From Haloplanus rubicundus (GTDB taxonomy: Archaea; Halobacteriota; Halobacteria; Halobacteriales; Haloferacaceae): a stretch of DNA of 64,000 nt. The position numbers and the translations under genes were made by a program. Position 1 is the stretch's first letter. Each line of letters starts with the position of its first letter. The notes under the pieces were generated by a model. That model had not been told where the DNA came from and did not search any database. It saw only the letters and a program-made list of their open reading frames with translations. Below are positions 1-64,000 of this stretch, piece by piece. Where the stretch lies: positions 3,337,388 to 3,401,387 of the forward strand of contig NZ_CP031148.1 of the NCBI RefSeq assembly GCF_003342675.1, in the 5' to 3' direction.

Positions 1-115
1 GTTCAAACGCCGATTCCGCAACCTCGTCGACGACCCCAGCGAGAGCGACTTCCGGCGTGACCTCGTGGCGGTGACGAAGGAGTACGCCCTCGGCGGCGGC
101 CGGGCGGCGGACTAG
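1..115 (+). CDS. C-terminal end of an unidentified protein (partial)
   Basis: An open frame enters from the left edge (first full codon at base 2) and stops with TAG at 113-115, leaving 37 residues rich in Arg, Asp and Gly. The stop overlaps the stop of the convergent dehydrogenase gene within the tetranucleotide CTAG at 112-115, so the two genes meet tail to tail. The fragment is too short to name. It could also be a chance open frame, but its codon use fits the neighbours and the exact meeting of stops supports a real gene. Confidence 0.5.
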   Translation, partial: FKRRFRNLVDDPSESDFRRDLVAVTKEYALGGGRAAD

Positions 116-1320
116 CGGCCACGGGCCGACTCGCGCCCCTCGGCCGCCGCCTCGAACACCGCGATCACGTCCTCGCGGTCCATGTCACGGGGGTTGCGGT
201 CGATGTTGTGCTCGGAGTGTTCGAACGCCACGTCCGCGAACGCCGCGAACGTCTCGCGGTCGAAGTCGCCGTACGTCGCGATGCTCGTCGGCACGTCCAC
301 GTCTTCCAGCAGGTCGAAGACCGCCTCGACGCTCCGGTCGGCGAAGGCCCGCTCCGACTCGCCGGGCCGACGCTCCTCACCGAGCAGGCCGGCCAGATCG
401 GCGAATCGACCGACTTCGGCGGGGACGTTGTACCGCATCACGTGTGGGAGGAGGACGCCGTTGGCCAGCCCGTGGCCCAGCCCACACTCCATCCCGAGCG
501 GGTAGGTGAGCGCGTGGACGGCGCCCAGTCCGGAGTTGACGAACGCCTGCCCCGCGAGCGTCGCCGCGAGGCTCATGTTGGCGCGGGCCGCGTCGTTTTC
601 CGGCCCCTGCGCGACGGCGGGCCGCAGGTTCGCCGCGACGAGTTCGACCGCCCGGCGCGCCAGCGTGTCGGTGTAGGGCGTCCGGAGCAGGGAGACGTAG
701 CTCTCTATCGCGTGGGTCAGCGCGTCCAGCCCCGTCGCCGCCGCGACGCCCGGCGGCATCGTCTCCGTCAGGTCCGGATCGACCGCCGCGAGGTCCGCGA
801 AGAGATGCGGCGAGAAGACGACCCGTTTCACGCCGCCCTCACGCTCGTCGGCGAAGACGCCGATGTGGGTCACCTCGCTGCCCGTCCCCGCCGTCGTCGG
901 GACGAGCGCCAGCGGCCCCGTCTCGCCCGGCACGTTGTCCATGCCGAGCATGTCACGCACCGGGCCGCCGTGTTCGGCGAGCGCCGCCGCGAGCTTCGCC
1001 GTATCCATCGAACTGCCGCCGCCGACGCCCACGACCAGGTCGCGGTCGGCCACCCGTTCGGCCGCGTCCTCGACCATCGACAGCTTCGGCTCGGGCGCCA
1101 CGCCGTCGTACACCGCCACGTCGACGCCCGCGGCGTCGAGGCGGGCGACCGGCGCGTCGATGACGCCGCTGTCGGCCAGGAAGTCGTCGGTGACGACGAG
1201 CGCCGATTCGATCCCCCGCTCCGCCGCGAAGGCTTCGAGGGCGTCGACGGCGCCCGCGCCGTACTCGACGTGGTCGGGACTCCGGATCGAGTGGGATTCG
1301 GTGAGCGAACCGAGTGACAT
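112..1320 (-). CDS. Iron-containing alcohol dehydrogenase family protein
   Basis: The 402-residue protein belongs to the group III (iron-type) alcohol dehydrogenases, soluble NAD(P)-dependent enzymes that interconvert alcohols and aldehydes or ketones. The dinucleotide-binding GGGSSMDTAK motif lies near residue 100 and PTTAGTGSEV near 145. The metal-ligand positions are the Asp and His of GLDALTHAIESY and the two His in the segment from GAVHALTYPLG to GLGHGLANG. Length is normal for the family. A TATA-like ACATATACTG (1344-1353 on the plus strand) about 25-30 bases before the ATG suggests a leaderless message. The substrate is not evident. The gene sits where many haloarchaea have fusA after rps7. 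Confidence 0.9.
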   Translation of the reverse strand: MSLGSLTESHSIRSPDHVEYGAGAVDALEAFAAERGIESALVVTDDFLADSGVIDAPVARLDAAGVDVAVYDGVAPEPKLSMVEDAAERVADRDLVVGVGGGSSMDTAKLAAALAEHGGPVRDMLGMDNVPGETGPLALVPTTAGTGSEVTHIGVFADEREGGVKRVVFSPHLFADLAAVDPDLTETMPPGVAAATGLDALTHAIESYVSLLRTPYTDTLARRAVELVAANLRPAVAQGPENDAARANMSLAATLAGQAFVNSGLGAVHALTYPLGMECGLGHGLANGVLLPHVMRYNVPAEVGRFADLAGLLGEERRPGESERAFADRSVEAVFDLLEDVDVPTSIATYGDFDRETFAAFADVAFEHSEHNIDRNPRDMDREDVIAVFEAAAEGRESARGR

Positions 1321-1341
1321 GCCAACCCCGTCGGGCGGGGG

Positions 1342-1353
1342 CTACATATACTG
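1342..1353 (-). promoter_or_regulatory. TATA box of the alcohol dehydrogenase gene
   Basis: Read on the minus strand this is CAGTATATGTAG, centred about 27 bases before the ATG at 1320. That is the spacing expected for a leaderless haloarchaeal transcript. Confidence 0.55.
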
Positions 1354-1393
1354 TCGGCTGTCGGCCGTCGTCGAAACGAAAGAAAGGTGTAGA

Positions 1394-2008
1394 TTACCGG
1401 GCGGCGGCGGCGACCCGCTCGGCTTCCTCTTTTTGATTGATGGCGTAGGTCCCGACGTCGTAGTCCGCGGCGCCCATCAACTGCGTGGCGAGCGCCTGCG
1501 CGGCGCTCGTCGGCGTCTTGTAGGACCCGCGGTAGGTCCCCTCCGCGAGGAACTTCAGCGCCTGGTCGACCCGGCGCTGGGGCGCCACGTCGACGGCCTG
1601 CGGGACGGAGATGCCGCCGTATTTCAGGCGGACCGTCTCCTCACGCGGCGCGGCGTTCTCGACGGCCGTGACGAGCACCTGCACCGGGTTCTCCTCCGTG
1701 TCCTCGTGGACGATCTCGAAGGCGTCGCGGACGATACGCATCGCCTGCTGCTTTTTCCCCGTGTTCTCCTCGGTCTGCATCAGGCGGTTGATCAACCGCT
1801 CGACGACCGAGATTTCGCTCTTCTGGAACTGCTTGGAGGCGTGGCGACCCATCGTGTGCGCAATGGGGGTCACGTTGATGTAGCGCTGCGTGCTGGGGTC
1901 GTTGTACGCGATGTCGTCCGTCTCCCAGACGCCGAAGAGCAGCGCGTCCGTCTCCTGGTCCTCGCTCCCGGCCGGGGCGTCCGGCTCGGGGGTGTCGCTC
2001 TCGGACAT
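1394..2008 (-). CDS. rps7: 30S ribosomal protein S7
   Basis: The 204-residue protein is archaeal S7 (uS7), the head-assembly protein of the small subunit that binds 16S rRNA. It has an acidic haloarchaeal N-terminal extension (residues 1-20) followed by the conserved core, including RHASKQF and the segment around GGISVPQAVDVAPQRR. An in-frame ORF extends upstream to 2443, but the ATG at 2008 overlaps the rps12 stop as TAATG and gives the expected N-terminus, so 2008 is chosen. It is translationally coupled to rps12. Confidence 0.97.
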   Translation of the reverse strand: MSESDTPEPDAPAGSEDQETDALLFGVWETDDIAYNDPSTQRYINVTPIAHTMGRHASKQFQKSEISVVERLINRLMQTEENTGKKQQAMRIVRDAFEIVHEDTEENPVQVLVTAVENAAPREETVRLKYGGISVPQAVDVAPQRRVDQALKFLAEGTYRGSYKTPTSAAQALATQLMGAADYDVGTYAINQKEEAERVAAAAR

Positions 2009-2436
2009 TATCGGACCGGTTTCTCCGCGTTCCCGCGGACGAGTTCGATCATCGACACGCCGTTGACCTTCTCGACTTTGTAGTTCACGCCGGAGAGGTC
2101 GCCCATCGCACGACCCTTCGCGCCGCCGATGCCGGCGATGGTGACCTCGTCGTGTTCGTCGATGAAGGAGATGGCGCCGTCGCCGGGACAGAAGGCCGTC
2201 ACCTGCTTCCCGTTCTTGATGAGCTGGACCCGGACGCACTTCCGGATCGCGGAGTTGGGCTGTTTCGCCTCGATGCCGACCTTCTCGAGGACGATGCCCC
2301 GGGCCTGGGGCGCACCCTCGAGCGGGTCCGATTTCTTCCGGAGGCCGCGCTCGCGTCGCGCGTACTCCGAGTCGGACCACCGTCGCGTCTGGCGGTCCTT
2401 CTTGAGTTTGCGGGCCGCGTACTTGCCGTTCGCCAT
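2008..2436 (-). CDS. rps12: 30S ribosomal protein S12
   Basis: The 142-residue protein is archaeal S12 (uS12) of the decoding centre. The family signature is clear ([13 protein letters not shown] near residue 60, then [17 protein letters not shown]). It shares a stop/start overlap with rps7. In classic haloarchaeal maps rps12 and rps7 follow nusA at the end of the RNA polymerase operon. Here 1.4 kb holding an opposite-strand gene lies between, and a TATA-like GCTTAAGTAG sits 25-34 bases upstream, so the pair probably has its own promoter. Confidence 0.98.
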
Positions 2437-2460
2437 AGTGCAACTCAGTTGCCGACGGAG

Positions 2461-2470
2461 CTACTTAAGC
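2461..2470 (-). promoter_or_regulatory. Candidate promoter of rps12-rps7
   Basis: The minus-strand sequence GCTTAAGTAG lies 25-34 bases before the rps12 ATG, matching a leaderless TATA position. The next 150 bases (2471-2620) show no gene. Confidence 0.5.
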
Positions 2471-2623
2471 CTCCCTTTTCCGGATCGACGAAACCGGCTC
2501 AGAACGCGTTAGGGCACCCGCTACTCCGATCTGAGCCGGTCCTCTCGCCCGAGCCGCGCCCGGAGAACGACGCTCAGCGTCGAAAGAGCGCCGAGAGGGC
2601 GTGAGAGCCGGCCCCCCCAGAAG

Positions 2624-2631
2624 CCTTATTT
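2624..2631 (+). promoter_or_regulatory. TATA box of the PQQ-repeat lipoprotein gene
   Basis: CCTTATTT lies 24-31 bases before the ATG at 2655, which supports that start over an in-frame ATG at 2601 and suggests a leaderless transcript. Confidence 0.5.
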
Positions 2632-2654
2632 CGGCGGTACCGCCACACGCGGCC

Positions 2655-3854
2655 ATGGGCTCCCGCCGACACGCCCTCGCCCTCCTCGGAAGCACCGCGA
2701 CGGTCGGTCTGAGCGGCTGTCTGTTCGGCGGCTTCGGCGCCGGCGAGTCCGGCCCGCCGCCGACCGTCTCGAACCGCCGCGTCGAGACGGCGGGGTCGGT
2801 TCCACAGTATCAGGTCGACGCCGACAACGCCGGTGTCCTCCCCGGCGCCGCGCCCACGGACCCGTCTATCGCGTGGCGCCGCACGCCGAACCGGTACGAC
2901 GCCGCCCAACCCGTCGTCGACGGCGACGCCATCTACGTCGCCTTCGACGGCGCTCTGGTGAGCCTCGCCATCGGCGACGGCGACGAGTCGTGGACCGTCG
3001 ACGCGGGCCACGCCTCGGCGGCCGCGCCGGCCGTCCACGACGGCACCGTGTATCTGACCGTCTGGAACGGCGGCGAATCCGTTCCTCGCGGCCTCGTCGC
3101 CGTCGACGCCGCCGACGGCACCGAACGCTGGCGCGCCCTCACCGACAACGACGTCAACGCGTCGCCCACCCCGACCGACGACGCTGTCTTCGTCGGCGGC
3201 GGGTTCGAGAACTCGGCGGTGGCCGCCGTGGAACACGACGGGACCGTCAGGTGGCGCCGCGACCTCGGCGTGTACGCTGCCGCCCCCGCCGTCGTCGACG
3301 CTCTCGCCGTCTACGCGACCGGCGAGTCTGGGTCGGTCGTCGCCCTCGATACGGAGACGGGGGAGACGGTCTGGGAGCGGTCGGTCGACGGCCGAACCAC
3401 GGCCGCGCCGGCCGTCGTCGGGGAGTCGGTCGTCGTCGCCGACGAGACGGGGACGGTCCGCCGTCTCGACGCCACGACGGGCGAGGAGAAGTGGCACGCG
3501 ACCGTCGACGGCCGCGTCGACCGCTCGGTGGCCGTCGACGACGTGGCCGTCGTCGCACACGACGGGGGCCTGACGGCGCTCGCACTGGCGGGTGGCGAAC
3601 GACGATGGACGACCGACCTCGACGCCGACCCGACCGCCCCGATTCTGACCGACGACGCCGTCGTCGTCGGCGCGGGGCGGGACGTGGTCGCGCTCGCCCG
3701 CTCCGACGGGGCGGAGCGCTGGCGGGTCGAGACGCGAGAACGGAGTTACACGGACGTGTTCCTGAGCGGCGTGACCGGATCGCCCGTCGTCGTCGACGGG
3801 ACCGTCGTCGTCGCGACGCAGGCCGGCGACGTGTACGCGCTCGACGACGGCTAA
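2655..3854 (+). CDS. PQQ-like beta-propeller lipoprotein
   Basis: The 399-residue exported lipoprotein has an RR-containing Tat-type signal (residues 3-20) ending in a lipobox, LSGC. The rest is a beta-propeller of PQQ/BamB-type repeats: units such as GLVAVDAADGTERWR, VVALDTETGETVWER and VRRLDATTGEEKWH recur every 40 residues or so. It should sit on the outer face of the membrane, as a binding or scaffold protein; no enzymatic residues can be named. It is transcribed against the flanking nusA and rps12, with 19 bases between its stop and that of nusA. Its presence inside the translation/transcription locus looks like an insertion. Confidence 0.85.
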   Translation: MGSRRHALALLGSTATVGLSGCLFGGFGAGESGPPPTVSNRRVETAGSVPQYQVDADNAGVLPGAAPTDPSIAWRRTPNRYDAAQPVVDGDAIYVAFDGALVSLAIGDGDESWTVDAGHASAAAPAVHDGTVYLTVWNGGESVPRGLVAVDAADGTERWRALTDNDVNASPTPTDDAVFVGGGFENSAVAAVEHDGTVRWRRDLGVYAAAPAVVDALAVYATGESGSVVALDTETGETVWERSVDGRTTAAPAVVGESVVVADETGTVRRLDATTGEEKWHATVDGRVDRSVAVDDVAVVAHDGGLTALALAGGERRWTTDLDADPTAPILTDDAVVVGAGRDVVALARSDGAERWRVETRERSYTDVFLSGVTGSPVVVDGTVVVATQAGDVYALDDG

Positions 3855-3873
3855 GTGAGCCGCGTGACCGCCG

Positions 3874-4299
3874 TCACGTCAACTGCACGTCGTCCAACTC
3901 GTAATGTCGGCGCGCCAGTCGCCGCGCCGTCTCGATGTTGCGCCCGTCGCGCCCGATGGCGGCGCCGCGGTCGGCGTCCGGGACCTCCGCGTAGGCCACC
4001 CGGTCGCCCTGTTCGCTGATCGTGACGTGCGTCACCGCCGCCGGGGAGAGCACGTTGGCGACGAACGCCTCCGGCGTGTCCGCGTCCTCGACGAGTTCGA
4101 CCGTCCGGCCGAGCGCCTCCTCGACGCGCCGGACGTTTCGGCCGCCGGGACCGACCGCCTGTGCCATCTCGCCGGCCGCGACGAGGAAGACGACGCGGTC
4201 GGCGTCGTCGTAAACCAGGCAGTCACGGGCGGTCGCGCCGGTTTCGTCCTCGAACCGGGCGATGTACCGGCGGTCGCGATCCGAGAGGGTGACCCGCAT
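3874..4299 (-). CDS. nusA: NusA-like transcription factor (two KH domains)
   Basis: This 141-residue archaeal NusA-type protein consists of two KH RNA-binding domains, with GPGGRNVRRVEE near residue 50 and GRDGRNIETARRLA near 115. Archaeal NusA lacks the bacterial N-terminal polymerase-binding and S1 domains, so the length is normal. It follows rpoA'' by 9 bases in the RNA polymerase operon, where it is expected to bind nascent RNA during elongation or termination. Confidence 0.95.
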   Translation of the reverse strand: MRVTLSDRDRRYIARFEDETGATARDCLVYDDADRVVFLVAAGEMAQAVGPGGRNVRRVEEALGRTVELVEDADTPEAFVANVLSPAAVTHVTISEQGDRVAYAEVPDADRGAAIGRDGRNIETARRLARRHYELDDVQLT

Positions 4300-4308
4300 C
4301 GTGCGAGC

Positions 4309-5520
4309 CTAGTCGTCCGACGGCTGCTTCGCGCTGAACGAGCCCATCCGCAGGTCCACGTCGCCGGTGCCGATGGCGACCGGCTTGCCGACGATGACGT
4401 TCTCGATGACGCCGTCGAGGCGGTCGCGCTCGCCGTGGATCGCCGCGTCGAGCAGGTGGTTGACCGTCACCTCGAAGGCGGCGCGGGCGAGCACCGACTC
4501 CTTCGATCCCGAGATGCCGTGCCGGCCGATGGACTCGATGGTGCCGCGGTTGGTCATGATGTCCGCGACGAGCATCAGGTGGCGGACGTTCACGTCGTCC
4601 AGCCCCTGCTCTTCGAGCGTGTCCATCGTCTCGTTGATGATGGCCTCACGGGCCGCCTCGACGCCGAGGTTGCGGTAGATCTCGTGGATGTTGTTACAGG
4701 TCGTCCGCGAGGCGTCGACGCCCTCGATTTCGATCACGTCGCCGAAGGCCGACCCCTCGGTGTAGAGGACGAACTCCTCGCCGTCGTCGAGGGTCTCCTT
4801 CCGGATGACGACCCGGGAAACCTCCTCGATCCCCTTGAACACCACGTCGCGAAGCTCCTCGACCAACTGGAGCAGTTCGCGGTAGCTGGGTTCGGAGGGG
4901 CCGAACTCGATGAGCGTCCCCGAGCGCCGGGTCTGGACGCCGAGGGCGTCCTCGATGGTCTCGGCGATCTCCGCGGCGATCTCACCCACGTCGCCGACGG
5001 TCGGCCACCGCTCCAGCAGCGTCTCCTCGTTGAGGTCGACCTGCACCAGCATGTCCGCGACGTTCGTCGACACGTCACCCAGCGAGAGGATCTTGGTCGA
5101 CTCGATGGACCACACCACCTCGTGGGCGCGTTCGCGGTCGGTCGCGTACTCCTCGTCGAGATACACCGTCATCATCGGCGTGTCCGGCGTCTTCCGCGCG
5201 TCGACGAGTTCGATCAGCCGCGGGAGCCCCTGGGTCACGTCGATCTCCGCGACGCCCGCGTAGTGGAACGTGTTCATCGTCATCTGCGTCCCGGGCTCGC
5301 CGATGGACTGTGCCGACACCGTGCCGACGGGGTCGAGCGGGTCGACCCGCGTGTCGACGTAGCGCGACTCGGTCGCCTGCGCGATCTCGTTCGCCTGCTC
5401 GACCGTGACCGTCCCGCGGTCCTCGATGGTCTCGTAGATCTGGGTCTTGAGCCGCCGGGGCAACTCCGTGTCCTCGACGACCGCCTCGATGTCCTCGGTG
5501 ACGTGTTCGTACTCAGTCAT
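4309..5520 (-). CDS. rpoA2: DNA-directed RNA polymerase subunit A''
   Basis: The 403-residue protein is the C-terminal part of the largest polymerase subunit, encoded separately as in most archaea. It carries the trigger-loop region ([20 protein letters not shown] near residue 70, then [13 protein letters not shown]). Its start overlaps the rpoA' stop by 8 bases. The split from A' is the normal archaeal arrangement, not a frameshift. Confidence 0.98.
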
Positions 5521-8452
5521 CGGACTCCACCTCCATGCCCTGGGCCTTGTTCAGACCGGGGCCGGCGTATTCGGAGAGGTTCGTCGGCGGCTCGCGCTCG
5601 CCGAGGAACCGCTCTTTCTCCTGGTCGGAGTCGAACTCCGCCTCGATGACCCGATCCGCGATCCCTTCGACGTCGATGGGGTTGTCGTCGGTGGAAGACA
5701 CCTTCACCGGACTGGTGCCGTCCTCGCCGAATTCGAACTGGACGATGGTGTCGGAGGTGTCGCGGACGGTGCCGTCGTACTGCGACTCGAGTTCGGACAG
5801 GGCGTTGATGAGGCGGCGCTGCAGGTAGCCGGACTTCGAGGTCCGGACTGCCGTGTCGACCAGCCCCTCGCGGCCACCCATGGCGTGGAAGAAGAACTCC
5901 CGCGGCGTCAGCCCGCCACGGTAGGAGTTCTCGACGAAGCCGTGGGCCTCCGCGGAGAGGTCGTTCGGCTCGTAGTGGCTGAGGGTGCGGTCCTCGTAGC
6001 CGCGGTTGATCCGCTCGCCGCGGACTGCCTGCTGGCCCACACAGCCGGCCATCTGGGTGAGGTTGAGCATCGACCCACGGGCGCCCGACCGGGCCATGAT
6101 GACCGCCGGGTTGTCCTCGTCGAAGTGGTCCTCGGCGATCTCGCCCGCGCTGTCGCGGGCCTTGCCGAGCGTCTGCATGATCTTCATCTCCAGCGTCTCG
6201 TCGATAGTCCGACCGGGGAGGGACTCGAGGTCACCCGCCTCGTAGGAGTCGATCAGGTCCTCGATCCGCTCGTAGGCGTTCCCGATGGCCTCGTCGACCA
6301 TCTCGTTCGCCTCCTCCGGGATCGACTCGTCGTCGATGCCGAGCGAGAACCCGAAGTGCATGATCGCCCGCATCGCCAGCGCGGCCACCTCGTTGATGAA
6401 CACGCGGGCGCGCGTCTCGGAGTACACCTTGGTCAGGGTGTCGACGATTTCGCCGCCGAACGCGCCGACCGCGTCCTCGTCGATGGTGCCCTCGACCAAC
6501 TGGCCGTCCTCGATGCGGACGGTGTCACCGGCCGACGACGTGAACTCGAGGTTCAGGTCGTCGGGCAGGAGTTCGGAGAAGACGGTGCGGCCCGTCCAGT
6601 AGGGCTCGCCGTCCTCCTCCCCGTCCGCCGGCGGGAGTTCGTCCACGCTCGTCGCGCGGAGCAGGTCGAGCGCCTGCGTCTCCGAGAAGTGGGGGTTCTC
6701 GTGGGTCAGCAGGTAGGTCCCGCTGATGTGGTCCTGAATCGCGCCGATGATGTTCTCGCCGAAGCGAGGGGAGAGGATCTGCTCCTGAACCCGCATCAGC
6801 ACCCGAGCCTCCGCCCGCGCCTCCTCGTTCTGGAGGGCGTGCATGTTCATCTCGTCGCCGTCGAAGTCGGCGTTGTACGGCGGGCAGACAGTGGTGTTCA
6901 GCCGGAACGTCTTGTACGGCATCACGACCACCTCGTGGGCCATGATCGACATCCGATGCAGCGATGGCTGTCGGTTGAAGATCACGATGTCGCCGTCGAC
7001 GAGGTGGCGGTTGACCTCCCACCCTTCCTCCACCTTGGTGGCGAGTTCCTCACAGTTCTTCTCGGTGACCTTCAGTCGGCGGCCGTCGGGCCGGCGCACG
7101 TAGTTCGCGCCCGGATGCCCCTCCGGCCCGTTGGCGACGTACTGTCGCGCGTTGTCGACGTTGCGCTCGGTCACGTTCAGCGTCTGTGTCATCTCCGTGG
7201 CGACCCGTTCGGGCACCCCGACCTCGTTGAGCGACAGGGTCGGGTCCGGACTGATGACCGTCCGGGCCGAGAAGTTGACGCGCTTCCCGGACAGCGAGCC
7301 ACGGAAGCGGCCCTCCTTGCCCTTGAGGCGCTGGGAGAGCGTCTTCAGCGGTCGACCGGAGCGGTGGCGCGCCGGCGGCGTCCCCGAAATCTCGTTGTCG
7401 ATGAACGTGGTGACGTGGTACTGGAGCAGTTCCCAGAGGTCCTCGATGATGAGCTGGGGCGCACCGGCCTCGCGGTTCTCCATGAACCGCTGGTTGATGC
7501 GGATGATGTCCACCAGCTTGTGGGTCAGGTCGTCCTCGGAGCGCTGGCCGTTGTCCAGCGTGATGGAGGGACGGGCCGTCACCGGCGGCACCGGCAGGAC
7601 GGTGAGGATCATCCACTCCGGCCGCGACCGGCTGGGATCGATGCCCAGCACCTCGATGTCCTCGTCCGGGATGTCCTCGAACCAGTCCCGGATGTCGGAG
7701 GGCATCAGCTTGTTCATGTCCTCCTCGGTCAGGTCCACACCGAGGGCCTTCTCCAACTGCTTCCGCGTGTCGCTTTTCGGCCGGAACTCGCCGGCCATGA
7801 TGTCGTTGACGCGCTCCAGATCGATACCGAGACCCTCCGCGAGTTCTCGGGGACTCGTCCCCTCGTCGTCCTCGTCGTCCGGGTCGGGCTGCATCGCCTC
7901 GGCGATGCGCTCCGAATAGTCCCCGGCGAGCACGTCCTGCACCTCGTAGTAGGTGGTCGGCTTCTCGTGTTTGATGTCGTGCATCACGCCGTCGCAGTCC
8001 GGGAACGGGCAGTAGCTCTGCTTGCGCGCCTGCCGGACCGCCGCCTTCAGCACGTCGTTGGGGTCCTTGCCGAGCTCCTCGGCCCGGGCGAGGTTCCCCT
8101 CGTACTCCTCGCGTTCCTCCTCGGTGAGCGCCAGCCGACCGCACTCCCGACACGTCGAGCGCAGGAGCCGCCGGATGAGCTTCGTGAAGCCGACGTGGAT
8201 GACGGGCGCCGCGAGTTCGATGTGGCCGAAGTGCCCGTTACACGACCCCGAGTGCTGGCCGCAGGTCCGACACTCCAGTCCGGGGTCGATGACGCCCAGA
8301 CGCGGGTCCATCAACCCCATGTCGATGGGGTAGCCGTCGTCGTCGTAGGTGTCCGCCGTGATGACCTTCGTCGCGGACATGTCGCGATACGTCTCCGGGT
8401 CCATCAGCCCGAACTGAATGCCGCCGATCTCCTTTGGTGTCTGCATTGACAT
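5513..8452 (-). CDS. rpoA1: DNA-directed RNA polymerase subunit A'
   Basis: The 979-residue catalytic subunit contains the N-terminal zinc ligands ([17 protein letters not shown] near residue 60), a further CREC, and the magnesium-binding [10 protein letters not shown] around residues 527-536. The bridge-helix region near [19 protein letters not shown] is also present. It is 2 bases from rpoB' upstream and overlaps rpoA'' downstream, so all subunits are made from one message. Acidic surface loops (for example near residue 190) are a halophile trait. Confidence 0.98.
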
Positions 8453-8454
8453 TG

Positions 8455-10281
8455 TTACACTGCGTCCTCGAGTTCCAGCCGCGGTCGAATGCCGAGCGCG
8501 ATCATCTCGTCGAGGAGGAGCTTGAACGCGTAGCTCACCTCGATCTCGTGGATGTCGTCCTCGTCGCCAGTGACGGGGTCGTACACCCGGCGCTGCTCCA
8601 CGTCCTCGACGGCGACCATCCCCGTCTCGGCGCTGATGTAGACGTTCTCGCGGTCCGAGGAGTCGAGCAGGCGCTCCTTGAGCGCCATCGCCGCCCCGTG
8701 ACCGATCAGCACCTCACGCTCCATCTCGCCCACGCGCAGGCCACCCTCGCGGGCGCGACCCTCGGTGGGCTGGCGGGTGAGCACCTGCACCGGCCCGCGC
8801 GAGCGGGCGTGCAGCTTGTTGCTCACCATGTGGTACAGCTTGTGGTAGAAGATGGTGCCGACGAAAATCTCGGCCTCGATCTTCTCCCCCGTGACGCCGG
8901 AGTACATGACCTCCTTGCCCGAGGACTCGAAGCCGTGCTCTTCGAGCGCCCCCCGGAGTTCCGACTCGTCTTCGCCCTGGAACGCCGTCCCGTCGACGCG
9001 ACGACCTTCGAGCGAGCCGACCTTGCCGCCCAGCATCTCCAGCACGTGGCCGACCGTCATCCGCGACGGCAGGGCGTGCGGGTTGAGCACCAGGTCGGGG
9101 ACGACGCCCTCCTGCGTGAAGGGCATGTCCTCCTGGGGTGCGAGGTGGCCGACGACGCCCTTCTGGCCGTGGCGGGATGCGAACTTGTCCCCGAGTTCGG
9201 GGATGCGTTCGTCCCGCACCGAGACCTTCGAGAGCTTCGAGCCGTCCTCGCCCTCCATCAGCGTGACCGTGTCGACGACGCCGTCCTCGCCGCTCCGCAT
9301 CGTGACGCTCGTCTCGCGACGTTTCTGGGGGGACAGGCCGCCCATGTCGTCCGGCTCCTCCAAGAAGCGCGGGGGACTGGTCTTCCCCAGCAGGACCGAG
9401 TTCTCGTCGACCTGCGTCTCGGGGTTGACGAGGCCGTCCTCGTCCAGATGCGTGTAGGCGTCCTCACCGCGGGCGCCGCGGACGTCCTGACTCGGCACCT
9501 CGAAGCGGTCCTCCTGACCGCCCGGATACCGGCGCTCCTCGCCCTCGTAGGTCCGGAAGAAGTGCGACCGGGCGAGCGCGCGGTCGACCGACCCCTTGTT
9601 CATCACGAGCGCGTCCTCGATGTTGAACCCCTCGTAGCTCATGACGGCGACGACGAAGTTCTGAGCCGCCGGGCGCTCGTCGAACCCGATCTGTTCCGTG
9701 GTCTGCGTTTTGACCATGGCCAGCTGCGGGTAATGCATCAGGTGCTGGCGCGTGTCCGGTCGAATCCGGTAGTTCGCCGCCGGCAGCCCGAGCGACTGCT
9801 TCATCATCCCCGCACCCATCGTAATCCGTGGCGACGCGTTGTGTTCGGGGTAGGGAATCATCCCGGCGCCGATGCCGAAGATGAGCTGTGGGTCGATTTC
9901 GAGGTGGGTGTGACGCTCGTTGAGTTCGTCCTCGTCGACGGCGACGTAGATGTCCTCCTCCTCCTCGGCGTCGATGAACTCGATGTAGCCGCGCTCGACG
10001 AGCTGTTCGAAGCTGAGTTCGCCGTTCTCGACCGCCTCGATTTCCTCGTCGGTGAGAAGCGGGTCGCCGTCCTCGACGACGATCAGCGGGCGGCGAGCCC
10101 GTCCCGCGTCCGCGTTGATGATGACCTCGCGCGTGCGCTCCTTGATGGAGACGTTGACCATGTCGCTGACGTCCCCGCGCCGGCGCGCTTCGCGGATCTG
10201 TTCTGCGAGCTGTTCGGGGTCGGGATGCGTACCGACCAGACTGCCGTTGACGTATACTTTCGCCTCGCGTGCTTGAGCCAT
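8455..10281 (-). CDS. rpoB1: DNA-directed RNA polymerase subunit B'
   Basis: The 608-residue protein is the C-terminal half of the second-largest subunit. Hallmarks are the active-site region [12 protein letters not shown], the clamp segment [12 protein letters not shown], and [14 protein letters not shown] near the end. The B subunit is split into B'' and B' in most euryarchaea. One base separates its start from the rpoB'' stop. Confidence 0.98.
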
Positions 10282-10282
10282 G

Positions 10283-11842
10283 TTAATCCGCCATCGAGTC
10301 GACGCCTTCGATTCCGGGGATTCCCTCGACCCCCATCGACGCCAGTTCGCGTTTGAGTTCCTGTTCGTCCTCCACGTTCTGGGAGAGCTCCATCGCCTGC
10401 GCGAAGTTCTTCACCAGCCCACAGTTCGGCCCCTCCGGCGTCTCGGAGGGACAGATGCGACCCCACTGGGTCGCGTGCAGGTCACGTGCCTCGAAGTGCG
10501 GCTGGGACCGCGAGAGCGGCGAGCGCAGCCGACGGAGGTGCGAGAGCACGCCCATGTAGTCCGTGCGGTCGACCAGCTGGGAGACGCCCGAGCGACCGCC
10601 CACCCAGTTGCCCGTCGCGATCGGGTGTTCCAGCCGCTCGGTCAGCACGTCCGAGCGGACGACGGTGTTGACCGTCAGCTGCCGGTTGCGCATGTTCGCG
10701 CGTTCGAGCTGGTACTTCACGTCGCGGGCCAGCTTGTTCAGCGCCGTCCGGAACAGGTCACGCATCAGGTCGCCGCTGACCTTCAGGCGCTTGTTCGCGT
10801 AGTGGTCCTTGTCGTCGGCCTCGCGCCGTTCCAGGGCGAGTTCGAAACACGCCTCCGCCATTCGGCAGAGGTAGTACGCCTTGTTGATGCGGACCTCCTC
10901 CTCGTCGACGCCCTCCTCGTGGAGGTGCGGCAGGAGGTAGCGGTCGATGACGTAGTTGGCGCGTTTCAGCTGGTAGTTCTTCCCCTGCCCGCCGGCGACC
11001 CGCTTGCCGAGCGTCTCGATGGCCTCTTCCTCGCTTTGAACCTCGGCCATCTCCAGGTTCTCCAGCATGAACTTCACGATCTCGGGGTCGTCGCTGACGC
11101 GGTGGACGATCTCCTCGTCCGACTCCAGCCCGAGCGCGCGCACCAGCGTGACGAAGTTGACGCTCCCCGAGACGGAGGGGAAGGAGACTTCGAGAATCCC
11201 CTCGCGGTTGCGCTCACAGAGCACCAGCGCGCGGTAGCCACGGCGCTGGGAGAAGGTCTTGGCGACCTGAATCTCGTCGCCGTACTTCGTGTCGTACTCC
11301 GCGAGGATCTTGTTGGGCGCGAGGTCCTCGCTCGTCATCAGCACCCGCTCGGAGCCGTTGACGATGAAATATCCTCCGGGGTCGACCGGGTCCTCGCCGA
11401 TGTCGATCAGTTCCTCGCGCGTGAGTTCGGCGATGTTGCAGCGGCGGGAGCCGACCATGATCGGCATGCGTCCCACCTTCGTCTCGGTGGAGTCGACGAC
11501 GACTTCCTCCTCTTCCTCGCCGCCGCGGACGATGGCCATCTCCATGAACACCGGCGCGGCGTAGGTGATGTTGCGCAGGCGGGCCTCCTGCGGGTAGAGG
11601 AGTTCCTCGCTCCCGTCGGCCTCACGGACCCGCGGCGTCTCGACGCGCACGTCGCCGAGTTCGACGAAGACCGGCTCCTGTCCCTCCTTGTCGCCGATGT
11701 CCGTCTCGATCCGCTCTTTCTCGTCGACGACTTCCTGCATCCCCCGGTCGAGGAAGGCGTTGAAGGAGCGGAAGTGGTGTTCGGCGAGCCGTTCCTGTGA
11801 GAAATACTCTCGTGAAATCGTGCGTCGGCTCTGTCGATTCAT
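10283..11842 (-). CDS. rpoB2: DNA-directed RNA polymerase subunit B''
   Basis: The 519-residue protein is the N-terminal half of the second-largest subunit (protrusion, lobe, fork). Recognisable segments include [22 protein letters not shown] and, near the C-terminus, [14 protein letters not shown], which forms the fork region. The first four bases overlap the end of rpoH. Confidence 0.98.
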
Positions 11843-12069
11843 TCGACCACCAGTCGGTATACGGTCGCTTGATCAGTGGTTCGAGAGTCGCGAACGATTT
11901 CGACCACGTCGCCCACCTCGGCCTCGTCGGGCAACGCGGGATCACTCGTCTTTATCTTCGGCAGGTTGGTCTTGCTCACGTTGTACTCCGCGAGTACCTC
12001 GTCGACGCGGTCGGGGTCGTCGAGGACTGTATGCTCCGGGACCAGCTTGTGTTGGCTTACGTCTACCAT
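11839..12069 (-). CDS. rpoH: DNA-directed RNA polymerase subunit H
   Basis: The 76-residue archaeal subunit H corresponds to the C-terminal domain of eukaryotic Rpb5, which contacts downstream DNA. It has the typical start ([13 protein letters not shown]) and the [14 protein letters not shown] core, and is the first gene of the operon. Its length is normal for the family. Confidence 0.97.
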
Positions 12070-12322
12070 GGGTGAGTGGGTGGAGAAGTTGTCACGAGAT
12101 ACTACGGCGCCTTTGTCGATCCACCCATTTAACGCTTGTCAAAGAACCGCGAAGCGGGGCTAATCGGCCCACCGGCGGGCGCCGGCGAGCGAGGCTCGGT
12201 ACGCGTTGCCATGCGCTCTGCCGGTACAAAGCCGTTTCGGCGACGTGCCGCGATACCGCGACCCACGGCGACTCCAGATGGCAAGTCTTATTTCCCAGTC
12301 GCCGCTCGGATTAAATGCGAAA
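12070..12322. promoter_or_regulatory. Divergent promoter region between rpoH and tRNA-Asp
   Basis: This 253-base gap has no gene. On the minus strand CGTTAAAT (about 12127-12134) is a TATA candidate roughly 60 bases before rpoH, implying a leader for the polymerase operon. On the plus strand CTTATTT (about 12288-12294) lies about 30 bases before the tRNA. TTAAAT also occurs just before the tRNA. Confidence 0.45.
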
Positions 12323-12395
12323 GCCCGGATGGTGTAGTGGCCCATCATACGACCCTGTCACGGTCGTGACGCGGGTTCAAATCCCGCTCCGGGCG
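12323..12395 (+). tRNA. tRNA-Asp (GTC)
   Basis: A 73-base cloverleaf: acceptor GCCCGGA (12323-12329) pairs with TCCGGGC (12388-12394). The anticodon stem CGACC/GGTCG closes the loop CTGTCAC with anticodon GTC at 12357-12359, the T arm is GCGGGTTCAAATCCCGC, and the discriminator base is G. CCA is not encoded. Its 3' end is the left attachment site of the integrated element; integration leaves the gene intact. Confidence 0.97.
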
Positions 12396-12396
12396 T
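12382..12396 (+). repeat. attL: left attachment core
   Basis: TCCCGCTCCGGGCGT at the 3' end of tRNA-Asp is repeated exactly at 25706-25720 in the same orientation. A tRNA 3' end duplicated next to an integrase gene is the classic footprint of tyrosine-recombinase integration. Confidence 0.9.
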
Positions 12397-12451
12397 CCAA
12401 TTTTAGGTTTAGTTCCCGATCATAAAGCCGGATTTGTCCAATTCCAGGCTT
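12395..12451 (+). repeat. Imperfect direct repeat next to attL
   Basis: GTCCAATTTTAGGTTT (12395-12410) recurs as GTCCAATTCCAGGCTT (12436-12451), 13 of 16 matching, spaced 41 bases. Its position beside the attachment core suggests integrase arm-type sites, but this is inference. Confidence 0.35.
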
Positions 12452-12479
12452 TTGATTCGGGTAATGGAGGGGTGGTATT

Positions 12480-12824
12480 GTGCCGGTCGTAGAAGCGCTC
12501 CCCGACCGGCCGCTCACCGACGCCGAGATCAACGCGCTTCGGCACTCCGACGCGACCGCTGCTGTGACGCCAGTCCGCGCGTTCGGCCACCTTGATATTG
12601 GGAACGCCGTCGTCGCGCTGGCATTGAGTACGGCTGCGGGCAATCATCACGCGCTGCTGTACGTCCCTGAAGAGTACGACCATCCAGACACTGGCTGGAT
12701 CCGGATTAGAGAATCCGAGTCTCACGCCGCAGCGATCCGAGTGCTTGACGAAGTTGAAGTCCCGGACGGCGACCTGGAGCGTGCCGTTCGAGAAACGCTT
12801 TACTCTGACGAGGGGCCGCAATGA
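12480..12824 (+). CDS. Hypothetical protein, first gene of the element
   Basis: This 114-residue acidic protein starts at GTG, with a good Shine-Dalgarno GGAGG at 12466-12470 nine bases upstream. No family was recognised. It is soluble, with no signal or membrane segment; the central part (DIGNAVVALALSTAAGNHHALLYV) looks like alternating strands and helix. It overlaps the next gene by ATGA, so the two are probably co-translated and may act together. Confidence 0.7.
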   Translation: MPVVEALPDRPLTDAEINALRHSDATAAVTPVRAFGHLDIGNAVVALALSTAAGNHHALLYVPEEYDHPDTGWIRIRESESHAAAIRVLDEVEVPDGDLERAVRETLYSDEGPQ

Positions 12825-14485
12825 GCCAGATCGAGCCGCAGACCCACGAAGCCGACATACAGTTCAACTTCGTGGAGTATGGGCGGAAGCCCTACTGGAT
12901 CCTCACGAAGCTCCTGATCCAGTGGTTCGACGGCTACGCCGAGCAGATTCCGTTCTCCGTCGACGGCGAGGCGTGGGAGATCGAGAAACTTCGGTACGAC
13001 AAGGGCGGTATCGCGCCGGCGCCGAGTGACACCGTCGGTGGGGACGCGCTGTACGAACTCCGCCTGACCATCAGTGGCCCCGGGCGCAGGTCGATCAACT
13101 TCCACATACGACCACGCTACGAGGGCATGGTCTCGACGAGTGGCGAGGAGATCAGCACGCCGTTCGACCACATCGACGCTTCGGAGGGCGTGAACATCCA
13201 CGCCCAGGGGAGCAACGTCGAGGTCGATCGTTATCTCGACCTGCTGCGTCGAGCGGTGCAGGCGCTCGCCAAAGAGACTGGCGAGACGGTCAATCCGCGG
13301 TACTTCCGAACGCCGCACCGGATGAGTACGATACAGGAACTCGAACTGTACGTCCGCATCCGTCGCGAGATCGCGATGCAGCTGATCGAGGCCGACGGCC
13401 CGTTCCTCCGGGCGGCAAACCTGCTGTCCGATAAGCTCGGCGCCGAGGGCGCGTACTTCTTCTCGAACTCGGGACCGAACAAGGACGTGGAGGGCTACCG
13501 ACACCGGTTCATGCTCCATCGCGAGCAGGCCTCGGAGTTCGTCACCGGGCATCGCCTGGGGAAGCAATTGAAGCTGTATCACCCGGAGAAGGTTCGCGAC
13601 GATCCCGAGGAGACCCTGTACAATCCGAAGTTCGGCGTCCTGTACTCCAGTCACAAGGAGAAGCTGGCGACGGCGTCGGTCCCGTGGCACGACCGCGACC
13701 GAGCGTATCGCGAGGTCCACGAGACGCTCCTGAACCTCCTGTCGTGGAGCGGTATCGAGACACGCCCCGATCCGACCACCTACGTCGACGACGACGCCTT
13801 CAGCGTCGAGGAAGCCGAGGAGCCCGCACGACTCGTCGACGATCCGCTGCCGCAGGTCGAGGCCGAGCAGGAGAGTTTGCTGATGAAGACGCTCGGCGAG
13901 TTGACTGAGTCCGACGAGGAAATCCTCCAGGTCGTCGCCGACGGTGGCGAGGTTGACGTCCACGAGGCCGCCGCCGAAACCGACCGCTCGCTGTCGACGA
14001 TCTACCGGGCGCAGGATCGGCTCGGTGATCTACTCCGCAACGAGAACGGGACGCTGTCCTTCATCTCCGAGAAGATACGCCAAGACCTGCAGCGCGTCCT
14101 CGACGAGACAGAGAGCGCCCTGGAGTCGGGGGTTCGTCGACTCTGTCGGTTGCTCGATGTCGACCCGCGACAGCTCGAACAGGACGGCAGCGCGTGGCAG
14201 CGCTGGGCCGCGAAGTGGGGTGCGGAGATCCTCGAACACGGCGCCGAAGAGGACCGGATGCTCATCAAGATCCAGACGATGATGGACCGGATTCGCGCAA
14301 CGGACCGGCCCCTGGTCGACGAGATAGTCGCGAAGGCGCTGGAGGCGTGGTCGGATTCCGGCGGCCCGCGCGGCGATTTCTGGAACGCGCAGGTTCGCTG
14401 GACCAACGGGCGCCAGGAGCACACCGTTTCCGTGTCGTCACTGCTCCAGCCGGACGGCTCGCCGAGGCGATCGACCGCCGACTGA
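12821..14485 (+). CDS. Large hypothetical protein with C-terminal winged-helix-like region
   Basis: The 554-residue soluble protein resembles, from memory, uncharacterised proteins found on haloarchaeal plasmids and proviruses; no function can be assigned. Residues 1-120 are beta-rich. Residues about 365-415 contain a likely helix-turn-helix (VDVHEAAAETDRSLSTIYRAQDRL), so DNA binding is plausible. The remainder is charged helix with a conserved-looking Trp-rich stretch (WQRWAAKWGAEIL). As the largest protein of the left arm, coupled by ATGA to the gene before it, it is the best candidate for a replication or control protein of the element, but no Rep motif is visible. Confidence 0.75.
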   Translation: MSQIEPQTHEADIQFNFVEYGRKPYWILTKLLIQWFDGYAEQIPFSVDGEAWEIEKLRYDKGGIAPAPSDTVGGDALYELRLTISGPGRRSINFHIRPRYEGMVSTSGEEISTPFDHIDASEGVNIHAQGSNVEVDRYLDLLRRAVQALAKETGETVNPRYFRTPHRMSTIQELELYVRIRREIAMQLIEADGPFLRAANLLSDKLGAEGAYFFSNSGPNKDVEGYRHRFMLHREQASEFVTGHRLGKQLKLYHPEKVRDDPEETLYNPKFGVLYSSHKEKLATASVPWHDRDRAYREVHETLLNLLSWSGIETRPDPTTYVDDDAFSVEEAEEPARLVDDPLPQVEAEQESLLMKTLGELTESDEEILQVVADGGEVDVHEAAAETDRSLSTIYRAQDRLGDLLRNENGTLSFISEKIRQDLQRVLDETESALESGVRRLCRLLDVDPRQLEQDGSAWQRWAAKWGAEILEHGAEEDRMLIKIQTMMDRIRATDRPLVDEIVAKALEAWSDSGGPRGDFWNAQVRWTNGRQEHTVSVSSLLQPDGSPRRSTAD

Positions 14486-14861
14486 GTCGCCGACTGGTGA
14501 GTGGCAACACCGTCGTTCGACTCCTTATTTTATAAGTAGCATCCGAAAACCCTTGTTTCGGCTGGAGTGTCGCAACCACCGAGAGCGGTCCGTTTTGGCC
14601 TCGAACAGCGTCGACCGGGTGTGATAGTTCCCGGTGGGTGGGAGGATCCCCTTAGGAAGTGCGCCTAAGGGCGCAGATAGAGAAAATACACCGCACAGCA
14701 TCGGCTGTTCCACCTGATGCACGAGAAAGGGAGGTTAGGCTATTCGGTATCGGACGCCTCAACGTCGATGTTTCGCAGCGGCGTCGAGGGCGCCAGCCTT
14801 CGTTGAGGTGACTGTTCGAGCTGTCCCTGGGAACTAAGCCCCGAGTGGCCGAAAGAGGGGT
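14486..14861. other. Intergenic region with AT-rich segment and perfect hairpin
   Basis: This 376-base gap has no convincing gene. It holds an AT-rich TATTTTATAAGTAG stretch (14526-14539) and, at 14649-14671, a perfect 8-bp inverted repeat CCCTTAGG/CCTAAGGG with a 7-base loop. Its lower GC suggests control sequences. A 65-codon minus-strand frame inside it looks non-coding. Confidence 0.5.
14649..14671. promoter_or_regulatory. 8-bp inverted repeat CCCTTAGG-N7-CCTAAGGG
   Basis: A perfect dyad, 190 bases before the small membrane protein gene and 165 after the large hypothetical gene. It could be an operator or an RNA hairpin; no T-tract follows. Confidence 0.45.
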
Positions 14862-15065
14862 ATGGACGTTAGAGGCCTGTTCACCCGGCGATTGTTGAAG
14901 TGGGCGGTGATTATCACGCTCGCTATGTCGCTGCTCTCCGGCGCGTGGACCGAACCATACCACTTCGCCGGCTACGTTGTGGGTGGTGTCATCCTGTGGA
15001 CCGTTCTCCTCGCTGCGGGGAAGGCCGTTCGAGCGGTGCTTGATCGCCGCCTTGGGTACGCGTAA
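14862..15065 (+). CDS. Small two-helix membrane protein
   Basis: The 67-residue protein has a basic N-terminus (residues 1-14), a hydrophobic helix (about 14-32) and a second one (about 35-58), then a basic tail. Small membrane proteins of this layout are common in haloarchaeal viruses and elements, including possible lysis, spike-anchoring or holin-like proteins, but nothing here fixes a role. It converges with the ribbon-helix-helix gene; the two stops are back to back. Confidence 0.65.
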   Translation: MDVRGLFTRRLLKWAVIITLAMSLLSGAWTEPYHFAGYVVGGVILWTVLLAAGKAVRAVLDRRLGYA

Positions 15066-15326
15066 TCACCGCCAGCGGCTATCCACGCTCGTCCGGTAGT
15101 GCAACGCCAGCACGTCGGTGTTCGCGATCTTCTGAATCGTCACTGGATCTACTTCCCCGCGGGCGTCGTCGATGTTTTGCTTGGACTGAATTAGGTGGGT
15201 GAGCGCGGCGTCGATCACGTCGGAACGCGGCGGGTCATCGTGTTCGCCGCTCCCGATGATCGCCGCCGCTTCGTCGAGAAGCCGCTTCCGCTCGTCGGAG
15301 AGTCGCAAGGTCGTTCGGTCGGTCAT
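15066..15326 (-). CDS. Ribbon-helix-helix regulator
   Basis: The 86-residue protein begins TDRTTLRLSDERKRLLDEAA, the pattern of a ribbon-helix-helix DNA-binding domain: a beta strand with TLRLS, then two helices. It is likely a dimeric repressor or antitoxin-like regulator for the element. A TATA-like GTTTAAGT on the minus strand (about 15391-15400) lies about 65 bases upstream, between the arms of an inverted repeat ACGGGAGG (15344-15351) and CCTCCCGT (15417-15424), which could be its own operator. No toxin partner is obvious next to it. Confidence 0.75.
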   Translation of the reverse strand: MTDRTTLRLSDERKRLLDEAAAIIGSGEHDDPPRSDVIDAALTHLIQSKQNIDDARGEVDPVTIQKIANTDVLALHYRTSVDSRWR

Positions 15327-15563
15327 TAAGTAGTGGTGTGCATACGGGAGGTCAGTTCGCGTCGCTGGCGAGTGAACGACGGGGTGATTGACTTAAACGC
15401 CTGTTCGCGATGACGGCCTCCCGTGTGTGGGCGGCCGCGCCGAGCGGCCGAATCTATACACGCGACCATCGGCGTCGACGGCGCCAGGTGCATACATTGC
15501 GTCGGGCCGTGACATTCGTCTCGAACCCCACGGGGTCGCGCCGAGATCGCCCTTCCAAGCGAT

Positions 15564-15767
15564 TCAATCATCTTCGCAGACCACCTCGCGGAGATCGTCG
15601 AGGAGCTCCGGGTGGTTCTCCTTAAGAAGTTCCACGTCGGTCGTGAGTTCATCACGTATTCGCGCTCGAACGCGTGAGACCGCTTCGTATCGGCGCTGAG
15701 GATCGTCGCCTTCACCGGCTATCTGTTCTCGCTCGTGTTCTGTCATCATTGCACGGCCACGGGCCAT
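15564..15767 (-). CDS. Small helical protein of a family common in haloarchaeal elements
   Basis: The 67-residue form begins MARGRAMMTEHEREQIAG and continues as charged helix (RRYEAVSRVRARIRDEL) to an acidic end. I recall similar small proteins in many haloarchaeal genomes and elements, without a known role; DNA or RNA binding is plausible. A longer start at 15791 exists, but the strong TATA (15794-15800) lies only a few bases before it and about 26-30 bases before 15767, so leaderless initiation at 15767 is favoured. It reads away from the 16018 operon, across a block of repeated sites. Confidence 0.65.
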   Translation of the reverse strand: MARGRAMMTEHEREQIAGEGDDPQRRYEAVSRVRARIRDELTTDVELLKENHPELLDDLREVVCEDD

Positions 15768-15793
15768 GCTATACTCGCCTTCCGCCGACATTG

Positions 15794-15890
15794 TATATAT
15801 TGACCAACCGGAGGCACAAATAGGTTGGTGCATTTGTCCAAGGTTGGATAGATAGGCCAATCATTAAGACGTTGGCGAATAGACCAACCT
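15794..15890. promoter_or_regulatory. TATA box and cluster of GACCAACC/GGTTGG operator-like sites
   Basis: Within 97 bases there is a TATATA box and repeats of one motif in both orientations: GACCAACC at 15802-15809, AGGTTGGT at 15822-15829, AAGGTTGGA at 15840-15848 and AGACCAACCT at 15881-15890, with weaker GGCCAATC and GTTGGC between. It lies between the divergent 15767 gene and 16018 operon, the usual place for a lysogeny-type switch. The binding protein is unknown; the RHH or XRE proteins of the element are candidates. Confidence 0.6.
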
Positions 15891-15932
15891 TTACGCACCG
15901 GAAACGGTCGGACGGCGTCCACTCTGATTTCA

Positions 15933-15948
15933 CCACCATGTTTGGTGG
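15933..15948. promoter_or_regulatory. Inverted repeat CCACCA-TGTT-TGGTGG
   Basis: A perfect 6-bp dyad with a 4-base spacer, 70 bases before the ATG at 16018. It may be an operator or an RNA hairpin for the operon that follows. Confidence 0.4.
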
Positions 15949-16017
15949 AATAAGATACGACGGCGTCATCAAAGGCCGGCGGCGCGGACACGCCGCTCGA
16001 CCGGTGCCACCCTAACG

Positions 16018-16338
16018 ATGGCAGAAAAGGATACGCCGCCGGACACCAAAGAGCCGGCGACTGAGACGGACGCACAACCCGCTGCGAACACCGGCGCCGC
16101 GCTGACGACCGTCGGCACGGCGCCGGCCTGGAAGTATCTCGACCTACAAGGGATCGACGGCCGCGGTCCCGTGAAGGTGCGCGGTCAGTGGCTCGACGAC
16201 GAACCGGGAACCGTCGAAATCGAGGCGAAGCTCGACGGCGCCCACCTCACGCTGGCGTTCGAGCCCGACCGCGCGCGAGCGTTCGCCGAGCAAATCGTCG
16301 AGGCCGCCCGCTTCGCTGAGGAGGGCGGCGGCCGATGA
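16018..16338 (+). CDS. Hypothetical protein, first gene of recombinase operon
   Basis: This 106-residue acidic protein has a disordered N-terminus rich in Thr, Pro, Ala and Glu (residues 1-40) and a compact C-terminal part (about 45-105) of predicted strands and a final helix. No family was recognised. It overlaps the next gene by ATGA, the first of four such overlaps running to the recombinase and its small zinc protein, so the five genes are likely made together. Confidence 0.7.
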   Translation: MAEKDTPPDTKEPATETDAQPAANTGAALTTVGTAPAWKYLDLQGIDGRGPVKVRGQWLDDEPGTVEIEAKLDGAHLTLAFEPDRARAFAEQIVEAARFAEEGGGR

Positions 16339-16565
16339 CCGACGACTGTGGGACGCCGGCTACGCACGTTGAGCTGCAGGCACCGGTTCACGAGGCGACC
16401 GTCGCGGCTGAGGCAGCTGAGGACTTGGTGGTTGTCTCGATCCGGTCGGACGCTCTCAGTCAGTGCGTGGTCCTCGATAGAGACGACGCGCGGCGCGTCG
16501 TCAACGAGATCGAGGCGGCCGTCGACGAACTGGATCGACAACAACGGGCAGGAGCGGAGCCATGA
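16335..16565 (+). CDS. Hypothetical small protein
   Basis: The 76-residue acidic protein has a beta-rich N-terminal half (THVELQAPVHEATV, EDLVVVSIRSD) and a C-terminal helix (RRVVNEIEAAVDELDRQQ). Its layout resembles the C-terminal half of the preceding protein, so the two may be distant relatives or partners. It overlaps both neighbours by ATGA. Confidence 0.7.
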   Translation: MTDDCGTPATHVELQAPVHEATVAAEAAEDLVVVSIRSDALSQCVVLDRDDARRVVNEIEAAVDELDRQQRAGAEP

Positions 16566-16762
16566 GCGCGTCGATCACGCCGGCGTACGCCGCCCGTCGC
16601 GACCCGTCCAATCCGTGGCGGTGGCGGTGCCCGGACTGTTCGGGACCGCAGATGAACCGGCGATCGACACAGACAGACACCGACCGCTACGAGTGCGACG
16701 ACTGTGGCTGGTACGGTCGCGTCGACGAGCTCAAGGACGCTCGGGAGGCCGCCGACCGATGA
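16562..16762 (+). CDS. Small zinc-ribbon protein
   Basis: The 66-residue protein contains two CxxC knuckles 21 residues apart (CPDC near residue 22 and CDDC near 43, followed by GWYGR), a classic zinc ribbon. It is likely a nucleic-acid or protein-binding accessory factor. The ATGA overlap with the recombinase gene suggests the two products function together. Confidence 0.75.
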   Translation: MSASITPAYAARRDPSNPWRWRCPDCSGPQMNRRSTQTDTDRYECDDCGWYGRVDELKDAREAADR

Positions 16763-17841
16763 AGGCCACTGGCTCAGATATAGACCAACGTCGTATGTCG
16801 CTCGAAAACCCACAGAAGCAGGATCGTAACGACTTGGAACCGATGATTCCACAGAGGGCTCTCGATGAATGGCTCGACGTGGTCGCTGACTCGACGAAAG
16901 GCAGCACAGCCGACAGCTACCGGCGCCGAGTCAGCCGGTTCATCGCGTGGTGTGAGGACGAGGGCATCCTCAACCTCAACGACGTGACCGGCCGGCACAT
17001 CAAAGCGTATCGGGATCACCGACACCCGAAGTGTGAGACTTCGACGCTGCAGAACGAACTCCGCACGGTTCGACAATTCCTTCAGTTCGGCGTCGCGGTG
17101 GAGGCCGTCGAGCCGGCGCTCCCGGAGTCGATGGGCCAAATCATCCCGTCGCTTTCCAAAGGAGACGATTCAAGCGACGTGATGCTCGGCCGTGAGCGCG
17201 CTCACGCGATCATCGACTATCTCGACGAGTACCACAAGGCGAGCCGCGAGCACGCCCTGTTCCTCCTACTGTGGGACACGGGCTGTCGGATCAGCGGCCT
17301 GCGGGCGCTCGACTTGGAAGACTTCGACGTTGGTCAGGGGACCGTGACGTTCCGAAGCCGCCCGGAATCGGACACACGCCTGAAGAACGGGCAGTCGAGC
17401 GAGCGGATAAACGTCCTCGACGAGTCAACCGTCGACGTCGTCGCGTCGTACATTCGACTCCACCGCAACGACCGGACCGACGACTACGGCCGCGAGCCGT
17501 TACTGACGACGAAGTTCGGCCGGCACGCGACGACGACGGTGCGGCGACTCGTCTACGAGCTGACCCAGCCCTGCCTTCGGGGCGGTTGCCCGCACGACGA
17601 GGACCCTCAATCCTGCGAGTATCGAGGCCACGGCCACGAGAGTAAATGCCCGTCGAGTGTGAGCCCGCACGCGATCCGGACCGGGCGCATCACTGACATG
17701 CGGAATCGAGGGTGCGATATCAAGGTCGTCTCGGGACGTGTCGACGCGATCCCCGAGACGATTCGGCGGTACTACGACAAACCGGATCTCGAACAGGATC
17801 TTTCGCGAAGAAGAGGCGCGATCTCGGATATCGGATTATGA
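16759..17841 (+). CDS. Tyrosine recombinase (XerC/D-type, haloarchaeal, with Cys/His insert)
   Basis: The 360-residue protein has an N-terminal SAM-like core-binding domain (about 30-135) and a catalytic domain with the first Arg in DTGCRISGLR, the HxxR box in SPHAIRTGRIT, and the nucleophile region RRYYDKPD. A Cys-rich insert before the HxxR box (CLRGGCPHDEDPQSCEY, KCPSS) probably binds zinc and is common in haloarchaeal recombinases. It is not next to an attachment site, unlike the second recombinase at 24374, so it may serve dimer resolution, inversion or another reaction. ATGA overlaps join it to genes on both sides. Confidence 0.88.
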   Translation: MKATGSDIDQRRMSLENPQKQDRNDLEPMIPQRALDEWLDVVADSTKGSTADSYRRRVSRFIAWCEDEGILNLNDVTGRHIKAYRDHRHPKCETSTLQNELRTVRQFLQFGVAVEAVEPALPESMGQIIPSLSKGDDSSDVMLGRERAHAIIDYLDEYHKASREHALFLLLWDTGCRISGLRALDLEDFDVGQGTVTFRSRPESDTRLKNGQSSERINVLDESTVDVVASYIRLHRNDRTDDYGREPLLTTKFGRHATTTVRRLVYELTQPCLRGGCPHDEDPQSCEYRGHGHESKCPSSVSPHAIRTGRITDMRNRGCDIKVVSGRVDAIPETIRRYYDKPDLEQDLSRRRGAISDIGL

Positions 17842-17984
17842 CTGCCGTGTGTCGACAGACCTGCACCGGCGACCGCTTCGAGCACGCCGAGACGGTCATG
17901 TCTATCGCGAAGGCGAACGAACTCCTCCGATGCCCGATTTGCCGGCGAGAGGTGCGTCTATCCGGCAGCGCCGGCGGCAACTGA
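17838..17984 (+). CDS. Tiny cysteine-containing (zinc-finger-like) protein
   Basis: The 48-residue protein follows the recombinase with an ATGA overlap. It has Cys pairs CRQTC near residue 5 and CPIC near 32, with a His between, consistent with a single zinc site. It is probably an accessory DNA-binding peptide. It ends 78 bases before the next gene; a T6 run (18035-18040) may terminate the operon. Confidence 0.6.
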   Translation: MTAVCRQTCTGDRFEHAETVMSIAKANELLRCPICRREVRLSGSAGGN

Positions 17985-18062
17985 TTCGGCCTCGCCTGCT
18001 GGTTTCCCCGCTCTCGAAATTTACGCGACACCCCTTTTTTACAGTTCATAGTATTTGGATAC

Positions 18063-18683
18063 ATGGCAAGGCAAGATTCGAGAGACGACCGCGGAAGCCG
18101 TCTCGCGCGGGTGAAACAACGCACCGTCGGAGCGCTGAGGGAACGGGCGGGATCGGCGTCACGGAGCGCACAAGATCGCGCCGAGGCCGAGATTCAGGAG
18201 CGCGCGGATGCGGACGCGGTGAAAGCAGCAGCTCGAGAAACCCTCCGCGCACTCGAGGCCGACGAAGGCGCACCGGACGGCGACTACGGGACGACCGGGA
18301 CGGAAACGGACTCGATCGCGAAGCGCGCGACCGACGCGGCCAAAGTCCGGTCGCCGATGGGTGGCTCGCTGCGCACCATCGGTGATGAACGGGTCGTCAC
18401 GGACATGGCTCGCGCCGCGGCTGCTGAGGGCGACGGGTTGGCCACGGGTGCCGGGCTGACGTTCGAGGGCGAGGCATCCGACCGACCGGAGCGAGCAGCC
18501 AGCGACCCAGCCTTCGTCGGCGTGAGTGCCGGATTCGGGATGGAAGGCGGGGACGATCCGGTTGCTGGCGAGGGGTTGAGCGTCGCCGATCCGTTCGGCC
18601 TTACTGGCACCGCGGACAACCGCGACGACGGGGGCGACGACGATCCGTTCCCCGGAGTTCGCCTGTTCGGAGGTGAGGAGTAG
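18063..18683 (+). CDS. Hypothetical protein paired with the 1095-residue protein
   Basis: This 206-residue protein has no signal or membrane segment. Residues 1-75 are Ala/Arg/Glu-rich and should be helical; the rest is Gly/Asp-rich with little predicted structure (MGGSLRTIGDE, GMEGGDDPVAGEGLSV). It is followed directly (no gap) by the large low-complexity gene, and the two share acidic Gly/Asp composition. A joint role, such as structural or chaperone-and-client, is possible but unproven. Confidence 0.7.
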   Translation: MARQDSRDDRGSRLARVKQRTVGALRERAGSASRSAQDRAEAEIQERADADAVKAAARETLRALEADEGAPDGDYGTTGTETDSIAKRATDAAKVRSPMGGSLRTIGDERVVTDMARAAAAEGDGLATGAGLTFEGEASDRPERAASDPAFVGVSAGFGMEGGDDPVAGEGLSVADPFGLTGTADNRDDGGDDDPFPGVRLFGGEE

Positions 18684-21600
18684 ATGGCGCGTCGTGGCTC
18701 GACCGGCGACGACAGCGACAACGACTTCTCCGGCGTCGGTGGCGGATCCGACACCGACACCGGCAGCGGCGTCACGGGCGACGACGGCTCGGATACGTCG
18801 TTCTCCGGCGGCGGCGGGGGCAACGACAGCAGCAACACCGGCGGCTCGGATACTGGCGGCGGCGATACCGGAGGTGGTGTCGGTGGAGGCGATAGCGATA
18901 GCGACCAGCCAGATTCATGGGGTGACGGCGGTGGCAGCGACGACGACACGTCGGGCGTCGTCGGCGGTGGCGGTGACCGTCGAGGATCGGATTCGGACAC
19001 GACCTATTCGGGCGGCGGCAGCGACACGGACGCCGGCAGCGGCGTCACGGGCGACGACGGCTCGGACACGACGTTTGAGGGTGGCGACAGCGACCAGAAC
19101 CAAACCCAGGCTCCTCAGGGTGACACCGGCACCGACGATCCTGACACCGACCCGGATCGCGGCACCTCCGTGACCGAGACGCCGGACGGTGACACCGTCG
19201 CGAACACGGGCGACGGCAACGTCCAAGTCGGCGACACGACCGACCGCGGCGTCGGGGTCACGCGGAATCCCGAGGGGATCGAGACCGTCGTCCCGGCCCC
19301 GGGCGACAGCGCGCCCGGTCGTGGGGGTGAAAACGAAGGCGAACTCCCGATGTCGACGCCGGCGCAGCCGACGGACGTGGCGGCGCTCGGCCCGAACCAG
19401 CAACGCGACCTGCAGCGGAGGTTGAGTGACGGCGAGATTCGAGCGGCCGTGACGCGGTTCGGACAGCGCCAACTCGGCCGGCCGACGCCGGTCGAGAGCC
19501 CTTACGAACCGGTCGGACCCGTCGACTTCGCGGTCGATGCTCTCTTTCAGGACAGCGAGGAGGTGGCACCGTACTTCGGCATCACCGGCGCCGCTGCACG
19601 CCGGGACACCGTGGACCTCGGCGGGCCAACCCTGGGGCTTGATCCAGGCGCACGCGATCCAGTGAACACCGACGTGACGGACGCGCTCACCGAGGGGCGA
19701 GGGCGCTTCAGCGAGGAGACGGTCGCCGACGTTCGTCGACGTGCTGAGGGCTACCAGGAGTTCTTCGGCGTCGGTGCCGAGGCCGATCGCCTCGTGACCG
19801 AACTCACCGGGAACGCCGAGGCGGGCAACTTTGCCCGCGGTCTCGGGAATGTTCCCGGCAACATCGCCGCCGCTCCGTCGCAGGGCGTGCTCATCTACAA
19901 TACAGCCTGGCAGGTCGGGCGGAATCTTCCCGAGACTGTCGACGAGTACGGTGCCGGAACGGTCGCCGACACCGCGCTCGATACCTCCGGGGCGATCCTC
20001 CAAGGGACGACGCGCAGCGCCCGCCGCCGCCCGTATCAGACCGGGGGGAACCTCCTCGGCGAGGCGGTGGTGGGAACGGCGGCGGTCCGCGCTGGGGGCG
20101 GCCTGGGGACACGGATTCGCTCGGCGCGAGTGCGTCGGCAGGCCGATGAGACGGTCCAGCTTGAGGACACTACGAGCGAGCGGGGTGTCGAGGGCGCATT
20201 GCCATATTTCGATACTGACACTGACGCCCCCACCGAACAGGCTGTCGCCGAGGTGCGTGAACGCGCCGCGGACAACCCGGATACCGTGCTCGACGCCCTC
20301 TACGGCGATGCCGACCGCGTTCTCTTCCACTCGACCGAGGCGGATCTCGGTGACGAGTTCGAGGCGGCCCGCGGGTCGTCGGAGCTTCCGGGGTTGTTCA
20401 CGTCACCGGATGCCTCACCCCTCCGGATTCAGGATTCGGAGAGTTCGTGGCTCTCTCGGCCTGAAATCCGCTTCCCGAGGGCGTCGGATTTCACCGGTGG
20501 CAGCGACCGGTTCGCCGGCTTCCGCGGTGATCGAATCGAAGGGATGCCCGATGATGCGACCGGAGCGCGTCGTATCCCCGACCCCGACGGAGGGACACGG
20601 CCCGACCCGCGGACATCCGGCGCGCAGTTCCTCGACGAGGCGGCTGAGGAAGGGACGGCTTACGTCCGCCCGCCAGGGAGTCGCACCGAAGAGTTAGAGG
20701 CGATCTACCCACCTGGAAGTGGGTTCCAAATGCGGAACCGGCTCGCGGTCGAGCTGCCGAGCGGGCGGGCCGTCCCGCTTGACCTGTTCGAGCGGGCCGG
20801 ACGCACCGACCTGGATACGGAGGATGCCCGGACGGCCGACACCGCTCGGCAGACCGGGGAGGAGATTTCCGCGCGCTACTCGTCGGAACTCGACGAGTCG
20901 GGCACCCCCGTGACGCCGCCGCTCGGTCTCGGGGGAAGTACGGGGACCGGCGCCGAGACGGAGCTGCCGGATGTTGAAAAGAGTGGTGGCGCCGACGGCC
21001 CGGACGGCGGTGGCGAGACTACTGATGAGCCGAGCGACGGCCTCCTCGACGCCACGCCCCGCACCGACGCGGGCGACGACGGCCTCCTCAGCGTGACGCC
21101 ACGCGACGGCGGTGGAAGCGACGACAGAGGTGGCGACGGGGCTGACGAGTCCGGCGACGGCCTCACCGACTCGACGCGTCGTGACGACGGTGGCGACGAT
21201 CTACTCGGCGTGACACCTCGCGATGACGAGGGGAGTAACGGCAGCGCGTCGGACACTCCGAGCCAAGACGACAGCCTCCTGGGCGTCAGCTCGCCGACCG
21301 ATGGTGCGGACGACGGGTTCCTCGACCCGACCCCGCGCAGCGAAGACAGCGCGCCCGCCGGCGGTGGAACCGGATCGGGCGCCGCGAGTGGCCGCGACGA
21401 CGGCTATTTCATGCCGTCGCTTACGTCGACGCTCGGCGGGTCGGGTGGAAGTGGCGGATCGTGGTTCGGCTCCGGACTGTCGCTCCCTGGATCGCCGGGG
21501 ACGCCGACGGGTGGGAGCGGACCGGGGTCGCCCGGCTCCCCGTCGGGTGGGAGTGGACCCGGCTCGCCCCCCGGCCCGACAGGTGGCACTCCCTACACTC

Positions 21601-21971
21601 CATTCACGCCGCCGACCGTTCCGAACCGCCGCGACCGTGATCGCGACCGCGATCCAGGGTTCGACTTCGAGATCGACACCGACCGGTTCGGAGGAGCGAC
21701 GGCTGAGGACGACCGCCCCCTCAGCGTCGGCTACTACAACGAGTTCATCGCCGACTTCGCGTTCGGCGCCGCGCCGACCCAGGCCCCGAGTCAGGAGACG
21801 CTGGCGGACTTCGGTGGTGCGGCGGCGTTCACGGAGCAGCTACCTACGCTCCGCGAGCTCGAAGCCGAGGGCGATCGCCGTGATGCCCTCGAAGCGGCCT
21901 ACGACACGTTCGGGTTCAGCGGCCTCAGTGTCACCTCCGACGGCGGCAGTGACGACAGCGGGTTCCTGTAG
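18684..21971 (+). CDS. Giant repeat-rich protein with possible ADP-ribosyltransferase-like segment
   Basis: The 1095-residue protein is the largest in the element. Residues 1-165 are Gly/Ser/Asp/Thr low complexity with repeated DTGSGVTGDDGSDT blocks. Residues about 235-480 form a structured region. Residues about 545-690 contain LFHST (His549), GLFTSP (570-575) and ELEAIYPPGSGF (Glu670-x-Glu672), the order and spacing seen in H/R-S/T-ExE ADP-ribosyltransferase folds. Residues about 785-890 are a run of about six degenerate DGLL-x-x-TPR units, then a Pro/Gly/Ser collagen-like stretch and an acidic tail. No signal peptide is present. It could be a virion protein, a toxin-like effector or both; the enzyme call is inference. 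Confidence 0.8.
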   Translation: MARRGSTGDDSDNDFSGVGGGSDTDTGSGVTGDDGSDTSFSGGGGGNDSSNTGGSDTGGGDTGGGVGGGDSDSDQPDSWGDGGGSDDDTSGVVGGGGDRRGSDSDTTYSGGGSDTDAGSGVTGDDGSDTTFEGGDSDQNQTQAPQGDTGTDDPDTDPDRGTSVTETPDGDTVANTGDGNVQVGDTTDRGVGVTRNPEGIETVVPAPGDSAPGRGGENEGELPMSTPAQPTDVAALGPNQQRDLQRRLSDGEIRAAVTRFGQRQLGRPTPVESPYEPVGPVDFAVDALFQDSEEVAPYFGITGAAARRDTVDLGGPTLGLDPGARDPVNTDVTDALTEGRGRFSEETVADVRRRAEGYQEFFGVGAEADRLVTELTGNAEAGNFARGLGNVPGNIAAAPSQGVLIYNTAWQVGRNLPETVDEYGAGTVADTALDTSGAILQGTTRSARRRPYQTGGNLLGEAVVGTAAVRAGGGLGTRIRSARVRRQADETVQLEDTTSERGVEGALPYFDTDTDAPTEQAVAEVRERAADNPDTVLDALYGDADRVLFHSTEADLGDEFEAARGSSELPGLFTSPDASPLRIQDSESSWLSRPEIRFPRASDFTGGSDRFAGFRGDRIEGMPDDATGARRIPDPDGGTRPDPRTSGAQFLDEAAEEGTAYVRPPGSRTEELEAIYPPGSGFQMRNRLAVELPSGRAVPLDLFERAGRTDLDTEDARTADTARQTGEEISARYSSELDESGTPVTPPLGLGGSTGTGAETELPDVEKSGGADGPDGGGETTDEPSDGLLDATPRTDAGDDGLLSVTPRDGGGSDDRGGDGADESGDGLTDSTRRDDGGDDLLGVTPRDDEGSNGSASDTPSQDDSLLGVSSPTDGADDGFLDPTPRSEDSAPAGGGTGSGAASGRDDGYFMPSLTSTLGGSGGSGGSWFGSGLSLPGSPGTPTGGSGPGSPGSPSGGSGPGSPPGPTGGTPYTPFTPPTVPNRRDRDRDRDPGFDFEIDTDRFGGATAEDDRPLSVGYYNEFIADFAFGAAPTQAPSQETLADFGGAAAFTEQLPTLRELEAEGDRRDALEAAYDTFGFSGLSVTSDGGSDDSGFL

Positions 21972-21975
21972 TAAA

Positions 21976-22242
21976 ATGTCGAAAACCAGAAACCGGTATC
22001 CTCGCGACGAGCCGGACCCGGAGTTCGGCGATCTTGAACCTCATCCATCGGAGTGGAAGTTACCGACGCCCGAGGAGTTGCGCGAGCTCCGTATCCTCTC
22101 GGGGCTGACGATTCGTGAGGTGGCTCACCGGATCGACGTGTCACCTGACTCGGTGCGGCGCTGGGAGAAAGGACAGCACTCGCCTCGTCTCACCGATGTT
22201 CGAGTTATCGTCGAGGTTTGCCTCGGCGAAGCAGGTGAGTGA
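21976..22242 (+). CDS. XRE-family helix-turn-helix regulator
   Basis: The 88-residue protein carries an HTH near residues 33-72: ELRELRILSGLTIREVAHRI, then DVSPDSVRRWEKG, the typical XRE/Cro pattern. It begins 4 bases after the stop of the 1095-residue gene, so it is probably co-transcribed. It could control the operator-like repeats at 15.8 kb. The acidic N-terminus (PDPEFGDLEPHPSEWKLPTP) looks like a protein-contact tail. Confidence 0.8.
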   Translation: MSKTRNRYPRDEPDPEFGDLEPHPSEWKLPTPEELRELRILSGLTIREVAHRIDVSPDSVRRWEKGQHSPRLTDVRVIVEVCLGEAGE

Positions 22243-22637
22243 GCACGATCGGAGCTTCGCGCGTTCTCTCTCGACCTCGAATGGAATCGAAATCGAACTG
22301 CCGATCATCTTTCCGGGTCCCGCGCCCGCCCGCGCGGTCGACGCGAGAGCGCAAATATGGCTTTAGGGTATAGGGTGTGTGCGTTCTGTGTGAGATTTCT
22401 GCCTCTCTGTGTGTGTTATTGGCCTCCTGTCTATCCGTATCGGCGCTTTTGCCCGTGCTTTCGATGGTCGTGCCCTCTGTCGCGACTACTGTGGCGAGGG
22501 GTTGGGTCGAATGTCCGCCGTCCTGTGGTTTTCCGTTCACACCATCTGTTCTGTCCTAACTGGGTACTCCGTTGTACTGAATAAGTCCTACTTTAGAACA
22601 GGATAAGAACTATACCAGTACATGACAAGTACCGACT
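22243..22637. other. Low-GC, pyrimidine-rich intergenic region
   Basis: This 395-base stretch differs from its surroundings, with GTGTGTG and TCTGCCTCTCTG tracts and a lower GC content. Several short frames are open on both strands, but their Cys/Trp/Arg-rich products look like chance. It could hold a non-coding RNA or a replication/segregation region; no iteron or hairpin series was seen. TATA-like TACTTTAGAA near 22590 may serve the next gene. Confidence 0.4.
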
Positions 22638-22820
22638 ATGCGCCCGAACATTGATGAAAAAATCATCGATGAACTGACAATGAGAGCCGACCAAGTAATG
22701 ACTGTTGATGCTGAGGATGTTTCGGTTGAACAACGCCTGAAAGCCGTTTTATCGACGATTGATGATTTGGATGGGGATCCGAATGTCCTCAATGAAAATT
22801 GGTACGACTCTAAAGATTGA
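22638..22820 (+). CDS. Small acidic helical protein
   Basis: The 60-residue protein is predicted to be mostly helix (IDEKIIDELTMRADQVM, SVEQRLKAVLSTIDDLDG). Its codons are AT-richer than those of the neighbours (ATT, GAT, TTA), a sign of recent transfer. No family was recognised. A candidate promoter (AAGAACTATACC, about 22605-22616) lies roughly 25-30 bases upstream. Confidence 0.6.
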   Translation: MRPNIDEKIIDELTMRADQVMTVDAEDVSVEQRLKAVLSTIDDLDGDPNVLNENWYDSKD

Positions 22821-22896
22821 TATTTTGTAACGTGAAAGGTCGTAGGAGTTTATCAGACCGGAAGCGGAGGTCATAGGCGATGCTACGCTAAGAATT

Positions 22897-23100
22897 ATGA
22901 AACGAAACCCGGTGAAGGAACACCGGGCCGACGACGACCTCGGACGGCGGTCGTGGGCGCCACCGAGGAATGCATACCAGGCGATGTCGTCGGTCTGTTG
23001 TTCCCACCCCTGCCTCATAGCATTTTGGTGTAAACGAGGCAGTCGGTCAAGATCGTCTCAAGTAACGACTACCGACAGTAAGCGGGGGCGAATGGGATGA
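22897..23100 (+). CDS. Possible small basic protein
   Basis: The 67-codon frame begins at ATG 22897 and ends in an ATGA overlap with the next gene, which argues for translation. The product is Arg/Ser/Cys-rich without a recognisable fold, and the region could equally be untranslated leader. Confidence 0.3.
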   Translation: MKRNPVKEHRADDDLGRRSWAPPRNAYQAMSSVCCSHPCLIAFWCKRGSRSRSSQVTTTDSKRGRMG

Positions 23101-23312
23101 GTGCACAGCGTCCGACAGCGGGCGAAGAGACGACGCTGGCTGGCGACATGGCCGTCGACGCCTGTCGTCGTGGCCAACCGCCCAAGCACGCCAAGGAAGG
23201 CGTTGCACGCTTCCTCTGGAAGTGTCCGCCGGCTCACCCTCGCCGCGTTGCGAAGTGGTACGCTCGCGCCCGTGCCGAGGGGCTAATCGTCGACAGTGGA
23301 GGTGGTGCGTAG
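23097..23312 (+). CDS. Hypothetical small protein (winged-helix-like?)
   Basis: The 71-residue protein has a central helix set (HAKEGVARFLWKCPPAHPRRVAKWYARARAEG, residues about 30-62) that could be a helical DNA- or protein-binding unit. It shares a TAGTG stop/start overlap with the following gene. It belongs to a run of tightly packed small genes before the integrase; the function is unknown. Confidence 0.55.
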   Translation: MSAQRPTAGEETTLAGDMAVDACRRGQPPKHAKEGVARFLWKCPPAHPRRVAKWYARARAEGLIVDSGGGA

Positions 23313-23608
23313 TGCGGACGTTCACAATCCCGCGAACGCAGGTTTACATCGGCGAGGAGTTCCTTTTCGCCGAGTGGGTTGGCGACGAGCACTATCGGGC
23401 CGTGTTCGAACTCGACGACGAGCGGGCGATCTTTCGCCACGTAGAGGCGATCCGGAACGAGGAGCAGCAGCTTGATAGCAGCGTTTTCGAAGACGTTCCG
23501 AATGGTGTCAAATGGGTCGTGAGGGCCTACGGCTACGAGCTCTACAAGATTGATAACGGGAACGACGACGACGATGAAGCCGAACACGTCGGGAGGGATT
23601 TCGCGTGA
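23312..23608 (+). CDS. Hypothetical small acidic protein
   Basis: This 98-residue protein starts at GTG within the TAGTG overlap and ends overlapping the next gene's GTG. It looks like a compact alpha/beta fold (FTIPRTQVYIGEEFLFAEWV, then EHYRAVFELDD) with an Asn/Asp-rich tail. Overlaps on both sides fix the start. No family was recognised. Confidence 0.65.
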   Translation: MRTFTIPRTQVYIGEEFLFAEWVGDEHYRAVFELDDERAIFRHVEAIRNEEQQLDSSVFEDVPNGVKWVVRAYGYELYKIDNGNDDDDEAEHVGRDFA

Positions 23609-23871
23609 GCGTGCAGGCTCCCGGATCCGGTTCCGAGCGTGTCGACGTGACGCTGCACGCCGAAAATCGGTTCCTCGAACGCGTCGACGCCACCGACCTG
23701 TACCCGGCTGAGCGGATCGCCCGTGAGGTGAGCGAGGCGGTGCCGGTGCAGCTCGAAGCCCGCGGCGAGCATCGACAAATCGTGCAGCATCCGGAGTCGG
23801 GTGCGCTTTACGTCTACGACGTAGCGGACTCAACGGTTGTGACCGTACTCCCTCCCCAGGAGGTGCGTTGA
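23605..23871 (+). CDS. Hypothetical protein, possibly DUF4258/RelE-like fold
   Basis: The 88-residue protein starts at GTG overlapping the preceding stop. The segment VTLHAENRFLERVDAT followed by strands (RQIVQHPESGALYVYDV, STVVTVLPP) resembles small toxin-like or DUF4258 proteins that begin with H-x-x-x-R-x-x-E/R and end in strands. This is a weak pattern match. If it holds, the preceding acidic 98-residue protein could be its partner. Confidence 0.6.
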   Translation: MSVQAPGSGSERVDVTLHAENRFLERVDATDLYPAERIAREVSEAVPVQLEARGEHRQIVQHPESGALYVYDVADSTVVTVLPPQEVR

Positions 23872-24176
23872 GAGTGATCGGTCCGACCGGCGGCACGCTT
23901 TTGCCGAGCGCTACTGAAAAGGATCGACAAGATACAGACACACAACACGCTAACCGATCAGAAACGAGTCGGGGAGGGAAGCCCCAACACGAACCACATG
24001 CTTCTCTCTCACGGCGGCTCTTAGAGGTAACGCCTCGGCAGAGTCGACGCCGTGACCGCCGGCGGCTCACCGCGGTCGTCAGTCTACGATGCACGACCAC
24101 CCACAGCATGGATCGACTGAGCCGCTTCGGAATCGAACGCCGTCGTCGTATGGCCGCCAGGGAGGTGAGTCGATAG
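23872..24176. other. 305-base stretch with only a doubtful frame
   Basis: A frame starting at TTG 23868 runs to TAG at 24174-24176, directly before the next ATG, but the 102-residue product is Arg/Ser/Thr-rich and unlike a folded protein. The position between tightly packed genes keeps it possible. No hairpin or promoter stands out. Confidence 0.35.
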
Positions 24177-24365
24177 ATGGCCTCGGCCGACACCGACCCC
24201 GACCGCTACGTCCGCGAGAACCGCGAGACGCTGGTGCGAATCATCAAGCACGGAAACGACGACTTCGTTCGTGCGCTCGCTCTCGCGGCGATCGTGGAAT
24301 ACGGCGGCGACCCGGAGATTCAGACGCTACGGCGAGAACTCGACCGCCTCGAATCGGAGGGGTAG
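24177..24365 (+). CDS. Small helical protein next to integrase
   Basis: The 62-residue acidic protein (DRYVRENRETLVRIIKHGNDDFVRALALAAI) is predicted to be almost all helix. It converges with the integrase gene, with 8 bases between stops. It could be an excisionase-like or regulatory protein by position only; no HTH is certain. Confidence 0.55.
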   Translation: MASADTDPDRYVRENRETLVRIIKHGNDDFVRALALAAIVEYGGDPEIQTLRRELDRLESEG

Positions 24366-24373
24366 ACGTGAGT

Positions 24374-25657
24374 TCACTCGTCGGTCTCGTCGACGAACCG
24401 CCGCGCCGTCTTGATCACGTCGGGATCGCCGCCGAGGGCTTCGACGAGCGGCTCCATCTCTTCAAGCCGGTCGAGGAGTTCGGGGTGGTCTTTCGCCAAG
24501 CCGAGGAGCTGCCGGCGCTGGCTTTCCTGAACCTCTTCGAGCTCGTCGACGGCGCCGTGCTCGATCGCCTGGTGGCACCACATACAGAACTCCTCGCTTC
24601 GAGGGGTGTCGCGGCCACACCGCGGACAGGTGACGGCGGCGATCGGGTCGGGCTCCTCTTCACTCACGTCGACGCCGTGGGCGCGGGCGACCTCCCGATC
24701 GCTCGCTTCGGAGAACACCGAGATATACCGCGCCGCAGCCTTCGAGCCGCGGGTCCATCCGTGATGATCTTCGAGGACCGGCTGATTCACGCCGCGACTG
24801 GCGAGGAACGACGCCGAGGACTTCCGGAAGTTCGTGAAGGTGACGGGTTTCTCGACGCCGGCGTGGTCGGCCGCCTGTCGCGGGATCTTTCGGGCCATCT
24901 GGTAACTGATTTCCTCACCGCTCCGGAGCTTACACCACAGCGGCGCCGTACTGTCGTCGCTCCGCGGGTGGTCGGCGAGCCACCGCTCCAAGAACGGGAC
25001 GGACGTAATCAGCGTGACCGAGCGCTGTCCCTTCTTCCCGTCGACGCTGATTCGGAAACCGTGGGTGTGGTCAGATACGTCGCCGACGCGAAGGTCGAGG
25101 AGTTCGCCGGCACGAGGGCCGGCGTCGAAGGCGACCGCGATGAGCGCCGCGTCGCGGGCGTTCATCGTGGCGTCGATCATCGGGAGCACGTCATCATCCC
25201 AGTCGAGCATCTTCGCCGGATCGGGCGTCGGGTCGTAGTTCCGACTCGTCGTCGTCGGAATCCACCCCATACTTTCGGGGAATCCGTCGTCGTCGGTCGG
25301 CGCCTCGGCGCCGTGCTCGACGACGCGCTTCCCGAACATTCGGAGGGCGATCCGGAAGTCCTTGTTCGTCTCGGGGGTCTCCTCGGGGTCGTGCTCGTCG
25401 TGAATCCAGCGGACGATGCCCTCGGCCGCCTCTTTGTCGGTAAGGGCATCGGCGAGGGTGTTTCCCTCCCCCTCGGCCATGACGGTGCAGTGCCGGAGGA
25501 GCTTTTCACGGCGCTGCTTCCCGTATTCGGAGGGGAGGAGCGCCATCCGGTCGTCGAAGGCGAGGAGGAGTTCGCGATCCTCGTCGGCCACCTCACGCTC
25601 GCCGCCTTCGAGCTGTTCGCGGAGCATTTCGAGGCGGCGGTCGGGGTTAGTGACCAT
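24374..25657 (-). CDS. Site-specific integrase (tyrosine recombinase) of the element
   Basis: The 427-residue haloarchaeal phage-type integrase has an N-terminal DNA-binding half and a catalytic half with DAGPRAGELLDLRVGD (first Arg), TNFRKSSASFLASRG (the HxxR box, with Asn for His as is usual in this group), HHGWTRGSKAAARYISVF (His/Trp box and Tyr nucleophile), and a C-terminal zinc ribbon CPRC...CMWC near residue 355-375. It starts 49 bases inside attR and reads inward, the usual layout for tRNA-targeting elements. It is almost certainly the enzyme that joined the element to tRNA-Asp. A GTATAAGA box lies very close to the ATG, so ATG 25627 is an alternative start. Confidence 0.93.
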   Translation of the reverse strand: MVTNPDRRLEMLREQLEGGEREVADEDRELLLAFDDRMALLPSEYGKQRREKLLRHCTVMAEGEGNTLADALTDKEAAEGIVRWIHDEHDPEETPETNKDFRIALRMFGKRVVEHGAEAPTDDDGFPESMGWIPTTTSRNYDPTPDPAKMLDWDDDVLPMIDATMNARDAALIAVAFDAGPRAGELLDLRVGDVSDHTHGFRISVDGKKGQRSVTLITSVPFLERWLADHPRSDDSTAPLWCKLRSGEEISYQMARKIPRQAADHAGVEKPVTFTNFRKSSASFLASRGVNQPVLEDHHGWTRGSKAAARYISVFSEASDREVARAHGVDVSEEEPDPIAAVTCPRCGRDTPRSEEFCMWCHQAIEHGAVDELEEVQESQRRQLLGLAKDHPELLDRLEEMEPLVEALGGDPDVIKTARRFVDETDE

Positions 25658-25705
25658 GACGTATCTTATACTTCAAATGTTGGGGAGTTAAACCTGTGGT
25701 GTAAT

Positions 25706-25720
25706 TCCCGCTCCGGGCGT
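25706..25720 (+). repeat. attR: right attachment core
   Basis: This is an exact copy of the 15-bp core at 12382-12396, here without the rest of a tRNA. It marks the right end of the element. Confidence 0.9.
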
Positions 25721-25750
25721 ATCAGCTTCGTGACGAAGCTCGTACGAGTC

Positions 25751-25793
25751 GAGACGCAGTGATACCGCTCGCGACGAGCGTCTCCCCGTTTTT
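25751..25793 (+). terminator. Hairpin and T-tract beyond attR, likely the original tRNA-Asp terminator
   Basis: GAGACGC (25751-25757) pairs with GCGTCTC (25778-25784), followed by CCCG and TTTTT (25789-25793). A second dyad AGCTTCGT-G-ACGAAGCT lies at 25724-25740. Before integration this sequence would have directly followed the tRNA 3' end, so it probably ended that transcript. Confidence 0.5.
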
Positions 25794-25851
25794 ATCATCC
25801 GAGTGACAGACGCGCAATAAGTGACCGCGTATACTTGATCAATTGTCACTT

Positions 25852-26262
25852 ATGGTCGAACGCGAAAGTCACGGCACGTCGACGCTGGAGTTCGAATCGG
25901 TGCCGGCCCGCAGGGACCTGCAACTGTCGAAGCGATTCGAGACACCCGGGGGAGACGAGATTCGGGCCATCGTGACCGTCCGCGACAACGTCATTCTCAC
26001 GAGCGCCGGGGAGTCGGACGGGGTGTTGGACGACGTGGTCGTCGTCGGCGACTCGGACACCGTCACGACGGCCGAGAAGGGTTTCCTCGGCGGGCTCTGG
26101 GACAAGGCGAAGAGTGCGGTCAAAGGGCTGATCGGGGTCATCGGTGGCGGTGGAGGAGGGGGTGGTGGTGGCGGCTGCAAGCCGGAAGCCACGACCACGG
26201 TCAAACTGGACAAGAAGGGACAGGTCAGAGAGATCACGTCCACCGCGGGCTGCAAGCAGTAG
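25852..26262 (+). CDS. Small protein with amphipathic helix, polyglycine run and two cysteines
   Basis: The 136-residue protein has an acidic beta-like N-terminal part (1-70), then an amphipathic helix (about 77-97: KGFLGGLWDKAKSAVKGLI), a run of eleven Gly (98-108) and a tail bounded by Cys109 and Cys134. The helix-plus-Gly layout recalls membrane-active peptides, so a halocin-like precursor is possible; no signal peptide or processing enzyme is nearby. The ATG at 25852 is preceded by TATACT (about 25830) at leaderless distance and by palindrome TTGATCAA. Upstream in-frame TTG 25843 is less likely. Family unknown. Confidence 0.65.
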   Translation: MVERESHGTSTLEFESVPARRDLQLSKRFETPGGDEIRAIVTVRDNVILTSAGESDGVLDDVVVVGDSDTVTTAEKGFLGGLWDKAKSAVKGLIGVIGGGGGGGGGGGCKPEATTTVKLDKKGQVREITSTAGCKQ

Positions 26263-26337
26263 GGCGTCGCCGTCGCGGACGAGCGGCGGCAGTAACGGCG
26301 GCTGGCGGCGTTCGGCACAGGGTAGTGAGCCGTAGAC

Positions 26338-26366
26338 GTTCAAACCCGCTACTCGCGGGTTTGAGC
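26338..26366 (+). terminator. Strong 9- to 12-bp hairpin, possible terminator
   Basis: CAAACCCGC (26341-26349) and GCGGGTTTG (26355-26363) form a perfect stem with a TACTC loop, extendable at the base. It lies 75 bases after the polyglycine gene and 165 before the next gene. No T-tract follows, so an RNA-processing or regulatory role is also possible. The rest of the 267-base gap shows only TATA-like CGTATAACG near 26421. Confidence 0.5.
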
Positions 26367-26529
26367 GCCCGAACGTCCGAAATTCGTCCGCAACGGCCCC
26401 AACGTTAGGGACCCAATACACCGTATAACGACCCGTTTTGACACCCGAAGGTAGCGGTTACTTATCCAGCAAGACTGTGTAACTGTGCCAAGGTGTTCGC
26501 CCCCGGCGAACCCAGCGAGGACTACCACA

Positions 26530-27918
26530 ATGGACGATCAATTCGACATCTCACGGCGGAAGGCCCTCGCGGCCCTCGGCACCATCGGGGTGGCGTCGGC
26601 CGGCGCGGGACTCGGGACGAGCGCGTACTTCAGCGATCAGGAGACGTTCGACAACAACTCCCTCGTCGCCGGTACGCTCGACGTGGGCGTCGCCTATTCG
26701 GCGCACTACTCCGACTGGAGCGCCGACGAGGACGACGACTTGGCGGGAGACATTCGGATGCCCGAGGGACAGGTCGGCGGGTCGGGTGACCTCGAACCGG
26801 GCGAGGTCGGCCTCCCGGCCAACGACGCGTGGCTGATCGCCGTCGAGAGCCAGACCGACGCGGAACAGTTCCTCGAAAACACGCAGTACGACTCGTACAA
26901 CGACGGATCGCTCGACTGCGTGGACGGCGAGGCGAACAGTCAGGCCGATGGCATCGACCGCCCCGTGATCGAACTCGACGACGTGAAACCCGGCGACTTC
27001 GGCGAGATCACCTTCGACTTCGTCCTCTGTGACAATCCCGGCTTCGTCTGGCTGGACGGCACGCTTCGAGCTGCGGCCGAGAACGGCCTGACCGAACCCG
27101 AGGCCGACGACCCCGACGAGGAGGAGGGCGTCGTCGAACTGCTCGACGTCGTGCAGGCGGCGGTCTGGATCGACGACGGCAACAACTACCAGAACGGCAC
27201 GGAGTCACCGATCACCGTCGGCTCTATCCGCGACGTCCTCGGCATGCTGAACGAGGGGAGCCTCGGAACCGCGCTTAACGGCGACATCCCCGCCGAGGAG
27301 GGCGGCGGCGCGGCCGGGGCCCGGAACTGCTTCTCCGGCGGAACCCAACACTCCGTCGTGTTCGCGTGGTGGGTGCCGGTCGACCACGGCAACGAGATCC
27401 AGTCCGACTCCGCGACGTTCGACCTGGGGCTCTACGCCGAGCAGTGCCGCCACAACGACGGCTCCGGCATGAACGACGAACCGACCGGCGATCCCGGTGG
27501 GGATCCCGGCGACGGTACCGGAGAGCCCGGCGACGGATCACAGGCGATCAGCTTCCTCGCGGCCTGCGTCGAGGAGGGACGAGACGTCGACGTCGACATC
27601 ACCGTGACGGAAGTCACCGGCACCGACGATGACGGCGACGCGACGGCGGTCAAGTGGGAGGTCACCGAGGAGAACGGGACCGACGACTTCGAGGGGATCG
27701 ACGTCTTCGTCGCGAAGTACAGCACGTACTTCACGACGTACTTCTACGAGGATCCGGTCACGTCCGGGGAGGCAATAACCGGGGAGAACGGGAGCTCCGT
27801 CGAGACGACGAGTCAGTTCAGCGAGGAGGATCAGACTCCGAGCGACCCCTGTCCGGACGGCTACGTGTCGGCCGGCAAGGAAGAAGCCGACGAGTTGGGG
27901 ATCCTGAACGACGACTGA
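26530..27918 (+). CDS. Exported TasA/CalY-like protein (SipW-type signal peptide)
   Basis: The 462-residue protein has an RR-containing N-terminal signal (SRRKALAALGTIGVASAGAG) running into TSAYFSDQETFDNNSLVAGTLDV, the hallmark of SipW-dependent TasA/CalY-like surface proteins. The globular part (about 30-325) is acidic and Cys-containing. A Gly/Asp/Pro linker (about 320-340) joins a C-terminal domain with Cys and Tyr-rich VFVAKYSTYFTTYFYEDP. It is likely a cell-surface or fibre protein. No signal peptidase gene is adjacent. The start at 26530 is chosen because an upstream in-frame GTG-type extension lacks signal features. Confidence 0.8.
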   Translation: MDDQFDISRRKALAALGTIGVASAGAGLGTSAYFSDQETFDNNSLVAGTLDVGVAYSAHYSDWSADEDDDLAGDIRMPEGQVGGSGDLEPGEVGLPANDAWLIAVESQTDAEQFLENTQYDSYNDGSLDCVDGEANSQADGIDRPVIELDDVKPGDFGEITFDFVLCDNPGFVWLDGTLRAAAENGLTEPEADDPDEEEGVVELLDVVQAAVWIDDGNNYQNGTESPITVGSIRDVLGMLNEGSLGTALNGDIPAEEGGGAAGARNCFSGGTQHSVVFAWWVPVDHGNEIQSDSATFDLGLYAEQCRHNDGSGMNDEPTGDPGGDPGDGTGEPGDGSQAISFLAACVEEGRDVDVDITVTEVTGTDDDGDATAVKWEVTEENGTDDFEGIDVFVAKYSTYFTTYFYEDPVTSGEAITGENGSSVETTSQFSEEDQTPSDPCPDGYVSAGKEEADELGILNDD

Positions 27919-27967
27919 GCGCACGTCCCCGCGTTCGGAGGCGTCGTCGCCGCGGCGGCGACGCCCG

Positions 27968-28432
27968 TCAGGCCGGTTCGAACTCGTGAATCGGCCACTC
28001 GTTCTCGTGATCGAGCGCCAGCTCCCGCTCGTCGTCGTCGAGCGGTCGGGTCGTCAGCCGAACGGGCATCCCGATGTCGGTCTCGGCGTAGGGGACGGTC
28101 ACGCGCCCCGTCAGCCGCGCGCCGGAGTCGAGTTCGACGACGGCGACGGTGTAGGGCGCCCGATCCGCCAGCGCCGACGGCGGTGTCCGCACCTCGGTGT
28201 AGGAGACGACGGTCCCGGTTTTCGGCTGTGGCTCGACGTGGAGGTGTCGCCCGCCGCAGGCGTAACACGCCGGGCGGGGTGGGATCAGTCGCTTCCCGCA
28301 GTCCTCGCAGACGGCGGCGAGCAGGTCCCCGTCGGAAAGCGCGGCGAAGAAGCCGGGGAGGGTGAAGGGGCTGTCGGCGGTCACCTCGTCGCGGGTGAGC
28401 GGTGCGGTCGTAGATGAATCGTGGTCGGTCAT
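27968..28432 (-). CDS. Zn-ribbon OB-fold (DUF35-type) acyl-CoA-associated protein
   Basis: The 154-residue protein has a zinc ribbon with Cys42, Cys45, Cys56 and Cys59, then an OB-fold (GTVVSYTEV, YTVAVVELDSGARLTGRV). Such proteins pair with thiolases and bridge them to acyl-CoA partners, for example in the archaeal thiolase/HMG-CoA synthase complex. It overlaps the thiolase gene by 4 bases. The acyl substrate is unknown. Confidence 0.9.
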   Translation of the reverse strand: MTDHDSSTTAPLTRDEVTADSPFTLPGFFAALSDGDLLAAVCEDCGKRLIPPRPACYACGGRHLHVEPQPKTGTVVSYTEVRTPPSALADRAPYTVAVVELDSGARLTGRVTVPYAETDIGMPVRLTTRPLDDDERELALDHENEWPIHEFEPA

Positions 28433-29595
28433 GTGGTGAGGACGTGGGCGACGGTGACGGCGTCGGCGACGCCGCCCTCGTTGATCAGCAGGCCGGTCGT
28501 CGCGTCGTCGACCTGTCGCTCCGGCGTCGCCGTGCCGGTCAGTTGTTCGTACACCTCGACGGCCTGCGCGATGCCGGTGGCGCCGATGGGGTGGCCGCGG
28601 GCCTTGAGGCCGCCGCTCGTGCTGAGGTGCGTGTCGGTCCAGCCGTCCGAACGCTCGGCGGGCGGGAGCGCGCTCTCGTAGCCGCGGCCGCGGGGCGCGA
28701 ACCCGGCGGCCTCGGCGAGCATCGCCTCGCAGCTGGTGAAGGCGTCGTGGACCTCGGCCACGTCGATGTCGGCGGGGGCGACGCCGGCCTCGTCGTAGGC
28801 CGTCTTCGCCGCCTCGTGGGCACCCTCGACGAACGTGAGGTCCCGGTCGGCGACGCCGATGTTGTTGGCGCCGGCGCCGACGCCGGCGACCCGAACCGCG
28901 GGGCCGTCGGTCCCGAACTTCGCCGCAACCTCTTCGCTCGCGACGAGGGCGACGGCCGCGCCGTCGGTCACCGGTGCACAGTCGAACAGTTTCAGCGGCG
29001 GCGCCACGTAGTCGGAGTCGAGCACCGTCTCCACGTCCGTCTCCCGCTGGAACTGCGCGCGCGGGTTGGCGGCGCCGTTCGCGTGGTTCTTCACCGCGAT
29101 GCGGGCCAGGTCCCGCTCCGTCGCGTCGGTGTCGTGGAGGTAGCGCTGGGCGAGGAGGGCGTACTGGCTCGGCGCCGTGACGCCGGTGCGCTGTTCGAGC
29201 GCCCGGTCGAAGGCGGCCGAGAGCGCGTTCGTCGCCCCCGCGGTGCCGCCCGCGGTCATCTTCTCGACGCCGCAGGCGAGCACCGCATCACGCCGGCCGG
29301 AGCGGACGTCCTCGACGGCGTGGCGCAGGGCGAGGGCGCCGGCGGCGGCACAGCCCTCGACGCGTTCGGCGGGGACGTGGCGCAGCCCGCACCACTCGGC
29401 GAGGAGCGTGCCGTACATGATCTGGTGTTCGTAGGACTCGGACTGGTTGCCGACGTAGACGGCGTCGACCACCTCGGCCGGGTCGGGACCGTCCGCGAAC
29501 GCCTCCGCGACGGCGGCGCTGAAGAGGTCCCGCCCCGTCAACTCGGTGCGGCCGAGCGGTGAGGTGCCGACAGCCGCGACGCGTGGGTCGGGCAT
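28429..29595 (-). CDS. Thiolase family protein (acetyl-CoA acetyltransferase-like)
   Basis: The 388-residue thiolase fold has the nucleophilic Cys82 in VEGCAAAGALAL, a His in EVHDAFTSCEAM and the C-terminal GHPIGATG motif, resembling SCP-x/archaeal acetoacetyl-CoA thiolases. It should catalyse Claisen condensation or thiolysis of acyl-CoA, in beta-oxidation, polymer or isoprenoid precursor metabolism. The overlapping OB-fold protein is its likely partner subunit. Normal length, cytosolic. Confidence 0.92.
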   Translation of the reverse strand: MPDPRVAAVGTSPLGRTELTGRDLFSAAVAEAFADGPDPAEVVDAVYVGNQSESYEHQIMYGTLLAEWCGLRHVPAERVEGCAAAGALALRHAVEDVRSGRRDAVLACGVEKMTAGGTAGATNALSAAFDRALEQRTGVTAPSQYALLAQRYLHDTDATERDLARIAVKNHANGAANPRAQFQRETDVETVLDSDYVAPPLKLFDCAPVTDGAAVALVASEEVAAKFGTDGPAVRVAGVGAGANNIGVADRDLTFVEGAHEAAKTAYDEAGVAPADIDVAEVHDAFTSCEAMLAEAAGFAPRGRGYESALPPAERSDGWTDTHLSTSGGLKARGHPIGATGIAQAVEVYEQLTGTATPERQVDDATTGLLINEGGVADAVTVAHVLTT

Positions 29596-29620
29596 GCACC
29601 CACAGAGCCGCGCGACGCAG

Positions 29621-32116
29621 TTAACTGTTCGTCACCGCCGGGGATTCGGGTGGCAACATCTCGCCGAAGACCCGTTCCCAGACGACGAGCGCGGCCGGCA
29701 ACACGAGAAGCGAACTCAGGAACGCGTAGATCACGGACAGCGCGGTGAGGAGCCCGAAATCGCCGATAGCGGGGAAGACCGAGAGGACGAGGACGCCGAT
29801 GCCGAAGACGGTGGTGAGGACGCTCCCGAGGAGGGCGCCGCCGGTGCCGTAGACGCTCCGAGAGAGGGCGTCGAGGACCGTCGGCTGGAGGCGTCGCTCG
29901 TCGATGTAGCGGTGGGTGAGGTGGACCGAGTAGTCGATGCCGAGACCGATGGTCATCGCGAGGACGGTGGCGGTGAAGGCGTTCAACGAGAAGCCGAGAT
30001 AGCGCATCGATCCGCCGACGAACGCGACGGTGACGACGATGGGAGCGAGGTTCGCCAGGCCGAGCGACGCCCGTCCCTCGAGCACCCAGTAGACGAACAG
30101 GAGGAAGACGGCGGTCCCGGCGAGTGCCAGCCCGAGACTGAGGAGGGCGGACGCGAAGATGATATCGGAGATGGCCTCGAACACGACGATGTTGCCCGTC
30201 GCCGTCGCGCCCATCCGGTAGCGCTCCGCGACGATTCGCGCGTCCGCGGTGATCGCGGCGTCGGTCCGGTCGCCCTTGACCGCGTACACCACGCGGGCGC
30301 TCCGGCGGTCCTCGGAGAGGTACTCCAGCGTCCGTTCCCGGGCGGGCGAGGCGAGCAGGTGGTCGTACACCTGATCGAGGTTTTGGTCGGGAACGCCGTT
30401 GGCGTTCCGGTCGTTGCGGGCGACGAGCGCGTCGAACTCGGGGTCCTGCGTCCGATAGGCACGCACTATCGTCACGATGGACGTTTCCCGGGCGTGCCGG
30501 CCGTCCCGCACGAACGTCTCGGGGGGATTCTCGCCCGCCCGCCATATCGCCTCCAGCGCGGTGTCGCGTTCCATCGGTGCCTCGACGTAGACGACCACCT
30601 CGTCGTCCTCGCTCGACTCGAAGGTGTCTTCGAGGTAGTTGATCGTGGCCGTGATGGTGTAGTCGCCAGGCCTGAACGGTTCGGGGAGGACGTCGTAGAA
30701 GTCGGCGGTCTCCTCGGGGGGCAGGAACTGCTCCTGTGAGAACGTCGTGTCGATGCCGACGGCGTAGTAGCCGGCGCCCCCCGCGGCGACTAGGGCGACG
30801 AGGAGGAAGGCGACCGGAACGCGCTTGGCGACGATCACGCCGACGGCGAGGACGCCGCCGAGTCGCGACCCCTCGGAGCCGATCGGGGTCTGTGAGAACG
30901 TCGGGATCGGATACCGGTCGCGGAGGGCGTCGGTGTAGAGTTTGAGCGCCGGGAGGTAGACGCCGAACACGAGGAAGGTGAAGGTGATGCCGACCGCCGC
31001 GACGAGGCCGAACTCCCGGATCGGGAGGAGACCGCTCACCAGGTTGGAGGAGAAGCCGATGACCGTCGTCGCGGTGACGATGAAGAAGGCCACGAGCAGT
31101 TGGTCGGTCGCGGTCCGCATCGCGCGCTCGGGGTCGTCCTCGGTGAGTCGTTCCTCCCGGTAGCGATTGATCGTGTGGATGCCGAAGTCGATGCCGACCG
31201 CGAGCAACAGTGGCGGCACCGCGATGAGGATCTGTGAGAACGCGATGCCGGCAAAGCCCATGAAGCCGAAGGTCCACACGATGGTCGTTCCGAGACCGAC
31301 CAGTCCGAGAAGCAGGTCGACGAGGTCACGGTAGGCGATGACGAGAAAGAGGGCGATGAGCGCCACCGCCGCCGGGACGACGATGAGCAGGGAGTCGCCG
31401 ATGACGGTTCCGAACTCGACGGCGACGATCCCCGAACCGAAGACGACGACGTCGCCGCCGGCGGCGTCGGCGATGTACCGTGCTTCGACCTGGATCGATT
31501 CGAGCGGGCTGGCGCTCCCCTGCCCCGTTCCGGCGTCGAGGCCGCCGGGAACCTCGTGGGAGACGATGCCGACCGTCGCCGAGGCGGCGCCGGCAGTCGG
31601 GTTGAAGTCGTCGCTCAGCAGGGCGGTAAAGCGCGGGCTCTCGGCCGCGAGCGTGCCGACGGCGGTCCGTATCTGCCCGGGCGTCGCGCGCTCGACGGCG
31701 TCGATTTCCGCCTCCAGGGTCGTGGCGGAGGGATCGAGTTCCCGCGCGACGAGTCGCGCCGCGCTCTCGGTGCCGACGACGCGCATCCCGGGGTCGTCGG
31801 CCAGCCGTTCCTGCACCGTGAGCATCCGCAGCAACCCTCGCTTCGAGAGGACGTTCTCGCCGCGCTGGATGAGCTGTGTGCTTCCCTCGTCGGCCTCGAA
31901 CGGCGCCGAGAACTGCTCGGTGACGGCCTCCAGCGCCTGCTCTTCCGGAACGTCCTCGGAGAACGACTCGGTGCCTGACTCCGTCGAGACGGCGGGGAGC
32001 CCGAGGCCGAAACCGGCGGTTACGAGGAGGAAGACGAGGACGACGGTGCCCGGACGGCCGGTGATCCAGTCGTCCGCCGCGTCGATGAGCCACTGGTACT
32101 CGACGGTCGGCGCCAC
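29621..32116 (-). CDS. RND/MMPL-family exporter
   Basis: The 831-residue polytopic protein has two homologous halves: a first helix (about 22-45), a large outer domain, then five-helix bundles (about 235-410 and 650-825). The motifs LLAVGIDFGIHTINRYREE and MTIGLGIDYSVHLTHRYIDE are typical of archaeal MMPL transporters. It should use ion gradients to export lipids or hydrophobic compounds. It starts at GTG one base after the stop of the exported CARDB-type gene, so the two are probably one system. The substrate is unknown. Confidence 0.9.
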   Translation of the reverse strand: MAPTVEYQWLIDAADDWITGRPGTVVLVFLLVTAGFGLGLPAVSTESGTESFSEDVPEEQALEAVTEQFSAPFEADEGSTQLIQRGENVLSKRGLLRMLTVQERLADDPGMRVVGTESAARLVARELDPSATTLEAEIDAVERATPGQIRTAVGTLAAESPRFTALLSDDFNPTAGAASATVGIVSHEVPGGLDAGTGQGSASPLESIQVEARYIADAAGGDVVVFGSGIVAVEFGTVIGDSLLIVVPAAVALIALFLVIAYRDLVDLLLGLVGLGTTIVWTFGFMGFAGIAFSQILIAVPPLLLAVGIDFGIHTINRYREERLTEDDPERAMRTATDQLLVAFFIVTATTVIGFSSNLVSGLLPIREFGLVAAVGITFTFLVFGVYLPALKLYTDALRDRYPIPTFSQTPIGSEGSRLGGVLAVGVIVAKRVPVAFLLVALVAAGGAGYYAVGIDTTFSQEQFLPPEETADFYDVLPEPFRPGDYTITATINYLEDTFESSEDDEVVVYVEAPMERDTALEAIWRAGENPPETFVRDGRHARETSIVTIVRAYRTQDPEFDALVARNDRNANGVPDQNLDQVYDHLLASPARERTLEYLSEDRRSARVVYAVKGDRTDAAITADARIVAERYRMGATATGNIVVFEAISDIIFASALLSLGLALAGTAVFLLFVYWVLEGRASLGLANLAPIVVTVAFVGGSMRYLGFSLNAFTATVLAMTIGLGIDYSVHLTHRYIDERRLQPTVLDALSRSVYGTGGALLGSVLTTVFGIGVLVLSVFPAIGDFGLLTALSVIYAFLSSLLVLPAALVVWERVFGEMLPPESPAVTNS

Positions 32117-32117
32117 G

Positions 32118-33719
32118 CTAGGTCCGCCGGACGGCGACGATGACGCCGACCAGCACCGCGACGCCGAGGCCGACGAGGACGCCGAACGGGAAGCCGCCGC
32201 CGCGTCGTTCCGCGACGGTCACGGGGAGGCGGAACGTGTCGGAGATTTCGGTCGTCCCGTCCGCACGGTCGTACTCGAAGTCGACCGAGACGGGGTAGTC
32301 CTTGGGAAACGCCGATCCGGCCGCGCTCACCTCGAAACTGATCTCGGCGGACTCGCCGGGCGCGAGTTCGTCGACGAACGCCTCGTCGTCGCTCGTCGAG
32401 ACGGGGTCGTCGACGAACAGTTTCGCCGAGATGTCGGAGAGCGTCTCGTCTTCCGTGTTCGTCACCGTCATCGTCAACCGCCCGTCGCCGCCGGCCGAGA
32501 CGGTCGAGGCCGTCGCGTCGACGGTGAACGGGTCGCGCTCGGGAGCCACCTCGATCCGGGCGGCGAGCGGATCGCTCGTCCGGTTGTCGCCGTCCTCGTC
32601 CTCGTAGTCGACGACGAACCGGAGCTGTCGCGAACCGGGGTCGGCGGCGCTCGACACCTCGACCTCGAACGCGAACGGCGCGGACTCGCCCGGTGCCAGG
32701 TCGGGGACGGCGAACTCAGTCTCGCTCGCGTCGAAGTTGGGGCTGACCGGTCGGAAGACGACCACCGCGTCGGCGACCGGGAGCGGCCCCTCGTTGGTCA
32801 CGGTCCCCGAGACGGTTCCCTCGTGGGCGACCCGGAGCGTCGACGTGACGGCCGACAGCGAGAAGGCCTGCTCGGGGATCGGCCGGACGCTCGACCGGAG
32901 TTCGTTCGACGTCCCGGCGATGCCGTCGGTGTCGGTGTAGGAAACGCGACCGGTGACGGTGTAATCCCGGATTTCGGCGTCGTCAGCGACTGTCACCGGA
33001 AACGTCGCCATCTTGGTCTCGCCGGGCGCCCACTCGCCGACGAACGACGCCGCGCTGTCCGCCCCGCCGAAGGTCAGGTCGGCGTTCGCGGAGACGAGTT
33101 CGACGCTCGCCTCGCGAGCGGGGGCCGTCCCGACGTTCCGCACCGAGACGGACATCGTCCCCGACCCACCGATCTGTGCGTCGGTGGCCGCCTCGACCAC
33201 CCGGAACCGCACCCGCTCCTCGACGACGATCGGGACCGTCACCCGACGAGTGACCGTCCGCTCCTCGTACTCCGGTTCCGCGTCGAGGTCGGTCCGGTCG
33301 TACGCCACCACCGAGGTGTAGGTGTACCGGAGTTCGACCGGCAGCTGGTAGGTTCCCGGCGGGACGGACTCGGGAACGGTGAGTTCGATGGTGGCCGGGC
33401 CGTGTATCCCCTCCGGAACGACACCGAACGGAATCTCGTCGGTCTCCACGTCGAGGCCGCGGATCGTGCCGATGTCGAGCATCGCTGACCGGGCGGTCGT
33501 GACGCGGTCGACGAACTCCGCCGGCCCCCCGCGGACGATGGTCGCGTCGTTGACGACGTACACGTCGAGCGTGACCGTCTCGCCGGCGGCGACCCGATTG
33601 TCCGGCACGGACAGGGAGAGGTCGGCCCGTCCGACCACGACCCTGTCGGTCGCGGCGACCGGGACGGCGGCGACGATCAGCGACAGGAGGAGCACGACCG
33701 CGAGGACCCGACTCCTCAT
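32118..33719 (-). CDS. Exported CARDB/NEW3-type protein with C-terminal anchor
   Basis: The 533-residue protein has a Sec signal peptide (1-24), several Ig-like repeats with CARDB/NEW3-type sequence (LTMTVTNTEDETLSD, SVRNVGTAPAREASVEL, VSGTVTNEGPLPVADAVV), and a C-terminal membrane helix (about 508-528) ending in RRT. It is displayed outside and anchored by its C-terminus. It is encoded directly upstream of the MMPL exporter and is probably an accessory or surface partner, as COG1361-type proteins often are. Confidence 0.85.
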   Translation of the reverse strand: MRSRVLAVVLLLSLIVAAVPVAATDRVVVGRADLSLSVPDNRVAAGETVTLDVYVVNDATIVRGGPAEFVDRVTTARSAMLDIGTIRGLDVETDEIPFGVVPEGIHGPATIELTVPESVPPGTYQLPVELRYTYTSVVAYDRTDLDAEPEYEERTVTRRVTVPIVVEERVRFRVVEAATDAQIGGSGTMSVSVRNVGTAPAREASVELVSANADLTFGGADSAASFVGEWAPGETKMATFPVTVADDAEIRDYTVTGRVSYTDTDGIAGTSNELRSSVRPIPEQAFSLSAVTSTLRVAHEGTVSGTVTNEGPLPVADAVVVFRPVSPNFDASETEFAVPDLAPGESAPFAFEVEVSSAADPGSRQLRFVVDYEDEDGDNRTSDPLAARIEVAPERDPFTVDATASTVSAGGDGRLTMTVTNTEDETLSDISAKLFVDDPVSTSDDEAFVDELAPGESAEISFEVSAAGSAFPKDYPVSVDFEYDRADGTTEISDTFRLPVTVAERRGGGFPFGVLVGLGVAVLVGVIVAVRRT

Positions 33720-33893
33720 GCACGTCCCTCGTGGCGAGTCGTGCTGCGGCGAGGCGTCCCGGCGCTGGGCGTGGGTTCAGTCGCCCGAACACCGACCCCC
33801 TCCGATCCCCAATCGGTGTCCGCCGCCACGATCTCCCGACGAACGGTCCCTGACCGCCTCGCCGGCCGCCTCGCTGATTTCACTGCGTGCATC

Positions 33894-33905
33894 GGTAGTA
33901 CTACC
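33894..33905. promoter_or_regulatory. 12-bp palindrome GGTAGTACTACC
   Basis: A perfect palindrome in the 276-base gap between the exporter operon and the small zinc-ribbon gene; a possible operator. The rest of the gap shows no gene. Confidence 0.4.
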
Positions 33906-33995
33906 CGGCGAGCGGGGTTAAACTGTTTCCTCGGTAACACCATCGCGTGGCGGCGACGACCGAACGCTTAGGCTCCCGCCGGCCCACGCTCGGGT

Positions 33996-34106
33996 ATGGG
34001 CGATCCGGCCTGCTATCTCGACTACTGTCCCGACTGTGACGCGCCGGTGCCGGTCGTGGAGGGGACGTGCCCGGACTGCGGGGCCGACATCGACGACACG
34101 GCGTGA
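33996..34106 (+). CDS. 36-residue double-CxxC zinc-ribbon protein
   Basis: This very short gene encodes two CPDC motifs, at residues 11-14 and 25-28, separated by an acidic linker, with an acidic end (GADIDDTA). It is a minimal zinc ribbon of a kind common in haloarchaea. TATA-like GCTTAGG (about 33966-33972) stands at leaderless distance. It ends 4 bases before the stop of the convergent membrane protein gene. Confidence 0.7.
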   Translation: MGDPACYLDYCPDCDAPVPVVEGTCPDCGADIDDTA

Positions 34107-34110
34107 GCGG

Positions 34111-34305
34111 TCACGCCACCCACTCGCCGGCGACACGAGCGCCGACGTATCCGACGACGACGCCGAGTTCGACGAGGACGAGATCCGAATCGAGCGTCGC
34201 GACGTCGAACAGCGCCAGATAGCCGACGACGAGAAAGAGGGCGAAGCCGACGACGAGCGTACCGAACAGCGGGACGACATCACGGGAGCCGAGCGGGAGG
34301 GCCAT
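34111..34305 (-). CDS. Small two-helix membrane protein
   Basis: The 64-residue protein has hydrophobic helices at about 13-32 and 44-60 (PLFGTLVVGFALFLVVGYL, VLVELGVVVGYVGARV). Its start lies inside the 3' end of the HerA-like ATPase gene (26-base overlap), indicating co-expression. A longer in-frame ORF upstream is the shadow of the ATPase. Role unknown. Confidence 0.7.
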   Translation of the reverse strand: MALPLGSRDVVPLFGTLVVGFALFLVVGYLALFDVATLDSDLVLVELGVVVGYVGARVAGEWVA

Positions 34306-35383
34306 GGTCCACGCTCCGACTCCGGAGTGATTCCTCTTCCGTTTCGGCGTCACCGCCGCGAGCGCTCGCCCGCGGGTCGGCGCCGCCGTGGGGCGTCGCT
34401 CGCCGCCGAACCTGCACGCCGTGGACCGACTCGGTGGCGTCGTCGACGACGACGGCGCCGCCGGGGTCGGTGGGGAGCCGATCACGAAGCGTCCCCGTCA
34501 GATACGTGGGGGTCGCGCCCGCCAGCGCCTCGACGTCCGCGACGGCGGTCAACCGGTGAGCGATCAGTAGATCGGACTGCGAGACCGCGATACCGGGGAG
34601 CGAGCCGGGGCGCTGGGTGGCGGCGACTAGCGACACGCCGGGCGTCCGGCCGCGCGTGAGGACCGTCTCCAGGGCCGGTGCCGCGACGCCGTCGAAGAAC
34701 GCGTGGGCCTCGTCGAGGAGGAGCCACGGCAGGCGGTCGGGACGGCGTTCGACGCAGGCGTCGTACAGCGCCAGCGCCACGCCCCGAACCAGCGCCGACG
34801 CGGCCGGATCGGGGTGGGTCGAACAGTCGAGGACGGTCGCCGCCCCCGACAGCAACGTCTCGGCGTCCAGTCCGTCGGGGTCGAAGATCCCCCACGAATC
34901 CGCGAGACGGAGGTGGTTCCGGGCCGCCCGCCCGACGCCGGTGCCGACATCGGCGTCGTCGACGTGGGCCACCATTCCATCGAGCGTCTCGGCCTCCCGC
35001 GCGGCCTCCCAGAGCAGTGCCCCGACCGGATCGGTGGCCGAACGGTCGAACAGCGCGGGCCACGCGTCGGCGGGCACGGCCGCCGCGGGAACCGTCGGGG
35101 CGTCGACGATGCGCGCCGGGACGGCGCCGTCTGCGAGGCCACCGAACTCGCCCATCGGGTCGACGACGACGGGGGCGACGCCCGCGGCCCGCGCCGCGTC
35201 CTCGGCGAGGACCCCGAGCGTGTGTGACTTGCCGTAGCCGCGCTTGCCGACGACGAGCGCCGAGTGAGGTCGGTCGAGGTCGACGCCGACGGCCGCCCCC
35301 TCGCTCCCGTCGGCGGCGCGGTACGTGCCGAGGGTAGCGACGGGACCGGCGTCGGCCGGTTCGGTGCGGCCGAGTACGTTCAT
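34280..35383 (-). CDS. HerA-like P-loop ATPase
   Basis: The 367-residue protein contains Walker A GKRGYGKSHT (near residue 46), an acidic DPMGEFGG, Walker B WLLLDEAHAFF (near 218) and a sensor-like VAATQRPGSLPG, the set found in archaeal HerA/FtsK-like ATPases. It could act on DNA ends or protein complexes; the usual HerA partner NurA is not adjacent. ATG 35383 is preceded by TATA (ATTTATGA, 35409-35416) at leaderless distance, favouring it over 35404. The C-terminus is low complexity. Confidence 0.85.
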   Translation of the reverse strand: MNVLGRTEPADAGPVATLGTYRAADGSEGAAVGVDLDRPHSALVVGKRGYGKSHTLGVLAEDAARAAGVAPVVVDPMGEFGGLADGAVPARIVDAPTVPAAAVPADAWPALFDRSATDPVGALLWEAAREAETLDGMVAHVDDADVGTGVGRAARNHLRLADSWGIFDPDGLDAETLLSGAATVLDCSTHPDPAASALVRGVALALYDACVERRPDRLPWLLLDEAHAFFDGVAAPALETVLTRGRTPGVSLVAATQRPGSLPGIAVSQSDLLIAHRLTAVADVEALAGATPTYLTGTLRDRLPTDPGGAVVVDDATESVHGVQVRRRATPHGGADPRASARGGDAETEEESLRSRSVDHGPPARLP

Positions 35384-35459
35384 GGACCGGGGTGGTCGCG
35401 GCACCGGTCATAAATCCCCGGTCGAGGGTTCAAGTAGGGAGACGGGACCAGACCGGGCC

Positions 35460-35903
35460 ATGCTCGACGCGTTCCGCGCGGATCGGCGAGCGATAGAAGG
35501 ACTGCCAATCAGGCTCGTCATTGCCCTCGTCATCGGCGTCGCCAGCCTGAGCGTGATGATGAACATGCTGACCGGTATCCAGGGGCTGTCGACGACGGAA
35601 CTCGACGTGCGTCCCGACCCGGAGGTGATCGGTCCGGAGGAGCAGACGCTCGAACTGACCGTCGTCGGCGCCGACGGCTCCGCCATCGCCGACGCGACGG
35701 TGCTCGTCAAATCGGGGAGCGCCACCCTCGACGGCGTCGCGAAGGGAACGACCGGCGAGGACGGGACGGTGCGCATCTCCGTGACGCCGTCGCTCCGGGC
35801 GAATCAGGACGAAGGGACGCTGATCGCGGCGGTGAAACCACCCGCCGGGAGCGGCTACGTCGACCGTCGGGGGAACACGAAGGTGCTGGTGGTTCGAAGC
35901 TAG
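35460..35903 (+). CDS. Single-helix secreted or anchored protein with Ig-like domain
   Basis: The 147-residue protein has a short basic N-terminus (RADRRAIEGLP), one hydrophobic helix (about 17-40), and an outer beta domain (VVGADGSAIADATVLVKSGSATLDGVAKGT) of the carboxypeptidase-regulatory/Big type. The N-terminal pattern resembles, but does not strictly match, archaeal pilin-type signals. Its stop is one base from that of the convergent pcm gene. Family conserved in haloarchaea as far as I recall. Confidence 0.75.
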   Translation: MLDAFRADRRAIEGLPIRLVIALVIGVASLSVMMNMLTGIQGLSTTELDVRPDPEVIGPEEQTLELTVVGADGSAIADATVLVKSGSATLDGVAKGTTGEDGTVRISVTPSLRANQDEGTLIAAVKPPAGSGYVDRRGNTKVLVVRS

Positions 35904-35904
35904 C

Positions 35905-36678
35905 TCACCGTCGCCGATGGCCGCGCCCGCCGTCGAGGCGGTCGTCCCAGTCGATCCACTCGTGTTCCCAGCCGGTCGGGGCGAAGTAGCCCTGTTCGGC
36001 GAACTCGCGGTCCTCGCGCTCGGTGCGGTTGCGCGTGACGCCGCCGGCCTGTTCGCCGTCGACGAGGAGCGGTGCGAGCGCCATCGAACCGAACTCCTCG
36101 ACGACCGCGTACCCCTCGGGGGAGTCGTCGGCTTCGACGGCGGCGAGCGTCCCCTCCGGCGTCCCCAGCGGCATCACGAGTCTGCCGTCGGGGGCGAGTT
36201 GATCGAGCAGGGCACGCGGCGGCCGCACCGCCGACGCCTCGACGAGCACCCGGTCGAACGGGGCGTACTCCGGGAGGCCGTCCGCGCCGTCACGACGGTC
36301 GACGAGGACGCCCTCGTAGCCGGCTTGTCCGAGGTTCCGACGGGCGTCGAGGACGAGCCGGCGGGCGATGTCGACGGCGTGGACGTGGCGTTCGCCGACG
36401 AGTTCGGCGAGGAGGGCGGCCGTGTAGCCGACGCCGACGCCGACGACGAGCGTCTCGTCCCCGTCGTCGACGGCGAGGGCTTCGAGCAGGCGGGCGACGG
36501 TTCGGGGCGCGAGGACGTCAGTGCCGGCGTGGTCGCCGGTGCGGTTGTCGTACGGCTGCTCCTCGACGAAGGCGTGGCGGGGGACCGTCCGCATCGCCAC
36601 GCCAACGGCTTCGTCGAGGCCGCCGAGGGCGTGGTCGAGGCCGTCGACCATGTCTTCACGCAGTACCGCGGGGTCCAT
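35905..36678 (-). CDS. pcm: Protein-L-isoaspartate O-methyltransferase family protein
   Basis: The 257-residue SAM-dependent methyltransferase fold has VVGVGVGYTAALLAELVG (SAM-binding loop, about 78-95), HAVDIARRLVLDARRNLG and the N-terminal MRTVPRHAFVEE typical of Pcm. These enzymes repair isoaspartyl damage in proteins. The C-terminal extension (about 215-257) is charged and unusual. Confidence 0.88.
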   Translation of the reverse strand: MDPAVLREDMVDGLDHALGGLDEAVGVAMRTVPRHAFVEEQPYDNRTGDHAGTDVLAPRTVARLLEALAVDDGDETLVVGVGVGYTAALLAELVGERHVHAVDIARRLVLDARRNLGQAGYEGVLVDRRDGADGLPEYAPFDRVLVEASAVRPPRALLDQLAPDGRLVMPLGTPEGTLAAVEADDSPEGYAVVEEFGSMALAPLLVDGEQAGGVTRNRTEREDREFAEQGYFAPTGWEHEWIDWDDRLDGGRGHRRR

Positions 36679-36779
36679 ATGTGGACGCTGGATGCCGGTG
36701 GTTATGACTTTGTTGCCCCGCGACAGGCCGGGCTTGCGGGAACTGTTAACTATGTTTGTGACGTACGAAGGATTCGAGC

Positions 36780-37337
36780 ATGGGTGATCTCGACCGGGTG
36801 TTACGGAAGTACGCCACCAGTCAGAAGCTGATGGACCGGATCAGGTACACGGCCGAGACGCTCAGCATGGAGTTCGAGCGCTGGGACGAACAGCACGTGT
36901 CCGGGCCGAGCCTCTATTTTCTCGTCGTCGCGGACATCGACTTCGCCCACTACACGGACCCGCTGGGGGGGAATCGGTGGCCGGTCGAGCGGTGTCGGGT
37001 CGTCTCGGAGTCCACCGAATCGTTCACCAAGGTGGCCCGCGACGTGGCGTTCAGTTGCGACGGTGCCGTCGTGGTGACCGGCGACGGCACCATCCAGGAA
37101 CAGATGGTTCGCGTTCGGAGCCCTGGCCGGGGCGAAATCGGTGATGCCGGCGATCTCGACTACCCCGACTGGATGGGGACGAAACACCTGAGCGCGCTGG
37201 AGACGTCGACCCGCGAGGGGGTGCTCTGGGCCATCACGTTGAGCGAGGAGGACGGCCGGGTGACGACGTTTCTCGACGGCTCGTATCAGGACTACCCCCG
37301 GCCGGAGATCGGGGGTCGGTGGCGGCCCGAGCGGTAG
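36780..37337 (+). CDS. dacZ: Probable diadenylate cyclase (DAC domain, DacZ-like)
   Basis: The 185-residue protein carries the DAC signature: DGAVVVTGDGTI (Asp94-Gly95-Ala96), then GTKHLSALETS (His136, in place of the usual RHR/RHxxA) and WAITLSEEDGRVTTFLDG. It should make c-di-AMP from ATP, a signal tied to osmotic and potassium balance in haloarchaea. It appears complete, with no DisA DNA-binding part. TATA-like TTAACTATG (about 36746-36754) precedes the ATG by leaderless distance. The TrkA-N/permease genes at 38-40.7 kb are possible functional neighbours. Confidence 0.82.
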   Translation: MGDLDRVLRKYATSQKLMDRIRYTAETLSMEFERWDEQHVSGPSLYFLVVADIDFAHYTDPLGGNRWPVERCRVVSESTESFTKVARDVAFSCDGAVVVTGDGTIQEQMVRVRSPGRGEIGDAGDLDYPDWMGTKHLSALETSTREGVLWAITLSEEDGRVTTFLDGSYQDYPRPEIGGRWRPER

Positions 37338-37373
37338 CCGGGCGCGGATCGCTCGCGTGACGGAGACGACCGG

Positions 37374-38036
37374 CTACCACGCCGACCACGCGGCCGAGGT
37401 CACGTCGCGGCCGTAGACGCGCTTGACGTCCTTCGCGAAGACGCTGTCGCCCTCGTGGTCGAGTTTCTCGAAGCGGTACTCCGGGGCGTCGTCGCGCACC
37501 TGGACGCCGGTGATCTCGAACTCCTCGTCGCCGAAGGCGGCCGTCTCGCCGACGACGAACTCGTGGTCGCCGGGCACCGACACCGTGACGCTCCGGGACT
37601 CGTCGCGCCGGCCGTCGTTCGGGTGGACGGTCACGTTGACGCGGACGTTGTCGACGGCGCGGGTCCAGAGCGTCTCGATATCTTCCACGGTGGCCTCCTC
37701 GACACGCTGATCGCCGTCGAGTTCGATGGCGGTGATCCGCACCTGCATGATCGCCTCGGGCGTGTCGACGACGAACTCCTCGCCGCGGGAGACCGTCTCC
37801 TCGGCGGGCACGTCGACGGTCGTCGTCAACGACTCCTCGCCCTGCGAGACGACGACGTCGACGTCGACCTCGCGGGGCGGATCGTAGCGCTCCTTGTGGA
37901 CGTGACCACAGTCGGTACAGCGGACGGTGACCTGCCCGCCGGGTTTCAGCACCTCGTGAACGGTCGTCGCCGTCGGAGTACAGGAGGGACAGGCGAGTGC
38001 GACGCGGTCGCCCGCGTCGGGTCCGGGATGGCTCAT
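37374..38036 (-). CDS. HVO_0476-family zinc-finger protein
   Basis: The 220-residue acidic protein has CPSC (near residue 16) and CTDCGHVHKERY (near 40), forming a zinc ribbon, followed by beta-rich KOW/OB-like segments. It matches the haloarchaeal HVO_0476 family of unknown role, likely nucleic-acid or protein binding. Confidence 0.8.
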   Translation of the reverse strand: MSHPGPDAGDRVALACPSCTPTATTVHEVLKPGGQVTVRCTDCGHVHKERYDPPREVDVDVVVSQGEESLTTTVDVPAEETVSRGEEFVVDTPEAIMQVRITAIELDGDQRVEEATVEDIETLWTRAVDNVRVNVTVHPNDGRRDESRSVTVSVPGDHEFVVGETAAFGDEEFEITGVQVRDDAPEYRFEKLDHEGDSVFAKDVKRVYGRDVTSAAWSAW

Positions 38037-38095
38037 GCGGGGTCGTAGCCGGTCAGGCGGTAAAAGTCCGCCCTTCCAGCTTCCGAGTCTCTCTC

Positions 38096-40276
38096 TCAGA
38101 AGACGACCCGTTCGAGTAGCCGGCGCACGAGCGGCGGGCGGCGCGTCGAGACGGGGTAGACGGTGACGGTCGTACAGTTGGACGTCGGGAGCTGTGGCCG
38201 CTCGTCGAGGACGGCGGACCGGAGTCGGTGGTCGGCGCCGGCGCGGACGAGCACGTCGGGGTCGGCCGGGCGGCCACCGTCGGTGCGGACGGATTCGGCG
38301 CGAACCGGCACGTCGAGCAGCGTCGACAGCGCCGACCGGTAGTCGGCCATCGTGCGCCGGTACTTCGTCGTGTCGTCGGCGTCGCCGTCGGGGTACCAGA
38401 GCGAGAGGTGCCCGTCGTTCGCCGTCGCGAACGCCTCCGCGACCGACACCGCGCGGGAGTCGTACGGGCTCCCGTCGCCCGAGAGGACGATCCGTTCCGG
38501 GGCGTCGTAGCCGATGTTGTCGACGAGGAGCACGTCACAGGGGGCGTGCCGGACGACCCAGTCGACCGGGTCGCCGAGCAGGCGCGAGCGGAGCCGGAGG
38601 GGTTCGTGTTCGGCGACCACGGCGTCGACGCCGTGGCTCTCGGCGACGTTGACGATAGCGTGTTTCGTGTCGTGGCTGACGACTTCGTCGGCCTCGACGG
38701 CGACGTCGAACTCGGCGGCGAGGTCCTCGACCCGTCGCTCGAAGGAGCGGTCGGCCGGGGACTGGGCCGTCGCGGACTCGGTGAGCGGCGCCTGATCCGG
38801 AATCTCCTCGAAGCGGACGACGAGGACGCGGCCGTCGTGGGGGCGGACGATGTCCGCGGCCATGGCGACGAGCGACCGCTCCCGGGCCTCGCCGACGGCC
38901 TTCGTCAGCGCGACGAGCACCGTATGTGCTCGCTCGTCCGCCTCGGCCTCGACGTCGGTGAGCGCGTTCCGACCGACCTGACGCCGGATGGCGTCGGCCG
39001 CGACGCCGTCCCGACGCACCCGCGGGCGGACGTAGCCCAGATACCAGCCGACGCTCCCGAGCGTGATGACGGCGGCGCCGACGAGCGCGACCGGTCCCAT
39101 CTGCGTCAACAGGAGGATCCCCGTGACGGCGCCGAACAGCTGCATCCACGGGTAGAGCGGCGAGGTGAACTCGGGGTCGTACTCCGTGTTCCCTTCACGG
39201 AACGCGACGACGGCGACGTTGATCAGCGCGAACACCATGATCTGGAAGGCGCTCGCGAGTTTCGCGATCTCCAGGATGGGGACGAAGGCGATGAGCGCCA
39301 GCAACACGGCGCCGGTGAGCGTGATGGAGGTGACGGGCGTCCCGAACCGCTCGCTGACCGTCGAGAGCGACGGCGGCGCCAACTGATCCCGGCTCATCGC
39401 GAACGGGTAGCGCGACGAGGAGAGGATGCCGGCGTTGGCCGTCGAGACGAGCGCGAGGATGGCCGCGAGGATGACGGCGACGACGCCGGCCCGGCCGAGG
39501 GTGACTTCGGCGGCGACGGCCACCGGCGTCAGCGAGCCGGCGACGCTCCCGGGGTCGGTGATCCCGACGAGGACGGCGACGATGGCCACGTACAGGAGCG
39601 TCGTGAACGCGAGGGAGCCGAGGATGCCGAGCGGGATGTTGCGGCCGGGATGCTCCACCTCCTCGGCGATGCTCGCCACCTTGGTGACGCCGGCGTAGGA
39701 GACGAACACCAGCCCAGTCGCGGCGAGGAGGCCGCCGAGACCCGAATCGAAGAAGCCGGCGTAGTTCGCCGACTGGACGCCCGGTGCGCTCCCGGCGGCG
39801 AACCAGCCGAGCGCCGCGAGCATGACGACGACGATGGCCAGTTGGAGCCGCCCCGTCTGTTTCGCGCCGACGACGTTCACGAGGATCAGAAGCGTCGCCA
39901 GCCCCAAGGCGACGGGCTGGAGCGGGAGGTCGAACAGGAGCAGGAGGTAGGGAACGCCGCCGACGAGCGCGAGCGCGCCCTTGAACGAGAGCGAGAACCA
40001 CGTGCCGACGCCGGCGACGGTGCCGAGCAGCGGGCCCATCCCGCGCTCGATGTAGATGTAGGTGCCGCCGGCCTCCGGCATCGCGGTCGCCATCTCGGAT
40101 TTCGAGAGCGCGGCCGGCACCACGAGCAGGCCGGCGAGGAGATAGGCGAGGACGACGGCTGGTCCGGCGATTTCCAGCGCCAGCGCCGGCAGGATGAAGA
40201 TGCCGCTCCCGATCATGGCGCCGATGCTGATGGCGAGCACCGACGGGAGGCCGAGGTCACGTTCCAGCTCCTTCAT
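38096..40276 (-). CDS. APC-family amino acid permease fused to universal stress domains
   Basis: The 726-residue protein begins with a twelve-helix APC transporter (about 10-420; SIGAMIGSGIFILPA near residue 16 is the substrate-binding unwound helix). The cytosolic part has two UspA-like domains (about 445-580 and 590-700), with SHGVDAVVAEHEPLR and LRSRLLGDPVDWVVRHAPCDVLLVDN. Fused USP domains may sense ATP or stress and gate transport. It overlaps the TrkA-N gene by 4 bases. Confidence 0.92.
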   Translation of the reverse strand: MKELERDLGLPSVLAISIGAMIGSGIFILPALALEIAGPAVVLAYLLAGLLVVPAALSKSEMATAMPEAGGTYIYIERGMGPLLGTVAGVGTWFSLSFKGALALVGGVPYLLLLFDLPLQPVALGLATLLILVNVVGAKQTGRLQLAIVVVMLAALGWFAAGSAPGVQSANYAGFFDSGLGGLLAATGLVFVSYAGVTKVASIAEEVEHPGRNIPLGILGSLAFTTLLYVAIVAVLVGITDPGSVAGSLTPVAVAAEVTLGRAGVVAVILAAILALVSTANAGILSSSRYPFAMSRDQLAPPSLSTVSERFGTPVTSITLTGAVLLALIAFVPILEIAKLASAFQIMVFALINVAVVAFREGNTEYDPEFTSPLYPWMQLFGAVTGILLLTQMGPVALVGAAVITLGSVGWYLGYVRPRVRRDGVAADAIRRQVGRNALTDVEAEADERAHTVLVALTKAVGEARERSLVAMAADIVRPHDGRVLVVRFEEIPDQAPLTESATAQSPADRSFERRVEDLAAEFDVAVEADEVVSHDTKHAIVNVAESHGVDAVVAEHEPLRLRSRLLGDPVDWVVRHAPCDVLLVDNIGYDAPERIVLSGDGSPYDSRAVSVAEAFATANDGHLSLWYPDGDADDTTKYRRTMADYRSALSTLLDVPVRAESVRTDGGRPADPDVLVRAGADHRLRSAVLDERPQLPTSNCTTVTVYPVSTRRPPLVRRLLERVVF

Positions 40277-40728
40277 CCGTCGACCTCGCCGAGACGGGGA
40301 CGGACGCCGTCCACGACGGCGTCGGCCAGCACCGTCGTCGCACAGATCGGTTCGTGACCCGCCGCGGCGACGAGGTCGAACCGCTCCGGGGAGTGAACCA
40401 CGACGAAGGCCTCTGGGATGCCGAATCGGGTCCGGAGAAGCTGGGCGACGAGCAGATTCCGACCGTCGTCCGGCGTCGCCACGACGACGGTTGCCGTCTC
40501 CGTCACGCCGGCGTCTGCCAGGACGGTCACGTCCCGCGGATCGCCACGCAGCGTCGGGAGGTCGTCGACGTGGGCGTCGGCGTCGACGAGGGTGACGTCG
40601 TGGCCGACGGCGTGCAACCGCCGAGCGACCGCGATACCGAGGTGACTCCCCCCGAGGACGTAACAGCGCGTCTCGGGGCCACCGGCGGTCGGTTCCGCTC
40701 TCGTACGGAGGGACGAACGTACTCTCAT
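40273..40728 (-). CDS. TrkA-N (RCK-type) NAD-binding protein
   Basis: The 151-residue Rossmann domain has YVLGGSHLGIAVARRLHAVGHDVTLVDAD (about 22-52) and ends near residue 140 without a RCK-C domain. Such proteins gate potassium channels and amino acid/cation transporters by binding NAD(H) or nucleotides. The four-base overlap with the permease gene implies it regulates that permease. A TATA candidate (minus strand, about 40793-40802) lies beside the palindrome at 40812. Confidence 0.85.
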   Translation of the reverse strand: MRVRSSLRTRAEPTAGGPETRCYVLGGSHLGIAVARRLHAVGHDVTLVDADAHVDDLPTLRGDPRDVTVLADAGVTETATVVVATPDDGRNLLVAQLLRTRFGIPEAFVVVHSPERFDLVAAAGHEPICATTVLADAVVDGVRPRLGEVDG

Positions 40729-40811
40729 GATAGTGAAGCGACGGCGTCGTGAGCAGACCCGTCGCGCGTTACCGGCATTAGATCACGGAACATCATAAGT
40801 TGGCCGGTTTC

Positions 40812-40828
40812 TTTGACGATTCGTCAAA
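40812..40828. promoter_or_regulatory. 17-bp operator TTTGACGA-T-TCGTCAAA
   Basis: A perfect 8-bp dyad with one central base lies between the divergent TrkA-N/permease operon and the Lrp gene. Position and form fit a site for the Lrp regulator at 40918. Confidence 0.65.
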
Positions 40829-40917
40829 CGAAGTTCGTTATACACCGCTTCCGTCATTGAGGGGTGTGAGTACCCCGAGCGCAAAGGTAAAACGGGCCGC
40901 GGCGAAAGGGTGCGGCG

Positions 40918-41391
40918 ATGAAAGACGGTGAGTTGGACTCCGTCGACAGATCGATCCTCTACTACCTCCAGCAGGACGCCCGGCACACGTCGTCGAGCGA
41001 CATCGCGGAGCAACTCGGGCTGTCGTCGAGCACCGTCCGCACGCGCCTCAACAAACTCGAAGAGAGCGGCATCGTCCGGGGCTACCACGTCGACATCGAC
41101 TACGATCTGGCGGGCTATCCGCTCTACACGAAGATCATCTGTACCGCGCCGGTGACCGAGCGGGACACGCTGGCGAACCGGGCACGGACGGTCGGCGGCG
41201 TCACCGCGGTCCGCGAAATCATGACCGGGAAACGGAACGTGTACGTCAACGCCATCGGGAAGAGCCACGACGACCTGAACCGGATCGCCAGCGAACTCGA
41301 CGACCTCGGTCTCGAAATCGTGGACGAGCAGATCATCCGGGACGAGTACGTCTGTCCCTACCACGGGTTCCTCGACGAGGACATCGAGTAA
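40918..41391 (+). CDS. Lrp/AsnC-family transcriptional regulator
   Basis: The 157-residue protein has an N-terminal HTH (about 5-60; VDRSILYYLQQDARHTSSSDIAEQLGLSSSTVRTRLNKLEE) and a C-terminal RAM effector domain. It is transcribed away from the permease operon with a 17-bp dyad between, so autoregulation and control of amino acid uptake are likely. It starts at ATG 40918, with AGGTAAAAC about 30 bases upstream as promoter. Confidence 0.93.
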   Translation: MKDGELDSVDRSILYYLQQDARHTSSSDIAEQLGLSSSTVRTRLNKLEESGIVRGYHVDIDYDLAGYPLYTKIICTAPVTERDTLANRARTVGGVTAVREIMTGKRNVYVNAIGKSHDDLNRIASELDDLGLEIVDEQIIRDEYVCPYHGFLDEDIE

Positions 41392-41432
41392 CGGGCCAAT
41401 CGTTTATTGTTCGGCCGGCCGAGTGTGGGCGT

Positions 41433-42224
41433 GTGACGACGGTAGAGCACGCGGGTCACGGCGAGGGCGAACACACCAGCAGGTGGCCGCTCGTCACCGC
41501 CGTCGGTGCCGCGGCGCTGTACGTCGGCGCCGGACTCGCGCTCGTCGGTCTCGACCTCGTGCCCGCCGTCCTCCCGGCGGTGCTCGTGGGCGGCGGCGCA
41601 CTCGGCTTCGTCGGCGGCCTCGCCGGGTGGTTCGCCGAGGCGTTCCTCGTCGACTACTGGGACGAGAGAGAGGACGTCTACACCGGCGGGATGGTCCTCT
41701 TTCTCGTCTCGGACGTGTCGACGTTCCTCGCCGGCTTCGTCTACTACGGCTTCATCCGGATCGGAGCGTGGCCGCCGACGGAGTTGCCCCCCTTACTGGG
41801 CTCGCTCGTCGTCGTGAACACCCTCATTCTGGTGGCGTCGAGCCTGACGCTCCACTACGGGCACGGCGCCCTCGAAGCCGGGAACCGCCGCGGCTTCCTC
41901 GCCGGTCTCGGGGTGACGACCCTCCTCGGCGTCGTCTTCCTCGGCGGACAGGCGCTGGAGTACTACGAGTTCGTCACCCACGAGCACTTCACGCTCGCGG
42001 GCGGGGCGTTCGCCACCGCCTTCTACGGGCTGACCGGCCTCCACGGTCTCCACGTCACCCTCGGCGTCGTCCTCCTCGGCATCACCCTCGGCCGGGCGCT
42101 CCGGGGGTCGTTCGGCCCGGAGCGCGACACCTCGATTCGCACCGTCTCGCTGTACTGGCACTTCGTCGACGTGGTGTGGATACTCCTCGTCGTGGTGCTG
42201 TACGTCGGGGCGGTCGTCGGGTAA
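41433..42224 (+). CDS. coxC: Heme-copper oxidase subunit III
   Basis: The 263-residue protein with seven membrane helices matches cytochrome oxidase subunit III (the EYYEFVTHEHFTLAGGAFATAFYGLTGLHGLHV and YWHFVDVVWILL segments are characteristic). It starts at GTG 41433, about 27 bases after TTTATTG (leaderless). Its stop directly abuts that of the minus-strand oxidase accessory gene. It works with subunits I and II nearby. Confidence 0.93.
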   Translation: MTTVEHAGHGEGEHTSRWPLVTAVGAAALYVGAGLALVGLDLVPAVLPAVLVGGGALGFVGGLAGWFAEAFLVDYWDEREDVYTGGMVLFLVSDVSTFLAGFVYYGFIRIGAWPPTELPPLLGSLVVVNTLILVASSLTLHYGHGALEAGNRRGFLAGLGVTTLLGVVFLGGQALEYYEFVTHEHFTLAGGAFATAFYGLTGLHGLHVTLGVVLLGITLGRALRGSFGPERDTSIRTVSLYWHFVDVVWILLVVVLYVGAVVG

Positions 42225-42752
42225 CTACTCCAGCCCCCGCTCCAGTTCGACGAGTTTCCGGTAGACCGGCGGCGTCAGGATGCCGACGACGCCGAGCGCG
42301 ATGGCGAACACGCCGAGCGGGAACTGGAGCGGCGCCGTCTCGAAACAGGGATTGTCCGCGACGACCGTCGCGTAGTAGTCCTCGCCCTCGTAGGTCACGA
42401 GCGTCCCGTTCTCGAACGCCCCGGCGTTGGGGAAGGGCCCCTCGACGTGGGCCTCGCCGATGGGGTCGTCGAGGGCCGCCTCGAACGCCGCTCGCTCGGA
42501 GGGAGCGAGCGAAGCGAACTCGAGGCGGTCGACCGTCGGCGGCGGCGAGTCGGCGAACCGGCGGTCGGTCTCCTCGGGCGACTCGACGGCGACCGTCGGG
42601 GCACCACAGGTGGTGAGGTCCTCCTGAATCAGGCCGTAGGCGCCGGGGACGGCCGCCGCGATGCCGACGGCGACGACCAGCACGCCCACGAAGGGGACGC
42701 CGTAGGTGAACAGCGCCGACTCGGAGTCGGTGTCGGCGTCGTCCGGCATCAT
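42225..42752 (-). CDS. Oxidase-operon membrane protein of unknown role
   Basis: The 175-residue protein has an N-terminal helix (about 13-33), an outer loop with paired Cys (CGAP, NPCFETAP) and a C-terminal helix (about 145-163). It overlaps the end of the subunit I gene, so it is probably an accessory or small subunit of the oxidase. A longer reading frame that runs back across subunit I is a shadow. Confidence 0.75.
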   Translation of the reverse strand: MMPDDADTDSESALFTYGVPFVGVLVVAVGIAAAVPGAYGLIQEDLTTCGAPTVAVESPEETDRRFADSPPPTVDRLEFASLAPSERAAFEAALDDPIGEAHVEGPFPNAGAFENGTLVTYEGEDYYATVVADNPCFETAPLQFPLGVFAIALGVVGILTPPVYRKLVELERGLE

Positions 42753-45097
42753 CCCACCTCCCGTCGCGCCCGCTGGCGGCGACGGAGATACTGGAACGTG
42801 ACGGACAGCCCCAGCCCGTAGGCCCAGTGGGCGACGACGACGAACGCGACGTAGCCGATCAGCGCCAGCCCGCTCTGTCCGGTGTAGAAGGCGACGACGA
42901 AGCCCGTCGAGATGAGGGTGGCGAAGACCAGTCCCGTCTCGAACAGCAGTCGCCCCGGGAGATACTCCTGGAAGGCGAGGAAGACGAGCGGCCAGGTCAC
43001 CGTCCCGCCGACGAGGAAGAGCGCGGCGCCGATCAGGGGGCTCGCGGGCAGGCCGACGAGTTCGGCGATTTCGCCGAACGACGCCGGATCGAGGACGCCG
43101 ATTAGGATGGCCGTCCCCAGCCCGCCACTCATCAGGACGGTGCCGACGAAGCCGCCGGCGGCCGCCATCCCCGCGTTGCGCGAGACGGTCTCCGCGACGG
43201 AGCCGACGCCGCCGAGCGCGCCGGCGGGTTCGCCCTCGGGATCGTAGGCGGGCCGGACCGACGCCGGCTGGGCGGGCGTGAGGTCGTACTTCTCGACCAT
43301 CCGGTCCTCGAACCACTGCCACTCGCGGGTGAACTGGCCGGTGGCCTTGAGGTCCCACGGGTCGGTCGACTGTACGGGGTCGCCCCGCCAGTACGACGCG
43401 ACCACGTTGTAGAGCCAGAGGAGCGCCGCGAGGCCGATGACGTAGGCGCCGACGGTCGCGATCTGGCTGGCGAACTGGTACTCCGGTGGGTAGATGGCCT
43501 GTCGGCGCGGGAGGCCGAAGCCGCCGATGATCAGCAGGGTGGTAAAGGTCACCGTCGACCCGAAGATCAGCAGGACGGACTGGAACTGCGCCAGTCGGCG
43601 GTCGTACCACCGCCCCGTCAACAGGGGGTACCAGTAGTAGCTCGCGGCGATCATCATGAAGGGGATGATGCCGACGACGATCAGGTGGAAGTGACCGACG
43701 ACGTAGTAGGTGCCGTGATAGAGGATGTCGACGGGGATCACGGCCAGGAAGACGCCGGTGACGCCGCCGACGATGAAGGTGCCGATGCTCCCGGCCGCGA
43801 GGATGAAGGGCGCGGTGGTGCGGATGTCGCCGTCCCACATCGTCGTCAGCCAGTTGAACACCTTGATGGCGCTGGGGACGGCGATGACGATGGAGTTGGC
43901 CATGAACGAGGCCCGGACGCCGGGGTCGATGCCGGTCGTGAACATGTGATGCGCCCAGACGGCAAAGGAGAGGACGCCGAGCCCGAGCGTCGAGTAGACG
44001 ATGAACTTGTAGCCGAACAGCCGACGGCCGACGAACTTCGGGAGGATGGTACTCAGAAGCCCCGTCGCGGGCAGGAAGAGGATGTACACCTCGGGGTGGC
44101 CCCAGAACCAGAACAGGTGTTGCCACAGGATGGGGCCGCCGCCCTCGACGGCGAAAAACGTCGTCCCGAAGTTCCGATCCAGCAGGAGCATCAGGATGGC
44201 GCTCCCGAGGAGGGGGAAGGCAAAGAGCACCAGCCCGCTGGTGACGAGCATGTTCCACGAGAAGATGTCGAGGGTCGCCCACGTCACGTCCTCGGCGCGT
44301 TCGTAGAGGATGGTGACGATGAAGTTGATGGCGCCGAGGGTGGTGGCGACGCCGGAGAGATGCAGGCCGATCAGGAGGAGGTCGACCTGTGGGTTCGCCG
44401 TCTGCACGGAGAGGGGGGCATACAGCGTCCACCCGACGCTCACCTCCCGGAGCGTCAGGAAGAATCGAATCGTCTCCTGCGGGAAGACGGGACTGAGGAG
44501 TTGGCCGCCTACCTGTACGAACAGGCCGGCACGGGCGAGCAGGAGCGCCGGTGGCAGGAGCCAGAAGCCGAGGGCGTTCACCCGCGGGAACGCCATGTCG
44601 TCGGCGCCGATGAGCAGGGGGAGAAAGTAGTTGCCGACGCCGAAGAAGACGGGCAGGACGAAGAAAATCAGCATGGTGATCCCGTGGGTGGTGAAGAGGG
44701 CGTTGTACGTCTCCGGCGTCCAGATGTCGGCCGGCGGGGTCAGCAGTTCCGTCCGGAGCATCATCGCGTCGACGCCGCCCCACAGGCCCGCGACGGTGCC
44801 GAAGACGATGTAGAGGATACCGACCTCGCGGTGGTCGGTCGTCGTGAGCCACCGGCCGAGTTGACTCCGGAGGTGTTCCAGTTCGAAGCGGATGCGCTCG
44901 CGGGTCGGGTAGCCCCCGTCGCTCTGCGGGCCGGCGCTCCGGCGGAGCCGGAGCCAGAGGAGGAGGACGGAGGCGGCGAGCAGCCCGAGCGCACCCACTT
45001 CGACGAGTGCCCGGTTCATGCGCCGGTCACCGCCGTCGACCGAACCGATCCGATCGGGGACTGCTCCATAATCACCAACGGGTGAATCCAGCGACAT
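42749..45097 (-). CDS. coxA: Heme-copper oxidase subunit I
   Basis: The 782-residue protein has all the ligands: TTHGITM (low-spin heme His), WFWGHPEVYILFLP (CuB His and cross-linked Tyr), WAHHMF (two CuB His), and GHFHLIV (heme ligands). HPEVY marks an A-type oxidase. Helices continue past the usual twelve: residues about 640-770 add four further helices, a subunit III/VII-like extension or fused anchor. It is divergent from subunit II. An inner start at 45019 is possible. Confidence 0.95.
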   Translation of the reverse strand: MSLDSPVGDYGAVPDRIGSVDGGDRRMNRALVEVGALGLLAASVLLLWLRLRRSAGPQSDGGYPTRERIRFELEHLRSQLGRWLTTTDHREVGILYIVFGTVAGLWGGVDAMMLRTELLTPPADIWTPETYNALFTTHGITMLIFFVLPVFFGVGNYFLPLLIGADDMAFPRVNALGFWLLPPALLLARAGLFVQVGGQLLSPVFPQETIRFFLTLREVSVGWTLYAPLSVQTANPQVDLLLIGLHLSGVATTLGAINFIVTILYERAEDVTWATLDIFSWNMLVTSGLVLFAFPLLGSAILMLLLDRNFGTTFFAVEGGGPILWQHLFWFWGHPEVYILFLPATGLLSTILPKFVGRRLFGYKFIVYSTLGLGVLSFAVWAHHMFTTGIDPGVRASFMANSIVIAVPSAIKVFNWLTTMWDGDIRTTAPFILAAGSIGTFIVGGVTGVFLAVIPVDILYHGTYYVVGHFHLIVVGIIPFMMIAASYYWYPLLTGRWYDRRLAQFQSVLLIFGSTVTFTTLLIIGGFGLPRRQAIYPPEYQFASQIATVGAYVIGLAALLWLYNVVASYWRGDPVQSTDPWDLKATGQFTREWQWFEDRMVEKYDLTPAQPASVRPAYDPEGEPAGALGGVGSVAETVSRNAGMAAAGGFVGTVLMSGGLGTAILIGVLDPASFGEIAELVGLPASPLIGAALFLVGGTVTWPLVFLAFQEYLPGRLLFETGLVFATLISTGFVVAFYTGQSGLALIGYVAFVVVAHWAYGLGLSVTFQYLRRRQRARREVG

Positions 45098-45195
45098 AAA
45101 TGTGTTTCACGATAACAGGCGACACGATTCGTGCAGGGACGAGAAATGTTACCTCGTCCCAAACTATATGATCTGCCAAGCGTGATATCGCGCCC
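45098..45195. promoter_or_regulatory. Divergent promoters of coxA and coxB
   Basis: In this 98-base gap ACTATATGAT (about 45163-45172) lies at leaderless distance before the coxB GTG. GTTATCG (about 45110-45116, minus) and CATTTATG (about 45094-45101) are candidates for coxA. Both oxidase genes are thus likely co-controlled. Confidence 0.5.
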
Positions 45196-45921
45196 GTGAA
45201 GCGCACGCGGTGGCTCGTCCGTCTCGGCGCACTCGCCCTCGTCGCGTCCCTGTTCGCGACGCCAGCCGCCGCCCAGTCGGTCAACCGGGCCGCCATCGAC
45301 GAGTTGAACACACAGCTCCTGTACGTCGCGCTCCCGCTTGCCCTGTTCGTCGAGGTGACGCTCGTCTACGCCATCTACCGCTTCCGGAACAACGACGACC
45401 CGAGTCCGACGGTCGACGACCCGGCGCTGGAGATTACGTGGACCGCCGCGACGGCCGTCATCCTCGTGTTCGTCGGCGTCTCGGCGTACTTCACGATGGC
45501 GAACCCGTATCTCACGCCGGCGACGATGGACGACGGAAGCGCCAGTGCGGCGGCGGCCGACGCCCCGACCGACGACGTGGTGATCGAAATCGAGGCCTAC
45601 CAGTGGGGCTGGGCCGTCCACTACCCCGACGCGGACGTGACGGTCCGGGACCGGATCGTCATCCCGGTGGATCGGGACGTACGGTTCGTCCTCACCTCAC
45701 GGGACGTGATCCACTCCATCTACGTCCCGTCGCTCGGCATCAAACAGGACATCATCCCCGGCACGGAGGGCGTGGCGCGGACCCGCGCGACCGAGACGGG
45801 GGAGTACCGGCTCTACTGCGCCGAACTCTGTGGCGACGGCCACGCCCGGATGGACGGACAGGTCGCCGTATTGAATGGATCGGCGTACGGGGCGTGGGTC
45901 GAGGAGCAGGCCGAGGGCTGA
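45196..45921 (+). CDS. coxB: Heme-copper oxidase subunit II
   Basis: The 241-residue protein has a signal-like N-terminus, two membrane helices (about 43-62 and 83-103) and an outer cupredoxin domain with the CuA site: HSIYVPSLGIKQDI and CAELCGDGHARM (Cys-x3-Cys-x3-His-x2-Met). It accepts electrons from a soluble carrier and passes them to subunit I. Confidence 0.95.
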   Translation: MKRTRWLVRLGALALVASLFATPAAAQSVNRAAIDELNTQLLYVALPLALFVEVTLVYAIYRFRNNDDPSPTVDDPALEITWTAATAVILVFVGVSAYFTMANPYLTPATMDDGSASAAAADAPTDDVVIEIEAYQWGWAVHYPDADVTVRDRIVIPVDRDVRFVLTSRDVIHSIYVPSLGIKQDIIPGTEGVARTRATETGEYRLYCAELCGDGHARMDGQVAVLNGSAYGAWVEEQAEG

Positions 45922-45945
45922 ACAGGCGAGCCCGCTCCCGTGGTG

Positions 45946-46899
45946 TTACGTCCGTTCGACCGTCGGAAGCTCCACTTCCGACCCGTCCGCGTACACCGTC
46001 GGCTCCCGAATGATCCCGTCGAGGTGGAGCGGTGCCTCCGTGTCGCCGCCGATGCTCGCGTCGTCGCCCATGGCGACGTGGACGGTACCCGCGGCCTTCT
46101 CGTCCAGCAACACGGAGCCGACGAGTTCCGTCACGCCGACGTTCGTCCCGATGCCGAGTTCGGCGAGGTTGGCGGCGGCGTCGCCAACGTCCGCCCGACC
46201 GGCGTCGACCTGTTCGCGCACCGCGTCGTCCGAGATGTGGGTGACGTACCCGTCTTCGACCTCGAACCGGAGCGGTTCGTCGAGGAGGCCGTGGGGCATC
46301 ATCGTCCCGTCGACGACGTAGGTGCCGTTCGCCGTCTCGGGGCTGACGAAGGTTTCGCCGGCGGGCAGGTTGGAGAAGTCGCCGGGGTCGTGGACCATCC
46401 CGGTGTCGGTGAGCCACTCGCGGTCACCCGGTTCGACCGTCAGATCCGTGCCCGCGGGCGTCGTCACCCGAACCTCGTCGGCGCCCTCGACCTGTGCGAG
46501 CACCTCGCGACAGCCCCGGGCGATGGCCTCGTAGTCGGCGTCCAAGCCGGCGATCATCACCTCCTCGGTGATGCCGGGGAGGGTGGCGGCACGGGCGCCG
46601 GCGTCGCAGGCTCGCTTGCGTGCGCGAGTGTGACTCAGGCTCTTCGTCGTCGGGGCGAGCACCACGTCGGCGTCGGCCATCGCCGCCGCGACGGGCGCGG
46701 GGGGTTCGGTCCCGTGTTGCTCGCCCGGCGGGTACCGCAGGAGGACGGCGTCGTCGGTCACCGAACTCGCCACCTCGTAGAGGATTTCGCCGATGGGAAG
46801 CCGCTCGTCGTCGGTGACGACGGCACAGGACTCCTCGGGACCGAGCGCCATACACTGGCCGACCGCCGTCTCGGCGGCCTCGCGGAGTGCGTTCGACAT
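45946..46899 (-). CDS. M29-type aminopeptidase
   Basis: The 317-residue protein resembles thermophilic aminopeptidases of family M29, with conserved EEVMIAGLDADYE, SPETANGTYVVDG, AGTVHVAMGDDASIGG and APLHLDGII supplying metal ligands. It is a cytosolic peptide-trimming enzyme. A longer frame extends to 47148, but ATG 46899 gives the family-like start MSNALREAAETA. It converges with coxB. Confidence 0.82.
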   Translation of the reverse strand: MSNALREAAETAVGQCMALGPEESCAVVTDDERLPIGEILYEVASSVTDDAVLLRYPPGEQHGTEPPAPVAAAMADADVVLAPTTKSLSHTRARKRACDAGARAATLPGITEEVMIAGLDADYEAIARGCREVLAQVEGADEVRVTTPAGTDLTVEPGDREWLTDTGMVHDPGDFSNLPAGETFVSPETANGTYVVDGTMMPHGLLDEPLRFEVEDGYVTHISDDAVREQVDAGRADVGDAAANLAELGIGTNVGVTELVGSVLLDEKAAGTVHVAMGDDASIGGDTEAPLHLDGIIREPTVYADGSEVELPTVERT

Positions 46900-46993
46900 G
46901 GGCGAACGGAGGGACGCCACGAGGTTAGCCCTTACCCCGGGCCCGGCGCTCGCACGGAGGATCGCATAAGTGGTCCAAACGACTAGTGGTGGT

Positions 46994-48046
46994 GTGTTAC
47001 GGACCGCAATCGTCGGCCTCGGGGCGGTCGCCAGCTGGCACGAGATCGCCATCGAGCGAACGTCCGAGGCCGAACTCGTCGCGGTGGCCGACGTCGACGG
47101 ATCGCGGGTCGAGCGAGTCGCGGCGCGGACAGGGGTCGCAGGGTACACCGACCTCGGCCAGCTGCTTCACGACGAGCCCGTCGACTGGGTGCACGTCTGT
47201 ACGCCGATCCAAACCCACTACGATGTCGCCATGCGCTGTGTCGATCACGGCGTCGACGTGCTGGTCGAGAAGCCATTCGTCCGGACCCGCGAGGAGTTCG
47301 AGCGCCTCACGGCCGCCGCGGACCGGGCCGGCGTGCGCGCCACCGTCGTCCACAACCAGGTGTACTACCCGTCCGTGATTGACGCGTGTCGGCGGATCGA
47401 ACGCGGCGAGTTCGGCCGGCTACACGGCGTTTCGGTCCAGTGGGCGGAGGACATCGACCCGCGGCAGCCGGATCGCGGCGACTGGGTGTTGGATCTGCCG
47501 GGTGGCGAGTTCGGCGAGGGGATCGTCCATCCGATCTACGTGGGACTGCGTGCCGCCGGTTACCCGGCCGACGAGTCGGCCGTCTCAGTCGGGCGGATCG
47601 ACACGACCGGGGACGAGACGGTCGGGTTCGACGGGATCGCGGTGTCGTACACGACCGCCGACGACGTCGCCTGTACGATCCAGCATCACTCGAACGTGCC
47701 CGATCGGCGTCGAATCGACTTCGCCGCCGAGCGGGCCCACGTCACGGCCGACGTTGCCACGGGATCAGTTCGGGTACAGCGGGACAGCTACGGCCCGAAC
47801 GCGTCGGTCGAGTATCCGGCGTTGCGGGCGGCCGTCGACGGTCTCGGAAGCGCCGTCCGGACCACCATCGACGCCATCGCCGACGCCGTGTGGCGGCGGG
47901 TGACCGACGCGGAGAGTCGCCACGACACGCACTCGCCGGTAATCCAGCGGGAGGCGGCCGCGATTTGCGGTCGGGGCGACGGACCGACGCCGCGGGCGGA
48001 GGCCGACTGGGCCAACCGCCTGTTTATCCGGCTCTGCGATCCGTAG
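46994..48046 (+). CDS. Gfo/Idh/MocA-family oxidoreductase
   Basis: The 350-residue protein begins with a Rossmann motif (AIVGLGAVASWHE), then VHVCTPIQTHYDVA and VLVEKPF, the signature of this NAD(P)-dependent sugar/cyclitol dehydrogenase family. The start at GTG 46994 is preceded by GCATAAGT at leaderless spacing; an upstream GTG at 46970 is in frame. The substrate is unknown; sugar nucleotide or inositol chemistry is typical. Confidence 0.88.
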   Translation: MLRTAIVGLGAVASWHEIAIERTSEAELVAVADVDGSRVERVAARTGVAGYTDLGQLLHDEPVDWVHVCTPIQTHYDVAMRCVDHGVDVLVEKPFVRTREEFERLTAAADRAGVRATVVHNQVYYPSVIDACRRIERGEFGRLHGVSVQWAEDIDPRQPDRGDWVLDLPGGEFGEGIVHPIYVGLRAAGYPADESAVSVGRIDTTGDETVGFDGIAVSYTTADDVACTIQHHSNVPDRRRIDFAAERAHVTADVATGSVRVQRDSYGPNASVEYPALRAAVDGLGSAVRTTIDAIADAVWRRVTDAESRHDTHSPVIQREAAAICGRGDGPTPRAEADWANRLFIRLCDP

Positions 48047-48142
48047 CAGGACGCTACGCCGGGGAGACCTCGTCGAAGCCGGTCGAGGAGTGGCCGCTCG
48101 CCCGACCCAACCTCTATGCGCGAGCGTGCTCACGTCGGACGT

Positions 48143-48892
48143 ATGGGCGAACCGATCCACGTCCTCCACGTCGACGACGACCCGGACTTCGTGGAGTTGG
48201 CCGCGACGTTCCTCGAACGCGAGGACGAGCGGTTCGTCGTCGAGACGGCGACGAGCGTCGTCGAGGGCCTGGATCGACTCGGCGAAGCGACCGTCGACTG
48301 CATCGTCTCGGACTACGACATGCCGGATCGGAACGGCATCGAGTTCCTCGAAACCGTGCGCGAGGAGCATCCGAAACTCCCCTTCGTCCTGTTTACCGGC
48401 CGTGGCTCGGAGGACATCGCCAGCCGGGCGATTTCGGTCGGCGTCACCGAGTACCTCCAGAAGGGAAAGGGGACGGATCAGTATACAGTGTTGGCCAACC
48501 GCATCGCGAACGGCGTCCGGGCCTATCGGGCAGAGACGGCCGTGACCCGGAGCGAGGAGCGCTATCACAACCTCGTCGACACCGCCCCGATTCCGATCAT
48601 CGTCTTCGACCGCGACCGGGAGATGGTCTACTCGAACGACGCGGCGGTCGACTTTTTCGGCGCCGACGACCCTGAAGAACTCGATGGGCGAACGGTCACC
48701 GACTTCCTCCATCCGGACGACAGGGAACTCGCGAACGCGCGCTTCGAGCGTCTCATGGCGGAGGAAGAGCCCCTCCCGGAAGTCGAGTTCCGCCTCGTGA
48801 CGGTCGACGGCGAGATCAAAACCGCCACCGTCGCGACCGCACCCGGCTACTACCGGGGGCGGAAGGTCGCACAGGCGATGGCGTACCGGTAG
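48143..48892 (+). CDS. Response regulator receiver-PAS protein
   Basis: The 249-residue protein has a receiver domain (about 3-118; VDDDPDF, phospho-acceptor Asp in VSDYDMPDRNG, Lys in LQKGKGTD) and a PAS domain (about 135-240). No histidine kinase or HTH follows, so it ends as a short output or signal adaptor; many haloarchaeal relatives carry kinase domains. ATG 48143 is chosen to match the family start. Confidence 0.9.
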   Translation: MGEPIHVLHVDDDPDFVELAATFLEREDERFVVETATSVVEGLDRLGEATVDCIVSDYDMPDRNGIEFLETVREEHPKLPFVLFTGRGSEDIASRAISVGVTEYLQKGKGTDQYTVLANRIANGVRAYRAETAVTRSEERYHNLVDTAPIPIIVFDRDREMVYSNDAAVDFFGADDPEELDGRTVTDFLHPDDRELANARFERLMAEEEPLPEVEFRLVTVDGEIKTATVATAPGYYRGRKVAQAMAYR

Positions 48893-48937
48893 CCCTGGCT
48901 CGAAACGATTATCACCGTCGCTACTCGACTGCGCGAT

Positions 48938-49957
48938 ATGACACAGGTCGGCGTCAACGGCTACGGAACCATCGGCAAGCGCGTCGCGGACGCGGTGGCG
49001 GCACAACCGGACATGGACCTCGTCGGCGTCGCGAAGACCCGACCGAACTTCGAGGCGGAGACGGCCGCCCGGAAGGGCTACCCCCTCTACGCCGCCGTCC
49101 CGGAGCGGGTCGACCGCTTCGCCGAGGCAGGCCTCGACCTCGCCGGTGAAGTCGAAGACCTCGTCGCCGCGGCGGACGTGATCGTCGACTGCACGCCCTC
49201 GGGCATCGGCGCCGAAAACGCCTCGCTGTACGACGACCACGACACGCCCGCCATCTTCCAGGGCGGCGAGGACGCGGACGTGGCCGACGTGAGCTTCAAC
49301 GCCCGCGCGAACTTCGACGACGCCGTCGGCGCCGACTCCGCACGCGTCGTCTCCTGTAACACGACGGGGCTCTCCCGGATTCTCGCCCCTCTCGACGAGA
49401 CGTACGGCGTCGAGAAGGCCCGGGTGACGCTGGTGCGCCGCGGCGGCGACCCCGGACAGACCGGGCGCGGACCCATCGACGACATCCTGCCCGACCCCGT
49501 CACCATCCCCTCCCACCACGGCCCGGACGTGAACACCATCTTCCCGGACCTCGACATCGACACGCTGGGGATGAAGGTGCCGGCGACGCTGATGCACACC
49601 CACAGCGTCAACGTGACGCTCGAATCGGACGCGGACGCCGCGGACGTGCGCGACCTCTTCGCGGACGAGACGCGCCTGTTCCAGATTCCGGCCGGCGCCG
49701 ACATCGACGGCGCGGGCAAGCTGAAGGAGTTCGCCCACGACGCCGGGCGACCGCGGGGCGACCTCTGGGAGAACTGCATCTGGGCGGAGTCGATCACCGT
49801 CGAGGACCGCGACCTCTACCTGTTCCAGGCCATCCACCAGGAGAGCGACGTGGTGCCGGAGAACGTCGACGCCGTTCGCGCCCTGCGCGGCGACGCCGAC
49901 GCCGCGGAGAGCATGGCGACGACCGAGGACGCGATGGGCGTCGGCATCGACTACTGA
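48938..49957 (+). CDS. gap: Type II glyceraldehyde-3-phosphate dehydrogenase
   Basis: The 339-residue archaeal type II GAPDH has [15 protein letters not shown] (NAD(P) fold) and [11 protein letters not shown] with the catalytic Cys near residue 140, followed by the phosphate-binding [12 protein letters not shown]. It works with phosphoglycerate kinase, encoded just downstream on the other strand, in gluconeogenesis or glycolysis. Confidence 0.96.
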
Positions 49958-50025
49958 TCGGACGTAGGCGTCGCGCCCGACAACCGTGGGGTCACTTTTA
50001 CCCATCGGGCATCTACTCGGACGAT

Positions 50026-50343
50026 ATGCCACAAACGGGGCCCCTTCGCCGCGGAAAACTGCTGCTCGTCGGCGTGTTACTGCTGTTCGTCCCGGTGTTG
50101 ATACTCGTCGCGACGCTCGCCTTCCTGCTGATCGCGGAGGGACTCGTCCTCGGCGAGCTATCGGTCGTCGAACTGCTGGAGCTGTACGTGATCGACCTGC
50201 TCTTGCTGACCGGTGGCGCCTACCTCCTCTTTCGATTGCTGGGGTATTCGGTCGACGCACACCTCCTCGACGCGCCCGACGGGGACGGGGAGCGCGCGGG
50301 CGACGACGGGCCGACCGACGAGGAGTCGGTCGAGACGGAGTAG
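50026..50343 (+). CDS. Small two-helix membrane protein
   Basis: The 105-residue protein has two hydrophobic helices (about 11-36 and 48-70) and a highly acidic tail (from about 80). Its role is unknown. It sits between gap and pgk, converging with pgk. Confidence 0.75.
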   Translation: MPQTGPLRRGKLLLVGVLLLFVPVLILVATLAFLLIAEGLVLGELSVVELLELYVIDLLLLTGGAYLLFRLLGYSVDAHLLDAPDGDGERAGDDGPTDEESVETE

Positions 50344-50353
50344 TGGATGTCGG

Positions 50354-51562
50354 TCAGCAGTCGGTCTGCGTCAGTGCGTCGACGCCGGGGAGCGACTGCC
50401 CCGTGAGCGCGCGGACGTAGGCGCCGCCGGCGATGGAGACGTGGGAGAAGTAGTCCTCGTCCAGCCCGTAGAGTTCGATGGCACGGGAGGTGTCGCCGCC
50501 ACCGATGACGGAGAAGCAGTCCGTGGTAGCGATAGTTTCGAGGAGGCCGACGGTGCCGTCCGCGAAGCGTTCGTCCTCGAAGACGCCGAGGGCGCCTTTC
50601 ACGAACACGGCCGCGGAGTCCTCGACGATGTCGGCGTATCGCTCGACGGTGAGCGACCCCACGTCGAGGAGGGGGCGGGATTTCTCCACGTCGTCGACGA
50701 GGAGTTCGGCGCGTTCGTCGGCGTCGGTTTCGTAGGCCAGGTCGAGCGGGAGGGTGATGCGGTCGCCGCGCTCCGCGAGGAGTTCACGGATGCGCTCCTC
50801 GTTGTTCTCCCACTGGTGGTCGTACAGTTCGCCGTCGCCAACGTCGAAGCCGACGTCGTAGCCGGCGGCACGCAGGAAGAGTTCGCCGACGATACCGCCG
50901 AGGAGGTAGTGGTCGATTTCGTCGTCGAGCGCGCTCATCACGTCGATGACGTCGGTGGCTTTCGCGCCGCCGAGCACCATCGTCACCGGGCCGTCGAACG
51001 CCCGGTTGGCGATGCTACTGTTGGCCTCGTACTCCGCCGCCATGACGCGCCCGGCGTAGGCGGGGAGGACGAGCGGGAAGCCAACGATGGAGGCGTGGGA
51101 CCGATGGGCGACGGAGTAGGCGTCGTCGACGTAGCAGTCGAACTCGGGGGCGAGCGTGCGGACGAACTCGCTGTCGGCGTGGTCCTCGGGGGGTTTCTCG
51201 GGCAGTTCGTCGTCGCACATCCGGACGTTCTCGAGCATGAGCACCTCGCCAGCGTCGAGCGACCGGATGGCGTCGATGGCCCGGTCGCCGTACACGTCGT
51301 CGACGAACTCGATGGGGTGCTCGACGTACTCCGCGAGGAGGTCCGCGTGCTGATCGAGCGAGACGAAGGAGTCCCGGCCCGGCCGGCCCTGATGGGCCAT
51401 GACGACGACACGGTGGCCGGCTTCGACGAGCTCCCGGACAGTCCGGGCGTGGCGCGCGAATCGCCGGTTGTCCTTGACGATGCCGTCCTCGACCGGCGAA
51501 TTGAGATCGAGCCGAACGAGGACGCATTTCCCGGACCCGATGTCGTCGAGCGTCTTGAACAT
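50354..51562 (-). CDS. pgk: Phosphoglycerate kinase
   Basis: The 402-residue enzyme has the N-terminal RLDLNSPV, HQGRPG and GKLG-like VLGGAKATD loops and the C-terminal GGGDTSRAIE nucleotide motif. It interconverts 1,3-bisphosphoglycerate and 3-phosphoglycerate, partnered with gap. Confidence 0.97.
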   Translation of the reverse strand: MFKTLDDIGSGKCVLVRLDLNSPVEDGIVKDNRRFARHARTVRELVEAGHRVVVMAHQGRPGRDSFVSLDQHADLLAEYVEHPIEFVDDVYGDRAIDAIRSLDAGEVLMLENVRMCDDELPEKPPEDHADSEFVRTLAPEFDCYVDDAYSVAHRSHASIVGFPLVLPAYAGRVMAAEYEANSSIANRAFDGPVTMVLGGAKATDVIDVMSALDDEIDHYLLGGIVGELFLRAAGYDVGFDVGDGELYDHQWENNEERIRELLAERGDRITLPLDLAYETDADERAELLVDDVEKSRPLLDVGSLTVERYADIVEDSAAVFVKGALGVFEDERFADGTVGLLETIATTDCFSVIGGGDTSRAIELYGLDEDYFSHVSIAGGAYVRALTGQSLPGVDALTQTDC

Positions 51563-51681
51563 GGCCTTCGTCCCCCCGATGGCGGGACGAGTATTTCAAA
51601 CGGGCGATTCCCACCGGAACGACCGTGTCATTCCCTACCGCGGACAGAAGGCTTTTGATCGGAAACTCCCTACGGTGGTCC

Positions 51682-52065
51682 ATGAGAGGCGACGACCGTG
51701 ACGACCCGTTCGGCGACATTTTCGACGAAATCGAACGGATGATGAACGAGATGACGGGCGCCGGCGCCGGCGCCGTCGGTGACGGCTCCGGATTCACCTC
51801 CGAGACCCACGTCGACATCTACGAGGAAGACGACCAGGTGCGACTCGTCGCCGACCTCCCGGGTGTCGAGAAAGACGCGATCAAGCTGAAGTGTGACGGC
51901 AAGACCCTCACCATCAGCGCCGCCTCCCCACACCGCGAGTACGACGAGCGCATCCGTCTCCCCGCCCGCGTCGACGAACACTCCGCCTCGGCCAGTTTCA
52001 ACAACGGCATCCTCGAAGTGACCGTCGACAAGATCGGCGACTCCGCCGCCATCGACGTGGAGTAG
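51682..52065 (+). CDS. Hsp20/alpha-crystallin family chaperone
   Basis: The 127-residue small heat-shock protein has the alpha-crystallin domain (about 43-125): THVDIYEEDDQVRLVADLPG and the NNGILEVTV motif, with a short N-terminal arm. It lacks the C-terminal I-x-I motif. ATG 51682 follows TATA-like CTTTTGATC (about 51650). Confidence 0.93.
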   Translation: MRGDDRDDPFGDIFDEIERMMNEMTGAGAGAVGDGSGFTSETHVDIYEEDDQVRLVADLPGVEKDAIKLKCDGKTLTISAASPHREYDERIRLPARVDEHSASASFNNGILEVTVDKIGDSAAIDVE

Positions 52066-52069
52066 GCGC

Positions 52070-52936
52070 CTACCGCCCGTCCGCCGTCTTTCCGATCAAC
52101 CCCGCGAGCCGGTCGTAGAAGTCCGGCACGTACTTCGTCGCCGCGTCGACCGTCGGCCGCGCGTTCGTCTCCGCGACGACGGCCCGGTCGTCGGTGACGA
52201 GGAGGTCGACGCCCAGATACGACACGTCGAGCGCCGCCGCCGCGCGTTCGGCGAGGCGCCGGTGGTCGGCGGGCGGGTCGACGCCCACCGCCTCGGCGCC
52301 CCGGTGGACGTTGTGTTTCCAGCGCCCGGACTCGCGGTCGACGTCGGGGAGCCGCCGTTCCACCGCGCCCGCGTACGCGCCGTCGACGACCATCACCCGG
52401 TAGTCGCGGGCGTCGGGCAGGTACTCCTGCAGGAGGAAGGTCTTGTCGCCGGTCGCGCGGTAGTCGTGAATCAGGTCGAGGTAGTCGACGACGCCGAGCA
52501 ACGAGTCGAGATCGGTCGCCTTCGCCACGCCGGTCCCGCGGGTCGTCGAGTTGGGTTTGACGACGACCGGCCAGCCGAGGCGGTCGGCCGCGTCGGCGAT
52601 GGCGTCGTCGTCGACGGGGCTGGCGACCATCGTCGTCTTCGGGACGGGGAGACCGGCGGCGCCGAGGGTCGCCAGGACGCCACCTTTGTTCCGCGACGTG
52701 AGCACGGCGTCGCGGCCGTTCACCCACGGGAGGGAATGTAGCGCCGACAGCGCGACGCCGGACTGCGTGCGGGAGGGGAAGACGAAGCCGACGTCGAACG
52801 CTTCGGACGGGGCGGTATCGAGGGCGACCGTCCGCCCCTCGGCGGGGAGGTGCGCCACCTCGATGCCCCGGTCGGCGAGGGGGGCCTGCAGGCGGTCGAA
52901 CGTCTCGGCGCGGCTGGTCACCGCGAGACGGAGCAT
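52070..52936 (-). CDS. RimK-like ATP-grasp ligase
   Basis: The 288-residue ATP-grasp protein resembles RimK/LysX: ATP-binding GWPVVVKPNSTTRGTGV, FLLQEYLPDARDYRV and the magnesium site near VAETNARPTVDAATKY. It forms amide bonds, such as adding Glu to a protein or building a cofactor. The peptide or small-molecule target is unknown. Confidence 0.88.
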   Translation of the reverse strand: MLRLAVTSRAETFDRLQAPLADRGIEVAHLPAEGRTVALDTAPSEAFDVGFVFPSRTQSGVALSALHSLPWVNGRDAVLTSRNKGGVLATLGAAGLPVPKTTMVASPVDDDAIADAADRLGWPVVVKPNSTTRGTGVAKATDLDSLLGVVDYLDLIHDYRATGDKTFLLQEYLPDARDYRVMVVDGAYAGAVERRLPDVDRESGRWKHNVHRGAEAVGVDPPADHRRLAERAAAALDVSYLGVDLLVTDDRAVVAETNARPTVDAATKYVPDFYDRLAGLIGKTADGR

Positions 52937-52985
52937 ACGCTGGGTGGGGACGGCGACGGGAAAAGTTCGCGGGTCGGGTGGCCGA

Positions 52986-53516
52986 TCAGGCGACGAGCAG
53001 CTCTTCGCCCTTCTCGACGACGATACGGCACGGCGGCGAAATCTTGTTGTAGGAGCGCCGGAAGGCGTCCTTGACCGTGGCGGCGTCCTCGGGGTTGCAG
53101 TAGCAGGTGAACACCGTCTCGTTGGCCCCGATGCGGGCGGCGGTGCCGACCGGCTTGCCGAACGCCTGTCGCATCCCGTCGGAGACGCGGTCCGCGCCCG
53201 CGCCCGTCGCCTGCTTGTTCTCGCGGATGACCTGGTGGGGGAACTTCCGGAGGACCATCTTGTAGTTCTCCTGCCCGACCTCCTTCAGGAGGCGGCGGTT
53301 GGCGGAGAGCCGCGAGGCTTCGAGGGCGCCGTGGCGGAGCTGGCACTCCTCCTCGACTTCGAGGCTGATGTGGACCGGGTAGTCCTCGGGACCGGTCTGC
53401 AGGTTACCCATGTTGTGCTGTGCGATCTTGGAGCCCGGGATGCCCGTGATGTACTCGCGTCGCGTGTACGAGGGCTTGCTGATCTCCCGGTACATCGAGG
53501 CGGGTTTGTCGGTCAT
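52986..53516 (-). CDS. rpl10e: 50S ribosomal protein L16 (L10e)
   Basis: The 176-residue protein is archaeal L10e, the counterpart of L16, near the peptidyl-transferase centre. [18 protein letters not shown] at the start and [16 protein letters not shown] in the C-terminal part are characteristic. Confidence 0.97.
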
Positions 53517-53588
53517 GGTTACTTGTCGAAGTCGAAGCCGACGCGGTGAATAAAGCCTTCGATGCCGTATGGCGGCGGCAGGACGTGT

Positions 53589-56282
53589 CTAGCCCGTGCT
53601 TTTCATCCCCGCCGCGATCCCCTTGACCGTCAGGCGAAGGGTGCGCTCCTCGGACGGCGTGCGCTCGTCCCGTGCCAGGAGTCGCGTCTGCAGGTAGTTC
53701 AGCGGGTCGACGTAGGGGTTTCGCCGGTCGAGGCTCTCGCGGAACCACGGCCGTCGGAGCGGGTCGTCGCGCTCCGTGATCTCCAACACGAGTTCCACCG
53801 CGCGTTCGTGCTCCGCGCGGATGCGCGGGAAGAACCGCTCGCGCAGGTCCGCCGGCGCGAGGTTCGCGTACTCCTCGGCGATCTCCATGTCCGTCTTCGC
53901 CATCGCCTGCGCGGCGTTGTCGAGGGTCGTCCGGAAGAAGGGCCAGCGCTCGTACATCGTCCGGAGCGTCTCCATCGAGCCGCCGTCGTCGAGGTAGGCG
54001 TCGATGCCCGTCGCCAGCCCGTACCACCCGGGGACGATACACCGGGCCTGCGTCCACGAGAACACCCACGGGATGGCCCGCAGGTCCTCGACGGTCCGCT
54101 CGCCGGACCGGGAGGCGGGCCGCGAGCCGAGGTTGAGGTCCTCGATGACGGTGATTGGCGTCGCCGTCTCGAAGTAGGGGATGAACCCATCGGTCTCCAG
54201 CAGGTCGGTGTAGGCCGTCCGCGCCGCGGGCGCCATCCGACCCATCGCCTCGGTCCACGCGTCCGGCGTCTCCTTGACCGGGCCGTCGATGGCCTGGTGG
54301 CGGGCGCGCATCTGTGCGTCGAGCATGCGTTCGAGGTTGCGCTCGGCGATCCGGGGGTTGCCGTACTTCTCCGCGATGGCCTCGCCCTGTTCGGTGAATT
54401 TGATCTCGCCGGTGACGGTGTCGATGGGGAGCGCGAGCATCGCCTCGTGCATCGGGCCGCCGCCCCGCGAGATGGAGCCACCACGGCCGTGGAACAGCCG
54501 CATCCGGACGCCGAACTCGTCGGTGATGTCCGCGAGCCGTCGCTGGTTCCGGTAGAGACTCCAGTTGGCCGCGAGGAAGCCGTTCTCCTTGTTGGAGTCG
54601 GAGTAGCCGAGCATGATCTCCTGGGTGTCGCCCCGGCAGGCGAGCGCGGCCGCGTACGCCTCGTTCTCGAACAGCGTGCCCATGATCCGCCGGGCGCCGT
54701 CGAGGGCGCGTTCGGTCTCCAGCAGGGGCACCACGTCGAGACCGCTGTACCCCGGCAGGGAGACGACGCCCGCCTGATCGGCGAGAAAGAGGACTTCGAG
54801 GACGTGGCTCGGCTCCTCGGTCATACTGATACAGTAGGTGTCGATCGCGTCGGCACCGTACTCGCGTTGCCACCGGTGGAGGGCCTCGAAGCGCTCGCAG
54901 ACGCGCGCGGTGGTGTCGCTCACGTCACCCGGATCGGCGAGGTCGACGACGTCGGCGTCCTGCATGATCGCCTCGGTGAGAGTCTCGATCCGACCGTCCT
55001 CGTCGAGGTTACGGTACTCGACGCCCTGCCGTTCGAGCAGTTCGCCCACCGTCTGGGTGTGGTTTTTCTGGTGGTCGCGCAGGTCGAGGCTCGCGAGCGC
55101 GAAGCCGAACGTCTCCACCTTCCGGATCAGGGGGTCGACGTAGGCGTTCGCGATGGATTCGGCGTCGTTGAGCCGCAGGCTCTCGGCGATGGCCTCCAGA
55201 TCGTCGACGAGTTCGTCGGCGTCGCCGTAGCCGCCGGGGCGCACGTCGTCGACGCGTTCGAGGCGCTCGCGCATCAGCTTCAGTTTCTGCCGGTAGAACT
55301 CGTGGAGGTAGCGCTCCTGGGTCGTGTTCGCGATCTCCGGGAACCGTTCTCGGTCGGCGACGAGCGACGCCTCGAAGCGCTCGCCGGGGGTGATCCACGC
55401 GGCGTCTTGGCTCAGGATGCCCGAGAGCCGCTTCAGTTCGTCGCGATACTTCGAGAGGACGACGGATCGTTGCCGATCGAGCGTCTCGCTCGTCACGTCG
55501 ACGGTCACCGCGGGGTTGCCGTCGCGGTCGCTCCCCGCCCACGACCGGAACTCGAAGAGTTTGGGCACGTCCACCTCCGGGTAGGACTCGGCGAGCGTTT
55601 CCTCTAAGTCGGCGTAGACGTCTCCGACCACGTCGAACAGCGTGTTCTCCAGATACCACTGCACGTTGCGGGCCTCGTCTTCGGGGTCGGGTGCCCGGTC
55701 GCGGACCTGTGGCGTCTGCCAGAGGCTGGTCACCTCGGCTTCCAGTCGGTCCCACGAGGTCCGCCGTTCGGCGTCCGTCAACCGCCGTTCGTCGAGGGCC
55801 TCGATGAGCTGTGTGATCGTCCGGAGCTTCGCCTTGATCGTCTTGCGGCGGGCCTCGGTCGGATGGGCGGTGAACGTCGGCTCGATGAGCACGTCGTCGA
55901 GCACCCGCTGGACCGTCTCGGCGTCGGCGTCGCGGTCGATCAGCGAGGCCACCGTCTCCGTCTGACCGTCTTCGATGCGGCCTTCCTGTTCGTCGCGGCG
56001 GATGGCGCGCACCCGTTCGCGCTCCTCCGCGATGTTGATGAGTTCGAAGTAGGCGGTGAACGCGCGGGCGGCGGCGCCCTCCAGGTCGGAGTCGAGCGAG
56101 CCGAGTGCCGTCCGGAGGGGTTCACGCGTCGGGAGCGTCCCGTCGCGGTAGTCGATGGCCGCCGTGCGGAGTTCTTCGACCGCCTCGAACGCCTCGGTCG
56201 AGGACTGCTCCGCCAGTACGTCGCCGAGGAGCGCCCCGAGTTCGCGGACGTCCTGTCGGACCGTTCGGTGATGGAGGTCCAT
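53589..56282 (-). CDS. ppc: Phosphoenolpyruvate carboxylase
   Basis: The 897-residue enzyme has the catalytic FTAHPTEARRKTIK (near residue 135), WAGSDRDGNP, GYSDSNKENGF and FHGRGGSISRGGGP motifs, ending in KSTG where most relatives end in NTG. It fixes bicarbonate to PEP to make oxaloacetate, topping up the TCA cycle. Normal length. The first residues contain a His-rich stretch. Confidence 0.97.
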   Translation of the reverse strand: MDLHHRTVRQDVRELGALLGDVLAEQSSTEAFEAVEELRTAAIDYRDGTLPTREPLRTALGSLDSDLEGAAARAFTAYFELINIAEERERVRAIRRDEQEGRIEDGQTETVASLIDRDADAETVQRVLDDVLIEPTFTAHPTEARRKTIKAKLRTITQLIEALDERRLTDAERRTSWDRLEAEVTSLWQTPQVRDRAPDPEDEARNVQWYLENTLFDVVGDVYADLEETLAESYPEVDVPKLFEFRSWAGSDRDGNPAVTVDVTSETLDRQRSVVLSKYRDELKRLSGILSQDAAWITPGERFEASLVADRERFPEIANTTQERYLHEFYRQKLKLMRERLERVDDVRPGGYGDADELVDDLEAIAESLRLNDAESIANAYVDPLIRKVETFGFALASLDLRDHQKNHTQTVGELLERQGVEYRNLDEDGRIETLTEAIMQDADVVDLADPGDVSDTTARVCERFEALHRWQREYGADAIDTYCISMTEEPSHVLEVLFLADQAGVVSLPGYSGLDVVPLLETERALDGARRIMGTLFENEAYAAALACRGDTQEIMLGYSDSNKENGFLAANWSLYRNQRRLADITDEFGVRMRLFHGRGGSISRGGGPMHEAMLALPIDTVTGEIKFTEQGEAIAEKYGNPRIAERNLERMLDAQMRARHQAIDGPVKETPDAWTEAMGRMAPAARTAYTDLLETDGFIPYFETATPITVIEDLNLGSRPASRSGERTVEDLRAIPWVFSWTQARCIVPGWYGLATGIDAYLDDGGSMETLRTMYERWPFFRTTLDNAAQAMAKTDMEIAEEYANLAPADLRERFFPRIRAEHERAVELVLEITERDDPLRRPWFRESLDRRNPYVDPLNYLQTRLLARDERTPSEERTLRLTVKGIAAGMKSTG

Positions 56283-56375
56283 GGCTCGTGGGTTCCGGGA
56301 GCATCAATATTAAACGCCGGGATGGTGCAGCATTGGCTCCGAAACGGCCGATTCCTGAATGTTCGTTCGGGACGG

Positions 56376-57125
56376 TTACGCCGGCGACGCGTCGTCCGGG
56401 GGACGGCCGGTCGCCGGGTCGAGCGCGACGAACTCCAGGCCCTCGCGGTCGAGGAGCGTCGCCGCCCGATCGGTGACCGAGGGGGCGACGAGGACGCCCC
56501 GAACCTCGGCGCCGTCGCCGAGTTCACGGCCGAGGGCGTCGACGTACCGCCGGAGTTGGCCGACCGCGTCCGGACCGACGCGCCGACGCTTCAACTCGAC
56601 GACCACCGGCCGTCCCTGCGCGTCCTCGCCGAAGACGTCCATCGGCCCGGCGTCCGTCTCGCGCTCGGTCGCGATCGGGTCGAACCCGGGGGCGATCCGC
56701 TCGGGGTGATCGAGAACGTGGTCTTTCAGGTCGGCCTCGCTCCCCTGCAGGTCGAGTTCGTCGGGGTCGGTGACGTCGTACGCGACGAGGTGGTGGACCC
56801 GGTCGAAGCGCACGTCGAGGAGTTCCTCGGGCGAGCGGCGGACGCTCCGCACGCACAGGCGGCCGTCCCGGACGCTGGCGAAGTGATCGCAGCCGGGCGG
56901 CTGCCAGTTGACCGGGGTGCGCCCTTCGTCGGTGTGGACGAGCGCCGAGCCGTCGGGCTTGAGGAGGAGGAGGCGGTCGCCGGGACCGAGGCTGCTCGAC
57001 GCACGGCCGTCGTACTCGACGGTACACCGGCCGAAGACCGTGATCAGCTCGCCACGCCTGAAGGCGTCTTCGAGGTGCGTGAGCGCGTCCCGGTGGGCCG
57101 GGCGGTGGAGCGTGGTGACCGGCAT
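56376..57125 (-). CDS. nucS: Endonuclease NucS
   Basis: The 249-residue archaeal NucS/EndoMS has the C-terminal nuclease motifs MDVFGEDAQGRPVVVELKRRR and AVGQLRRYVDAL. It cuts mismatched or branched DNA and works with PCNA. The canonical C-terminal PCNA box is not obvious. Confidence 0.93.
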   Translation of the reverse strand: MPVTTLHRPAHRDALTHLEDAFRRGELITVFGRCTVEYDGRASSSLGPGDRLLLLKPDGSALVHTDEGRTPVNWQPPGCDHFASVRDGRLCVRSVRRSPEELLDVRFDRVHHLVAYDVTDPDELDLQGSEADLKDHVLDHPERIAPGFDPIATERETDAGPMDVFGEDAQGRPVVVELKRRRVGPDAVGQLRRYVDALGRELGDGAEVRGVLVAPSVTDRAATLLDREGLEFVALDPATGRPPDDASPA

Positions 57126-57254
57126 CGACTCGCCGGGCGTACGCCGCCGGCGTACAAAAGGGGCGCGTCGGAGGAGGGTCTCGGTGAGGGCGGCCAGTCA
57201 TCTCAGATCGCCGGCATAAAAGCACAAATAGCGGCCACCCGTTTATCGGGGCGA

Positions 57255-58010
57255 ATGGGGCTGTTCGAGATCATCGCCACGGTCGACGACGCGGAGAAGA
57301 CGCTGACGGTGTTCAACCCCGAGGCGGGCGTGGCGACGGCGCTACGCGAGCACTTCGCGGACCGCAACCTCGTCATCGAGGAGGCGGAGAGCGACGCCGG
57401 CCCCGATAACTACGCGGTGTTGAGCAGCGACGGCGAGTTCCTGACCGCGATCGACGTGAGCGACGTGCTCGCGCCGCGGAAGGACGTCGCCCCGGAGTTC
57501 ACTCGTGAGACGTACGAGGACGTGCTGGACGAACTCGACGAGACGATGTTTACCTCCTACGACACGGGGCGGATGATCGCCGCCTCGAAGGAAATCGAGG
57601 ACCGCGCGTGGCGCGGGGCGGTGGGGGAACTCCACGCCGGCTTCCAGACCTGTTCCCGCTTCGCCTCACAGGCCGAAGTGTACGATCACATCGCCGAACG
57701 CGGCAGCCTCGCGGTCCACGTCTACGCCCACCCCGAGGGGAACGAGGGGTTCGAACCGCCGCCCGGTCCGGCGCTCCACCTCTCGACCGAGACGGAGATT
57801 CACGACACTTGGTTCGTCGCCTACGATGGCGGCGGCGTCGACGCCGCGAAGTGCGCCCTGCTGGCCGAGGAACGCCTTCCGGGCTCGTTCTACGGCTTCT
57901 GGACGTACGATCCCGAGACGGTCGACGAGGTCATCGACTATCTCCGGACGACGTACACGATTCCCGAGGCGGACGGAACGGCGACGGACGGCGGCGCCGA
58001 CGAGCGGTGA
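57255..58010 (+). CDS. DICT sensory domain protein
   Basis: The 251-residue acidic cytosolic protein has a DICT-type sensory domain (about 95-235; FQTCSRFASQAEVYDHIAERG, LAVHVYAH, TWFVAYDGGG). DICT domains occur with light- and redox-sensing regulators in haloarchaea. No DNA-binding domain is visible, so it probably passes signals by contact. The start is ATG 57255; TATA candidate GCACAAATAG lies about 30 bases upstream. Confidence 0.8.
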   Translation: MGLFEIIATVDDAEKTLTVFNPEAGVATALREHFADRNLVIEEAESDAGPDNYAVLSSDGEFLTAIDVSDVLAPRKDVAPEFTRETYEDVLDELDETMFTSYDTGRMIAASKEIEDRAWRGAVGELHAGFQTCSRFASQAEVYDHIAERGSLAVHVYAHPEGNEGFEPPPGPALHLSTETEIHDTWFVAYDGGGVDAAKCALLAEERLPGSFYGFWTYDPETVDEVIDYLRTTYTIPEADGTATDGGADER

Positions 58011-58067
58011 CGGAGTCGACCCCGGGCAGTCACGGCTGTCGAGACTACGGTTCATTGTGAGTCCTTA

Positions 58068-58103
58068 CCGGTGGTTCGCCGAGATAGTCCGGCGAACCAC
58101 CGG
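58068..58103. terminator. 13-bp perfect hairpin CCGGTGGTTCGCC/GGCGAACCACCGG
   Basis: A very stable stem with a 10-base loop starts 58 bases after the DICT gene stop. It may end that transcript. No T-tract follows, so an operator or other structured RNA is equally possible. Confidence 0.45.
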
Positions 58104-58288
58104 CAACCAGTTACAATAACCCGTAACGGCACCGCGAGCGGATTTTGGGTCGAGTAATATGTTGCTGGTTTCAAAATTATTATTGGTTATAGATTATATC
58201 GGCCGCCTCGACGCCGAACGAGGGGGGGATTCGACGGCTTCCCCATACCAGTATATGTGTTAACATAAATCTATACCGGGTGAACTTT

Positions 58289-58302
58289 AATAGTAAACTA
58301 TT
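58289..58302. promoter_or_regulatory. Palindrome AATAGT-AA-ACTATT over the tctC promoter
   Basis: A perfect 6-bp dyad overlaps the TATA box of tctC (25-35 bases before ATG 58326), where a bound repressor would block TBP. Confidence 0.5.
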
Positions 58303-58325
58303 TACGCAGAAGCGCTTGTTAACGA

Positions 58326-59456
58326 ATGTCTATGCGATCGAAACTCAGCAGACGGCGGATGTTGCAGGCAGCAGGGACGGTCGGACTCGTGGGTGTCGCC
58401 GGTTGTTCCGGCGGTGGCGGTGGTGGCGGCGGCGACGGCGATGACGGCGGCGACGGCGGCGACGGCGGCGACGGCGGCGACGGCGGCGACGGCGGCGACG
58501 GCGGCGACGGCGGCGACGGCGGGAGCGGACCGGACTTCACCGACTCCTCGTGGCGGCCGGACCGCAACGTTCGCGTCATCATCCCGTGGGGCGCCGGTGG
58601 CGGTACCGACACCATGACGCGCGGTGTCATGAACCCCGCACAGGAGCTCGCGTCCGAACAGGGCGTCAACGTCAACCTGACGTTCGAGAACATCACCGGC
58701 GCGAACGGCCTGAACGCCGCCCGCCGTGTGCTGAACAACCCCGCGGACGGCTACACGCTCTTCCCGAGTACGAACTCCATCTCTCCGCACATCGCGACGG
58801 GGCAGGCGGACTTCACGCTCGACGACTGGGGCTACGTCGCCCGTGTCCAGCACGACACGAGTTGGCTCTACTCCAGCGGCCGCGACGGCGTCGGCCACGA
58901 CAACATCTCCTCGCTCGTCGAGAAGGCCAAGGGCGGCGACACGGTCAACATCGGCGCCGTCGGTGGCGTCACCGGTGCGGCGTTCGCCGTGCTCCTGGCC
59001 GACGCAGCCGACATCATCGACAACACGAACATCGTCACCTACCAGGACGCGGGTCGGATGACGACCGACACCATCTCGGGCGAAATCGACGCCGCGTACG
59101 GCGAGATTCAGGAGCTGCAGTCGCAGTACGAGGCGGGCGACATCAGCCTGATCGTCGTCGGCGTCGAGGACCGCCTCGACGACTTCCCGGACGTGCCGAC
59201 GACCGTCGAGAACGGCTGGGACGTGACCTACGGCCTCTCGCGAGGCTTCAACGTCAAGGCCGGCACGCCCGACGAGGCGACGCAGTTCTGGTCGGACTTC
59301 ATCCAGCTTGGCATGGGCAGCGACCAGTACCAGGAGCTCGAACAGGAGACGCTCCTGTACTTCCGTGAGGGCTACCAGGCCCCCGACGGCTTCCGCGACA
59401 CGATGGCGAACGAGGTCTCGATCTACGAAGAGGTCGTCGAAGCGCTCGACATGTAA
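58326..59456 (+). CDS. tctC: Tripartite tricarboxylate transporter substrate-binding lipoprotein
   Basis: The 376-residue protein has a Tat-type signal (SRRRMLQAAGTVGLVGVAGC) with lipobox Cys27, a Gly/Asp linker of eight GGD units (residues about 41-64), and a TctC/Bug fold (VRVIIPWGAGGGTDTMTRG near residue 80, NPADGYTLF). It captures organic acids such as citrate, other tri- or dicarboxylates or aromatic acids outside the cell. The exact ligand is unknown. It is followed by the tctA/tctB membrane genes. Confidence 0.93.
   Translation: MSMRSKLSRRRMLQAAGTVGLVGVAGCSGGGGGGGGDGDDGGDGGDGGDGGDGGDGGDGGDGGDGGSGPDFTDSSWRPDRNVRVIIPWGAGGGTDTMTRGVMNPAQELASEQGVNVNLTFENITGANGLNAARRVLNNPADGYTLFPSTNSISPHIATGQADFTLDDWGYVARVQHDTSWLYSSGRDGVGHDNISSLVEKAKGGDTVNIGAVGGVTGAAFAVLLADAADIIDNTNIVTYQDAGRMTTDTISGEIDAAYGEIQELQSQYEAGDISLIVVGVEDRLDDFPDVPTTVENGWDVTYGLSRGFNVKAGTPDEATQFWSDFIQLGMGSDQYQELEQETLLYFREGYQAPDGFRDTMANEVSIYEEVVEALDM
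58446..58517 (+). repeat. Eight tandem GGCGGCGAC units in tctC
   Basis: A 9-bp unit (Gly-Gly-Asp) repeats eight times exactly or nearly so, forming a flexible, acidic linker after the lipobox. Such tracts can change length by slippage. Confidence 0.8.
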
Positions 59457-59506
59457 GGCGACGGTGCCGTCGACGGCACACGAACCTTCCGTTCGAATCG
59501 CCCCTC

Positions 59507-59514
59507 AAATATTT
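59507..59514 (+). promoter_or_regulatory. TATA box inside the tct operon
   Basis: AAATATTT lies 20-27 bases before the ATG at 59534, in the 184-base gap between tctC and tctA. It would give tctAB its own leaderless transcript. Confidence 0.5.
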
Positions 59515-59533
59515 CAGAAGAAAAACACACCAC

Positions 59534-59644
59534 ATGAGTCATACGAAAACTGTAACGACGAAATCAAACGGCATCCGGTCGGCAGCGATGCGTGTCGTCA
59601 CCCGCCGGGCGCTCGGCCCGCCCGACGGTGGAGGTAGTGGATGA
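59534..59644 (+). CDS. 36-residue small ORF overlapping tctA start
   Basis: The ATG at 59534 begins a 37-codon frame whose TGA overlaps the tctA ATG (ATGA at 59641-59644), with a TATA box about 24 bases before it. The basic product begins MSHTKTVTTKSNG and ends in PDGGGSG. It could be a coupling leader peptide or a small partner of TctA. No homologue is known to me; the overlap and promoter make it more than chance. Confidence 0.5.
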   Translation: MSHTKTVTTKSNGIRSAAMRVVTRRALGPPDGGGSG

Positions 59645-61236
59645 TCGTAGAGGGCGTCGCGTCGGGAGCCGTCCCGCTGATCATCCAGGACCTGCTCGCC
59701 GGGTTCGGGAACGTCCTCACGCCCTTCAACATGTTCCTGTTTTTCATCGGGATCACGCTGGGCATGATGAGCGGCGCGATTCCTGGCCTGAACGGCACGA
59801 TGACCGTGGTGCTGATGGTTCCCATCACGTACGCGATGGCGCCGGACTCGGGCATCATGATGCTCGCCGTCATCTACGCGGCGGCGGTGTACGCCGGCTC
59901 GATCAGCGCCATCCTGTTCAAGGTGCCCGGCGCGCCGGAGGCGATCATGACGACCCTCGACGGCTACCCGATGAATCAGAACGGGCAGTTGCGGGAAGCG
60001 ATCAGTACGGCGGTGTTCGCCTCGGCCTTCGGCGGCATCGTCGGCACGCTCATCCTGATCTTCTTCTCGCCCGTCCTCGCCGAGTTCGCGATCCAGCTCT
60101 CGGACCCCGAGTTCTTCGCGGTCATCCTGCTGGGCCTCGCGCTCGTCTCCACCATCGGCGCCGGCAACATCACGAAGGCGACGATGATGATGTGTTTCGG
60201 GCTGTTCCTGGGCGTGTTCGGGTTCGACCCCCTCACGGGCGTCCCCCGGTTCACGTTCGGCAGCAACTACCTCGCCAGCGGGATCGACTTCATCCCCGTC
60301 ATCCTCGGCGTGTTCGCGTTCTCCGAGGTGCTGAAACAGATCCAGAGCGGCGGGAGTCTGATCGGTGGCGGCGGCGGCGAGGCCGGCGGGTCGGACTTCA
60401 GCGAGGCCACGTCCGGGTCGATGTTCCCCCCGCTCAGCTACTTCAAGCGCTTCGGCCGCATCCTCGGCGTCAACTCCGTCATGGGCACGATCATCGGCGT
60501 CCTGCCCGGCGCGGGCGCGACGACCGGCGCGCTCTTTGGCTATACGTTCGGCCAGCGGCTGGTGCCGAAAAGCGTCCGCGAGAAGTTCGGTACCGGCGTC
60601 CCCGAGGGCGTCGCCGCCCCCGAGACGGCGAACAACGCCGCGGCGAGCGGGGCGTTCGTCCCGCTCCTGACGCTCGGTATCCCCGGGAGTGCGACCACGG
60701 CGGTCATCCTCGCAGCGTTCATCCTGCACGGCATCCGTCCCGGTCCCTCGCTGATCGAACAGCAGGGACCGCTGGTGTACACCATCTTCGCCGCGCTCCT
60801 GATGGCGAACGTGGCGATTCTCCTCTTGAACAAGCCGGTCGTCAGGCTGTTCCTGCAGGTTCGGCACATCCCCCGGGAGCTGTTGTTATCGCTCATCGTC
60901 ATCTTCACCGTGGTCGGCGCGTTCGCCACCCGGAACATCATGGCCGACCTGTGGACGATGTTCCTCTTCGGCGTCGCGGCCTACTACTTAGAGAAGTACA
61001 ACTACTCCGTGGCACCCATGGTCATCGGCCTCGTGCTCGGGCCGTTGGCCGAACCCAGCCTCCGCCGCAGCCTCACCAAGGCCGGCGGCGACTGGATGGT
61101 GTTCTTCCAGCGGCCCGTCTCGGCAGTGATGATCACCCTCGCGGTGTTGACGTTCTTCATCCCACTGATCATGGACAGCACGCAGTTCGGCGACCGAATC
61201 CGTGAACAGCTCGGACTAACGGAGTTAGAACAATGA
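59641..61236 (+). CDS. tctA: Tripartite tricarboxylate transporter large membrane subunit
   Basis: The 531-residue protein has about eleven to twelve membrane helices and the TctA motifs GMMSGAIPGLNGTMT (near residue 45) and GVLPGAGATTGALFGYTFGQ (near 290), the repeated Gly-rich loops that form the substrate site. It couples uptake to an ion gradient. It overlaps tctB by ATGA. Confidence 0.95.
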   Translation: MIVEGVASGAVPLIIQDLLAGFGNVLTPFNMFLFFIGITLGMMSGAIPGLNGTMTVVLMVPITYAMAPDSGIMMLAVIYAAAVYAGSISAILFKVPGAPEAIMTTLDGYPMNQNGQLREAISTAVFASAFGGIVGTLILIFFSPVLAEFAIQLSDPEFFAVILLGLALVSTIGAGNITKATMMMCFGLFLGVFGFDPLTGVPRFTFGSNYLASGIDFIPVILGVFAFSEVLKQIQSGGSLIGGGGGEAGGSDFSEATSGSMFPPLSYFKRFGRILGVNSVMGTIIGVLPGAGATTGALFGYTFGQRLVPKSVREKFGTGVPEGVAAPETANNAAASGAFVPLLTLGIPGSATTAVILAAFILHGIRPGPSLIEQQGPLVYTIFAALLMANVAILLLNKPVVRLFLQVRHIPRELLLSLIVIFTVVGAFATRNIMADLWTMFLFGVAAYYLEKYNYSVAPMVIGLVLGPLAEPSLRRSLTKAGGDWMVFFQRPVSAVMITLAVLTFFIPLIMDSTQFGDRIREQLGLTELEQ

Positions 61237-61802
61237 GCGACGAAGAGAGCGGTATCGAGACGCTTCGCGAGCAGGCACCGCCGAGCGTCAGTCGCGACAT
61301 CGGCATCACGGTGTTGTTCCTCCTCTTCGCCGCGGCGTTTCTCGTCCTCTCGGAGCAGTTCGCGGGCAACCGCATCTCGCAGTACGACCCCGGGGCGACC
61401 ATCTGGCCGCGTGCGGCGCTGCTCGTCATCGTCGCCGCCGGCCTGTTGAACCTCGTTCTGCTCTACAAGCGGGCACAAAAACGGGACGAGTCGGTCGTCC
61501 CCTCGCTCTCCAGCGAAGTAATGACCCTCTCGAAGAAACAGCGGGAGTACCTCCTCGCCATCGCGCTCTCCGTCGTGTTCTTCCTCTCGCAGGACTACGT
61601 CGGCTTCTTCGTCTCGGCACCCATCTTCCTCTTCGCGTTCTCCTACGCCATCGGCTACCGCGACATGGTGAAGCTGACGGTGTTCAGCCTCGTGACCGGG
61701 CTCGTCGTCTTCTTCCTCTTCCGGAACGTGGTGAACATCGCGCTCCCGTACGGAACGGGACCGTTCCGCGAGATCAGCATCTGGGCCGCGAACCTCTTCT
61801 GA
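61233..61802 (+). CDS. tctB: Tripartite tricarboxylate transporter small membrane subunit
   Basis: The 189-residue protein has four membrane helices (about 23-42, 60-80, 105-125 and 128-170) and an acidic N-terminus. It is the TctB subunit by position and layout. Confidence 0.88.
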   Translation: MSDEESGIETLREQAPPSVSRDIGITVLFLLFAAAFLVLSEQFAGNRISQYDPGATIWPRAALLVIVAAGLLNLVLLYKRAQKRDESVVPSLSSEVMTLSKKQREYLLAIALSVVFFLSQDYVGFFVSAPIFLFAFSYAIGYRDMVKLTVFSLVTGLVVFFLFRNVVNIALPYGTGPFREISIWAANLF

Positions 61803-61865
61803 CGCGGGGTTCCGCTTCGACCCCGGTTTTTCGGGGCCGAGCCGCAAAAAGTCGCCCCGTCCGGA

Positions 61866-63053
61866 TCAGTCGTCGCCGAAGGCGCCGCCCTCGCGCCACG
61901 CCTCGACCTGTTCCTCGTCGGCAACGGCGCCGAACACCTCGTCGACGTCGTCGCCGAGTCCCGGCGCCGGCGAGCGGATCGAGGTGTCGTGGTCGGGGAA
62001 GTGGATCGGATGCCCGGGCATGAGACACTCGCCCCAGTCGGGGTCGTCGTGTTCCTCGACGAGGCCACGGGCCTCGCTCTGTTCGTTCTCGACGACGTCC
62101 TCGACGTCGTTCAGCGGGCCGTTGGGGAAGCCGTACTCCGTGAGACGGTCGAGCCAGTAGTCGGTCGTCTCCTTGCGGAACTCCTCTTGGATGATAGAGA
62201 CGACTTCCTCCTTGTGTTCGACGCGGTCGGCGTTGGTCGGATACTCGGCGAGTTCCTCGCGCCCGATGGCCTCGACGAAGTCGTCCCAGCGCTCGTCGCT
62301 GCCGACGCCGGTGACGATGTGGCTGTCCTTCGTCTCGAACAACTGGTACGGCACGGAGGTCTGGTGGCTCGTCCCCTGGGTTCCCGGCACCTTGCCGGTC
62401 ATCGAGTAGTTGGTGATGTACTCGTTGAGGAAGGAGACGACGGCATCGTACAGGCCGACGTCGAACTCCCCGCCCTCGCCGGTCCGGTCGCGCTCGTGGA
62501 TGCGCGCGAGGATACCGATGGTGGAGAGCAGTCCGGTGTTGAGGTCGCCGAGCGCCTGCCCGACCTTCACCGGGTCGCCGTCCTCGGGGCCAGTGACGCT
62601 CATGATCCCGCCTTCGGCCTGGAGGATGAGGTCGAGACCCTTCTTCTCTTTCTGTGGCCCGGTCTTGCCGTAGCCTTTGATGCTCGCGTAGACGATGTCC
62701 TCGTTGACCGCTTTCACGTCGTCGTAGCCGACGCCGAGTCGTTCGGGGACGCCGAGCGAGAAGTTCTCGATGAACACGTCGGCGTCGGCGAGGAGTTCGA
62801 GCATCGCCTCCTGGCCCGCGTCCGACTTCAGGTCCAGCGTGACGGACTTCTTGTTCCGGTTGTTCACCATGAAGTACGCGGACTTTCCGTCGGGGCCGAC
62901 CCCCTGACTCCGTGCGGGGTCACCGACGTTCGGGCGCTCGACTTTGATCACCTCGGCACCCATATCCGCGAGGAGCGCACCGCAGAACGGGGCCGCACGA
63001 TGTACCGTCAGTTCGACGACCGTCAGGTCGGACAGTGGACCAGTCTCTGCCAT
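61866..63053 (-). CDS. Family III CoA-transferase (CaiB/BaiF type)
   Basis: The 395-residue protein has LTVHRAAPFCGALLADMGAEVIKVE, RNKKSVTLDLKS, ENFSLGVPERLG and the catalytic-Asp region DLNTGLLSTIG. Family III enzymes move CoA between organic acids. Next to a carboxylate transporter, it may activate the imported acid; the pair could be succinyl-, formyl- or another acyl-CoA. TATA on the minus strand (GTTTATGA, about 63078-63085) lies at leaderless distance. Confidence 0.92.
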   Translation of the reverse strand: MAETGPLSDLTVVELTVHRAAPFCGALLADMGAEVIKVERPNVGDPARSQGVGPDGKSAYFMVNNRNKKSVTLDLKSDAGQEAMLELLADADVFIENFSLGVPERLGVGYDDVKAVNEDIVYASIKGYGKTGPQKEKKGLDLILQAEGGIMSVTGPEDGDPVKVGQALGDLNTGLLSTIGILARIHERDRTGEGGEFDVGLYDAVVSFLNEYITNYSMTGKVPGTQGTSHQTSVPYQLFETKDSHIVTGVGSDERWDDFVEAIGREELAEYPTNADRVEHKEEVVSIIQEEFRKETTDYWLDRLTEYGFPNGPLNDVEDVVENEQSEARGLVEEHDDPDWGECLMPGHPIHFPDHDTSIRSPAPGLGDDVDEVFGAVADEEQVEAWREGGAFGDD

Positions 63054-63177
63054 GCCCCCCCGTACCCCACCGGAGTCATAAACTCTTCCTGTTCGACCTC
63101 ACGGGTGGGTCCACTACCACGGAGTTCCGGTTGATTTTATGTTCCTCACCGTACAAGCCGGGGTGCAAGGTGTTCAC

Positions 63178-64000
63178 ATGACACTCAAAGAGCGGATCGG
63201 CGTCGATACCGGACAGAAGCTGAGCATCGCGGAAGCCGTCGAGTGGGCCGCCGAGAACGACGTCCACTACGTCGACGTCTGCCTCGACGGCGGGCCGATC
63301 GATCCGGACCAGTACACCGAAGAGGAGGTAGAGTCGATCCGGGAGACGTGCGCCGAGGCCGACGTCAGCCTCGGGCTCCATACGCTCTCGGCGGTGAACG
63401 TCGCGGAGACGTCCGCCCACGTAGACGACGCCGTCGACGAGTACCTGCGGGCCTACGTCGACATCGGCGACATGGTCGGCGCGGATCGCATCATCGTCCA
63501 CGGCGGCTACCACTTCACCGACGACTACGAGGCACGCGTCGCAGCGAGCAAGGCACGGCTGACCCGTGCCCTCGAGTACGCCGCGGACGCCGAACCCGAC
63601 CTCTTCCTGGAGAACCACAACTTCGAGCCCGACGCCTCGGAGATGCACTACGTCCCCGTCACGCTCGACGAGGTGACGGACTACTTCGACGACCTCGAAG
63701 CCGACAATCTGGGGTGGGCGTTCAACCCGCCCCACGCCCGGCAGTTCCCCGAGGACATCGACGGCTACTTCGAGGCGCTCGGCCCGGACCTCTGTGCGGA
63801 AGTCCGCCTCAACGACAACCACGGCGACGTGGAGGAACATCTCGCCCCCGGCGAGGGTGACCTCGACTTCGACGCCATGTTCCAACTGATCGAGGGGAGC
63901 GGCTACGACGGCCACTACATGCTCGCGTTCGGCACGCTCGAGGACATGCTCGAGGGACGCGAGTACCTGCTGGATCAGTACTCCGGGATGGCGAGCGTCT
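63178..64000 (+). CDS. Xylose isomerase-like TIM-barrel protein (partial)
   Basis: At least 274 residues; the gene runs off the right edge. The sequence (VEWAAENDVHYVDVCLDGG, DRIIVHGGYHF, LFLENHNFEPD, EVRLNDNHGDVEEH) matches the sugar phosphate isomerase/epimerase family with metal ligands Glu, Asp and His. It may process a sugar acid or hydroxy acid linked to the tct/CoA-transferase genes. TATTTTATG-like TGATTTTATG (63132-63141) precedes it by about 40 bases. Confidence 0.85.
   Translation, partial: MTLKERIGVDTGQKLSIAEAVEWAAENDVHYVDVCLDGGPIDPDQYTEEEVESIRETCAEADVSLGLHTLSAVNVAETSAHVDDAVDEYLRAYVDIGDMVGADRIIVHGGYHFTDDYEARVAASKARLTRALEYAADAEPDLFLENHNFEPDASEMHYVPVTLDEVTDYFDDLEADNLGWAFNPPHARQFPEDIDGYFEALGPDLCAEVRLNDNHGDVEEHLAPGEGDLDFDAMFQLIEGSGYDGHYMLAFGTLEDMLEGREYLLDQYSGMASV

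Follow-up and report, generated by a model that had tools for sequence, protein, structure and literature searches.

What kind of mobile element occupies the tRNA-Asp(GTC) gene of Haloplanus rubicundus, by what means would it replicate, and does it stand closer to plasmids or to viruses? Within the 64,000-nucleotide stretch of DNA analyzed here (the window), a 13.3-kb element is integrated at this gene, with ~18 genes in the open reading frame (ORF) list between the two repeat copies. A sequence-only reading had described it as an element of unassigned type.

The target tRNA gene is intact (12323..12395, plus strand; ARAGORN) and lies beside rpoH in 10 congeners. Its 3' end constitutes attL, TCCCGCTCCGGGCGT (12382..12396, plus strand), and a second TCCCGCTCCGGGCGT copy constitutes attR (25706..25720, plus strand). 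The tRNA end and attR share 15 bp; when the sequence beyond the integrase was shuffled 200 times, the longest shared run was 11. A search tolerating up to two mismatches returned three 15-mer matches in the window, where 1.0 is the mean expected by chance, and for this reason we counted only the perfect pair. A 427-aa tyrosine integrase (24374..25657, minus strand) starts 49 bases from attR and reads inward. The earlier description of a perfect 15-bp repeat, an integrase starting 49 bases inside the right copy, two tyrosine recombinases, and one giant protein (Pfam and ORF list; a 1095-aa open frame) therefore stood, as did the number of genes.

Comparison with the genus located the empty site. 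The tRNA-Asp flank was present in 12/12 genomes of the genus sample, and the best flank match ended at the tRNA end (12395–12398) in all 11 genomes other than our own. We read the locus in 10 of these 11, leaving out G456, and all 10 kept rpoB-rpoH-tRNA-Asp and lacked the element. Among the right-hand neighbors, genes for an OB-fold protein and a thiolase were retained in three congener loci (L070, L071, and L072), and the TasA-like gene was also retained in L070. The exact right junction had a sole counterpart, 29 bases at 86% identity in L071, and the next 600 bases of right flank had no counterpart at the compared congener loci. The empty-site comparison proposed with the first description was thus answered by the congeners for the left side and by this one short match for the right junction. 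With the perfect repeat, the integrase, and congeners lacking the insertion, this is an integrative element at a tRNA gene, as had been claimed.

Six of the 10 congeners carried one or two extra copies of the tRNA-Asp 3' end after the tRNA, spaced ~134–150 bases (L070 2348 and 2496, L071 2229, L072 2178, L073 2163, L074 2082, and L076 1432, in coordinates that place the tRNA on the plus strand). A palindrome-bearing unit precedes each extra copy, giving small tRNA-end repeat units. The TasA-like gene right of the element (window 26530–27918) is a member of a family with many matching sites, both in its own genome and in congeners.

Replication. The first description recognized no replication gene, which we found to be incorrect. 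A 554-aa protein (12821..14485, plus strand) matched the whole profile of the N-terminal PF25227/DUF7845 domain at 318 bits (cut-off 27; Pfam scan) and phrog_3288 at 437 bits, and an origin hairpin lies downstream of its gene. The DUF7845 member of virus SNJ2 is a rolling-circle initiator by experiment, and the family has been named Rep-Arvir (available text of PMC13107129, 2026). In tblastn the protein matched 21 phage records, all at <60% identity; the 20 listed of these 21 included pleomorphic viruses, SNJ2, Haloarcula virus Harhisp1, and the lemon-shaped LSV-48N. Its putative catalytic tyrosine, Y253, aligned to SNJ2 Y283, a residue absolutely conserved in Rep-Arvir, and was a tyrosine in 8/8 aligned sequences. 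E10 aligned to SNJ2 E25 and the DGG at 374–376 to SNJ2 408–410, and in one alignment the other metal-binding acidic residues of SNJ2, D207 and E303, fell opposite E173 and G272. The central winged helix matched HVO_A0114 at 19 bits, below the cut-off of 27.6, and the DGG motif was conserved.

Two conserved sequences follow rep, each unique in the window and found 0 times in 100 shuffles: motif 1 (GAGTGGCAACAC; 14499..14510, plus strand) just downstream, and the origin hairpin TTAGGAAGTGCGCCTAAGGGCGCA (14652..14675, plus strand; stem TGCGCC-TAAG-GGCGCA) 167 bases after the rep stop. In SNJ2, the origin hairpin downstream of rep was proven essential by mutation (available text of PMC13107129). 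Betapleolipovirus hairpins of this kind lie no more than ~210 bp downstream of rep. We compared 16 rep-downstream regions, namely those of the window, SNJ2, HHPV3, LSV-48N, and 12 other loci. The pattern TTAG-N3..7-TG-N2..4-Y-TAAR occurred 162–177 bases after the rep stop in 15/16, with an expectation of 0.003 per shuffled region (base shuffles); L084 was the sole region in which it was not found. A broader pattern for motif 1 also occurred in 15/16, HHPV3 being the exception. A stem of 4–9 pairs around a TAAG-like loop was possible in 15/15 origin regions with different sequences (GCGCC, GTGCC, GTACC, GTGGC, GTCCC, and others), which suggests covariation of the origin stem, although our script took the best pairing per region and is biased towards finding a stem. 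By homology, then, the element contains a Rep-Arvir gene with a predicted SNJ2-type origin at a conserved distance.

Integration and backbone. The 427-aa integrase (PF00589, 59 bits) has a C-terminal zinc-ribbon-like stretch and is accompanied by a 62-aa gene (24177..24365, plus strand), whose relatives (60–67 aa) adjoin the same integrase type at six loci (L081, L082, L083, L084, L085, and L094). Relatives of the integrase (E ≤ 1e-20) occurred in 58 of 170 family genomes and relatives of Rep (E ≤ 1e-10) in 81 of 170, own genome included in both counts. Among the matches listed (85 integrase and 114 Rep rows), 18 Rep-integrase pairs lay within 60 kb on one contig, and an earlier count from part of the rows gave the same 18. 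Seventeen faced inward (Rep -> ... <- integrase) over spans of 5.7–48 kb; the one that did not reuses a Rep already paired. The other 67 integrase rows had no nearby Rep; integrase and Rep are thus also found separately. We then took the loci compared that showed both a tRNA and this integrase (the window, L081, L082, L083, L085, and L093/94). All six had a tRNA 3'-end repeat of 13–17 bp near the integrase start, where shuffles reached a maximum of 11; the repeats lie between 8 bases inside and 227 bases outside the called start.

Cargo differs among these Rep-cargo-integrase elements. In the Rep tree, the window groups with L080 (100/100), and the L081–L085 Reps sit on another branch (100/99). 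Since the L081–L085 integrases are nonetheless 52–58% identical to that of the window, the backbone modules appear to have been exchanged. The suggested check of gene order at other tRNA genes therefore yielded a recurrent haloarchaeal architecture: a tRNA, an inward Rep, exchangeable cargo, an inward integrase, and a tRNA-end repeat. As far as the backbone is concerned, the suggestion of a new mobile element class is left without support.

Remaining genes. A 114-aa gene overlaps the rep start (12480..12824, plus strand) and had no Pfam match. Downstream of the origin are a 67-aa hydrophobic protein with two membrane stretches by eye (14862..15065, plus strand; no Pfam family above cut-off), an 86-aa DUF7386 protein (15066..15326, minus strand; PF24111, 138 bits) with a relative in L103 (E 7e-7), and a phrog_26393 protein of 98 aa or shorter (15564..15860, minus strand; E 2e-29). 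A four-gene operon with 4-bp overlaps (16018–17841) follows. In the ORF list its first two genes encode 106 aa (16018..16338, plus strand) and 76 aa (16335..16565, plus strand); the third encodes 66 aa with zinc-ribbon-like cysteines (16562..16762, plus strand; weak Pfam matches only). The last gene encodes an SNJ2-type tyrosine recombinase of 360 aa (16759..17841, plus strand), 39% identical to the SNJ2 integrase over 347 aa (E 6e-81) and matching 13 phage records. Then come a 206-aa gene (18063..18683, plus strand; no Pfam or PHROG match) and, directly 3' of it, the giant gene. Beyond the giant gene lie an HTH_31/HTH_3 regulator of 88–90 aa (21970..22242, plus strand; Pfam E 1.5e-11), a 60-aa gene (22638..22820, plus strand; shared with L102, E 8e-10), a 98-aa acidic protein (23312..23608, plus strand; ORF list, Pfam scan) that is 128 aa from start 23222, and an 88-aa gene (23605..23871, plus strand; shared with L102, E 7e-8). 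All large frames (1095, 554, 427, and 360 aa) are open in the ORF list.

Virion genes and known systems. The absence of a recognizable capsid, packaging, or conjugation gene was upheld, as neither Pfam nor PHROGs matched such a family to the element at E < 0.01. The weak PHROG rows were a 'head scaffolding' match (E 0.043), the only one for the 114-aa gene, and a 'terminase small subunit' match for the HTH protein (E 0.012). The Pfam and PHROG scans likewise recovered no betapleolipovirus structural protein (spike, membrane protein) or NTPase. When the LSV-type gene set was run by tblastn, matches in the element were confined to Rep, one recombinase, and the giant protein. The spike-like CDS 12, CDS 19, and the ATPase CDS 23 had no match there, and relatives of these genes matched both controls, L104 and L105. 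The database search that had been proposed returned no described phage or plasmid record at ≥60% identity to any element protein tried. The earlier view that the element fits no pleolipovirus, tailed virus, or plasmid pattern stands only in part, because the replication module is of the betapleolipovirus/LSV-48N type and the backbone recurs.

The available text of PMC13107129 defines a class (ii) of DUF7845 proteins, 'plasmids and integrative elements'. The element falls in this class because its backbone of Rep, integrase, and tRNA repeat recurs with other cargo in the family. The likeness extends to Rep-Arvir, an integrase, a downstream origin hairpin, and the lack of detected virion or conjugation genes, whereas the giant protein of LSV-like clusters is a cargo absent from the description in that text. 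SNJ2 (Betapleolipovirus) shares the Rep family, the origin motif, and the SNJ2-type recombinase. It differs in having VP12, VP13, and an NTPase, for which family scans of the element gave no counterpart; in forming one operon after circularization, where our Rep and terminal integrase face each other; and in lacking the second, unrelated integrase at the end of our element. Haloferax LSV-48N shares Rep-Arvir (28%), the recombinase (38%), and the origin, and in its provirus relatives the giant protein occupies the place of LSV CDS 15; however, CDS 12, CDS 19, CDS 23, and other LSV genes are missing from the element, which is half the size of LSV-48N (24.9 kb). Three provirus-like loci, L080, L087, and L089, have related Reps (64%, 38%, and 36%) and the same origin motif, but 11 more genes in an order shared by L080 and L087 (5 also in L089) are absent from the element.

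These three loci (L080 6005–17062, L087 4108–15924, and L089 6995–17763) form a provirus-like family with membrane, secreted, and ATPase-like genes, and phrog_22963 is present in L080 and L089. For the strain hosting LSV-48N, the available text of PMC12714723 describes elevated coverage in three additional regions, together with a putative 12-kb element; the supernatant did not contain the proteins of the latter.

Giant protein. The 1095-aa protein (18684..21971, plus strand) had 15 other database relatives. Its core domain (20121..20819, plus strand; residues 480–712) is predicted to have an ADP-ribosyltransferase-like fold (pLDDT 83.9, pTM 0.81), and E670-x-E672 within it was invariant in 22/22 aligned sequences. 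An E-x-E motif is the mark of R-S-E class ADP-ribosyltransferases. Three relatives, P0010, P0013, and P0014, have N- and C-terminal ends that are 60–74% identical and cores that are 24–27% identical. The majority of the other homes of the giant protein are LSV-48N-like gene clusters: in four genomes (L006/L105, L007, L009, and L104) relatives sit beside spike-like and CDS 19-like genes as in LSV-48N. One of these loci, L105 in G439, a genome of the same family as the host, is 100% identical to Halolamina salifodinae L006 across the compared genes. Judged by homology, the giant protein is related to a gene of LSV-48N-like clusters, in what is presumed to be their virion operon.

Two further relatives lie in L102 and L103, where, as in the window, the stretch compared contains neither a spike-like nor a CDS 19-like gene. 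In the 20-kb stretch of L102 (G072), the recombinase, the two small genes at 22638–22820 and 23605–23871, and the giant protein recur, the last seen by profile search only and not by single-sequence search. L102 and the LSV-like L104 have in common a small membrane gene that adjoins the giant gene. An Orc1/Cdc6 gene lies near the L102 genes, and no Rep-Arvir was among the matches listed for G072. L103 (1–14028) is a contig with a primase-polymerase, a CDS 23-like ATPase, and a giant-protein relative; its 78 identical terminal bases make it probably a 13.95-kb circle. The AT-rich IMG/VR sequence L008 has a distant relative (5700–8282) upstream of a 1265-aa secreted-looking protein (9552–13349), a layout like that of LSV clusters. 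In the literature searched (haloarchaeal satellites, proviruses and integrative elements, pleolipoviruses, spindle-shaped viruses, and ADP-ribosyltransferases), no title or opening part of an abstract among the papers listed described the element or the giant protein.

We consider it fairly probable that the 13.3-kb element is a plasmid that excises with its own integrase, would replicate by rolling circle, and carries a giant protein predicted to be used against or with lemon-shaped viruses; it likely produces no virions itself. Excision would join attL and attR, so that Rep and integrase, which point inward from opposite ends, would read away from a shared attP. Rep would then nick the TAAG loop and start rolling-circle replication. 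More tentatively, the giant protein could form part of the virions of LSV-like viruses, and its ADP-ribosyltransferase-like core might target a protein of the host or of a virus; the plasmid might carry it for packaging by a related virus or for interference with one.

A rival reading is a satellite of lemon-shaped viruses that replicates on its own and would be packaged by an LSV-like helper, with the giant protein as a virion part that it brings along or as a means of redirecting assembly. The earlier suggestion of a satellite gains some weight because most other giant-protein homes are LSV-like proviruses. The three carriers without spike-like and CDS 19-like genes in the stretch compared, the size of the element relative to LSV-48N, and the conserved ends around divergent cores in P0010, P0013, and P0014 point the same way. 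Against it, one spike-like query found no helper match in the element's own genome, and no packaging signal or morphogenesis gene was identified. We hold this reading possible but rather doubtful. Its boldest form, in which lemon-shaped archaeal viruses would have a satellite of the first kind known for them and a compact self-replicator with one giant ADP-ribosyltransferase-like virion protein and an exchangeable core boards or sabotages LSV-like helper particles, would be a speculative conclusion that we do not expect to hold. Decay of an LSV-like provirus through loss of the spike-like, CDS 19-like, and ATPase genes is unlikely. It would account for the retained Rep, SNJ2-type recombinase, and giant protein, each of which has a counterpart in LSV-48N or a related locus, but neither the large frames nor the att sites nor the origin are disrupted. 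The backbone is also not that of LSV: the 427-aa integrase and its 62-aa neighbor had no LSV-48N match and have relatives in elements with unrelated cargo, and the Rep falls outside the LSV-48N/SNJ2 branch (100/99 support, 9 rows). On these grounds decay is less likely than a satellite. A complete virus with unrecognized coat proteins is very improbable: LSV-48N itself had no ORF that resembles any known capsid protein (available text of PMC12714723) and provirus-like L080, L087, and L089 carry related Reps, yet LSV-like, L080-like, and SNJ2 genomes do have spike-sized, ATPase, and membrane genes, and by eye and family scans our element has one small membrane protein and neither a secreted spike-sized protein nor an ATPase.

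The plasmid reading turns an element without a type into a testable replicon. Its Rep and origin are also those of pleomorphic viruses, of one lemon-shaped virus, and of plasmid-like elements whose cargo is exchanged at tRNA genes. The giant proteins, with their predicted ADP-ribosyltransferase-like core, form a family common to clusters related to lemon-shaped viruses and to compact elements without virion genes, and exchange between haloarchaeal plasmids and viruses, or satellite parasitism, thereby becomes directly testable.
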